A program made the position numbers and the translations under genes. DNA of 37,099 nucleotides, from positions 1 through 37,099 of the IMG/VR virus record IMGVR_UViG_3300036985_002254. One strand, written 5' to 3'. This document shows, in pieces, positions 1-37,099 of the stretch (positions within the stretch are counted from its first letter, which is position 1; each line of letters begins with the position of its first letter). Under the pieces are notes generated by a model. That model searched no databases, had not been told where the DNA came from, and saw nothing but the letters and a program-made list of their open reading frames with translations. This DNA comes from a virus.

Positions 1-249
1 TGAATCGGCGACCTTTTCGAGGACATCCCTGAGGATTAACTTCGCTATTACGCGGATGCAATTCCACCTCGTTCCTCCGATGTAGATTCCGCCTGAAATA
101 TACATCTTACAGTGACCTTCGTGGCACTGACATGAGCCTTCATTGGCTTCGAGTGATGCTTTACCTTTACTGGTGAGGAACTTCTGACATTTCATGTTGT
201 CGTGAAGTTCGACGTAATCCTTGACAATTTGGGTTAATTGTGACTTCAT
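1..249 (-). CDS. Cysteine/histidine-rich small protein, C-terminus outside window
   Basis: The frame is open for 83 codons from an ATG at 249 to the window edge, so the C-terminus is missing. A GAGGT ribosome binding site lies 7 nt before the start. Around residues 40-48 there is a compact cluster of Cys and His (SCQCHEGHC), with further Cys at about 21 and 63, which suggests a metal-binding fold. The family is not recognised. Its start overlaps the stop of a possible upstream mini-ORF by ATGA, as is usual for the leftward genes here. Confidence 0.7.
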   Translation of the reverse strand, partial: MKSQLTQIVKDYVELHDNMKCQKFLTSKGKASLEANEGSCQCHEGHCKMYISGGIYIGGTRWNCIRVIAKLILRDVLEKVADS

Positions 250-323
250 GATTTTACCTCGCTATAGACAGCGTTTGTTAATTTCATCAACATTAACGTA
301 TTTAAGTGAAGAAACACATACAT
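246..323 (-). CDS. Possible 25-residue mini-ORF coupled to the next gene
   Basis: A short frame ends in TGA that overlaps the ATG of the cysteine-rich gene (ATGA). The possible starts are an ATG at 323 or two internal ATGs. The peptide has no recognisable motif and no strong ribosome binding site. The ATGA junction is the only reason to list it. It could also be the tail of a gene cut by insertion of the opposite-strand HNH gene. Confidence 0.25.
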   Translation of the reverse strand: MYVFLHLNTLMLMKLTNAVYSEVKS

Positions 324-328
324 TAATT

Positions 329-856
329 ATGAAGATTTGTAATAACTGCAACAAAGAATTACCATTGACTGCGTTTCATCGTAATAAAAGTCATTCAGAC
401 GGTAGAGAAAATGTCTGCGCAGCGTGTCGCAATGAACAGACGAAGCAATGGCGTTTAACATCGCCCAAAGCAAAATATTCCGAAGCGTCTTATACACGAT
501 TAAAAGATTGGCGGTCGAAACAGTCACCATATAAACTATATGCAATGGCTGTTATCGGCGCTAAACGTCAGAAGAAAACATTCGATGTAGTTATCACTGT
601 CGATGAACTTTCGGAAATGGCTTCTGACACGAGTATTTGTCCTATTTGTGGCGTAACGTTGGATTACACACCATTAAAAGGACGGCTATTTGATAATTCT
701 CCATCGTTAGATAGAAAAGATAACGGCGACGTGGTAACTAAAGACTCCTGTTGGATAATCTGTCATAAGTGCAATCGTACGAAGTCAAATAGGTCGTTGA
801 AAGAGTTCGTTGAATATATGGAACACGCCTTGCGTTCGCTAAAGAGTTCAATTTAA
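329..856 (+). CDS. HNH homing-type endonuclease, two zinc knuckles
   Basis: This 175-residue protein has an N-terminal zinc knuckle (CNNC near residues 4-7 and CAAC near 30-33). A C-terminal HNH/treble-clef domain carries a CPICG knuckle, the active-site stretch SPSLDRKDN and a closing ICHKCNRTKSN knuckle. The family nicks or cuts DNA and commonly spreads as a free-standing homing endonuclease in viruses. The frame extends upstream to 221, but the zinc knuckle begins immediately after the ATG at 329, so that start is chosen; no strong ribosome binding site is visible. It runs opposite to the surrounding leftward mini-genes. Related genes lie at 6580, 11216 and 36491. Confidence 0.85.
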   Translation: MKICNNCNKELPLTAFHRNKSHSDGRENVCAACRNEQTKQWRLTSPKAKYSEASYTRLKDWRSKQSPYKLYAMAVIGAKRQKKTFDVVITVDELSEMASDTSICPICGVTLDYTPLKGRLFDNSPSLDRKDNGDVVTKDSCWIICHKCNRTKSNRSLKEFVEYMEHALRSLKSSI

Positions 857-927
857 CTTCGGTGCGCTTCACGTATCCTTTAAATAACTTTATTAATACG
901 TGCGCGCGTTCTGACATCGACGTTGAT

Positions 928-1236
928 TTAGAAGCGGCTATCCTTGATTTTGCCGTCGTAAACTGCGAATCCAAGATTCTCGCCAACGGATGAGTAGCGA
1001 TATACTCCGCCCTCTGAGATGCGAAGGATGCTTCCCTGACACATTTCGTTGCCGCGTGAATCTACGGCGACGAGATCGACGAATCCATCGTGCTGTACGA
1101 GTTTGAGAAAGACGTCTTTGTCCTTCTTTTCGGGTTGAATACTTTGAGGCTCATGGTTTACTCCTGACTTTCCGTAGAAAGCCGATTGAATACGACGGGA
1201 TGAACCGTAGTAGTTCGCTGATTGTCGAACACGTAT
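928..1236 (-). CDS. Small protein with non-standard start or frameshift
   Basis: From about 1145 down to the TAA at 928 one frame reads as a normal hydrophilic protein (segments such as DVFLKLVQHDGFVDLVAVD and EGGVYRYSSVGENLGF). That frame has no ATG, GTG or TTG start; it is open back to about 1265. Two explanations fit. It may begin at an ATA at 1236, 18 nt after a TTTATATA box, which would be leaderless with a very rare start. Alternatively it may begin at the ATG at 1154, which has a good CAGGAG site 6 nt upstream, but then a -1 shift is needed near CCGAAAAG (about 1120-1130). A sequencing indel in the A run is a third option. The function is unknown. Confidence 0.55.
   Translation of the reverse strand: MRVRQSANYYGSSRRIQSAFYGKSGVNHEPQSIQPEKKDKDVFLKLVQHDGFVDLVAVDSRGNEMCQGSILRISEGGVYRYSSVGENLGFAVYDGKIKDSRF
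1158..1232 (-). CDS. Possible leaderless 24-residue leader ORF
   Basis: A GTG lies 22 nt downstream of the TTTATATA box and opens a 24-codon frame. Its stop (TAA) lies inside the ribosome binding region of the ATG at 1154. The spacing copies that of the 3293-3487 gene, so it could be a leader peptide. It competes with the reading of the 928-1236 frame through the same bases, and only one of the two is likely to be right. Confidence 0.3.
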   Translation of the reverse strand: MFDNQRTTTVHPVVFNRLSTESQE

Positions 1237-1250
1237 TCGCGTTTGAATAA

Positions 1251-1262
1251 AGAGTATATAAA
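1251..1262 (-). promoter_or_regulatory. Archaeal TATA box TTTATATA
   Basis: On the minus strand the sequence reads TTTATATA, an exact match to the archaeal box A consensus. It lies about 20 nt before the candidate starts at 1236 and 1232. A copy of the recurring TCCGACGTG motif (1286-1294) lies upstream. The same bases read TATATAAA on the plus strand, so plus-strand use cannot be excluded, but no plus-strand gene follows. Confidence 0.6.
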
Positions 1263-1645
1263 GGGTTTATATGCTGATTTTCCTTCACGTCGGAGACATT
1301 GATTCTTAAATTTTCTTAAAATGTCCTACACGTAAACTATGGAGCATAAAACAGAGGGCATGCAAAGGGCTAAATGTCGAAAGCGCGTCAATTTGTCAGT
1401 TTTTAACCACCGTTTCCACTGGAGTTTTGCCTTTGAAAGCGTGTCCAGATTTCGATTTACTCGATTTTGCGGGCTTTGAATTTTTCAGCGGTTCTCATAG
1501 GAATTAACTTTTTACAGCGTTTTTCCTAATCATCGACCTTGCAAATTTTTCACGTTATACACTAACGAGAAAAAACGAACACACGCCGGATGAACGGCAG
1601 TAACTTCACAATGTGAACTACGAGTGCGTTCCAGTGGAAATGATT
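1263..1645. other. Stretch without a convincing gene
   Basis: About 380 bases lie between the TATA box and the mini-gene chain. On the minus strand a frame ending at 1396 (it reads KSGHAFKGKTPVETVVKN at its C-terminal end) looks coding but has no ATG. An ATG at 1498 opens a different frame of 13 residues, the two being separated by one shift near a run of five A. Several T and A runs (about 1481, 1510, 1520, 1545, 1570) could act as oligo-T terminators on either strand. No RNA gene is recognised. Confidence 0.4.
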
Positions 1646-1708
1646 TTAAAGATGGTAATAACCATCTGAATCAATAGGTAAATCACCGTAATCTTCCTCC
1701 TGACTCAT
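1646..1708 (-). CDS. 20-residue acidic mini-ORF at end of coupled chain
   Basis: The ATG overlaps the stop of the 41-residue gene by ATGA. The product is 20 residues, rich in Asp, Glu and Tyr. A GGAGG lies inside this ORF rather than before it, so translation would depend on coupling. The function is unknown; it may not be expressed. Confidence 0.35.
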   Translation of the reverse strand: MSQEEDYGDLPIDSDGYYHL

Positions 1709-1830
1709 TTGTTTAACCGCCTAAGTTCGTCGATGATGTTCGTCAGTTCCATTTCTCGCTCGTCGCCCATGTAAAGGGTATCCCTGACATCCTCTAGGCG
1801 TTCGATGATATTTGACATTTGAAGTGTCAT
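1705..1830 (-). CDS. 41-residue charged helical mini-protein
   Basis: The start ATG overlaps the stop of the 94-residue gene (ATGA), and AGGAGGT lies about 9 nt upstream, the best ribosome binding site in the early region. The product (from MTLQMSNIIERLEDV to DELRRLNK) is a charged amphipathic helix that could form a short coiled coil. No family is recognised. Confidence 0.7.
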   Translation of the reverse strand: MTLQMSNIIERLEDVRDTLYMGDEREMELTNIIDELRRLNK

Positions 1831-2111
1831 ATCTCTATTACCTCCTGAACTTTTTTCAGCCGCTTCGCTCCTCGACCAGGCGTCCTCTTAACGATGTCAC
1901 GCTTGGGTGGTGTGCGTAGGGTTTTAACCTCTTGCACATCGGGGTTCTCATGGAGTATGCTACCGTCTTTATCGGTGATGCTCATGACGTTTGAAAGGTT
2001 CACTGCACGACTGTTGAAGTAAACCTTACCGCCCTTGATACTATAGCGGTGGCATTTATACATAGCCACGGCTGTTTTAATTCGGATATATTTATCCTCC
2101 AATTTAATCAC
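1827..2111 (-). CDS. 94-residue basic protein, possible nucleic-acid binder
   Basis: The 94 residues begin at a GTG (2111) that overlaps the preceding stop, with a later ATG (MYKCHRYS) as an alternative. The N-terminal half reads like a small beta-rich domain. The C-terminal 30 residues are very basic (PPKRDIVKRTPGRGAKRLKK), as in DNA- or RNA-binding tails. It sits in a five-gene chain (2347 to 1646) in which neighbours overlap by 4-8 bases. A regulator or chromatin-like role would be inference only. Confidence 0.75.
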   Translation of the reverse strand: MIKLEDKYIRIKTAVAMYKCHRYSIKGGKVYFNSRAVNLSNVMSITDKDGSILHENPDVQEVKTLRTPPKRDIVKRTPGRGAKRLKKVQEVIEI

Positions 2112-2232
2112 ACACGATTAAATCAGTTTGGTCACGTGCCCGCTTCATTCCTGCAATATCGCGCTTTAACTCTTTTATACGCGATTCGTAGTCGTCAATC
2201 TGTGCATATGCAGCGCGGATATTATCATTCAT
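2104..2232 (-). CDS. 42-residue coiled-coil mini-protein
   Basis: The ATG at 2232 has AGGTG 5 nt upstream and overlaps the previous stop by 8 bases. The product is almost all helix (AQIDDYESRIKELKRD segment with a leucine/isoleucine heptad pattern), so a short coiled coil is likely. Its stop overlaps the GTG start of the 94-residue gene. The function is unknown. Confidence 0.7.
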   Translation of the reverse strand: MNDNIRAAYAQIDDYESRIKELKRDIAGMKRARDQTDLIVCD

Positions 2233-2347
2233 GATGCACCTGCATAGCGTTCTCGTTGCGTATCTCATCTGCACGCTGTAAGAAGTTAATTAACTCCGTG
2301 TTCTGTAGGTCTTTCTTCGTTAGTAAGAACTCATCACGCTTTGCCAT
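2225..2347 (-). CDS. 40-residue charged mini-protein, first of chain
   Basis: This is the first gene of the coupled chain. Its ATG at 2347 has GAGG 6 nt upstream. The product is hydrophilic and helical (KRDEFLLTKKDLQNTELINF). Its leader holds two overlapping hairpins, described separately, which could control the whole chain. No family is recognised. Confidence 0.7.
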   Translation of the reverse strand: MAKRDEFLLTKKDLQNTELINFLQRADEIRNENAMQVHHE

Positions 2348-2360
2348 AAAATTCCTCTTA

Positions 2361-2405
2361 CCCCTTTATTAGGGGCTACGAGAACGACTACGTTTGACCG
2401 TAGCC
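2361..2405 (-). promoter_or_regulatory. Overlapping alternative hairpins before the mini-gene chain
   Basis: In the leftward transcript, just before the ribosome binding site of the 2347 gene, CCCCT (2375-2371) can pair with AGGGG (2365-2361). A longer pairing GGCTACG (2405-2399) with CGTAGCC (2380-2374) uses two of the same bases. A nearer CGTAG (2393-2389) can also pair with the first CTACG. The pairings exclude one another, so this could be a translational switch. Whether it forms is untested. Confidence 0.35.
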
Positions 2406-2474
2406 TTTCCCCACATTAACGCGCATGGAGCGTCATGTGATAGTCGCACGCTCACCCATACACGTATATACGAT

Positions 2475-2772
2475 TCATTCGACGTTGTTCTCGTCATAGT
2501 CGGCTAGGGGCTTTAACGAGAACTCCGACGACAATTCATTCGGACTTCTCTCTGGCGGGATTACAGTTTTATCACCGTTATGCAGGGCGATGGTTCGACG
2601 TTATTAGCGTCTGCTCATCACCGATGCTACCCGCCTGCTACAGGACTGGAACGACGGCGCGATTGAACGCGCTCGACTATCAACGAAAGGTTTACTCCCG
2701 AACTCCCTACGGTCTAACGACGTAGCCCAACGACAAAAGCCATTGAAGCACAGACGTTCTCGCCTCGTTCAT
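2475..2772 (-). pseudogene. Frameshifted or decayed gene, several short frames
   Basis: An ATG at 2772 (TAATG overlap with the upstream gene) opens a 21-residue frame (MNEARTSVLQWLLSLGYVVR) ending at 2707. Downstream, coding-like pieces continue in successive frames, among them NLSLIVERVQSRRRSSPVAG, SIGDEQTLITSNHRP and a final piece ending LADYDENNVE at 2475. The breaks fall near GGCGGG and CGCCC runs. Read together they would make a protein of about 95 residues. The cause could be decay, indel errors in the sequence, or a set of overlapping mini-ORFs. Confidence 0.4.
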
Positions 2773-3080
2773 TACGGGAGCATTGACTGTCGCTTTCTGA
2801 CGTGGCTCTGACGTTGAATAGCCCGCGTTCGTTGATTGACGAACACCGACTTCTCAGACGTGGTTGCTCTCGAAGAATCGACGCTGCCCTTTGAATAGCG
2901 AGGGCGATTTGTCAGGCGTTGATTCGACGTTATCGACTTATCGCCACTGGCGTTTAATAACGTCTTATGGTGGCGTGCATTTACGTCATACTCGACGACT
3001 TTCACGACGATAATCTCGTCGTTGCAGTCCTGCTCAACCTCTTGCTCCGTCGCACAGCATCCGAGGATTTCGGTAATCAT
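2772..3080 (-). CDS. 102-residue early protein, basic C-terminal half
   Basis: The ATG at 3080 overlaps the stop of a 16-residue leader ORF by ATGA. The first 40 residues are acidic with three Cys (CCATEQEVEQDC then NDEIIVVKVVEYDV). The rest is basic and Ser/Arg/Gln-rich, ending in RQSHVRKRQSMLP. The change in composition near residue 60 could mean a disordered tail or a frame that is only partly coding. The stop is coupled by TAATG to the broken frame downstream. No family is recognised. Confidence 0.5.
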   Translation of the reverse strand: MITEILGCCATEQEVEQDCNDEIIVVKVVEYDVNARHHKTLLNASGDKSITSNQRLTNRPRYSKGSVDSSRATTSEKSVFVNQRTRAIQRQSHVRKRQSMLP

Positions 3081-3127
3081 GCCGTGCCCATCGCCATTTG
3101 CGGGGCGTTGTGCTGCATCGCAGCCAT
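3077..3127 (-). CDS. 16-residue leaderless leader peptide
   Basis: The ATG lies 19 nt after a TTTAAATA box, so the transcript is expected to start at or within a few bases of it. The peptide is MAAMQHNAPQMAMGTA. It has no SD but feeds by ATGA overlap into the 102-residue gene, as a leader peptide would. The expected length and spacing are the evidence; a shadow reading is possible. Confidence 0.45.
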   Translation of the reverse strand: MAAMQHNAPQMAMGTA

Positions 3128-3146
3128 ACTCTGTTTGTTGCGAAAG

Positions 3147-3161
3147 TATTTAAACCTTCGC
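3147..3161 (-). promoter_or_regulatory. Archaeal promoter: BRE plus TTTAAATA
   Basis: The minus strand reads GCGAAGG followed by TTTAAATA, a good match to the purine-rich BRE plus TATA arrangement. The 14-base core AGGTTTAAATACTT is repeated exactly at the 3510 promoter. A TCCGACGTGAA motif (3163-3173) lies just upstream, and a CCCTTTGAAAGGG inverted repeat (3180-3192) beyond that. Confidence 0.7.
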
Positions 3162-3179
3162 TTTCACGTCGGAAGTCCG

Positions 3180-3192
3180 CCCTTTGAAAGGG
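3180..3192. repeat. Inverted repeat CCCTTTGAAAGGG near promoter
   Basis: Six-base arms flank one central base, about 25 bp upstream of the leftward TATA box at 3147-3154. The position suits an operator or activator site. No regulator can be matched to it. Confidence 0.35.
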
Positions 3193-3292
3193 TTGCTATC
3201 CTTCGCGTTTACTGGTGGTGTGAAGGACGAACCTACACACCTATACCCTCTAACGGTAGTGAGCCGTATTATCGTCAGAGAAAGGGTAGGGA

Positions 3293-3487
3293 TTATCGTC
3301 TTAAGGCTATCCTGCCATGAGCGAACTTATCCCCATTCTCGTACTGTCTGAATACGCTCTCTATTACGTACGTATTTACGTAGCGTACTGCATTAGCGCG
3401 TGTACGTAGGGGAATACGCACGACAGATGGTACGTCGTTAGTCCTCATCTGTCCTGCCTTCTGGTTTTGGTCAGCGATTTTTTGCAT
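3293..3487 (-). CDS. 64-residue basic early protein, leaderless
   Basis: The ATG at 3487 lies 22 nt after a TTTAAATA box, the expected distance for an archaeal leaderless start. The product is basic (segments MQKIADQNQKAGQMRTND, VRIPLRTRANAVRYVNTYV), suggesting contact with nucleic acid. The frame also extends upstream of the TATA box, but that part is G-rich and does not look coding. No family is recognised. Confidence 0.6.
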   Translation of the reverse strand: MQKIADQNQKAGQMRTNDVPSVVRIPLRTRANAVRYVNTYVIESVFRQYENGDKFAHGRIALRR

Positions 3488-3509
3488 GATACCAACTTGG
3501 ACTCGGAAG

Positions 3510-3521
3510 TATTTAAACCTG
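3510..3521 (-). promoter_or_regulatory. Archaeal TATA box TTTAAATA
   Basis: The minus strand has AGGTTTAAATACTT, identical over 14 bases to the promoter at 3147. The start codon at 3487 follows after 22 nt. The upstream element CCGGC is a weaker BRE than that of the other copy. Confidence 0.65.
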
Positions 3522-3822
3522 CCGGTCTCGTCTGAGCCACTGACGTGTCCGACGTGTTTGTCGTCTGAGTCACCCCGAAGCACAGACGGTTTCTCCGACG
3601 AACCTCGGACACCCCGAAGCCCACGTCGAACAAAACCCACTTTCCCACCTGACCACGACGTTCGGTTTTACTCCCTCAGGCGTTACCAGACGGTCACTGA
3701 CGGTGCGCGCCCACCCCCCACCGACGAAGCCCACAGACGAGCCGAACGCGTGCGCGTTACCCTACGCTATGGCGTATGCCTGGAGTTATTTATATTATTA
3801 ATATTTATTTTCCTTATCCCAT
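3522..3822. other. Non-coding divergent control region, left part
   Basis: About 300 bases have no convincing gene on either strand. The minus strand is G-rich, with GTGGGCTTCG repeated near 3621 and 3728. A TCCGACGTG motif lies at 3548-3556. The right end (3783-3815) is strongly AT-rich (runs of TTATTTATATTATTAATATT type), which would melt easily. It separates the leftward early genes from the rightward late genes and could hold operators or a replication origin; that is inference. Confidence 0.5.
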
Positions 3823-3841
3823 AGCATAAGACAATTATGCT
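3823..3841. repeat. Inverted repeat AGCATAA-GACAA-TTATGCT
   Basis: Perfect 7-base arms flank a 5-base loop between the AT-rich stretch and the GC-rich tract. It could be an operator, a hairpin terminator or part of an origin. A copy of TCCGACGTG (3845-3853) follows within four bases. Confidence 0.45.
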
Positions 3842-3860
3842 TTCTCCGACGTGCGTCAGG

Positions 3861-3979
3861 ACGTGCGTGTGTGCGCATGCCCGCCTGTGCGCCCGCCTGT
3901 GTGCGCCTGCGCCCACGCCTGCGCCTGCCTGCGTGTGCGGGTGCGTGTGTGCGCGTATGTGCGCGTATGTGCGCGCGCG
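3861..3979. repeat. GC-rich alternating purine-pyrimidine tract, Z-DNA-prone
   Basis: Positions 3861-3880 and 3941-3979 alternate purine and pyrimidine without a break (20 and 39 bases). Between them lie a 12-base tandem repeat (CCCGCCTGTGCG twice from 3880) and other GCGCCTGC-type repeats. A 10-base unit, GCGCGTATGT, is repeated at 3951 and 3961. Such DNA favours the Z form. The three overlapping plus-strand open frames here are compositional artefacts. The tract sits upstream of the late operon. Confidence 0.75.
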
Positions 3980-4004
3980 AGGCGAAAAATCGGACGCATC
4001 CGGG

Positions 4005-4125
4005 CCTCTATATATATAAGCAGCCCTCTACGCAAAATTTTTCAGAAATTTCAACTCTCCTCCCTCGTGCACGACGTAGATAATATTAACCAATCCATAT
4101 AAATGCAGGGAAAACGTTTAAATAA
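4005..4125 (+). promoter_or_regulatory. Candidate late-operon promoter region
   Basis: Three rightward TATA candidates precede the first late gene: TATATATATAA at 4009-4019, TATAAA within 4095-4103, and GTTTAAATA at 4116-4124 with an upstream GGGAAAAC that resembles a BRE. The last is the best match to the consensus, but it would start transcription about 9 nt inside the 4138 gene. The earlier ones fit better for that gene. A TCGTGCACGA palindrome lies at 4065-4074. Which one is used cannot be told from sequence. Confidence 0.5.
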
Positions 4126-4137
4126 TAGAGACTTACT

Positions 4138-4497
4138 ATGACCGAAAACATATGCAAATACTGTATCCACGCTGGAGAGCCATACTGTCTTGGCGACCAC
4201 GAGGTAGTTGATTGCAGGATCCAGGCGGTTACTCTAAACGGCTTCCCATACTCGGCATCTCACGCAACCTGTAGTCAGGGCGCTTGGGAAGGCGAGGAGC
4301 CAGTGGATGAAGAAGAACAGTATAACCCCAAGAACGATCTGAACAACTATATTACTGTGCAGCAACCAGATGGCACGGTTCTTACTATGTATATACCAGA
4401 TACTATTGTTCTATTATACAACCAGAACAAAGAACTGGCACAAGAACTTGAATACTTAAAGAGGCGATCCCTGTGGCATCTAATAACGCGCTCGTAG
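4138..4497 (+). CDS. Cysteine-rich small protein, first gene of late operon
   Basis: This 119-residue protein has an N-terminal set of Cys and His (CKYC near residues 6-9, C17, H21, C26, and H43 with C45) that resembles a small zinc-binding domain. An acidic middle and a C-terminal helical segment ending in KRRSLWHLITRS follow. It overlaps the next gene by 25 bases. A GAG-type weak ribosome binding site precedes the ATG. Its position before the terminase genes suggests a packaging or late-regulation role, which is inference. No family is recognised. Confidence 0.7.
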   Translation: MTENICKYCIHAGEPYCLGDHEVVDCRIQAVTLNGFPYSASHATCSQGAWEGEEPVDEEEQYNPKNDLNNYITVQQPDGTVLTMYIPDTIVLLYNQNKELAQELEYLKRRSLWHLITRS

Positions 4498-5021
4498 AAC
4501 AAAGAAACGAATGTCCAATGTGTAAGAACCCCAAACTTGGAGAACGCTGGACAAACGCAGTTCTTTCGGGCGAGAAGACATCCGTGGACGCGGCATCAGC
4601 GCTCAAGATGTCCATCGAGGACGTAGACACTCATGTTTACAAGCACACGCAAACCCTCGTCAAGATGGTGGCGCCGACTCGTGACAAGGAATATTTCCTC
4701 ATTCAACTCGATGACATCAACTGCAAACTTCAAGAAGCCCTTGAAGAAATAATGTTCAACCCCGAACTTGACACGCGCAAACTCACAAGTCTAACCAAGG
4801 AGATCCGTGAAACCCTCAAACTGCTCGCTGAAGTTGCTGGTGTTATCGGAGCAGACAACAGTGCGGCTATGGCTCGCAATCTCACAGAGATGCAGCAGAA
4901 ATACCTTACGCTCACGGGGCTTATACTCGAAGTTGCATGCCCGGTGTGCCAGCAGAAGATCGTCGAACGCCTAAAGGGTGAGATGCATGCGGAGAAGAAA
5001 GATGAAAAAGAAACTCTCTGA
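4473..5021 (+). CDS. Putative terminase small subunit with zinc-ribbon cysteines
   Basis: This 182-residue protein starts at a GTG with GAGGCG about 7 nt upstream. A CPMC knuckle (residues 14-17) and a late CPVC (156-159) could share a metal. The stretch SVDAASALKMSIEDVDTHVY reads as a helix-turn-helix, followed by long helices. Location immediately before the large terminase, length, HTH-like start and helical core fit a small terminase subunit that recognises viral DNA for packaging. No direct family match is claimed. Confidence 0.6.
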   Translation: MASNNALVEQRNECPMCKNPKLGERWTNAVLSGEKTSVDAASALKMSIEDVDTHVYKHTQTLVKMVAPTRDKEYFLIQLDDINCKLQEALEEIMFNPELDTRKLTSLTKEIRETLKLLAEVAGVIGADNSAAMARNLTEMQQKYLTLTGLILEVACPVCQQKIVERLKGEMHAEKKDEKETL

Positions 5022-5124
5022 ATACGGAATCCTCTATTCGGCACACATGACGAAGGCTGAAACCCTCGCCGCCATAGATAAAATGGAGAAAGAACATGGC
5101 AGTCAAAACCAAAATCAGTCGTGA
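5002..5124 (+). CDS. 40-residue mini-protein bridging terminase genes
   Basis: The ATG at 5002 has GGAG upstream. The frame overlaps the end of the small-subunit gene by 20 bases and the start of the large subunit by 29 bases. The product is helical and charged (KLSEYGILYSAHMTKAET), ending in a Gln/Asn-rich tail. It may mainly serve to couple translation across the terminase genes. Confidence 0.55.
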   Translation: MKKKLSEYGILYSAHMTKAETLAAIDKMEKEHGSQNQNQS

Positions 5125-6580
5125 AGAGTTTGACACCAAGGATGGCTACGAATACGCCTCCACTGTTCTCCGTATGCGCAACGATCCCATCTGGTTCCTA
5201 AAGGAACACTGTGGGGTCGAACTCTTTCCAGTGCAGGAAGAGATGATGCGGGAGTTCTACCGCAACAAATACAATCCCTCACTGACCCCTTATAAGCACC
5301 TGATACTTGCGCTCGGCATGCGTTCGGGTAAAACAGCCATGAGTGGTATGTTTGGTGCAATCGAGATGATGGACATCTGTACAATCTCAAATCCATCAAA
5401 GCACTACGGCTTACTTAAAGGACAAGGTATCGCGCTTCTCGCTCTTGCCACATCTCTCGATCAGGCATTGGAGGGAGTCTATGGTAATACTTGTAACCTG
5501 CTCGAAGGATCCGACTTCGTACAATCATGGATGGACTTTAAGTTTAAAACTGATACCATCGAGTGCATCGATAAGAACGTCTTCTTTAAGGCGCTCGGAT
5601 CATGGGCATCTACAGCAGTTGGTCGTTCAGCCAAAGCAGTCTTCTTTGATGAACTGGATAACTTCGAGGATACAACCAGCAAACGAGGTGCTGTTGAGGT
5701 TTATAGCCGAGTTATCAAGGCAACTGATACTCTCGGAAGTGATGGTCACACATTTGCTCTGTCGTCGTTAAAATCTCCGACGGGTATTATGATGAACCTC
5801 TGTAAGGATGCAGAGGATGAGAAGCGCCGTTATGGTGATCTTTGTCGCTCACTCGCGTATATTCGTCCTACATGGGAAGTAAATCCTCATTTCACTAAAG
5901 AAGATCTCATGCGTGAACACGAAGGTAACCTCGCAGCATTCTGGCGAGACTTCGGGTGTCAGCCGTCGATCTACAACTCACTCGCATTCCCCAACGGTGT
6001 AGTGCTTGAGCCAATGACGAACGTCTTGCACACGCCACCTATCTCCTGTGATAACCAACCATATCGTGTGATGGCAATCGACCCAGCAGTTAAGAAGGAT
6101 GCCTTTGGTATCGCCTGCGGTTATCGGGCTGCATCTGGTAAGATTATTATTGATGGTGTGCACAAGTTCACCAAGAAAGAAGGAAACATCATGATTATGC
6201 CGTCGGAAATCGACGCTTATCTCAATCGTGTTCTCCCAACATTAAATATTAAAGTATTCTTATATGATACGTGGATGTACCCTCATATCCTTGAGAACGT
6301 CATGAAGCGTGGAATTAAATTAGAACAGCACATTGTAAACCATAAGAGTTACGAAGCATGGCTGGATCTCGAATCAAACAACCGTCTCTCCGTTGTTTAT
6401 AGCGACGATCTTCGTCTTGAATGCGATAAACTCGTCGTATTCCCTGGAGCAAAGCCTAAGGTCGATCACCCTAGCACTGGTTCAAAGGATATGGCTGATT
6501 GTTGTGCCAATTGTATAGAGTATCTTCATGATAATAAAATATCAACCGCTCCAAAAATATCAGGACTTAGGGGATTCTAA
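5096..6580 (+). CDS. terL: Terminase large subunit (packaging ATPase and nuclease)
   Basis: This 494-residue protein shows the full terminase plan. The ATPase has Walker A GMRSGKT (residues 74-80), Walker B AVFFDELD (181-188) and a coupling motif ALSSLKSP (221-228). The RNase H-like nuclease has D329 in VMAIDPAV, D391 in FLYDTW, and D465/D468 in SKDMAD. It docks on the portal, pumps DNA into the head and cuts the concatemer. The ATG at 5096 follows AGAAAGAAC, and the gene ends in TAATG shared with the HNH gene behind it. Confidence 0.97.
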   Translation: MAVKTKISREEFDTKDGYEYASTVLRMRNDPIWFLKEHCGVELFPVQEEMMREFYRNKYNPSLTPYKHLILALGMRSGKTAMSGMFGAIEMMDICTISNPSKHYGLLKGQGIALLALATSLDQALEGVYGNTCNLLEGSDFVQSWMDFKFKTDTIECIDKNVFFKALGSWASTAVGRSAKAVFFDELDNFEDTTSKRGAVEVYSRVIKATDTLGSDGHTFALSSLKSPTGIMMNLCKDAEDEKRRYGDLCRSLAYIRPTWEVNPHFTKEDLMREHEGNLAAFWRDFGCQPSIYNSLAFPNGVVLEPMTNVLHTPPISCDNQPYRVMAIDPAVKKDAFGIACGYRAASGKIIIDGVHKFTKKEGNIMIMPSEIDAYLNRVLPTLNIKVFLYDTWMYPHILENVMKRGIKLEQHIVNHKSYEAWLDLESNNRLSVVYSDDLRLECDKLVVFPGAKPKVDHPSTGSKDMADCCANCIEYLHDNKISTAPKISGLRGF

Positions 6581-7032
6581 TGAGAAAGCGAGCAACCAGT
6601 TGCACAAAATGTGGAGCAGAGTTAGATAATAAAAATTATTCAATTTGTAAGAAATGTCTAGCAGATTATGGAAGGGATTATAGACTCGCTAGATTTTCAG
6701 ACAAATCACGTAGAGTACGTGCATGGGCAATCTCTACATTGGGAGATCATAAACGAAAAGGATTTAATGTATTGATTACAGTTGATGAATTATGCAAATA
6801 TGCTATGACAATAGATAACTGTGAATATACAGATGAACCATTAAACTGGTTTTCACAGGGAAGACCCACTGCAAATTCTCCTAGTTTGGATAGATTGAAT
6901 AATGAAGATGTATTAAATATTGATAATATAAGAATAATCTCATATAAGATGAATGCAATGAAGCGTGATCTTACATTTAAAGATTATATAAAACATTGTA
7001 AATTTATGGTAGATAAGTTCGGAGATAGTTAA
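6580..7032 (+). CDS. Degenerate HNH endonuclease after terL
   Basis: This 150-residue protein keeps the N-terminal zinc knuckle (C8/C11 and C23/C26) and the active-site-like stretch SPSLDRLNN. However, the two pairs of Cys that hold the treble clef in its paralogues are changed: CPxCG is CEYTD here, and CxxCNxxK is SYKMNAMK. It is AT-rich compared with terL and is joined to it by TAATG. It was probably a homing endonuclease; activity is doubtful unless the fold is held without zinc. Confidence 0.8.
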   Translation: MRKRATSCTKCGAELDNKNYSICKKCLADYGRDYRLARFSDKSRRVRAWAISTLGDHKRKGFNVLITVDELCKYAMTIDNCEYTDEPLNWFSQGRPTANSPSLDRLNNEDVLNIDNIRIISYKMNAMKRDLTFKDYIKHCKFMVDKFGDS

Positions 7033-7033
7033 A

Positions 7034-7180
7034 ATGAAAGTCGATTATGGTCTTATTACGGACGAAGTTATTAAGGAGTTTCCCGACCTGAAGAGGCAGG
7101 AAGCAGTAGTGTATGAAATTGTGAAAAAGGTTGCATTATGTTATGGGAAGGCATTGAATGACACGCAAATCTCCAGTTAA
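7034..7180 (+). CDS. 48-residue protein before the portal gene
   Basis: The ATG at 7034 follows the HNH stop by one base. The frame overlaps the portal start by 23 bases. The product is a mix of short helices (ITDEVIKEFPDLKRQEAVVY), with no motif recognised. Its start lacks a good ribosome binding site of its own, so it probably depended on terL before the HNH gene arrived between them. Confidence 0.55.
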   Translation: MKVDYGLITDEVIKEFPDLKRQEAVVYEIVKKVALCYGKALNDTQISS

Positions 7181-8735
7181 GAAGGAAGTTGTTAAGGTGG
7201 AACACCACCAATTTATGAACAACGATGCAAACGCCAACACTGCACCGAGTGCTAATAAGGTAGTCGCAGCACAGATGACTACTGCAAACCTGAATAACTA
7301 TATCGCTAAGATGTCGAATTTCGACGCTCTTAAGGATGATCAGGTTTTCGAGCAGATGTATAAGCATGAAGGAGATATCGGTTCTGGTATTGACCGTGTA
7401 TCTACCCTCGTATCAGAATCCTTTAAGGGTGTTTATACAAAAGATGTTGGTGTAGAACTTGAAGCGAATGAGGCTGCATGTCTCGCCGATGCAAAGAAGA
7501 TTTATGAGTCGATGCGTGTAGATAATCTCGCCGAGTCTTATTCCGAAGTTATCATGAAGAATGGTAATCTCTATATCGACTATCGTGACAAACTCTCGCC
7601 ATCAATTCTTCCAAATCAGTATGTTACTTTTATTCCCGACATGAAGTATAAAAACATGTCTTCACAGATGCTCTTTACGGATCCAAAGTATCTTATCGTC
7701 AATGAAAGGCTCGATCCGAAGTTTGAGAGCGAAGTTATTAAGCGTGAGGAATATATCCACGTTAAATACAAAGATACTCCAGTAATGGCATTCGACAATC
7801 TCAATCGTCAGACGTTTGGTATCTATTCAATCTCGCCACTGCACAGATGTATTATACCCGTCTGGTGGAAGCGACAGATGCTTATGATTGATACTCTCCT
7901 TCGTTCAAAATTAGTTCCGAAAGAACACCACCAGATCTTGTCTGATATGTTCACTCTTGATAACTACTCAGGAACCGTCGAGGAGCAGCATGCGAAACAG
8001 GCAGCAGACGTTCAGGTATTCATCTCGAATTATATCAAGGCTATCAAGGAACAGGCTGTCGATCAGGGATATGTTACGCTCGATACCATTGATATTAAGA
8101 GTATCAGTAGTGACATGAAATATACCGAGCCAAATGATCTCATCAAACAGATTCAGGGAGATATCTATACTGGTCTCAACGTTCCATCCTCAATGGTTAA
8201 TGGTAAGGACGCTGGATCCTATGCTTCTGAACTGGTGATATCTAATTACGTCTCCTCAAAGGTTATTCAACTCGCAAAGAAAGTCAAGTATGTAATTCTC
8301 CAGATGATCCGTGACAGGCTCTTATTAATCAATGCCAGTTACCCAGTTGAGATCATTGATATCAAGTTGGAACTTACGCTCGCAATGAGCAAACTCGAAG
8401 CATTCCGTCAGTTATCCTTGATGGTGGCTGCTGGTGTGTTCACGATGGACGAAATACGTGCAGCGGTTGCCTACGAAGCACTCACTGAGGAACAGAAAGA
8501 ACTTGTGATCTCCACTGGTAAACTCGTTATGGGTACTCCTGATACAATGACCGAAGATGGCATCGAAGGAGTTCCTGTAGCACCAGGCGGCCCGAACGTT
8601 GGCTCAACTGCTAATAATGTCGCAGCAGACTCAGCACGAGGTGGAGATGGTGAGGATGCAGAGTATCCTGACACCGAGTCAAGTAAACAATCTCACACTC
8701 GTGATGCCTCCGAAGAAATTCTGAGGAACAAATAA
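7158..8735 (+). CDS. Portal protein
   Basis: This 525-residue protein follows the terminase, as portals do, and has the right length. Features typical of portals are the helical stem and crown region (LIKQIQGDIYTGLNVPSSMV, a pattern common in portal cores), an N-terminal disordered start and a Gly/Ala/Asp-rich C-terminal tail after about residue 460. The portal forms the DNA channel at one head vertex. The ATG at 7158 overlaps the preceding mini-gene. The family was judged by context and sequence feel, not by search. Confidence 0.88.
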   Translation: MTRKSPVKKEVVKVEHHQFMNNDANANTAPSANKVVAAQMTTANLNNYIAKMSNFDALKDDQVFEQMYKHEGDIGSGIDRVSTLVSESFKGVYTKDVGVELEANEAACLADAKKIYESMRVDNLAESYSEVIMKNGNLYIDYRDKLSPSILPNQYVTFIPDMKYKNMSSQMLFTDPKYLIVNERLDPKFESEVIKREEYIHVKYKDTPVMAFDNLNRQTFGIYSISPLHRCIIPVWWKRQMLMIDTLLRSKLVPKEHHQILSDMFTLDNYSGTVEEQHAKQAADVQVFISNYIKAIKEQAVDQGYVTLDTIDIKSISSDMKYTEPNDLIKQIQGDIYTGLNVPSSMVNGKDAGSYASELVISNYVSSKVIQLAKKVKYVILQMIRDRLLLINASYPVEIIDIKLELTLAMSKLEAFRQLSLMVAAGVFTMDEIRAAVAYEALTEEQKELVISTGKLVMGTPDTMTEDGIEGVPVAPGGPNVGSTANNVAADSARGGDGEDAEYPDTESSKQSHTRDASEEILRNK

Positions 8736-8783
8736 CAACTATTATTTATTTAAGTAAGGAAAAAGAATATATAGGAGTAGTGT

Positions 8784-9881
8784 TTGGTGATATTTATGCT
8801 TAACTCTGGGAATATCCTGTGGGTCAATTCCACTAACCTCAAAGTTAATGGCGCAGCAATCACTAAAGGTGAATGTCGTTCGGCGGAAGGTAAAGAGTTT
8901 AACTTTACTGAACCTCTGATGAACAAGATCCTTTCTCATTTCAATGAAGCCGTTCCTCTTAAGATAGAGCACGGTGATACCCCGGAAGTAGGTCGTGCAT
9001 ATAAACTTGGATTTGATCCCAGTTCCAAGAATATTCCCTTTGAGGGGCATGTCTACGGCGATGATAAACGTCGAGTTATCGAATCTTATGGATATAACAA
9101 GATTAGTCCAGAGATCGACTTTACTTTTGATGCGGAAGGGAATCCCATTGATGGAGTCATAACTGCTCTTGCTTTTGTTAAGGTTCCTGCTATGGATGGA
9201 ACCGAAGTTAATTGTCAGAAAATGACTTTCAGTGCGCCATCAACCGATAGAGGTAGTGAAGATATGAAACAGGAAGGAATTATGGTTTTTTACCCGAAGG
9301 GTGCTACCGTTAGTATTCCGAGTGAATCGACTGTCAGTGATAACCTTATCATGACTACGACCACCGGAACTGCAACTTCCACTGCAATTGGTATGACCAG
9401 TTCAAGTGGTACGGTTACTCCTTTGGTATCCCCGTCTCTCATGCCTGCAAATTTTGAAGCAGATCTTGAGAAGTACAAAAAGATGAGTGCGAATTTCGAG
9501 GCTGAAGTAGTGGCTCTTAAAGATACTACTGCTGCATTAGAGACAAACGTCACTGATCTCAACGCACAGTTGAATGACTACAAGACCAAGGTAACTAGTC
9601 TTGAAGCGGAAAACAACTCTTTCATCCAAGAAAAAGCGGATGCGGTTGTCGCTGAACTGAAAACTATGGGCTTTAAGTCTCCCGAGACTATTGCAGCAGA
9701 ACTCCCTGTTAAGCAGCGGATTGAAGTTCTTAAACAGATGAAAAGTAATTTCGTTATCAATGCTCCAGCAGAAACTCCGACCAATCCAGTTGAAGTTCCC
9801 AAGGGTGAACTCTCTGTACGTGAGAAGGCTATTGCAGCGATTCCAGAAGAACTTAGAAAGTATATTAATTCAGGTGTTTAA
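8784..9881 (+). CDS. Prohead protease with fused scaffold-like tail
   Basis: Residues 1-145 resemble the prohead protease group that includes Mu gpI: a His in VPLKIEHGD (H63), an ISPE serine motif (S108), and a following segment ITALAFVKVPAMDGT that ends the domain. Residues 210-300 form a coiled coil, as in scaffolds fused to proteases. The C-terminus (LSVREKAIAAIPEELRKYIN) is helical. GGAG at 8773 is well placed for a TTG at 8784 or GTG at 8787; the first ATG (8796) is 19 nt away, so a non-ATG start is favoured. TATA-like sequences at 8743-8772 could form an internal promoter. Confidence 0.85.
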   Translation: MVIFMLNSGNILWVNSTNLKVNGAAITKGECRSAEGKEFNFTEPLMNKILSHFNEAVPLKIEHGDTPEVGRAYKLGFDPSSKNIPFEGHVYGDDKRRVIESYGYNKISPEIDFTFDAEGNPIDGVITALAFVKVPAMDGTEVNCQKMTFSAPSTDRGSEDMKQEGIMVFYPKGATVSIPSESTVSDNLIMTTTTGTATSTAIGMTSSSGTVTPLVSPSLMPANFEADLEKYKKMSANFEAEVVALKDTTAALETNVTDLNAQLNDYKTKVTSLEAENNSFIQEKADAVVAELKTMGFKSPETIAAELPVKQRIEVLKQMKSNFVINAPAETPTNPVEVPKGELSVREKAIAAIPEELRKYINSGV

Positions 9882-9883
9882 TT

Positions 9884-10321
9884 ATGTCAGGCGGATTTTT
9901 AAATGGTATCGAGTACCCCGGCAAGGCAATGACTGCGCACTCCGCAATCACGTACCCCGGAACTCTTGTAAAGATTTACACTACTGAGGGAGAAGTCGAA
10001 CTCTGTGGTGCAGGTGACTTCCCCGATGGCTACGTCCACATGGGTTCAATCTCGATGGCAACTGGCTCGCCCGTTGCAACCGCAGGAGCCAAGGTCGCAG
10101 TTAAGGGTCTCGTTCCCGGAACTGTTATTGAGGTTCCGCTGCTCGCTACTAACGCTGCAATCGCCGTTGGTGACGAACTTGAGACTGTCGCAGGTGGTCT
10201 CGTGGACAAGAAGAATGGTGCTGGAGAAATCATCGGTAAGGCTATGGTCGCCGTTGATGCATCTGCTGGCGCAGGATCGTATGTAAAAGTTTGGGTAGCA
10301 CAGAGGACTGCTGCTGCATAA
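9884..10321 (+). CDS. Head decoration protein (DUF2190-like)
   Basis: This 145-residue beta-rich, Gly/Ala/Val-rich protein sits between the protease and the capsid gene. The pattern of a short fold followed by VGDELETVAGGLVDKK and a C-terminal YVKVWVAQ strand resembles DUF2190-type capsid decoration proteins that cement the shell. The GC-richer codon choice matches the capsid gene, as expected for abundant virion proteins. Confidence 0.7.
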   Translation: MSGGFLNGIEYPGKAMTAHSAITYPGTLVKIYTTEGEVELCGAGDFPDGYVHMGSISMATGSPVATAGAKVAVKGLVPGTVIEVPLLATNAAIAVGDELETVAGGLVDKKNGAGEIIGKAMVAVDASAGAGSYVKVWVAQRTAAA

Positions 10322-10331
10322 GGTGATTAAC

Positions 10332-11201
10332 ATGGCAAAATACAACTTCAGTGGATACAATACTTCAGAGCCCGACGCACTTCGTGCAGTTCTGACTACC
10401 GAGATTGTCTATAATCTCGCAGATACTATGTTTGTTGGAGGTCTGCTCATGCCGACCACGACCACGCCGAACCTTACCTACAAGTTCTCCACTCCTACTA
10501 TCAATCAGTTTGAGATGGAAGAGATTGTTGAAGGTGCCAAGGCGGATCTGTCCGACTTCCAGTGGTATAACAAGTTCCTCGAACTCAAGAAGAACCAGGT
10601 TCGTTATATCATCGACGATGAGGTCAAGGCAATCGAGCAGGGCACTGAGCAGGAGATGCTTAACGCACAGTACTCCGCGCAGGCTCTCGCCTTCAAGAAA
10701 GACCGCCAGATCATGACTACTGTCACTGGGGGCGCTTATAACACTGTAGCAGCCGATATGGTTTGGAATGCAAAGGCAAGCCAGCCACAGGACGACATTC
10801 TCAATGCAATCGCAAAGATTGTTGATAACACTACCATTACCGACTCAGATCTTAAGAACATGGTTCTTCTGTATCCCGCGAAGGTCTTTGGACAGTTAAG
10901 CAAGCCGATTCAGATCGGTGAAATTCAGCAGTCTGTTGAGGAGTGGATTGGTGGCAAGGGTATTAAGATCGCGTTCACTCGCGCACTGACGACCTCTGCA
11001 ATTCTTGGTATTAACACTCCCCGCATGGGTAGGCACATTGTGCACGATGGATCCAAGATCCCCGGCGCAGAATCCTGGCGTGAGGTCGGTGTTGGTCAGG
11101 GTAACCTTATTACTCAGTACTTCAACACTGGAATCATCCCCTACGAAAATGGTCAGACTACCTCGAAATATCTCTGTACGATTACTGGGGTATCTACCTA
11201 A
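10332..11201 (+). CDS. Major capsid protein (HK97-like fold expected)
   Basis: The 289-residue product follows the protease and decoration genes and precedes the connectors, the standard place for the capsid protein. AGGTGATT lies just upstream of the ATG at 10332; a GTG at 10323 is a less likely start. Codons are strongly biased toward C/G-ending synonyms compared with neighbouring genes, in keeping with very high expression. The extended N-arm region and the ARGxG-free mixed alpha/beta sequence fit an HK97-type subunit; the fold is inferred. Confidence 0.88.
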   Translation: MAKYNFSGYNTSEPDALRAVLTTEIVYNLADTMFVGGLLMPTTTTPNLTYKFSTPTINQFEMEEIVEGAKADLSDFQWYNKFLELKKNQVRYIIDDEVKAIEQGTEQEMLNAQYSAQALAFKKDRQIMTTVTGGAYNTVAADMVWNAKASQPQDDILNAIAKIVDNTTITDSDLKNMVLLYPAKVFGQLSKPIQIGEIQQSVEEWIGGKGIKIAFTRALTTSAILGINTPRMGRHIVHDGSKIPGAESWREVGVGQGNLITQYFNTGIIPYENGQTTSKYLCTITGVST

Positions 11202-11204
11202 TAA

Positions 11205-11212
11205 TTTTTTTT
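11205..11212 (+). terminator. Oligo-T terminator after capsid gene
   Basis: Eight T follow the capsid stop within four bases, in the context AATAAT-T8. Archaeal transcription often ends at such runs. Similar AATAAT-T runs occur at 18074-18079 and 19746-19752, so partial termination may set capsid mRNA levels above those of downstream genes. Confidence 0.5.
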
Positions 11213-11215
11213 ACT

Positions 11216-11737
11216 ATGAAGTGTATTCATTGTAATGAAACTAAAGAATTGTCAGAGTTTTATAATTCTGATTTAAAGTGTAGCAATTATGTGTGTAAAA
11301 GTTGTCGAAGTAAAATTTCAAGACATAATTATACAATAAACAAGAATGCAAACCCAGACTTACATAGAGAAATGAGAAAGGAAATTTATAATAGATGGAA
11401 ACAGAAAAATCCTAAATATAGTTGGGCGCATACAACGAGAGACAAACATAAAAGAAATGGATATGATGTAAAGTTTACTACAAAGGAATTAGTAAATTTT
11501 ATTAAAGATATTAAAGTATGTCCTTATTGTGGAACTGAATTTGATTTTTCAGTAAATCCAAATAAATCATTGAGTCAAAGACCTACTTTAGATAGAATTG
11601 ATAATGAACAGATTATGACATTAAAAAATATACAAGTGTTATGTCATAGTTGTAATACAATGAAGGGTCAATTCCCACATAATAAATTTTTAGATAAAAT
11701 TAAACTAATTTTAAGTAGGTGTAGTTATGGCGATTGA
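11216..11737 (+). CDS. HNH endonuclease after capsid gene
   Basis: This 173-residue protein has an N-terminal knuckle (C3/C6, C27/C30), then CPYCG, the active-site stretch RPTLDRIDN and CHSCNTMKGQ. All zinc ligands are intact. The gene is much more AT-rich than the capsid gene and uses A/T-ending codons, a sign of separate origin. It has almost no ribosome binding site and starts three bases after the T run, so expression is probably low. Its last 11 bases overlap the next gene. Confidence 0.88.
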   Translation: MKCIHCNETKELSEFYNSDLKCSNYVCKSCRSKISRHNYTINKNANPDLHREMRKEIYNRWKQKNPKYSWAHTTRDKHKRNGYDVKFTTKELVNFIKDIKVCPYCGTEFDFSVNPNKSLSQRPTLDRIDNEQIMTLKNIQVLCHSCNTMKGQFPHNKFLDKIKLILSRCSYGD

Positions 11738-12131
11738 TTTAGCAGCATTAATTTTAGACGTACAAGTAAGTCTTTCAGATATTCCTGATAATTATGCTAC
11801 AGACGAGCAACTGTACGATAGTATCAAAATGGCAAAGGGCTATGTTGATTCGATTAAGGACATCGATGCAACGGAAAGTTTAGAGAGGCAGGCAATTCGA
11901 TCACTTGCAACCTACTTCGCTTACGTGAACTATACCAGTCTCGTAGAACGTACTCGTGGTCAAGTTAATCAGGCATCGTCAATTAAGTTAGCCGCCCTCC
12001 AAAGAATCGCCGTTGGTTTTCTTCGACGGATCACGACTCTTCGCATAAATGATGATACAACCGTAGACCAAGAAGGCGCCGGAAGAAAATGCGGTGGCGT
12101 TGGTTTAACGTATTCAGTTATAGAATCCTAA
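11727..12131 (+). CDS. Putative head-tail connector (adaptor)
   Basis: This 134-residue helical protein follows the capsid region and is followed by genes of head-completion and tail-completion size. The helical pattern with a central YATDEQLYDSIKMAKGYVD segment resembles gp6/gp15-type adaptors that bind the portal ring. It starts inside the HNH gene; GTAGG lies 12 nt upstream. The call rests on length, fold type and order. Confidence 0.6.
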   Translation: MAIDLAALILDVQVSLSDIPDNYATDEQLYDSIKMAKGYVDSIKDIDATESLERQAIRSLATYFAYVNYTSLVERTRGQVNQASSIKLAALQRIAVGFLRRITTLRINDDTTVDQEGAGRKCGGVGLTYSVIES

Positions 12132-12236
12132 TATCTTTTTGTATCATATGAGAATCTCTGTTTCTCTGCTCTACTAGAGCATAATAAGGGTCTAGTGCGA
12201 ATAATTAATCCTATTGTTAGTAATTGTGGGTGAGGT
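12132..12236. other. Intergenic gap with GCTCTACTAGAGC palindrome
   Basis: A 105-base gap interrupts an otherwise closely packed operon. It holds a perfect inverted repeat, GCTCTA-C-TAGAGC (12168-12180), and a T run at 12136-12140. It could be a hairpin that limits read-through or a site left by a lost inserted gene. The next gene has GTGAGGT immediately before its ATG. Confidence 0.4.
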
Positions 12237-12842
12237 ATGTTTCGTATCAAGTTTAGACCTAATAGGAAATTAAAAAAATTAATTGATACAAATTTTAATA
12301 ACTCCTCAATTCAACCAATGATGAAACGAGTTGAAGATGAGATATTGAAGTACTGGAAACAGAATATCTATACGTATTTTGATGCTCGTTTGAGTCTTGG
12401 TTATACCAATACAGGTCAGATGGGTGACTCATTGTTAGTTCAGACTAAAGGTACTAGCATAAATATGTTCATGCTTCCAATTCACAACGAAAGAACTCAA
12501 TGGATTAAAATGGACTTTCCGAGAATGCCATCATTTTCTAGTAAGTTCTCTTTCTCCCCAATATCAATGCCTAGTGCTGGTATGGGTAGACAAATGGATA
12601 TCGATTATGGTAAATTAATGAGAGAGGGTTTTAGTCCATCTCCGGGAGCATATGATCCATCAAAAGATTGCCGTGTCAGAACTGGTAATCATCCTGGTTA
12701 TGATAAGACTACACGATGGGATCCTTGGTCTAAAGATTTTATAGGCGCAGTAAAACAAATTGTAGCCGATGAATGGATGAAGGAATTAAAGGCGGCAGGT
12801 GTATCATTAGTAAAGCCGTGGCGAGTTGATATTGTAATATGA
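12237..12842 (+). CDS. Putative head-tail joining or tail-completion protein
   Basis: This 201-residue basic protein lies between the adaptor and the tail-terminator-sized gene. The order and the mix of N-terminal helix (VEDEILKYWKQNIYTYFDA) and later loop-rich segment fit HK97 gp10-type head-tail joining proteins, although the sequence is not clearly one of them. A/T-rich codons are used. The stop overlaps the next ATG (ATGA). Confidence 0.5.
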   Translation: MFRIKFRPNRKLKKLIDTNFNNSSIQPMMKRVEDEILKYWKQNIYTYFDARLSLGYTNTGQMGDSLLVQTKGTSINMFMLPIHNERTQWIKMDFPRMPSFSSKFSFSPISMPSAGMGRQMDIDYGKLMREGFSPSPGAYDPSKDCRVRTGNHPGYDKTTRWDPWSKDFIGAVKQIVADEWMKELKAAGVSLVKPWRVDIVI

Positions 12843-13192
12843 TTATCGCTGACATTGCAAAAGCACTACAGTCACATAAATATAAAGTAGACACAATGTT
12901 CGTCAATAAGGAAGGCCCAGATCACGTATCAGTCGTCCTCGGTGGTATTGATCCGATGCTTGAAACAGGCTCGACTTACCTTCCCGAAATTGAAGTACAT
13001 ATAGTTTTCTTTAAAACTGATGGAGATGAAATCGTCGAACAAGTAAAGGATATCATAGAAATAGTTCATGAAGATGTAGTCCTTACTAACTATCATCACT
13101 TTCGGTTTGATAGTATAGATATTAATGCAACAAATAACGACATTGAAGTAACAATGGTTATAAAATATAGGGATGTGATTAATCTTGGTTAA
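12839..13192 (+). CDS. Putative tail terminator protein
   Basis: This 117-residue alpha/beta protein (SVVLGGIDPMLETGSTYLPE, then paired strands) lies directly before the tail tube, where tail-completion proteins usually sit. It would cap the tube and join it to the head. It begins with ATGA overlap and ends inside the next gene. The role comes from order and size. Confidence 0.55.
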   Translation: MIIADIAKALQSHKYKVDTMFVNKEGPDHVSVVLGGIDPMLETGSTYLPEIEVHIVFFKTDGDEIVEQVKDIIEIVHEDVVLTNYHHFRFDSIDINATNNDIEVTMVIKYRDVINLG

Positions 13193-14072
13193 TTATGTAA
13201 AGGTTGGAACTGAATCAACATTCGGAACTCATGTTACCACGGCTGGTATCACTGTGTCCGACGTATCGCTCGATATTGATCGCTCTCTTATGATTGAGGA
13301 GAATATTGATAACTACATCGCCGCAACTGCGTATGGTGGAGCACTCAAAGTATCAGGAACCATTGAAGGAACTGTTCGTCCAAAGCAACTCGAACTCTTC
13401 CTGAAGTCTTTCATGGGAGATGCTACTGGGCCATATACGTTCGGTGTTCCCACGTCGATGTCAATTGATATCGGCGAGGAACTGATGAATCAGGAAACTC
13501 AACTCGTTGGTTGTGGTATTTCTAAACTTTCTCTGAAGTTCGCAGCAAAGGAGTTTGCTACTTTCACCGCAGATTTCTTCGCAAAGAACTACTCGCTTAC
13601 TACTTTCTCGGAGCCAACTACCGCTGCTGAGGATCCAGCGATCTTCTACAACGCATCGCTCTCAATTGGTGGAACCGCATCCACTGAGATTAAAGAAATT
13701 ACTCTCGATATGGATCGTAAACTCGACGATGACAATTTCGTTCTCAACGACTATACGCTTCACCGCCTTGCTCGTACTGGTGTAACTTCCGTCACTGGAA
13801 CTATTACATTCACCGAGATGGCGTTTGATGAGTATAAGCGTGCAATCACTGGTAGCACGACTGGTACTGCCGTAGATGCTAATAACACCGTGGGAAGCGT
13901 GGCGCTAATCATTACATGCACTGGCATGACTGGAACTACATCACTTACGATCTCTCTCCCTGTATCAGTTTATGGCAAGGGTGGAAAGAAGATTTCAAAG
14001 GTTTCAGAGATTGAGAAAACAGTAGACTTCACTGCAACTGGTAGTGGTGTAACATTCACGGTGGCTGCATAA
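13185..14072 (+). CDS. Major tail tube protein
   Basis: This 295-residue, beta-rich, Thr/Ser/Gly-rich protein starts at a TTG, since no in-frame ATG fits; GGATGTGA lies upstream. Two similar halves each carry the pattern VSDVSLDIDR/IKEITLDMDR followed by a strand-rich segment, consistent with an internally duplicated tube fold. Codon use is biased as in the capsid gene. Its place before the frameshifted chaperone is the standard one for the tail tube of long-tailed viruses. Confidence 0.85.
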   Translation: MVNYVKVGTESTFGTHVTTAGITVSDVSLDIDRSLMIEENIDNYIAATAYGGALKVSGTIEGTVRPKQLELFLKSFMGDATGPYTFGVPTSMSIDIGEELMNQETQLVGCGISKLSLKFAAKEFATFTADFFAKNYSLTTFSEPTTAAEDPAIFYNASLSIGGTASTEIKEITLDMDRKLDDDNFVLNDYTLHRLARTGVTSVTGTITFTEMAFDEYKRAITGSTTGTAVDANNTVGSVALIITCTGMTGTTSLTISLPVSVYGKGGKKISKVSEIEKTVDFTATGSGVTFTVAA

Positions 14073-14073
14073 T

Positions 14074-14424
14074 ATGGCAATGTATTTTGATATCGAGACT
14101 CCAAGTGGAGTCGTAAAGGTAAGGAAACCAATGGGGCGTATGGGTACGCTTCATCTTGGTATTATTACCAAGTTTATGCCTGCAAACAAGAAGGCTGAAG
14201 GAGATCCACTTTCTCCGATGGAACAGGAACGTATTGGACAGGGTTTTGAGGAATGGGCAGCAAGAGTTCTTCCTGGCATTCTCGTCTCATTCACACCAAA
14301 AGGAGAACCATCTCCGCTTCCTGTTGTAACCATCGACGATCTCTCTGGCGAAGACCAGTATGGTATCTTCCTTGCTATCTGTTCGACTATGGAAAAGTCT
14401 GACGGATTCTTTCGGATTCTTTAA
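14074..14424 (+). CDS. Tail assembly chaperone, upstream frame (G-like)
   Basis: This 116-residue protein lies between the tail tube and tape measure genes, where the lambda G/GT-type chaperone sits. It ends IL-stop, with the stop directly after a CTT codon. It would bind the tape measure during tail assembly. The stop overlaps a second frame that continues the protein by a +1 shift. Confidence 0.8.
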   Translation: MAMYFDIETPSGVVKVRKPMGRMGTLHLGIITKFMPANKKAEGDPLSPMEQERIGQGFEEWAARVLPGILVSFTPKGEPSPLPVVTIDDLSGEDQYGIFLAICSTMEKSDGFFRIL

Positions 14425-14602
14425 ACCAGAATTAAAGGTTGCATTGGGTTCGCTTGCCAAAGATACTGGCAATCGGCCATCAGATTTAGTTTCTTGGACT
14501 GATGAAGAAGATTGGTTTAACAGACTAATGTTTGATTTTAATATAATGAATGCATATCACGACGCAGAAAATAAAGCAATGAAGAAAGCATCAAAGAGGT
14601 GA
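14419..14602 (+). CDS. Tail chaperone, downstream frame reached by +1 frameshift (GT-like)
   Basis: This frame has no good start of its own; the ATG at 14360 lies inside the upstream gene without a ribosome binding site. A +1 slip on CTT (14419-14421) just before TAA would read on into KPELKVALGSLAKDT and on to 14602, giving a 175-residue fusion. CTT followed by a stop is the well-known +1 site type of bacterial prfB. GGATTCTTT is repeated in tandem (14404-14423), and removing one 10-base copy also restores the frame. Tail chaperones of this class are typically frameshifted. Confidence 0.75.
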
Positions 14603-14605
14603 ACT

Positions 14606-15874
14606 ATGGCAGACGAAGTAGCAAAATTAACAGTCCTCGTGGATGCCGCCAGTTTTAAACAGGAGATGCAGAAACTTACCTCACAAGGATTACAGGTTAG
14701 TGGTAAATATGGAGGTAAGATTGGTGGTAAAGAAGCCGCTATAGTTCAAGCATCCGGAACAGCCGCACAAATAGAGGGTATCTATAAGGCTCTCCCGCAG
14801 GGAACTCGTGCGATGTACACGGTTCCAACTGGTACTGCACAAGTTGCAAACCAAACTTGGAGACAAAAATTAACTGGGGCATTTACTCAACAGAATATGT
14901 ATCGTTTAAATAAATCATTATTCATGATGCAGATGGCATCTCTTGGTGTCGCATTCTCATTTCAATCAATTATGAATAGTGCTCTTGGTTTATTTTCTGG
15001 TCTTTCTGATCTCGGTGCAATGATAGCGGGTGGTGCTATAGGAACGGCGTTTGCTGGTATCGCTACTGGTGGCGCGAATACAACTGATATTGCTGGCGTG
15101 ATGGGTGTAACTACTGAGATGTCCACGGCGGCATGGGCGGGTTTTACTGCAATCGTCAATCAATTTAAAGCAGTATTCGATGCTCTTGCAGTCAAAGTTC
15201 TTTCTCCAGATATGGTAGCAGCGATTTTATCCGTCATCGATGCAATCGCATCGCAACTGGCAAATCCAGAAGTATCGAAGGCAATTCAAGAAATTATTAT
15301 TGCTATTCTTAATCTGGCTCTCGCAGTGCTTCCACTCATACCACTTATTGCGGAAGTTATAAATTGGTTAGGCGATACAGGACTTCTTGGATTATTTATC
15401 GGAATTATCTTTGCAGCACAAATATTACTTCCAACTCTCGCATATCTACAATTTATATTCCAAGGACTATTAATTGTTGGTGAGGCAGTTGCATTAGTAA
15501 TGGCTATGTTCTCAATACCATTATGGGCTGTAGTTGCAGCAGTAGCAGCAGTAATTATTATTATTGATTTCCTCATTCACGTATTCGAGAATCTTGCGGC
15601 AGGAATGAACCCACTCGATGCAGTATTAACTGCGGTAGGGCAAACGATTAAGGACGTCATCAATATTATTATTGGTGCACTCAATCCAATACTCGGATTC
15701 CTCGGAATGTCTAAGATTGCAACGATGGATACATCCAATGGTAGAGAGACAGCACAGCAGACCACAGCAAGAACTACTGTGAATAATTTCAATTTCAACA
15801 AGAGTGTTAATACAGCCGATAAACGAGTGGCAACGCAGATGGCAAGTCAGGTCGGACAAGCCAGTATGGGGTGA
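14606..15874 (+). CDS. Tape measure protein
   Basis: This 422-residue protein follows the frameshifted chaperone. A helical N-terminus is followed by long hydrophobic stretches (about 118-155 and 225-335, for example LLGLFIGIIFAAQILL and VVAAVAAVIIIIDFLI) and a polar Asn-rich C-terminus. The tape measure sets tail length and is thought to help DNA enter the host. It is short for this class, so a short tail of very roughly 60 nm would follow from the usual 1.5 Å per residue. Confidence 0.88.
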   Translation: MADEVAKLTVLVDAASFKQEMQKLTSQGLQVSGKYGGKIGGKEAAIVQASGTAAQIEGIYKALPQGTRAMYTVPTGTAQVANQTWRQKLTGAFTQQNMYRLNKSLFMMQMASLGVAFSFQSIMNSALGLFSGLSDLGAMIAGGAIGTAFAGIATGGANTTDIAGVMGVTTEMSTAAWAGFTAIVNQFKAVFDALAVKVLSPDMVAAILSVIDAIASQLANPEVSKAIQEIIIAILNLALAVLPLIPLIAEVINWLGDTGLLGLFIGIIFAAQILLPTLAYLQFIFQGLLIVGEAVALVMAMFSIPLWAVVAAVAAVIIIIDFLIHVFENLAAGMNPLDAVLTAVGQTIKDVINIIIGALNPILGFLGMSKIATMDTSNGRETAQQTTARTTVNNFNFNKSVNTADKRVATQMASQVGQASMG

Positions 15875-15878
15875 GTAG

Positions 15879-16244
15879 ATGTCAGTCGTTTTCACAGCAT
15901 CAACAGGAGGAACTGCTTATACTGCTTACCTCAACGGCATCACTCTTACGAAGAAAAGTAATAACAAAATTACTCCAGTTAAAGGTTCGAGTCCAGTTAT
16001 TGTTCGGCTTGGTAAAACTGCAACCGTGTCAGTAACATTCAGATGTTATGGAGATACGGACTTTGCTACAATTACGGCATGGGGAGGAGAAACTGCTATA
16101 GTGGTTTCCTCATCTTCCTATGCTGAATTACCAAATGGAAATTATCTTCTGAAAAACTTTGAATCTAAACAGAAGCCAGGAAATCTTCAAAACCGAGATA
16201 TTAAGTTTGATCTCGAATACTACTACACGGGAGCGATTATCTAA
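15879..16244 (+). CDS. Putative distal tail or baseplate protein
   Basis: This 121-residue all-beta protein lies between the tape measure and the hub gene. It has a compact strand pattern (GKTATVSVTFRCYGDTDFAT) that suits a ring-forming tail-tip protein. GTGAG lies just before the ATG. It ends by TAATG into the next gene. The exact family is not recognised. Confidence 0.55.
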   Translation: MSVVFTASTGGTAYTAYLNGITLTKKSNNKITPVKGSSPVIVRLGKTATVSVTFRCYGDTDFATITAWGGETAIVVSSSSYAELPNGNYLLKNFESKQKPGNLQNRDIKFDLEYYYTGAII

Positions 16245-18025
16245 TGCCAGAATACACTGTGTCGGATGGAACAAATATCTATCCTCTTACCGAACTCGAA
16301 ATCAGTTACACTGGTACTGAACTCGATGAAGCACAGTTTACTATTACTGGTGTATATGCTCTCGATACAGCAATCACAATTTATTCAGATACCACGGCAC
16401 AATTTGTTGGATATGTAAAAGATGTCGAGGAAATTGAACAGGGAGCACTCTTTAAATATACTGCATACGAAAAGGCAGTGGAATTAAAGACAATGCCTTA
16501 TTTAAGTTCTTCTTTAGATATTTTTACCAAATCAGCAATCACAGTCGCAAATCTTGCAACTGATATTCTCACCAGTGCTCCAGATTCAAATTGGGATCTT
16601 GCGGCTGGCATGGTAGACGCAACATCTGTTACCATGAATTTCTACCTTGTTAATCGTCTACAGGCACTTAATAAGGTACTGCGAGAAATGCAAGGATACT
16701 ATGTCTTATTTGACTCCACTGCAAAGACAGTGAAGTTTTTAAATGCTACTGGTATCAACACGGATCGTTCTGCTACAGATATGCAGTATGTAACCAAAAC
16801 TCTCGTATCATCTTCAATGCTCCGAGGTATCACACAGATTGTAGTCATTGGTAAAGATTCATCTATTCGTGGAACATATGGTTCAAGTACCTCTTCTCGC
16901 GCATACTATCAGGTGGACGATATCACAACTAACGCCGAAGCATTAAGTATTGCAACTGCGATATACAATGATATTGGTGTCAATTACTCCACATATAAAG
17001 TAACTGTATCTCCTGACCAAATCCAATATGATGTTCGGGATAAAGTAAAAGTAGATGGTTCATATTACTGGGTGAAGTCACTCATTCAGAGTATGGATGA
17101 AATTGAGATGATTCTCGACTCTGGTAAAATATCTGTTATCGAATCATTCGGCTCTCGTATCCATCTTATTGAAGGTAATTTTCCAGCAGGATCCGATCAA
17201 CAGTGGTCTGGTGGAGTAAGTAATGTTGCCGCAAATAGTGCAGCATATACCGATTTTTCCTTTGATATAAAAGACGTTGCGATGGTTTCCGGAGCAATGC
17301 TCGATTGTGTGATTGGAAGTTTCGTTAAAGCAGCAGATGTTTCTACGTCTAGCGGATATTTATCAGATGTATCGTTTGTTAATAGTACATCTTCGGCAGC
17401 AGCGGTCGCATCTTATGGAAGTAATCCTTATTATTATCCAGATGGAAGTTATTTAACTTGTACAGGAATGACAAATGGATATCAGTTTGGTTCCGCAACT
17501 ATATTTGCAGATTTCTTTGGTATAGGTTCTGCAAATAGACAAGTTACGTTGCAATTTTATTATAGCACGGATACTACAAATTGGTACACTCTTGGAGAAG
17601 AATTTAAAACCACATTACAGTATGATGGTGCATCAAATCACATAGTTCCAGTAATGCATACAATCTTTTTCGATGGAAGTACATCTTCTGCCGCTATATA
17701 CATTAGATGCAATATAACGTCATCTGGTGGTTCTAATACAATTGGGGTATATTCTTATTCGAGAATAACAGTAAGAAGATTTCCACGACACCTTCATTCT
17801 GTCTCAACAACATATGATAAAACTACAACTGGAACGCCTCCAACAAAATTATATGCATATGTTAATGGAACCTATAAAGGGGAACTCACTCCCGGAACGC
17901 CAATCGCAATTAATACAAATCTTATCACTGGGAAAAATGTAATAAGATTCCAAACTGCGGCGTCTGCTGGGAATCAATGTTCGGTAAATCCCACGATTAC
18001 ATATCAAACTCTTGGCAAGTCTTAA
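16244..18025 (+). CDS. Baseplate hub / tail tip protein
   Basis: This 593-residue protein follows the tape measure region. Residues 1-310 resemble gp27-like hub proteins: ordered beta domains with VRDKVKVDGSYYWVKSLIQ near the end, the pattern of late-control-type tail hub proteins. Residues 311-593 are a Ser/Thr/Gly-rich beta region that looks like a carbohydrate-binding or fibre-attachment domain. It would close the tail tube and hold the fibres. Confidence 0.72.
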   Translation: MPEYTVSDGTNIYPLTELEISYTGTELDEAQFTITGVYALDTAITIYSDTTAQFVGYVKDVEEIEQGALFKYTAYEKAVELKTMPYLSSSLDIFTKSAITVANLATDILTSAPDSNWDLAAGMVDATSVTMNFYLVNRLQALNKVLREMQGYYVLFDSTAKTVKFLNATGINTDRSATDMQYVTKTLVSSSMLRGITQIVVIGKDSSIRGTYGSSTSSRAYYQVDDITTNAEALSIATAIYNDIGVNYSTYKVTVSPDQIQYDVRDKVKVDGSYYWVKSLIQSMDEIEMILDSGKISVIESFGSRIHLIEGNFPAGSDQQWSGGVSNVAANSAAYTDFSFDIKDVAMVSGAMLDCVIGSFVKAADVSTSSGYLSDVSFVNSTSSAAAVASYGSNPYYYPDGSYLTCTGMTNGYQFGSATIFADFFGIGSANRQVTLQFYYSTDTTNWYTLGEEFKTTLQYDGASNHIVPVMHTIFFDGSTSSAAIYIRCNITSSGGSNTIGVYSYSRITVRRFPRHLHSVSTTYDKTTTGTPPTKLYAYVNGTYKGELTPGTPIAINTNLITGKNVIRFQTAASAGNQCSVNPTITYQTLGKS

Positions 18026-18073
18026 TAAGACTCCAACCAAATTAATCTGAACAAGTTGTCATACTCTCAATAA

Positions 18074-18079
18074 TTTTTT
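18074..18079 (+). terminator. Oligo-T run after the hub gene
   Basis: Six T in the context AATAAT-T6 lie 48 bases after the hub stop, inside the 109-base gap before the next small gene. It matches the AATAAT-T runs after the capsid gene and at 19746-19752. Confidence 0.4.
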
Positions 18080-18134
18080 CCAGCAGCATGTAATAACAAT
18101 CCACTGGAACATACAAAATCATTTTGGTGATTCA

Positions 18135-18293
18135 ATGAACGCAACAGAAACCTCCAACACAATAGTCACGCTGGACATTTACCATTATCGCAATGGAGTC
18201 CTTCTGGAGCACGTTAAACCGTACTCTGAGGCATCGCTGATTGAACGAGTCCTTTTCCATGTAGGACTGAAAAATCTAACAAGGAGCGCATAA
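18135..18293 (+). CDS. 52-residue small protein
   Basis: The ATG has GGTGATTC immediately upstream. The product is 52 residues with a mixed strand-helix pattern (TIVTLDIYHYRNGVLLEHV). Its stop and AAGGAG feed directly into the next gene. No family is recognised. It is too short for standard length filters. Confidence 0.6.
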   Translation: MNATETSNTIVTLDIYHYRNGVLLEHVKPYSEASLIERVLFHVGLKNLTRSA

Positions 18294-18294
18294 C

Positions 18295-18651
18295 ATGTTA
18301 CTGCTTAAGGCTATTCAGAATACCGCCACCCATTATGGCGCAACTTATCTCGGTCTTGCAATCGGCAAAGGAACTACCGCCGTTTCAATTTCCGATAATG
18401 CTCTCGTAACTGAGAGTCAGCGTGTTGCTACGATAAACACGATTGCTACCACGACCAACGCAAATGATACCTCTGTTCACACGGGTGATTTTACTATCAC
18501 CTCTGGTGGAGCAGGTGCAATTACTGAAGCAGGTGTTCCCACGACTTCTACCACCGGTGGAGACTTTGCGGCACGTCAGGTCTTCAGTGCACTTAACTTC
18601 GTTGAGAATGATAACGTCATCTTTGTGTTTAAGTTTGTGACGAGTGGTTAA
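18295..18651 (+). CDS. Small virion-associated protein, Thr-rich
   Basis: This 118-residue beta-rich protein (VHTGDFTITSGGAGAITEAGV) begins after AAGGAG, a strong site. Its Thr/Gly/Ala-rich composition and its place after the hub suit a tail-tip or fibre adaptor. The family is not recognised. Confidence 0.6.
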   Translation: MLLLKAIQNTATHYGATYLGLAIGKGTTAVSISDNALVTESQRVATINTIATTTNANDTSVHTGDFTITSGGAGAITEAGVPTTSTTGGDFAARQVFSALNFVENDNVIFVFKFVTSG

Positions 18652-18653
18652 TC

Positions 18654-18950
18654 ATGGCACTCGGTGATGCGGTGGTAGTCGCACCAACTTCAATTAGTGC
18701 GGGTGCAAGCCTCACCATACAGCCTGGTTCTGGTGTAGAATGGATTATCCATAATATCTATTCTGCTACAGGATACTCGATTGAAATCTATCGAACAGAT
18801 GGGTCTAACCCAATTCTGGTTGATAGTAACAGTACGGGTGGGCTTCTTGGTTATGCATTTCACCTCACTAATGCACAATATATGACCGTTAAGAATACTG
18901 ATGCGAGCGCACGTTATATTTCATATGACGGAATCGTTTCCAAGGCATAA
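18654..18950 (+). CDS. Small structural protein of the fibre region
   Basis: This 98-residue beta protein (ASLTIQPGSGVEWIIHNIYSA) resembles a small jelly-roll-like module. It follows the 118-residue protein by two bases. A capsid- or fibre-binding role is inferred from position only. Confidence 0.55.
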   Translation: MALGDAVVVAPTSISAGASLTIQPGSGVEWIIHNIYSATGYSIEIYRTDGSNPILVDSNSTGGLLGYAFHLTNAQYMTVKNTDASARYISYDGIVSKA

Positions 18951-18965
18951 TAGGAATGTTTAAAC

Positions 18966-19742
18966 ATGTCACTCGATAAAACTTTCAGGGCACTCCGACT
19001 CGACTCGGGCGCAGTTGTAACGAAATTTGATACCGATGGAACTATGGCTGGTAACTCAGACGTATATGTTCCGACGCAGAAGGCAGTAAGGACTTACGTC
19101 GCTGCACCAAAGGGTGTTGTCGATCTGTCTGGTGTTACTGTTGGAACAGGAACCACAGGAACCTTCATTAAGATGGGTGCAGCCGCAACTCCGGTTGCTC
19201 TCAATACCGCTGGTCAGTCTGGCGTTAAGATGTATGTCTCGACGACCGCAACTAGCGATACTACCTATGGACAGTATATTAAACTCTCCAGCACTGGTGT
19301 TGGCGGAGAAGCAATTGGTCTTCGCAGCAAGGCATCCGCAGGTGCCGCTGGCGTAGGTAATGCACATGGCGCACATTTCTCTCTTGAGTTTGGCGCACTT
19401 GCTGGTGATGTTACTGGGCTTGCTACCGCAGTTCGTGGTAACGTCGTTGTTCCCGACCGTGCAATCGCACAGGGTACTTATTACGGTGTGATGGCAGAAA
19501 TCTTCGCTGAAGGAAACACTTCCGCTCTCCCAACTGCATCAAACGCTTGTCTGGCTATCAATGCACAGGCTGGAACCGCAATGGATTCAGTCGTGAATGC
19601 AATCGCATTTAATGGCACTGATGGAACCGGAAAGATGATTTATTCCGCAACCGACGCCACTCCTGATTGGACTGGTTCGATTCGTATCCTCGTTAATGGA
19701 CAGAAGAGATACCTCCACTACACTAGTGCGCAGGCATCATAA
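18966..19742 (+). CDS. Tail fibre-like protein
   Basis: This 258-residue protein carries NSDVYVPTQKAVRTYVA near residues 30-45, a motif found repeatedly in phage fibre proteins. A Gly/Ala/Thr-rich beta region follows. Codons are biased as in the capsid and tube genes, suggesting that it is abundant. It would be a fibre or a fibre-linked decoration. Confidence 0.7.
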   Translation: MSLDKTFRALRLDSGAVVTKFDTDGTMAGNSDVYVPTQKAVRTYVAAPKGVVDLSGVTVGTGTTGTFIKMGAAATPVALNTAGQSGVKMYVSTTATSDTTYGQYIKLSSTGVGGEAIGLRSKASAGAAGVGNAHGAHFSLEFGALAGDVTGLATAVRGNVVVPDRAIAQGTYYGVMAEIFAEGNTSALPTASNACLAINAQAGTAMDSVVNAIAFNGTDGTGKMIYSATDATPDWTGSIRILVNGQKRYLHYTSAQAS

Positions 19743-19745
19743 TAA

Positions 19746-19752
19746 TTTTTTT
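19746..19752 (+). terminator. Oligo-T run after fibre-like gene
   Basis: Seven T in an AATAAT-T7 context follow the stop of the fibre-like gene. As after the capsid gene, the run separates a codon-biased, probably abundant protein from a less biased one. Confidence 0.45.
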
Positions 19753-19760
19753 GGTGAACT

Positions 19761-20075
19761 ATGAAAATTGAAATGACAATTCCAGAGCGTTTATACACAA
19801 TGGGTGCACTACCCAAAGAGGGTAGTTTTATCACATTGCGTTTAGTTCGTGAATTAAATACAAAACTCGGTTTCAGCGCTGATGAGATTACTAATTTTGA
19901 GATCACAGAAGAGGAAGGACTTGTCAAGTGGAACGCAATGGGCAATGACCCAGTAGAAATAGAGTTCGCTGACTCCGAGTTAGATGTTATTAAAGTTGAG
20001 TTTAAGAAACTCGACAGCGAGAATAAATTAAACATGAATTTGTTTAGCATCTATGAAAAAATATTTATGAGGTAA
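19761..20075 (+). CDS. 104-residue protein of fibre region
   Basis: This is a mixed alpha/beta, acidic protein (ITNFEITEEEGLVKWNAMG) with GGTGA 8 nt upstream. Unlike its neighbours it does not look like a fibre. An assembly chaperone for the large fibre gene that follows is one possibility. No family is recognised. Confidence 0.6.
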   Translation: MKIEMTIPERLYTMGALPKEGSFITLRLVRELNTKLGFSADEITNFEITEEEGLVKWNAMGNDPVEIEFADSELDVIKVEFKKLDSENKLNMNLFSIYEKIFMR

Positions 20076-20079
20076 TTCT

Positions 20080-22077
20080 ATGCCACCAAAGGTTTTAAAC
20101 AAAATAAGCGGATCGACTGGAGTAACGGATAGTGCAATTCTTCTTGCTGATGGAACCAATGGTGCTGCACTGAAAACGTCAAGTAAAACAATCGTGACCA
20201 CACTGGGATCAAATGATACGACTATTCCTACCAGTTTAGCAGTCAAGACTGTAGTCGATGGAAAGAGAAATTATCATGGGTTTGTAAATAGAACAGATTC
20301 AACTATCGTTTGGAATAACACAGCAAAGTCAATCACTCTCACTGGAACATTTACATATTGGTATCAGGGAGTAGCAAAAACTCATTCCGATTCTCCTTCA
20401 GTAACCATGTCTGCGGGTCAGATTTCGACTGCTGGGTTATATTATGTTTATTTTAATTCATCCGATGTTCTTGTAATTTCTACAGTTATTCCATCATACG
20501 AATCTTCTGTATTTGTTGCACTTGTATATTGGAATACATCTGCCGCAATTGTTCGTGAAGAGCGTCATGGATACAGGCTGAGTCAAGATTGGCGCAGATG
20601 GGCGCATAATACCATTGGTTGCCGTTATGGAAGTGGTCTTGCTTTAACTATTCCAGTTAATACGGGATATCCGAATACAACTGTAAGTGTAGCAACTGGT
20701 ACAATATGGGATGAAGATATTGATTATTCGAGTATTGCGCCTGCAACACAAGTTCGTACCTTCTATCAAACTACCGCATCTACACTAACCTTTGCTGACA
20801 CACTATCATCGCAACCATATAAGTATGGTTCAACTGGTGTTCAGTTTGTAGACTCTACAAATTCATACGCATTAACCGACTGTGCATCAAATCGTTATGT
20901 TAATGTATGGGTGTATGCAGTTCCTGGAATTATTCCCGCAACTGGTGTCTATGGAGAAAATGTATCAATTGTAGTGGAAACAATTGCTGGCAATGCTGGT
21001 TATTCTTCAGCCGCAGCAGCACGTCTCGTGTCGCCACCAAATCTCGCCACTCTCACAGCAGTTAGTCCTGAGATTAAGTTAATCTATAGACTTGTGGTTA
21101 AGGGTGATGGAGTAATAGAAGAAATTCAAACTGTCGATGACTATCGTACTGCGACTACTATATCTGGTGGAGCAATAAGCACTATCGACGCTGCATCTGT
21201 AACATTCTCTCCAACTGGGGCGGTTTCATCTGTTACTGTTCAATCGGCGATTGCAGAGTTGGATACGGAAAAAGCAGCAACTACCAGAAAACTCGATGAC
21301 TTCGGAACTCCCGATGATAATACCGATCTTAATGCAAATACCACAAATCATGGTCTTGTGCCAAAGGCAGTAGATCCAGTTACGGGAAGATATATTAACG
21401 TCGTTGGTATTGGTCCAGGTGAGACTATATATGCAAACAAAGCATTATATGATGACTCATCTACTCCCGTAATGGATGGTTCCGCAGCAACAGGAACAGA
21501 ATTAGTTGCCGCTCGTAGAGATCACGTTCATCCAACCGATACTGCACTTATCGCTAAATCAACTGTAACAACAAAGGGAGATATCTTAGCGGCTACTGGA
21601 AATGCAGCGATTACAAGACTGGCCGTTGGTGCAACTAATGGTCACGTTCTTACTATCGACAGTGCAGAAGCAACTGGTCTTAAATGGGCAGCGGCAGGAA
21701 GTAGTTCTGGAGCACCAGTTCAATTTAGACGATATATTGAAGGAGAATGTTATACTACAACTTTGATGTATTATCGTGTAGCAGCAACGGGAACAATTTC
21801 TGAGGCTCGTGCAACTCTAGGAGCATTACCAGCAGGACAATCATTAAAGGTAGATGTTCGTAAGAATGGCATGGCTACTACCAATAGTATATTCACGTCA
21901 GATACTCCAATTGAAATTATTACAACCGCAACTGCTAGCAATGGAGTATATACTGCAACAGGAACTCTAGATTCTGGTCAAACATCGTGTTCTGCCGGTG
22001 ATGTATTATATATAGTAATAACGCAGGTTGGTTCTACTAATGCTGGTCAGGATCTTGAAGCAGTTGTTATATTCTAA
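20080..22077 (+). CDS. Large tail fibre protein
   Basis: This 665-residue protein has a SNDTTIPTSLAVKTVVDG segment near residue 45 and, near residues 500-545, GDILAATGNAAITRLAVGA followed by a GLKW motif; both types are common in fibre stalks. A Thr/Ser-rich beta body and a C-terminal beta domain (from about 560) complete it. It is probably the main receptor-contacting fibre. The start has GAGGT upstream. Confidence 0.8.
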   Translation: MPPKVLNKISGSTGVTDSAILLADGTNGAALKTSSKTIVTTLGSNDTTIPTSLAVKTVVDGKRNYHGFVNRTDSTIVWNNTAKSITLTGTFTYWYQGVAKTHSDSPSVTMSAGQISTAGLYYVYFNSSDVLVISTVIPSYESSVFVALVYWNTSAAIVREERHGYRLSQDWRRWAHNTIGCRYGSGLALTIPVNTGYPNTTVSVATGTIWDEDIDYSSIAPATQVRTFYQTTASTLTFADTLSSQPYKYGSTGVQFVDSTNSYALTDCASNRYVNVWVYAVPGIIPATGVYGENVSIVVETIAGNAGYSSAAAARLVSPPNLATLTAVSPEIKLIYRLVVKGDGVIEEIQTVDDYRTATTISGGAISTIDAASVTFSPTGAVSSVTVQSAIAELDTEKAATTRKLDDFGTPDDNTDLNANTTNHGLVPKAVDPVTGRYINVVGIGPGETIYANKALYDDSSTPVMDGSAATGTELVAARRDHVHPTDTALIAKSTVTTKGDILAATGNAAITRLAVGATNGHVLTIDSAEATGLKWAAAGSSSGAPVQFRRYIEGECYTTTLMYYRVAATGTISEARATLGALPAGQSLKVDVRKNGMATTNSIFTSDTPIEIITTATASNGVYTATGTLDSGQTSCSAGDVLYIVITQVGSTNAGQDLEAVVIF

Positions 22078-22089
22078 AGGTGATTAAAG

Positions 22090-22737
22090 ATGCCACAACG
22101 AGTAGAACCTTATACTAAATTACTCATTCATGGTGATGGGTTGGTTGATGACTATGTTATTAAAGATCAGTGTGGAAACTCCATCACCAACACTTCTGTA
22201 ACTCTATCAGCAACACAGAAGAAGTTCGGTAAATATTCAATGTATTTTACTGGAACTTCGTATATAACACTGCCAAATATAAATTTGGGAAGTGGAGATT
22301 GGACAATTTCATATTGGATTTACTGGAATTCTGCCTCTACTTATAAAACTGTGTTTATGTTGGGAGGTTTTAGTGCTGGTACAACTATAGGAGTACAATC
22401 TGGTAATGGAACAGTCAATCAAATAGTATATGTAGGCGGAACAGCAAAGTTCACAGAATCTGGTTCTCCAACAACTGCAACGTGGTATCATTATGCAATA
22501 GTTAAATCAGGAAGCACAATTACAATGTATAGAAATGGTACATCTGTCGGAAGTGCATCAGATTCTACAAATTTTGCTACAACTCAATATAATGCAATTG
22601 GGTATGATGTACAGTCATCAGCATATCCGTTGCCCGCATATATGACAGACTTTCAAATTGTGGTTGGTAAAGCAATTTGGACTTCTGCATTCACACCACC
22701 AGACTATTCTCCAAAAGGACGTAAGGGGTGGTACTAA
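22090..22737 (+). CDS. LamG/concanavalin-like protein 1
   Basis: This 215-residue protein has the Laminin-G-3 pattern: GDWTISYWIYW, then TWYHYAIVKSG, and YRNGTSVGSA at the strand pair that closes the fold. Such domains bind glycans. AAGGTGAT precedes the ATG. The stop joins the next start by TAATG. It is the first of three in tandem. Confidence 0.8.
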   Translation: MPQRVEPYTKLLIHGDGLVDDYVIKDQCGNSITNTSVTLSATQKKFGKYSMYFTGTSYITLPNINLGSGDWTISYWIYWNSASTYKTVFMLGGFSAGTTIGVQSGNGTVNQIVYVGGTAKFTESGSPTTATWYHYAIVKSGSTITMYRNGTSVGSASDSTNFATTQYNAIGYDVQSSAYPLPAYMTDFQIVVGKAIWTSAFTPPDYSPKGRKGWY

Positions 22738-23414
22738 TGTCACTGTTTGAAAATTGCGTATTCTATATGGATGGAACAGTGAATAACTCCGATGCATATG
22801 GTCACACGGTAACAGCAACAGCCACGCCAACTAATGATACTGACAGAATCGGGTTAAATCATTCTCTTGCATATAATGGTTCTACACAATATTTGACAGT
22901 TACTGCCAATTCAGACTTTACTTTATCTGGAGATTTTACTCTTGCTGTGTGGTGTAAAACCACCGTTTATACACAAGATACTCATTTCCGTCGTATTATA
23001 AGTGGTGCTGCTGTAGACAATAATGCAGGATCACTTTCATTAACATTATATAATGGAGCCGCATCTCCAGATGTTAGCGTTTATACGAATTCACTTATTC
23101 TTACTGGTAATATTAGCATTGCTGATGGAAACTGGCATTTAGTTGTTTTGAATAGATCTGGAACTGATACTAAACTGTGGGTAGACGGAGTTCAATCTGG
23201 TTCGACTAAAACTTCTGATACTACTAACTATAATCGTTGGGCTACAATTAATTTTCATATAGGAGCCGCAGATAATACTCCACTAGGAAGATTTAACGGT
23301 AGTATAGGAGAGGTAATTATTACTAAATCATATGTAGATGCAAAGGCGTTATATAACATTACCAAAAACAAATACATCTATCCATTCCAGCGTGAAGAAA
23401 GAGGGTGCTACTGA
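22737..23414 (+). CDS. LamG/concanavalin-like protein 2
   Basis: This 225-residue protein has the same plan: SGDFTLAVWCKTT, then GNWHLVVLNRSG and LWVDGVQSGS. The ATG at 22737 is preferred to the upstream GTG because of TAATG coupling and GGGGTGG upstream. It differs greatly in sequence from its neighbours, so the triplication is old or the genes were acquired separately. Confidence 0.78.
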   Translation: MSLFENCVFYMDGTVNNSDAYGHTVTATATPTNDTDRIGLNHSLAYNGSTQYLTVTANSDFTLSGDFTLAVWCKTTVYTQDTHFRRIISGAAVDNNAGSLSLTLYNGAASPDVSVYTNSLILTGNISIADGNWHLVVLNRSGTDTKLWVDGVQSGSTKTSDTTNYNRWATINFHIGAADNTPLGRFNGSIGEVIITKSYVDAKALYNITKNKYIYPFQREERGCY

Positions 23415-24088
23415 TGGTTCTTAATAAGATTAATCTAGATGATTGGGGTATTGGTAGTGCAAGTGATTATTGTAAATTATTTTTAAGTACTGGAAATTCT
23501 CCAACAGATTTATCTGGAAACGCTTCAACTATTACAGCAACTTCAATGATATCATCAATAACAAAAAATGGATCTATAGTTTTACAAACAGATAATACAA
23601 ATGCACATTATATAACATCGGTTGAAGGAACTGCTGATAATTATAATATCTCATCTGGAGCATTTACAATATCATTTTGGGTAAAAGTTAATACAGAAAG
23701 AGCCAATGGATTATTTTTATCTTTAAATATAACTGATTATACATCTGGAAATTCTAAATTAAAAATAGACTCTGGTGCGGCAGCAACATCGCTTGTTATA
23801 ACTGGTGGTAGTGCATCTACACAAACTGTTGTTTCAAGATCAACTAATTGGACACATTATGTATTATCTGCGAGCAGTGCTACATCAATATTACTTTACG
23901 TGAATGGAGTAGTTAATAGTTCTGCTTTTTCAGTAACATCTATAGCAGACGCAGATAGAATCGTAATTGGCTCATTTTCAGCAGGAAATCCAACATCAGC
24001 AAGTTTTAAAGATGTTGCTTTATTTAAAGGAATCGCTTTAACTTCAGAACAAATTCGTGCACTTTACAATGCAACTTATATAGAATAA
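23414..24088 (+). CDS. LamG/concanavalin-like protein 3
   Basis: This 224-residue protein has SGAFTISFWVKVN, then NWTHYVLSASS and LLYVNGVVNSSA. The ATG at 23414 overlaps the stop of the preceding gene by TGATG, with GAGGGTG upstream. It is more AT-rich than the two other LamG genes. Probably a glycan-binding tail protein. Confidence 0.76.
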   Translation: MVLNKINLDDWGIGSASDYCKLFLSTGNSPTDLSGNASTITATSMISSITKNGSIVLQTDNTNAHYITSVEGTADNYNISSGAFTISFWVKVNTERANGLFLSLNITDYTSGNSKLKIDSGAAATSLVITGGSASTQTVVSRSTNWTHYVLSASSATSILLYVNGVVNSSAFSVTSIADADRIVIGSFSAGNPTSASFKDVALFKGIALTSEQIRALYNATYIE

Positions 24089-24115
24089 TCAAATTGGTAA
24101 TGATGCTTCGGCTGA

Positions 24116-24165
24116 GCCTTTTGCAAAAGGTTATTTCTACCAGTATGTAATAAAGATTTGGTAGA
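24116..24165. repeat. Palindrome and inverted repeat after the LamG genes
   Basis: A perfect 14-base palindrome, CCTTTTGCAAAAGG, at 24116-24129 is followed by TCTACCA (24136-24142) and its complement TGGTAGA (24159-24165). They fill most of the 96-base gap after the third LamG gene. This could be a terminator or a recombination site in the fibre cassette. Confidence 0.45.
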
Positions 24166-24184
24166 CAGTTAAATGGTGAGAATA

Positions 24185-24532
24185 ATGGGTCAGCGTGTAC
24201 TTAATGAATATTTAGAAGGAACTGCTTCGGGAACTACTGCGGATGCATATTCAACCGCTCTCACTCTCGACTCAAGATCCTTCAATGCTGGAACGATTGT
24301 TATTAAGAACACTCATTCCACAAATGTATTGACATATAAAATTACTGGATATGCAAATTATGCAGGTACAGTAGGAATTGCTGATGTCTCTGCTGCCGAT
24401 ATAAACGGAGCAGCATCTATTACTTACGAACGAACCGCTGCTAAACCCCGTGGTAAAATCGTAGTGGAAGTTAAAAGTAAAGTGACATCTACACCAGCAA
24501 CATTCACAGTAGAATATATTCAGGTGGCTTAA
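24185..24532 (+). CDS. Small beta-rich virion protein
   Basis: This 115-residue protein (TIVIKNTHSTNVLTYKITGY, typical of a small beta sandwich) begins at the ATG at 24185, which has GGTGAG 6 nt upstream; the ATG at 24173 lacks one. Probably virion-linked by position. The family is not recognised. Confidence 0.6.
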   Translation: MGQRVLNEYLEGTASGTTADAYSTALTLDSRSFNAGTIVIKNTHSTNVLTYKITGYANYAGTVGIADVSAADINGAASITYERTAAKPRGKIVVEVKSKVTSTPATFTVEYIQVA

Positions 24533-24533
24533 A

Positions 24534-24962
24534 ATGGAAACAATTGAACTTGTAGAAGGCGTAAAGATTGTAGATATGTTCGTTGGAATCTCCAGCGATC
24601 GTGAGGAAGGACAGAGTGGACGCTGGGAGTTAAATGCTCTCCCGCGTGAACAGATGTCTGCGCTCGGAACGAAGATGTATGTTGCCGTTGAATTTGCAGA
24701 CGAGTTTGAAGTCGGAGATGGTGTCACTCTCGCTTTCCAGTTTGATGACTACTCTGAAATTCAGAAGTTTGGTGTCGATAAGACTCCGCAGAAAAATAGG
24801 GAAGTCTTTGACTTTTCTCCTCCGTATAAATCAGTAAAGATTAAAAAGGTAGGAAAGCATACTCTTAACATCTTTGTTGGTGGAAAGGATGTGGAAGATG
24901 CAAATCTCTCCATTGAAAATTCCATTACAGCAGTTAAAGTACCATACATCATTGTGGCTTAA
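24534..24962 (+). CDS. 142-residue protein, function unknown
   Basis: This acidic, beta-rich protein (DDYSEIQKFGVDKTPQKNRE, then paired strands near the C-terminus) starts one base after the previous stop. It ends KVPYIIVA, similar in style to the end of the previous protein (EYIQVA). No domain is recognised. Confidence 0.6.
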   Translation: METIELVEGVKIVDMFVGISSDREEGQSGRWELNALPREQMSALGTKMYVAVEFADEFEVGDGVTLAFQFDDYSEIQKFGVDKTPQKNREVFDFSPPYKSVKIKKVGKHTLNIFVGGKDVEDANLSIENSITAVKVPYIIVA

Positions 24963-24972
24963 GGTGGTCACA

Positions 24973-25116
24973 ATGGCTAAAGTATTTTTAATTGATGAGG
25001 AACTCGCAAATAAAATCATAGATATGCTTGACGACAAACCTTATAAAGAAGTCTATGAAATCATGGAAGGGTTGCTTCATTTAAAGGAGGCTCCTGTTGT
25101 TGAGGTGCCAAAATGA
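24973..25116 (+). CDS. 47-residue helical mini-protein
   Basis: The ATG at 24973 has AAGGTGGT upstream. The frame extends further upstream but the ribosome binding site decides this start. Two helices (ELANKIIDMLDDKPYKEVYE, then a Leu-rich stretch) suggest a small helical hairpin. It overlaps the next gene by ATGA. Confidence 0.65.
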   Translation: MAKVFLIDEELANKIIDMLDDKPYKEVYEIMEGLLHLKEAPVVEVPK

Positions 25117-25529
25117 GTCCGTATAAAGTTGGATCAGAAGTCGATGAACAGATTGCTGTTCTTTCAAATGATTCCGATGTGAGAATCTACAATCCGAAGG
25201 ATCCATACGACACCCCATCAGAAAGAGACGAAACCTCTGACTTTATCTTTAACACATTCTTCTTCTGGACTGGTGCAGGTGGAACATTTTCTACCTGGCG
25301 AGAAAGACATATCTTCCTCCGTGGATTCTATAATGGATTCAATACGGAACTCCAAGGTAAGTTCTCTGCATGTCCTACAATGTGGGAAGACGAAGCACAA
25401 TACTACGAGGCTGGTCAGGAAGCAGGATATCTGTTGAAGGCTGGAGTAATCGCTGCGGCTGGTGGATCGGGAATAACTCTGACTGCATCATCGCTATTAC
25501 CAATGCTACTCAAGTTAATCGGAATGTGA
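25113..25529 (+). CDS. 138-residue protein with C-terminal membrane-like helix
   Basis: The N-terminal 100 residues are polar with many aromatics (FIFNTFFFWTGAGGTFSTW). The last 35 residues are hydrophobic (LLKAGVIAAAGGSGITLTAS, then LLPMLLKLIGM) and could span or insert into a membrane. Together with the XhlA-like gene downstream it may belong to a lysis or membrane-contact module. The family is not recognised. Confidence 0.55.
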   Translation: MSPYKVGSEVDEQIAVLSNDSDVRIYNPKDPYDTPSERDETSDFIFNTFFFWTGAGGTFSTWRERHIFLRGFYNGFNTELQGKFSACPTMWEDEAQYYEAGQEAGYLLKAGVIAAAGGSGITLTASSLLPMLLKLIGM

Positions 25530-25533
25530 TAGT

Positions 25534-26289
25534 ATGGCAATAGACGGATTAGGAAGGGTAATCATCTCCAATAAAATTGATGAGCATGGGCGCATGGTCT
25601 TTGCTGGAAACTTTAATGAATTTGGTCATTACGCGAAGGCAAGTCAATTTGTTACGATTGTCCTGACTGAAACCGTTAGAGTGGTTGCATCAATGGGTAA
25701 TAAGAAGTTTACTCGCAACCTCGTAGAACCAGTTCATGTTGCAGTAAATGTTCTGCGAACCTTTAATAAGACTCTGGTAGAAACTGTGCATGTGACAATA
25801 AACACTTCCAAGACTTTGACACGCACTTGTACTGAAAGGGTGTTAATAAGTATTGGTAGCACACGCAAATTGACAAGAGAGTTTGTTGAGCATGTTCATA
25901 TTGCAGATATCTTCAAAAGGTATTTCAGATACATATTTGATGAAACAGTAAAAGTCAATGCAAATATGGGTAATACAAAATTCACTAGGAACATTATAGT
26001 TCCAGTGCATGTGTCCGATAGTATCACGAGGTCATTTGAACGAGTATTCACTGAATCAGTTCATGTAGCAGACTCTCTTATACGAAAACGGATGTTCGAG
26101 TTTGTTGAAACTGTCAAGGTGTCAGTATTCACTACACGTTCATTAACGCGAACATATGTTCAGCATGTGTATGTATCTACGACAATGTATAATACCGTGC
26201 GATTTGTTATGAAGAAATTATTCTCAAAGGCAAAGGGATTATATCGTGGAGTAGTTCTTAAAATCGAAGACGGACGTGATGTGAAATGA
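25534..26289 (+). CDS. 18-residue repeat protein, two copies of a five-repeat unit
   Basis: After a 40-residue leader, ten repeats of the type ExVHVxxxxxxxRTxxRxF start near residues 46, 65, 83, 101, 119, 137, 156, 174, 192 and 210. Spacing is 18, or 19 where MGNKKFTRN or MGNTKFTRN occurs (repeats 1 and 6). This makes the block of five at 46-136 a duplicate of 137-227. The alternating pattern suggests a beta-solenoid or stacked beta repeats, as in large surface proteins with SDSLTR-type repeats. It is probably a fibre or adhesin. Confidence 0.75.
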   Translation: MAIDGLGRVIISNKIDEHGRMVFAGNFNEFGHYAKASQFVTIVLTETVRVVASMGNKKFTRNLVEPVHVAVNVLRTFNKTLVETVHVTINTSKTLTRTCTERVLISIGSTRKLTREFVEHVHIADIFKRYFRYIFDETVKVNANMGNTKFTRNIIVPVHVSDSITRSFERVFTESVHVADSLIRKRMFEFVETVKVSVFTTRSLTRTYVQHVYVSTTMYNTVRFVMKKLFSKAKGLYRGVVLKIEDGRDVK

Positions 26290-26621
26290 GAATTAAACAA
26301 GGAGATTTATTTCCTTTTGAATATGTTCTGACATATGATGATAGCACTCCAATTGATCTCTCTGGAGCGACCGTAACCATAACAACTATCCTCGATGAGG
26401 CTTCTTCACCAACAGTTGATGCGGAAACTTGTTCAATAACTGATGCCATTAACGGGGTAATAAGATACTCCTGGCAATCTGGAGAAACCGATGTTACCGG
26501 AATGTATCGTATCGAATTTGTGATAACTTTCAATAGTGGATCCACACTCACGGTTCCCTCTGGGGATGTTTTATGGCTTTTAATCGTGGCTTCGACGCAT
26601 CCTCCAGTGGTGACACCATGA
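26286..26621 (+). CDS. BppU_N-like tail protein
   Basis: This 111-residue protein has the pattern PIDLSGATVTITTIL, then a segment around NGVIRYSWQSGETDVTGMYR and FNSGSTLTVPSGD. That is the order seen in the N-terminal Ig-like domain of baseplate upper proteins (BppU_N). Such domains anchor receptor-binding or fibre proteins to the tail. ATGA overlaps link it to both neighbours. Confidence 0.75.
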   Translation: MRIKQGDLFPFEYVLTYDDSTPIDLSGATVTITTILDEASSPTVDAETCSITDAINGVIRYSWQSGETDVTGMYRIEFVITFNSGSTLTVPSGDVLWLLIVASTHPPVVTP

Positions 26622-27037
26622 GTAAAATTTTTAATAAGGACTCATCTACTCTTGATACTATAAGAGTAATGACTGAGAAATTAAATAAGAAAGAAAAGGA
26701 GTTGGTGGCGGCTAATAAGCGATTTCGCGTCTTATTTGATCACGCGCCACTCGGTATTATCGTAACATCAAATCGCGTAATTGTAACAGCAAACAGTTAT
26801 ATGTATAATACACTCGGATATACATCCGAAGAACTCATAGGAAAACCTACGAGGATGCTATACGCTACAGAGGATGAATATCAAAAGGTAGGTATCCTTC
26901 TTACCATGCACCAAGAGTTCTCTTGTCGTGTTCATATGATAAGGGCGGACGGAGTAATAAAAGAATACACACTCAAAGTAACCAAAATCTCTACTGACGA
27001 GAATGTGGCTAGTATTTATATAGAGATGAGGGAATAA
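26618..27037 (+). CDS. PAS-domain protein
   Basis: This 139-residue protein begins with a helical, coiled-coil-like lead (MTEKLNKKEKELVAANKRF), then a full PAS fold: FDHAPLGIIVTS, NSYMYNTLGYTSEELIGKP and RADGVIKEYTLKVTKIS. No kinase, HTH or cyclase follows. The ATG at 26618 overlaps the preceding stop (ATGA); an upstream ATG at 26573 would overlap too far. PAS domains sense small ligands, redox or light and mediate dimerisation. It was probably taken from a host signalling protein. Confidence 0.88.
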   Translation: MSKIFNKDSSTLDTIRVMTEKLNKKEKELVAANKRFRVLFDHAPLGIIVTSNRVIVTANSYMYNTLGYTSEELIGKPTRMLYATEDEYQKVGILLTMHQEFSCRVHMIRADGVIKEYTLKVTKISTDENVASIYIEMRE

Positions 27038-27039
27038 AG

Positions 27040-27306
27040 ATGACTTCCGATGGAGATTGGTCTGAATGGAGAAACCACGTTCTAAAAGAGTTAGAAAGGC
27101 AGAACGATAATAATGAGGCTCTCAATGACAAACTCGACACACTCAACTCTCGACTCGATACGTTTGAAAAGACTTGTCTCCAAAAAGAGGGTGACCAAAA
27201 GGTCAATAATGCGGTGACAGCCCTGAAAATTTATTATATGGATGCAGTGATAGGTGGTGCATCCGCAATTTTAGTTTTGGGAGTGCAATACTTACTCAGT
27301 CATTAG
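27040..27306 (+). CDS. XhlA/holin-like membrane protein
   Basis: This 88-residue protein has a coiled coil (residues 10-45), a short link and one C-terminal transmembrane helix (AVIGGASAILVLGVQYLL). The plan matches XhlA-type proteins that accompany holins. It ends the late operon and overlaps the convergent gene by 11 bases. Membrane permeabilisation at lysis is the likely job; proof would need expression data. Confidence 0.65.
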   Translation: MTSDGDWSEWRNHVLKELERQNDNNEALNDKLDTLNSRLDTFEKTCLQKEGDQKVNNAVTALKIYYMDAVIGGASAILVLGVQYLLSH

Positions 27307-27763
27307 CGCAATAAGTATCCTCCACAATATCCACATGCTTTTCTAAACTGAAATGCTTATTCAATTTATATATCTGCGTGAGAATCTCTCGCGCTGCTTC
27401 TTTTATGTTAGTTCTATCGAACTCACATTCGTTGATGATGCGATTTAGCGCAGCGAGCAGTTTGCTCATGGCGATAGCATCCTCTTCCATCTTGTATTGC
27501 TTAGCGATGCGTCGGTATTCAGCCTTAACGGTGTTAAGTTGCTTCTCGATAATCTTCCGATCTTCGTCGATAGCATCGAGTTTTTGTTCTCGTTCTTTAA
27601 TCTGTGATTCAAGATAGTCAAGAATAAGTGTGTTCTCGAACTCCTCGTCCTGCGAAATCTTACTTAATGCTCGTTCAAGAACTTCGCTGATGTTGATTCC
27701 ATTCTTCTTGGCGTTCTGATACTTATCTGTATCAACGTAAACACTGTGCTTCTCCCGAACCAT
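27296..27763 (-). CDS. RHH/CcdA-like N-terminus with long coiled coil
   Basis: This 155-residue protein starts with SVYVDTDKYQNAKKNGINIS, a pattern like CcdA-type or other ribbon-helix-helix DNA-binding N-termini, followed by EVLERAL. Residues 55-100 form a coiled coil, and the rest is helical. It may be a DNA-binding regulator at the end of the replication operon. It is coupled to the upstream gene by TAATG. Confidence 0.6.
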   Translation of the reverse strand: MVREKHSVYVDTDKYQNAKKNGINISEVLERALSKISQDEEFENTLILDYLESQIKEREQKLDAIDEDRKIIEKQLNTVKAEYRRIAKQYKMEEDAIAMSKLLAALNRIINECEFDRTNIKEAAREILTQIYKLNKHFSLEKHVDIVEDTYCAND

Positions 27764-27915
27764 TATAACGCCTCCCCAAGATTTAGAATTGTTTGCACCG
27801 AGTCTGGTCGTATATTATTGAGATTTAATTCGATGATCGCTAATTGAATATTTTCACTAACCACATGAATTGGTTTAAGATTATTTTTAAGATAAACTTG
27901 GAAACAATACTTCAT
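27763..27915 (-). CDS. 50-residue small protein
   Basis: The ATG at 27915 overlaps the previous stop (ATGA), and GGAGG lies upstream (as GGAGGGAAATGCAC). The product is alpha/beta (QVYLKNNLKPIHVVSENIQL), with no known family. It ends by TAATG into the coiled-coil gene. Confidence 0.65.
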   Translation of the reverse strand: MKYCFQVYLKNNLKPIHVVSENIQLAIIELNLNNIRPDSVQTILNLGEAL

Positions 27916-28052
27916 GTGCATTTCCCTCCAAGTAAATATTTTATTTCAGTAAATACTCTTTCGATGTCTACATTATATAACATCCCAGTAGAGTATTCGC
28001 TCCACTCATCATTATCAGTGAGATATTCGAGTTTAACTCTCAGAAGTTTCAT
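27912..28052 (-). CDS. 46-residue small protein
   Basis: The ATG at 28052 overlaps the preceding stop by TAATG. The 46 residues are acidic with several Tyr and Trp (KLEYLTDNDEWSEYSTG). No family is recognised. The short overlaps on both sides support real coding. Confidence 0.6.
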   Translation of the reverse strand: MKLLRVKLEYLTDNDEWSEYSTGMLYNVDIERVFTEIKYLLGGKCT

Positions 28053-28372
28053 TATACCCACCTCGAAAGCGCGGGAACGCTATCAACAAAAGCCACAAGT
28101 TCCTGTCGTGTAAATTCTTTAAATTTACATTCCGTCGTCGTTATTGCGGAATCAGTAATAACTATATTAGCCTCTGGCATTTCGGTTAATAGTACAATCT
28201 TTTCATTCGTCTTGAGTTTATTAAGTCCATCAAGAATACCACCAAGATTACGAAGAAGATAATCAACCTCACTTCTAGTTAGAAGCATACCATCCAACCA
28301 CTCGTTATCCTTATGAGTGCCATCATATGTTACGAGTATAATTGAGTTTCTATTAAATATTTTAAATGACAT
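28052..28372 (-). CDS. 106-residue protein, function unknown
   Basis: The ATG at 28372 has AGGTGTG directly upstream, so it is preferred to the GTG at 28378. The product is alpha/beta (SIILVTYDGTHKDNEWLDGM, then a Leu-rich helix). No family is recognised. It is coupled by TAATG to the next gene. Confidence 0.7.
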   Translation of the reverse strand: MSFKIFNRNSIILVTYDGTHKDNEWLDGMLLTRSEVDYLLRNLGGILDGLNKLKTNEKIVLLTEMPEANIVITDSAITTTECKFKEFTRQELVAFVDSVPALSRWV

Positions 28373-28380
28373 AATCACAC

Positions 28381-28560
28381 CTATGGAAATTCTATATTAT
28401 ATATGTTTAATTTATATTCTTTGCAACCATATATTATTAGTCGTAACCGATCGAATAATCCTAAAATTCCATAATGTAATTTGTCATTACAGAAGTCACA
28501 ACCCTGTATTTCGCCACATCTAACCCATTCATAATTGACACAATTAATACACTTAACCAT
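28381..28560 (-). CDS. 59-residue cysteine-rich protein
   Basis: A CINC knuckle (residues 4-7), C15, and CDFC (21-24) suggest a small zinc-binding domain, followed by a helical basic segment (LFDRLRLIIYGCKEYK). The ATG is joined to the stop of the helicase-like gene by TAATG. Function unknown; the position next to the helicase suggests a nucleic-acid or protein contact role. Confidence 0.65.
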   Translation of the reverse strand: MVKCINCVNYEWVRCGEIQGCDFCNDKLHYGILGLFDRLRLIIYGCKEYKLNIYNIEFP

Positions 28561-29687
28561 TATTTCACCAACCTAACCTTGTTACCTGCTCTTTCGATCA
28601 TATTGAAACGAACCATGTCATTCAGGACTGAGTTCATCTGCTCTGCGTTCCAACCGACCATCGTACACTCGGAAGCAAGCATCTGCGTGTTTGTTGCGCC
28701 ACCGAGAATCTTAATCATATTCTTCATCAGACCAAGATCGACACCGAGGTTAATCTCAAGTCTCCATTCCTTCTCACGGTTGAGAAGTTCCTTCAGTTCA
28801 GTGTTGATGGTGAGTTCCATCTTCTTCTTTGCGCCGAACTTTGCAAGATTATATCCGAGGATTAACTGATCGTATAACTGCGCCTCGAAACTAAAGATTC
28901 CCATTCGCTCGTAGAGGTCAAGAATCTCATCGGGATATTCAATCCTATCAATTGTGTTCATACTCGCTACGAAACTCTTATTCATATTCTGAATCTTGAG
29001 CATCTCGGATGGATCCGGCTTAATGTTCTTTGCATTGTGCCGTGCTTCCATGATCATCTTATTATCCTTCCGTGTAGGCATGAAAAGCATGTAACAGAAC
29101 CTACGACCAAGACCAGACGACATATCAATCTTGGCTGGCTGAACTCCTGTCCAAAGAGTAAGGCGAGTATCGTACTCGTGCATACCCGAGGCCAGACGCT
29201 TAACTACGTGACCGCCATCGAGAATGGTAAGCAACTGCGAGTCCATCTGATTATTAGTCGATGACTTCATCGCTTGGGTGATGCCACTGAACTCATCAAT
29301 GAGCATCATACCCTCGTTGTAAATTGCTGCTGCGCCTGGAACAAACCTCGGCTCACCAAAACCATCCTTACCAATCGTTCCAACAAGACCTGCTTCGGTC
29401 ATGGACTGCTCGTATCCCACTTTGATTCCAGTGTTGTTGAAAATTCCCACAGTCGGATCTCCAGCCATATTAGTTAAGTAATATGATTTCATGAATCCGG
29501 CTGGACTCACGAAGAGGATAGGAAGACTGCTATTAAGAATCTTCTTTCCTTCATAAAAAATCTTCCTTTTATTATTCATGAGATTGAAAACGTGCGTTGC
29601 ATATGAAATTGTATAGAATGGAGCAAACGTCTCATATTTATACGCCTTGCGATCTTTCATTTCTTCGAGAACCATATCATATATCAT
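28560..29687 (-). CDS. mcm: MCM-like AAA+ ATPase core (replicative helicase)
   Basis: This 375-residue protein has a Walker A variant SPAGFMKS (61-68), the MCM-style stretch PGAAAIYNEGMMLIDEFSGI (118-136 region) containing Walker B, a beta-hairpin-like HVVKRLASG, a sensor strand RLTLWTG and an arginine finger GLGRRF (192-197). A winged-helix-like C-terminus follows (EQMNSVLNDMVRFNMIERAG). MCM unwinds DNA at archaeal forks. The N-terminal DNA-binding domain of normal MCM (about 250 residues) is absent. GAGGAG precedes the ATG, which overlaps the LAGLIDADG gene (ATGA). Confidence 0.82.
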   Translation of the reverse strand: MIYDMVLEEMKDRKAYKYETFAPFYTISYATHVFNLMNNKRKIFYEGKKILNSSLPILFVSPAGFMKSYYLTNMAGDPTVGIFNNTGIKVGYEQSMTEAGLVGTIGKDGFGEPRFVPGAAAIYNEGMMLIDEFSGITQAMKSSTNNQMDSQLLTILDGGHVVKRLASGMHEYDTRLTLWTGVQPAKIDMSSGLGRRFCYMLFMPTRKDNKMIMEARHNAKNIKPDPSEMLKIQNMNKSFVASMNTIDRIEYPDEILDLYERMGIFSFEAQLYDQLILGYNLAKFGAKKKMELTINTELKELLNREKEWRLEINLGVDLGLMKNMIKILGGATNTQMLASECTMVGWNAEQMNSVLNDMVRFNMIERAGNKVRLVK

Positions 29688-30082
29688 TTTAAACTCCTCA
29701 TTTCATTATAAATATCTTCTCTATCTTTGAGATAAGTGATCGGCACTCTACCACCATATATAATTGTATTCTGGAAAAACAATCCCAACATTAATTCCTC
29801 TCGTTTAATTATTGAATATGGTAAGATTTCACAAATAACCATCGCTGCTTCTTTACCACGAACCGTTAATGTATAAATCGGTTTATCTTTGTAGGTTTTA
29901 CTTTCAAAGATGCTACCAACTTCAAATATATTCTTAATTTTAATAATAGCATCGAGATTTGTATTAGTGACACTTATCATTAACCCATAATAAGTATTCT
30001 TTGTTCGAGTCATCTTATGTATATGAACACAACCTTCACCATCAATTAATCCTGCTGCCCACGCAATATCAGTTTCTTTCAT
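29684..30082 (-). CDS. LAGLIDADG homing endonuclease, single motif
   Basis: The motif AAGLIDGEGCVHI lies near the start, so the 132-residue protein would act as a dimer. The ATG at 30082 with GGTGAT upstream is preferred to the ATG at 30139, which overlaps the nuclease gene. It ends ATGA into the helicase gene. It sits between two replication genes as a free-standing gene; no intein features are seen. Confidence 0.88.
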   Translation of the reverse strand: MKETDIAWAAGLIDGEGCVHIHKMTRTKNTYYGLMISVTNTNLDAIIKIKNIFEVGSIFESKTYKDKPIYTLTVRGKEAAMVICEILPYSIIKREELMLGLFFQNTIIYGGRVPITYLKDREDIYNEMRSLK

Positions 30083-30128
30083 ACTATCACCATAGTTTAA
30101 TAAGCGAACAAAAATCGCTGAGTGGTAA

Positions 30129-30755
30129 TTATACCACATTAAGCATTGTTAAAATCTTTTTTGATTTAACTGCCCCAATACCTTTAGTCTTTGCGAGTTC
30201 ACTGGATGTTATTTTTGCTATCTTTGTGAGTGAACCATATTTTTGATGAATCTCTATATACTGAGGAATAGTAATACCAAGATACCGTGCGATTAACGCC
30301 TCTGGATGAGCCTTTGTGGGAACAGAAAGATTGCCTTCATCTACATTCTCCATGTATCCCACCATCACATTCAATGCGTCTTTCTCGTCCTCAATCCAGA
30401 TAATCTCAAAGTTATATCGACAAGCGATATCATCAATGCACGAGTAGATAATCTTCTCGTTGATGAACTTCTTATACCTGCGCATGGATTTGACATACTC
30501 GGATAAGGATCCAGTAATAAGGAGTACAAGTTTCATATCATCGAATTGCGCCATCCGATTAACCTGTGACCAGATGCGCTTGTCCATGATGCTCCCATAG
30601 AGATCTCCTATCTTCTTGCGTTCACAAAGAACTTTAGTGCTTCGGTAATCTCCCTCTTTCAGAGTAGCCAACTGAAACTTCGTCTTTGGAAAAGTCTTCT
30701 GTAAATACTTAATTATTGTTTTGGGTTCGCGTGTATCCACGTCAATTGAAGTCAT
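30129..30755 (-). CDS. XPF/Hef-type ERCC4 nuclease with HhH tail
   Basis: This 208-residue protein has DTREP at residue 7, then GDYRSTKVLCERKKIGDL (35-52), the GDx-ERKxxxD metal site of ERCC4 nucleases (D36, E45, R46, K47, D51). The C-terminal helix-hairpin-helix (KTKGIGAVKSKKIL, about 190-203) binds DNA. Such archaeal enzymes cut branched or forked DNA, often with PCNA. No helicase domain is attached. It overlaps the upstream gene by ATGA. Confidence 0.92.
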   Translation of the reverse strand: MTSIDVDTREPKTIIKYLQKTFPKTKFQLATLKEGDYRSTKVLCERKKIGDLYGSIMDKRIWSQVNRMAQFDDMKLVLLITGSLSEYVKSMRRYKKFINEKIIYSCIDDIACRYNFEIIWIEDEKDALNVMVGYMENVDEGNLSVPTKAHPEALIARYLGITIPQYIEIHQKYGSLTKIAKITSSELAKTKGIGAVKSKKILTMLNVV

Positions 30756-30931
30756 TCTCTGTCGCCCATCTGTTCGTTCTGTGAGAGATTGGTGAAACAG
30801 ATATCACCGTTTTTATTTCTCCACACTCTTATTTTACCAGAACCTTTGCAACGACTACAGCCATTTCCATGACAGTCGAAACAGGTTTCAATAGTCTGTT
30901 TTAATCCGATATTATACGTCGCTTCGTCCAT
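30752..30931 (-). CDS. Mini-protein with DnaJ-type zinc knuckle
   Basis: The 59 residues contain CFDCHGNGCSRCKGSG (17-32), two CxxC pairs with GxG as in the DnaJ/HSP40 zinc centre, but no J-domain. It may bind unfolded protein or act as a zinc-dependent adaptor. The ATG at 30931 has AAGGTGAT upstream. It overlaps the nuclease gene by ATGA. Confidence 0.72.
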   Translation of the reverse strand: MDEATYNIGLKQTIETCFDCHGNGCSRCKGSGKIRVWRNKNGDICFTNLSQNEQMGDRE

Positions 30932-31160
30932 AGAAAATCACCTTGAAGTTGAGATACCATCCGTAGACTACGATTGGTATTAATACGAACCAGATGTAAA
31001 ACTCTGGAATCATTTCTCCGAACTGGTTAATTGTGACTAGCGCAGCGGCTACTCCACTGAAGTAAGCCACCCACCAAATTGCCATCGCCCAAAGGAACAT
31101 AGCAAACGTATAACACAGTGAGAAGATCTGAATAAGATATTTCGCTTGATTAACATTCAT
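30912..31160 (-). CDS. Small membrane protein, two transmembrane helices
   Basis: This 82-residue protein has two hydrophobic helices (about 12-40, with FAMFLWAMAIWWVAYF, and 52-70, IWFVLIPIVVYGWYL). The ATG at 31160 overlaps the stop of the preceding gene; a GTG at 31169 is less likely. Function unknown; a membrane role within the early operon, such as superinfection control, is only speculation. Confidence 0.7.
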   Translation of the reverse strand: MNVNQAKYLIQIFSLCYTFAMFLWAMAIWWVAYFSGVAAALVTINQFGEMIPEFYIWFVLIPIVVYGWYLNFKVIFYGRSDV

Positions 31161-31474
31161 CGAGTCCACCCAGTTATTGTTGTTCTTATATCATTAACAA
31201 TGGACTGAGGCTCTAACTTTCTCTCATATTTATCTATATTATTTTTTATTGTAGATAATGCAGAGTCTAATTCATTGCGATCAGGAAGTATGAATACTTC
31301 ACCACGTGGAACTTCTGTACTTCTTAATGCAATACAATATGATGTACCATGTGCATTTACAGACATACAATCCTCATCTTCACCTCTAGCAGTTCCAATT
31401 ACTATTTTCCACCCTCTATATTCTCCCAACTCCGTTTGTACGGAATCTATTGTTTCTGGGTATCCATTCATCAT
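31157..31474 (-). CDS. 105-residue protein, function unknown
   Basis: This alpha/beta protein has paired strands (GWKIVIGTARGEDEDCMSV, SYCIALRSTEVPRGEVFIL) and a helical C-terminus. It is overlapped by ATGA on both sides. No family is recognised. Confidence 0.7.
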   Translation of the reverse strand: MMNGYPETIDSVQTELGEYRGWKIVIGTARGEDEDCMSVNAHGTSYCIALRSTEVPRGEVFILPDRNELDSALSTIKNNIDKYERKLEPQSIVNDIRTTITGWTR

Positions 31475-32070
31475 CGCACCTTTCCGTCTCCCAGATAGTA
31501 ATTACCATCTGCGAAGATGATAACATTCGCCAAGATGAGTTCCTCTACAAGTCCATAGAGAACATTATCTAACTGTGCGTGGACGTTACCGTGCTCGCTG
31601 GGTGAACTACATACGAACAAATTCTTCGGGTGGTTATCTTTCTTATTGAGGTTGATGTGGTGAACGTGCTCCCAAGGTTTGAGTTTTCTGCCAGCCACAA
31701 TCTCTGCCACCTGTCTGTAGTTACGAATCGCTCCTGTAGACATAAAATCATATTCATTATACGGAACCTCGTGTGTTAATCCTTTAATCAACTTCGACTT
31801 CATCTTACGAACGGATGTAGTCGTTCTACCCATCTTCTCTGCGATCTCTTTATTTGGGAGAGTCATCAATGATTTCAGCATACGAATATTCGCATACGTC
31901 CAGAAGCGCTTATTAGTAACGGTACGACAACCATACTTTGAGAGTCCAAGTTTTTTAACCCTCGACTCTACTGCTTCCTCACTATGACCGACCCATTTTG
32001 CCAACTCATATGAGTTCATCTCAAGATAATGATTCTGTAAAAATATATCTTGAACTTCAGTCCACTTCAT
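31471..32070 (-). CDS. HNH endonuclease with Myb/HTH-like N-terminus
   Basis: This 199-residue protein contains two helix-turn-helix-like segments (WTEVQDIFLQNHYLEMNSYE and NKEIAEKMGRTTTSVRKMKS). They resemble SANT/Myb-like DNA-binding modules. An HNH domain follows (EHVHHINLNKKDNHPKNLFV, then SEHGNVH). It differs from the DRxxN-type HNH group here. It is probably a free-standing homing endonuclease. The stop is coupled to the next gene by ATGA. Confidence 0.85.
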   Translation of the reverse strand: MKWTEVQDIFLQNHYLEMNSYELAKWVGHSEEAVESRVKKLGLSKYGCRTVTNKRFWTYANIRMLKSLMTLPNKEIAEKMGRTTTSVRKMKSKLIKGLTHEVPYNEYDFMSTGAIRNYRQVAEIVAGRKLKPWEHVHHINLNKKDNHPKNLFVCSSPSEHGNVHAQLDNVLYGLVEELILANVIIFADGNYYLGDGKVR

Positions 32071-32071
32071 G

Positions 32072-32233
32072 TTAGTCCTTCTTACATAAAAGTAAATCTA
32101 TATTCACTTCGCAATTTCCATATTTATGCTTAACAAGAAAGTTATGAATCCTCGTCTTTATGTAGGTTTCAATTTTATCATTTTCTTGTGGTATTTTAAA
32201 CGCATGAGAGCGAGTCATTTCCTCAATATACAT
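32072..32233 (-). CDS. 53-residue small protein
   Basis: The ATG at 32233 is preceded by GGAG. The 53 residues form a helical, charged protein (KIETYIKTRIHNFLVKHKY) with two Cys near the end. No family is recognised. It begins about one codon after the preceding stop. Confidence 0.62.
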   Translation of the reverse strand: MYIEEMTRSHAFKIPQENDKIETYIKTRIHNFLVKHKYGNCEVNIDLLLCKKD

Positions 32234-32234
32234 A

Positions 32235-32444
32235 TTACCAGTAACTCCATATCACTTCATTATCTTCCACATAAGGAGAGAAGTGCATCTCAATCAAAAG
32301 TTTAGTCAAGTCACGAGATGGCTCAACAATATTAAGAACGTGCACCCTCATATTTACAATCTTTATTGCTTTTAAAATTACATCTCTATCAACGGTAGTA
32401 ACTCCATACAGATAAATCTGTTTAGGTTTAACGACTGCTTTCAC
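32235..32444 (-). CDS. 69-residue protein, start uncertain
   Basis: A GTG at 32444 is the only standard start, but the frame upstream also reads as coding (NLLNDEIFFVKAVVKPKQ) with no ATG or GTG back into the previous gene. The product has an alpha/beta pattern (QIYLYGVTTVDRDVILKAIK). A non-standard start or a small frameshift is possible. No family is recognised. Confidence 0.55.
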   Translation of the reverse strand: MKAVVKPKQIYLYGVTTVDRDVILKAIKIVNMRVHVLNIVEPSRDLTKLLIEMHFSPYVEDNEVIWSYW

Positions 32445-32470
32445 AAAGAATATTTCATCATTTAAAAGAT

Positions 32471-32725
32471 TTAGGATTGTGGCAGAGAGTTCAGTTCTTC
32501 CTGTGATAGAGGTCGATTCGACGGACGTGATACTTCCTCAAAGGTTAGATTGATCCCATCGTGTTTAAAGTGGGCAATCTTTTTACCATCAAAGAAAATA
32601 TCTTCAAAGATAAGATTACCTTTCTCACGTTTCTTAAACGTGAGTTTTCTCATCACGAGTGCGTTCACATGCTGCTGCTTAAAGCGTAAGATACGCTTGA
32701 TTTTCTGCTTCTGTGCGTCGGTCAT
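32471..32725 (-). CDS. 84-residue basic protein
   Basis: This protein starts with a strongly basic helix (QKQKIKRILRFKQQHVNALV), then a beta segment. The basic helix may bind nucleic acid. The ATG overlaps the DUF3310 stop by ATGA. No family is recognised. Confidence 0.68.
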   Translation of the reverse strand: MTDAQKQKIKRILRFKQQHVNALVMRKLTFKKREKGNLIFEDIFFDGKKIAHFKHDGINLTFEEVSRPSNRPLSQEELNSLPQS

Positions 32726-32982
32726 ACTTTAATCTCTCCCTTCTCCGAGTATTCAATCAGCCAGGTGAGATAGACCTTAGCCTTGCGAAGATCCTCAATG
32801 CCATTCTTTTTATCAGCACGAGAAATGTACTTGATTACATTTCCCTGAAGGAATCCAATGAACTGATCCTTCTTCATTGTCGCAGCCATATACTCGATAG
32901 GCTGGATCTTCTGCGATTCATAATGCGGCTGATGAGCCACATCTACCGTTTGCACTTTACATGCGCATCCTTCTTTTTCCAT
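32722..32982 (-). CDS. DUF3310 protein
   Basis: This 86-residue protein has QPHYESQKIQPIEYM and FLQGNVIKYISRADKKNG followed by IEDLRKAKVYLTWLI, the hallmark of DUF3310, widespread in phages and thought to act in nucleotide metabolism. Two Cys near the start (CAC) may be extra. It is placed next to the reductase genes, in keeping with such a role. Confidence 0.85.
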   Translation of the reverse strand: MEKEGCACKVQTVDVAHQPHYESQKIQPIEYMAATMKKDQFIGFLQGNVIKYISRADKKNGIEDLRKAKVYLTWLIEYSEKGEIKV

Positions 32983-33123
32983 TTACTTCGCCTCGAATAA
33001 ATTACAATCCTCTATCTTCCAAGAAAGGTAGAAGCAATCTTGATTCTTTACACAGAATCCTGTGTCTTTATCAAATGCATCTATTGGGATGCAATGAAGA
33101 CACTTACCTAGACAAGGAATCAT
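32983..33123 (-). CDS. 46-residue cysteine-rich mini-protein
   Basis: Cys are spaced CLGKCLHC (4-11), C24, C30 and C40. A metal-binding or redox role is likely but unproven. It is coupled by TAATG to its upstream neighbour and followed directly by the DUF3310 start (TAAATG). It is not a recognised family. Confidence 0.65.
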   Translation of the reverse strand: MIPCLGKCLHCIPIDAFDKDTGFCVKNQDCFYLSWKIEDCNLFEAK

Positions 33124-33257
33124 TACTCCTCGTAATCTTCACAATTCTCACGCTTCATTGTAAGGAGAAGTTCATGACCTCTCCCACAACGATACGCATC
33201 ATCTTCTGGATCTCCTTCATCTGCATGAATACACATCCAGCAATCATTTACGAGCAC
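33123..33257 (-). CDS. 44-residue zinc-knuckle-like mini-protein
   Basis: The GTG at 33257 lies inside the reductase tail. The product has CWMC (6-9), H11, CGRGH (24-28) and C39, typical of a small zinc fold. Its stop overlaps the next ATG (TAATG). The codon use of the frame and the cysteine pattern argue that it is real. Confidence 0.55.
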   Translation of the reverse strand: MLVNDCWMCIHADEGDPEDDAYRCGRGHELLLTMKRENCEDYEE

Positions 33258-35404
33258 TTGCTCTTGCCGCAATTCAAACATACTTGGCAACCTTCCTGCA
33301 TGACAAACTTTGGGTTATCACAACACTGTTCCTGTTGATTCTGTGGTGCTACTGGAATCTTATTAGATGCTGCGAGAACTGGAACACTATTGTTCTGCTC
33401 AATTATGCACGCAAGCCTATTAACAGTGTTATTAATGCACTTTCCAGTAATATCAGCGCACGACTTTCCACCAGACTGCTTATTGTTCATTGCAGTGTTA
33501 CACTTAACACGCCCGAACTGCTTAACGTAACTTTCAGCAGGCGTTCCACAGTCAAGTCCGACTGAAATGGATCGTCCAATTGCTGCCATGTTTCCTGTAC
33601 AACCGCCAGTTCCATCTCCTTCAACGAAGACTTTCGTAGGTGATTCTCCATCGTGTCCAACGATAACGTAGAATTTCCCACATCCAGACCTGACTTTGTA
33701 GATGTATGCTGGAGTAATACTTTCATAAAATTCGTCCTCAACCCAATCAATGATGTTATCAGTGACGGTAATATGATCAGTTTCCATCTTCTTCTGGCTT
33801 GATGTTTCCGTCACGCTCGCCTTCGTCAAACATAACACTTCCTCATCCCTTGAACCTGAACGATAGATGGTAAGACCTTTGCAGTTGGATTTCCAAGCAA
33901 GGATGATCGCCTTTGCAATATCTTCACGAGTTGCCTCTTTCGGCATATTGATTGTCTTACTAACGGCATTGTTTACATGCTTCTGGAACGATGCCTGCAT
34001 CTTGATATGATCCTGATACGATATATCCATTGCGCCACGGAAGAGTTTCTTGAAATCCTCTGGAAGCCAATCAATATCTTGTATAGTTCCTTTCTCCATA
34101 ACGTGTTTTACAACATCATGGTAGAGATTCATATCTCCTTCTCTCTCACAGATAATCTTGAGTTCTGCATCAAACTGTGGGTGAACTACGACCCTCTCAC
34201 CAGTAGTATCCTTACGGGTGTACGCCCATGCGAACACTGGCTCGATACCAGATGATACTCCGGCGAGAATACTAATCGTTCCAGTTGGCGCGATAGTAGT
34301 CCTAGTTGAATTTTTTGGGTTCCGCATATCTCCTGAAAGATGACAAGAGGCAACATAAGCGTCACCATCAATGTAACTCATAAGTTTTTCACCAAGAGAG
34401 AATGCTCGCTCATCATCGTAAGGGATCCTCATCTTGAGAAGCATGTCATGGAAACCCATTACGCCAAGACCAATCTTACGAGTTCTCTTTGTAGCCGTCT
34501 CAATTTCTTCCAGTGGATACTTATTAGCATCTATCACAGCATCTAAGAAGCGAACAGCAGCATACGTGGTTAGATATAAACGATTGAAATCAATCTCTCC
34601 ATCCGGAAGAACAAAGTTTGCGAGATTAATACTTCCAAGATTACAAGATTCATTTGGAAGAAGAGGCTGCTCACCACACGGATTGGTTGCTACCATATCG
34701 CCGAGTTCTGGGTTGGGGTTATCTCTGTTGATGGTGTCTTTAAAGAGAACTCCTGGCTCTCCATTCTGGTAAATACCTTCGACGATTTCTTTAAACACAT
34801 CATCGTAATCAGAATTACCACGAGGATAAGTAGTTGAGATCATCTTCATGAATTTGTCATCAAGCATAACCGACAGATTGAAATTCTTAATCTTACCCTC
34901 GGTGCGTTTACACTTGATGAACTTAAGAATCTCTGGGTGAGTGTATTCGAGAACGCCCATGTTGGCTCCTCTACGTTTGCCACCCTGCTTGATTGCATTA
35001 GTAGCAGCGTCAAACACTTCCATGAATGAAACTACTCCAGATGCAACTCCGTTTGTGGATTTAACTGTACTTCCTTCTGCACGAAGTGAAGTGAAAGAAA
35101 ATCCTGTGCCACCACCAGTCTTATGAATAATCGCTGCGTTCTTCACGGCATCGAATATACTGGGAATTGAATCCTCGACGGGAAGCACGAAGCATGCAGA
35201 TAACTGACCTGATGCTGTTCCTGCGTTCATCACCGTTGGTGAATTTGGAATGAAATCCTTATTACCAATGAGATCACGCATATCTGAAATATCTTCGGCT
35301 GTTTTACAAACTGCTCCGACAATACGCTCCGTAATATCTTTCCAGTTGTTTTCGCCATTGGCGCAATACCTTTCTTTGATTAATCTATCCTCATATTCTC
35401 CCAT
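33248..35404 (-). CDS. nrdJ: Class II (adenosylcobalamin) ribonucleotide reductase
   Basis: This 718-residue enzyme makes deoxyribonucleotides without oxygen or iron. Motifs are NSPTVMNAG (54-62), C71 of the redox pair, GGGTGFSF (97-104), catalytic NPCGEQP (N241, C243, E245), C254, and a C-terminal CQVCLNCGKSKC thiol tail for re-reduction. GGAG lies 6 nt before the ATG at 35404; a TTG at 35416 is less likely. The start lies directly after a 40-residue gene. It would supply dNTPs for viral replication if the host provides cobalamin. Confidence 0.95.
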   Translation of the reverse strand: MGEYEDRLIKERYCANGENNWKDITERIVGAVCKTAEDISDMRDLIGNKDFIPNSPTVMNAGTASGQLSACFVLPVEDSIPSIFDAVKNAAIIHKTGGGTGFSFTSLRAEGSTVKSTNGVASGVVSFMEVFDAATNAIKQGGKRRGANMGVLEYTHPEILKFIKCKRTEGKIKNFNLSVMLDDKFMKMISTTYPRGNSDYDDVFKEIVEGIYQNGEPGVLFKDTINRDNPNPELGDMVATNPCGEQPLLPNESCNLGSINLANFVLPDGEIDFNRLYLTTYAAVRFLDAVIDANKYPLEEIETATKRTRKIGLGVMGFHDMLLKMRIPYDDERAFSLGEKLMSYIDGDAYVASCHLSGDMRNPKNSTRTTIAPTGTISILAGVSSGIEPVFAWAYTRKDTTGERVVVHPQFDAELKIICEREGDMNLYHDVVKHVMEKGTIQDIDWLPEDFKKLFRGAMDISYQDHIKMQASFQKHVNNAVSKTINMPKEATREDIAKAIILAWKSNCKGLTIYRSGSRDEEVLCLTKASVTETSSQKKMETDHITVTDNIIDWVEDEFYESITPAYIYKVRSGCGKFYVIVGHDGESPTKVFVEGDGTGGCTGNMAAIGRSISVGLDCGTPAESYVKQFGRVKCNTAMNNKQSGGKSCADITGKCINNTVNRLACIIEQNNSVPVLAASNKIPVAPQNQQEQCCDNPKFVMQEGCQVCLNCGKSKCS

Positions 35405-35405
35405 G

Positions 35406-35528
35406 TTACTCTCCAAACCAATCGAAATCTTTTAAGAAGTCTAAATCTTCTTGCGTCATCATATTGTCTTCAACTATCTCATGATATCCCAATGTTTCAT
35501 AGATGAAAACAAAGAGTGGGTCTAACAT
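35406..35528 (-). CDS. 40-residue acidic mini-protein
   Basis: The ATG at 35528 gives a 40-residue acidic product (ETLGYHEIVEDNMMTQEDLD) whose stop lies one base before the reductase ATG. It is probably a coupled leader or a small acidic regulator of the reductase. No family is recognised. Confidence 0.6.
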   Translation of the reverse strand: MLDPLFVFIYETLGYHEIVEDNMMTQEDLDFLKDFDWFGE

Positions 35529-35533
35529 AAAAA

Positions 35534-35788
35534 TTAGAGGTCTACCCTACCAGTTGTAGGGAAGTCAAGGGATGCGCGGAATTCCGTGTACTTATTGATC
35601 CAATTCATGAAGTGATACTTATTAAGACCACTTGCCTTGGTAGTAATGCAATGAGTCCTAAACTGCATTGCGTAAGAAGTCATCATTGCAAAAACATCAG
35701 TCTTCGATGCATACTTTTTATATACATCCGTGACGTAAATAAAATCATTATTCATAGTCTTTCCAATCTGTAATTTAATAGTCGTCAT
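35534..35788 (-). CDS. 84-residue protein, function unknown
   Basis: This helical protein has a beta-like start (TTIKLQIGKTMNNDFIYVTD) and many aromatics. It overlaps the nuclease stop by ATGA, so it is translated with it. No family is recognised. Confidence 0.68.
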   Translation of the reverse strand: MTTIKLQIGKTMNNDFIYVTDVYKKYASKTDVFAMMTSYAMQFRTHCITTKASGLNKYHFMNWINKYTEFRASLDFPTTGRVDL

Positions 35789-36507
35789 AATTCTACTTCC
35801 TCAGGTTTACACATTCCACAGTACGAAAACATCACCATCGAACACGAGCGCGGGAACACATTCATTTCAAGTGCGTCGCGGAGTGCTGCAATCTGTCTAT
35901 CTACTGTCGTCATACTTCGCTTCGGGATATCATAAGTCTCCGCCTTCTGCAACACCGGATTGATGATACGGCATGTTGTCGCTGGAAGTGTCGGATTAAC
36001 TTCATCCCAGAGTTTCTTATAAAGTGCTGACTGCAACTTAATAGACGCTGGTTTAATCTTCGCTCCTGTTTTATATTCAACAATACAAACGCTTTTCTTA
36101 TCCTCGTTCAAATCTACACGGTCAATAAAACCAGTGAGATACTGAACTGGACTTTTAAGTTTCTTCTCTACGCAGAGAGGATACCAAAGATCGCGTCCAA
36201 GTTTCTTTAACTGTTCATCCTCGTATTCAAGGAACCACCGAGCATTATCTTTCTCTGCTTCCGTGAATGTCTTTGGGATACATTCTTCCCAACTTCCTAC
36301 AGTAAGCATATCGTTATGAAGAATAAACTTCTCCGCCCAATCATGGAATCTCGTACCGAGTTCCATCGCTGGTGAAGGAGGTGTTCGTATCTTCTTGATA
36401 TAACGCAGATAGAACTGTCGAGGACAGATGTTGAAAGTTTCCAACTGACTCTTTGATATATACCAAGTAGCTGCATCAATATTATGATTTTCAAGTTTTT
36501 CCGTCAT
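35785..36507 (-). CDS. Cas4/RecB-like PD-(D/E)XK nuclease with Fe-S cysteines
   Basis: This 240-residue protein has all the parts of the Cas4/AddB group: C28 (CPRQFYLRY), H55 (GTRFHDW), D129 (GFIDRVD), E144-x-K146 (VEYKTG), the QxxxY-like Q159/Y163, and C222, C230, C233 (SC.. then YCGMC), which with C28 would hold a 4Fe-4S cluster. Such enzymes resect DNA ends. There is no CRISPR array near, so a role in viral replication or recombination is likely. GTGAG precedes the ATG. Confidence 0.9.
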   Translation of the reverse strand: MTEKLENHNIDAATWYISKSQLETFNICPRQFYLRYIKKIRTPPSPAMELGTRFHDWAEKFILHNDMLTVGSWEECIPKTFTEAEKDNARWFLEYEDEQLKKLGRDLWYPLCVEKKLKSPVQYLTGFIDRVDLNEDKKSVCIVEYKTGAKIKPASIKLQSALYKKLWDEVNPTLPATTCRIINPVLQKAETYDIPKRSMTTVDRQIAALRDALEMNVFPRSCSMVMFSYCGMCKPEEVEL

Positions 36508-36940
36508 GTCTACTCACTACATTTCTACAATATTCAACAAACTCCTTAAACGTTCTATTGGATTTAGTGGTGTTGCATTTATTGCAAATAATCCAAATAT
36601 TATTTTCCCGTATGGCAGACTCATTATTGATTCTATCAAGAGTTTTATCTTTATCTGAAATAAATTTGGTTCCACAAATAGGACACTCTTTGACAGATGT
36701 AAACAAATTCTCAACGAATTTTATAGAGACACAGATATTATATCCACAATCTCTATGGTGTCTAATAGAATCTTTAGATTTAAACTGCATTAAATTATTT
36801 TTTCTATGTACACGTTGCCGTTGCACATTACATAGTTTACATCTAGTATCATATCCATCTGTACGACTTGAATCTTTTCCGAAATCAGATAAATCTTTAA
36901 TTTCTGAGCAGATAGAGCATCGTCTACGAGTATCAGTCAT
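36491..36940 (-). CDS. HNH endonuclease between PCNA and Cas4-like nuclease
   Basis: This 149-residue protein has C8/C11 and C34/C37 in the N-terminal knuckle, CPICGTKF, the active-site stretch KTLDRINN and ICNKCNTTKSN. All ligands are intact. It is AT-rich, overlaps the PCNA stop by 8 bases and the nuclease gene by 17. It belongs to the same group as the genes at 329, 6580 and 11216. Confidence 0.88.
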   Translation of the reverse strand: MTDTRRRCSICSEIKDLSDFGKDSSRTDGYDTRCKLCNVQRQRVHRKNNLMQFKSKDSIRHHRDCGYNICVSIKFVENLFTSVKECPICGTKFISDKDKTLDRINNESAIRENNIWIICNKCNTTKSNRTFKEFVEYCRNVVSRHDGKT

Positions 36941-37099
36941 TTTCTATTCTCGGGGCTAAATGCCATATTAATTCTATAGTATCATCGGAGGCTTCGAGTT
37001 TACAGGGATAATCAGTATTTAAATAAATCTTAATATTTTCCACTCTACCCTTTTTAATTACCTTTGCCATTTTAAGCATATAATCAAAACTAAACCCGG
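36933..37099 (-). CDS. PCNA-like sliding clamp, C-terminal part only
   Basis: The visible 54 residues contain the C-terminal pattern of archaeal PCNA: GFSFDYMLKMAKVI, then IKIYLNTDYPCKLEA, and the ending IWHLAPRIEND, which matches the LAPRIE close of the clamp. The N-terminal about 190 residues lie beyond the right edge. PCNA tethers polymerases and nucleases such as XPF to DNA. Its stop overlaps the HNH start by 8 bases. It is presumably an early gene of this leftward operon. Confidence 0.85.
   Translation of the reverse strand, partial: GFSFDYMLKMAKVIKKGRVENIKIYLNTDYPCKLEASDDTIELIWHLAPRIEND

Follow-up and report, generated by a model that had tools for sequence, protein, structure and literature searches.

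A stand-alone PAS protein encoded at the end of a viral late operon, next to a coiled-coil membrane gene

RESULTS

A PAS gene and a coiled-coil membrane gene close the late operon

We analyzed the IMG/VR virus contig IMGVR_UViG_3300036985_002254 over its whole length of 37,099 bases (the window). Its main genes lie on the plus strand between about 4.1 and 27.3 kb and on the minus strand beyond, and the GC skew switches near 27.3 kb, where the gene direction also switches. The long plus-strand run, the late operon, closes with a PAS gene, followed by a gene for a protein with a coiled coil and a transmembrane (TM) segment (Table 1).

Table 1. Positions of the PAS gene, its neighbors and other features of the window
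Feature	Position	Strand	Description
BppU_N-like protein	26286..26621	+	111 aa; Pfam BppU_N 25.5 bits vs cut-off 23.1; phrog_1084 8.7e-10
GGTGA, ribosome-binding-like stretch	26609..26613	+	just 5' of the PAS start; read by eye
PAS protein, stand-alone	26618..27037	+	139 aa; helix 6-42 and a single PAS domain; stops ahead of the DIT motif
Coiled-coil protein (27040 protein)	27040..27306	+	88 aa; one C-terminal TM segment, residues 69-87; final late gene
CcdA-like N-terminus, then coiled coil	27296-27763	-	24.3 bits vs cut-off 22.4
Region almost without long genes	1-4100
G/C/T-rich repeat tract	near 3850-3980
Three adjoining proteins with Laminin_G_3	22090-24088
Protein of short repeats	25534-26289		251 aa
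Ribonucleotide reductase	33248-35416		with TSCPD domain
HNH-like and LAGLIDADG endonuclease genes	221-856, 6580-7032, 11216-11737, 31471-32070, 36491-36940, 29684-30139

The start codon of the PAS gene (26618-26620) overlaps the TGA of the upstream BppU_N-like gene (26619-26621) as ATGA, and a gap of 2 bases separates the PAS stop codon from the downstream gene. The start at 26618 was favored over an in-frame ATG at 26573, because the GGTGA stretch lies just before 26618. An earlier note, made from the sequence, had placed the PAS gene in a late operon with an ATGA overlap upstream, and this position was found as claimed. The same note had called the downstream gene holin-like and its product XhlA-like. 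The shape is indeed alike, since a simple script found one hydrophobic segment as well as heptad-rich sequence, but no holin or XhlA match was obtained in Pfam or PHROGs at E ≤ 1. The gene is therefore holin-like by shape only.

Other features around the operon were also recorded. A gene with a CcdA-like N-terminus is convergent with the coil/TM gene. The 251-aa protein consists of short repeats (e.g. ETVHV... LTR.F) of about 17 residues each by eye, and matched no family over a cut-off. Each of three adjoining proteins carries a Laminin_G_3 (ConA-like) domain, and they are likely receptor-binding or fibre parts.

The protein belongs to the PAS domain superfamily

We searched the 139-aa protein against family profiles. 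The PAS domain was placed above the cut-offs by Pfam PAS_9 (residues 46-130, E=2.9e-9, 37.6 bits vs cut-off 27), PAS (residues 35-106, E=2.6e-7, 31.1 bits vs 22.6) and PAS_8 (residues 35-79, E=7.3e-7, 29.3 bits vs 21.8), and by NCBIfam sensory_box TIGR00229 (residues 33-133, 40.7 bits vs 22.9). This confirms that 26618-27037 encodes a stand-alone PAS protein, as the earlier note had proposed; the note would have given up this proposal had a profile search been unable to put about residues 35-135 in the PAS fold, and this did not happen. At E ≤ 1, PAS_9 matches the record at a single place, 26753-27007. The lack of an output domain was likewise borne out: no further domain follows PAS, and HATPase and receiver domains were found nowhere in the window record. 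Relatives read DIT(E) past the last PAS strand, and the window protein terminates just before that motif.

The best PDB sequence match was the PAS domain of a LuxR-family regulator, 3mqo (E=1.9e-4, residues 36-95). When aligned to YtvA (2pr5), the window protein reads GKPTRML where YtvA has GKNCRFL, whose Cys is the flavin-binding cysteine of LOV photoreceptors; the window protein is therefore not a typical LOV photoreceptor. A PHROGs search with the protein gave no real match (best E=0.063).

We also modeled the structure. Modeling from the single sequence gave a poor result (pLDDT 38.3). A shallow 9-sequence alignment (A5), to which eight PAS domains from the viral loci L117, L118, L119 and L121 had been added, gave a model with pLDDT 85.5, in which, after a long helix at residues 6-42, strands and helices succeed one another as in PAS domains; the last ~10 residues are less sure. 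The helix agrees with the coiled-coil lead described in the earlier note. Foldseek returned 416 PDB matches at E ≤ 0.001, and the 50 listed of these were PAS or LOV proteins. VIA-align to 3olo gave Z 14.8 and an rmsd of 1.6 over 110 residues, and structural comparison with 3mqo gave Z 13.4 and an rmsd of 2.5 over 106 residues. The structure prediction that the note had suggested as a check thus shows the PAS fold, but because the alignment consisted entirely of PAS domains, the model is not independent, and the identification rests on the profile matches.

The ATGA coupling to the BppU_N-like gene, where the tail genes end, would suit a structural or assembly protein whose PAS fold has been put to a new use, in the virion or as a tail chaperone, beside the baseplate-like gene. 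The sequence, however, is that of sensory PAS domains, and we regard such a role as very unlikely.

The closest cellular matches lie in sensor proteins and LuxR-type regulators

Among cellular proteins, the nearest relatives of the window protein are the PAS portions of sensors and of LuxR-type regulators. Matches occurred in 13/20 bacterial genomes at E ≤ 0.001 and in 23 plasmid records at E ≤ 0.01, and the cellular PAS stretches obtained share about 25-42% identity with the window protein. Single-protein scans of viral or genome contigs found no relative, nor did tblastn against INPHARED at E ≤ 0.01; distant PAS genes were missed by those scans, because the queries were exact short peptides or one sequence. 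With the terminase, 27040, MCM-like and capsid genes as scan queries, no related virus was found.

These matches bear on two other explanations. In one, the protein would be a decoy in host signaling, pairing with a host sensor kinase via its helix and PAS surface and blocking or biasing that kinase, with the neighboring gene unrelated. The nearness to PAS domains of cellular sensors and LuxR-type regulators fits this explanation, as does the fact that the helix which precedes PAS in kinases is kept while the output domain is absent. At this level of identity, however, no particular kinase is mimicked, and the gene is located among late rather than early genes; we consider a decoy unlikely. 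In the other, the gene would be a passenger, a piece of a host sensor gene that was acquired recently and does little or nothing. That it is a single gene with no output domain and no close relative in the collections searched would agree with this. On the other hand, the ORF is intact, is translationally coupled to the gene before it and lies only 2 bases from the gene after it, and its composition is like that of its neighbors (GC 0.369; codon score -3.95 vs -3.96 for both adjoining genes), so that a passenger seems to us even less likely than a decoy.

Replication-related genes suggest an archaeal host

An ERCC4 match of 64.2 bits was found in the window; among 14 control genomes, ERCC4 was present only in the 4 archaea. 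A further protein is MCM-like (22.3 bits, just under the cut-off of 23.3). Together, these two sequence matches suggest an archaeal host for a tailed virus, of which the terminase, portal and capsid gave weak matches only.

Several other genes of the window were noted. A 216-residue piece of the ribonucleotide reductase is 50-60% identical to bacterial enzymes (among the matches listed, 80 loci), although further genes of the window look archaeal. Several HNH-like genes, recognized by eye and in one case weakly backed by Pfam, are interspersed among other genes, as is a LAGLIDADG endonuclease. The region of the first 4.1 kb holds two similar AAGTATTTAAACC stretches that look like an archaeal promoter box by eye. 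A tRNA-Phe (AAA) called by ARAGORN at 2648-2724 was unsupported by Rfam.

PAS genes recur beside coil/TM genes in other viruses

An alignment-based scan of IMG/VR yielded five loci (L117-L121), and a DNA pattern for GY[ST]xEExxGK yielded 58 loci. With a profile built from alignment A1, PAS was found in 46 of these 58, and 12 had no convincing match. Complete ORFs of 130-175 aa were present at seven of the 46 PAS loci (L162, L141, L148, L160, L174, L129 and L147); the remaining PAS loci mostly hold longer proteins or genes running off the available stretch. Pfam found PAS in all nine proteins submitted; five of these (L131, L145, L154, L158 and L130) also carry a kinase ATPase domain. Several short phage proteins in BFVD carry the name PAS domain. 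Stand-alone PAS proteins are thus not unique to the window virus.

We observed coil/TM genes beside several of these PAS genes. At L141, a 108-aa gene with a coil and a C-terminal TM segment is followed by a 131-aa stand-alone PAS gene, a 93-aa one-TM gene and then DUF5675. At L148, a 130-aa TM-coil gene is joined through an ATGA overlap to a 149-aa stand-alone PAS gene, which is followed by a receiver protein. L119 encodes a receiver-PAS-PAS protein and then a 169-aa coil-TM-coil protein, and L117 a coil-TM-coil protein, a receiver and a receiver-PAS-kinase, preceded by a weak Rz-like spanin match. The PAS neighbor at L138 is a 119-aa TM-coil gene. A kinship of the 27040 protein with the partner at L117 was unconvincing (E=0.004 over 30 coil residues).

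This pairing was noticed before it was tested, so the following counts are post hoc, and the coil and TM rules were crude scripts. A partner was defined as a protein of ≤200 aa with a heptad-rich stretch and a single hydrophobic segment, encoded no more than two same-strand genes away. Input to the script was the window, L117, L119, L121 and 57 of the 58 pattern loci; L118 and L120 stayed out, and so did L146, because it shares its contig with L118. Such a neighbor was present for 6/19 distinct PAS genes, compared with 29/546 control ORFs (other ORFs of ≥100 aa from the same loci; Fisher 5.5e-4, or 2.9e-3 without the window). Clustering at 40% identity reduced the 19 PAS genes to 14 lineages, six of them with a partner. 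Under this strict rule 13/19 PAS genes had no partner, including the stand-alone ones of L129, L160 and L174. A relaxed count of 10/19 was set aside, as it repeats one lineage (L131, L139, L145 and L159).

These results indicate that the PAS/coil-TM pairing recurs in other viruses, which also argues against the passenger explanation. Two observations count against reading the window genes as a pair: the same PAS/27040 pair was not found in any close relative, and most viral relatives use kinase and receiver domains, both of which the window lacks.

Some viral PAS genes lie near wall-degrading genes

A marine group of loci shares the order PAS-kinase, receiver, and coil with two TM segments. 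This order was seen in L131, L136, L169, L154, L158, L134, L153, L139, L145 and L159, of 13 loci listed; the receiver assignment has Pfam confirmation in L131 and was made by eye in the other loci. The cassettes lie at 3604-5809 in L131, 6021-8648 in L153, 7247-9455 in L136 and 1083-3612 in L154, among others. Phage_lysozyme directly precedes the PAS-kinase in L130 and L153, and DUF5675 with a small TM protein does so in L131. A peptidoglycan-binding protein follows the cassette in L134 and L153, and at L162 a lysozyme lies 423 bases from the stand-alone PAS gene. The response regulator of the L131 cassette had no match at E ≤ 1e-4 in INPHARED (50,697 phage records).

We then counted four wall families (Phage_lysozyme, DUF5675, PG_binding_1 and Glyco_hydro_108) in 50 PAS records, namely the window, L117, L119, L120, L121 and 45 of the 58 pattern loci; L146 and the 12 loci without a convincing PAS match were left out. 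At least one family was present in 24/50 records and none of the four in 26/50. In 17 of the 24 records, PAS lay ≤5 kb from a wall gene, against 8.9 expected under uniform placement, and in G034, G048, G051, G056 and G065 the distance was 19 to 29 kb. Counting one record per lineage left 3/5 at ≤5 kb (combined p=0.04); the association of viral PAS genes with wall-degrading genes is therefore only suggestive. The window record itself holds none of the four families, and its 27040 gene matches no holin or XhlA model; both points count against a role of its PAS gene in egress. The idea of the earlier note that the PAS protein tunes lysis timing is thus favored in part and indirectly, by the recurrence of other viruses' PAS genes beside coil/TM genes and often near wall-degrading genes, and disfavored by the window's own gene content.

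Cellulophaga phages encode PAS-like candidates between tail genes and endolysin

A fold search of BFVD with Foldseek returned proteins of phages phi19:1 and phi18:3 (rmsd 10-11). These are probably phi19:1 gp108 and phi18:3 gp090, since the entries S0A2B2 and R9ZZL0 were tied to gp090 and gp108 by matching lengths, not accessions. Both genes (phrog_10199 / phrog_31932) sit between tail genes and endolysin; the phi18:3 gene listing covered 50 of 71 kb. By tblastn, the two families were found in 24 and 7 records, all from Cellulophaga phages.

Five genomes were inspected (phi38:2, phi18:3, phi19:1, Nekkels_1 and Ingeline_1). The PAS-like gene overlaps an L-alanoyl-D-glutamate peptidase gene in phi38:2, and it is followed by the endolysin after 569 bases in phi18:3, by a lysozyme after about 1.5 kb in phi19:1 and Nekkels_1, and by a protein resembling DUF5675 by eye in Ingeline_1. 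The Nekkels and Ingeline paper describes the Nekkels GH19 enzyme as surrounded by potential holins, antiholins and a spanin (PMC8776804).

Pfam gave no match for the two PAS-like proteins tested, and hhalign gave the family a probability of 3.6%, or 0.2% with the window PAS protein; a PDB match was not obtained either. As PAS proteins, the family is a Foldseek-based candidate and a weak lead. Many virion genes of phi18:3 and phi19:1 carry an MS/MS note and the PAS-like candidates do not, which argues weakly against a structural role.

DISCUSSION

Taking into account the gene order and the neighbors in other viruses, we tentatively propose a two-gene sensor, PAS plus membrane anchor, that acts at egress, a reading that we hold possible but still somewhat doubtful. 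The PAS protein would be a cytosolic sensor which, lacking its own output domain, acts via a partner protein. The likeliest partner would be the 27040 protein, with its small coiled coil and C-terminal membrane anchor, and the helix ahead of PAS would dimerize or pair with the 27040 coil. The pair would be produced late, at the time of the virion proteins; by sensing a small molecule or the infected cell's state, it would help set the time or manner of viral exit. The analysis shows the PAS domain, the architecture, the order of the genes and the recurring PAS/coil-TM pairing, whereas we infer the contact of the two proteins, the membrane topology, the ligand and the egress role.

On a broader view, bacterial and archaeal tailed viruses may share an egress module of PAS and membrane coil, sometimes with kinase and receiver, of which the window would hold a minimal two-gene form, free of phosphorelay and acting by direct contact, in an archaeal virus. 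We think this extension rather unlikely.

Phage lysis is usually viewed as a clock set by holins, and very little is known of how archaeal viruses time their exit. A sensor within the late operon, if true, would make viral exit respond to the cell. The pairing also yields a short list of genes open to experiment, among them candidates in Cellulophaga phages that can be cultured. In the literature searched, the PAS statements found together with archaeal viruses concern a host kinase, and for PAS domains with holin, phage or endolysin no paper on a phage PAS gene was found by title or abstract.

Compared with known systems, the PAS domain of 3mqo is part of a transcription factor, whereas the window PAS stands alone. 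The T4 antiholin RI, also small and virus-encoded, adjusts lysis time to a sensed condition, as is proposed here, but it has no PAS domain and is periplasmic. The Cellulophaga family, with a hydrophobic stretch, a helix and a PAS-like part and with a place between tail genes and endolysin, is a comparable case; its PAS likeness, unlike that of the window protein, comes from Foldseek, with no Pfam match and a weak profile comparison. The marine cassette (L131, L136, L153, L154, L158, L134 and L145) likewise combines PAS with a coiled-coil membrane gene in one run, often beside lysozyme, DUF5675 or peptidoglycan-binding genes. It differs in its histidine kinase, receiver and two-TM partner, for which no sequence relation to the partner in the window was shown. 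Finally, two papers describe VqmA of Vibrio phage VP882 as a phage PAS receptor which, on binding an autoinducer of the host, switches the phage to its lytic program (PMC8284805, PMC12802170), a precedent in favor of a PAS receptor that acts on lysis. VqmA and the window protein are alike in being virus-encoded PAS proteins; the 139-aa window protein ends without a domain after PAS, whereas VqmA has a DNA-binding domain and acts on the lysis-lysogeny switch.
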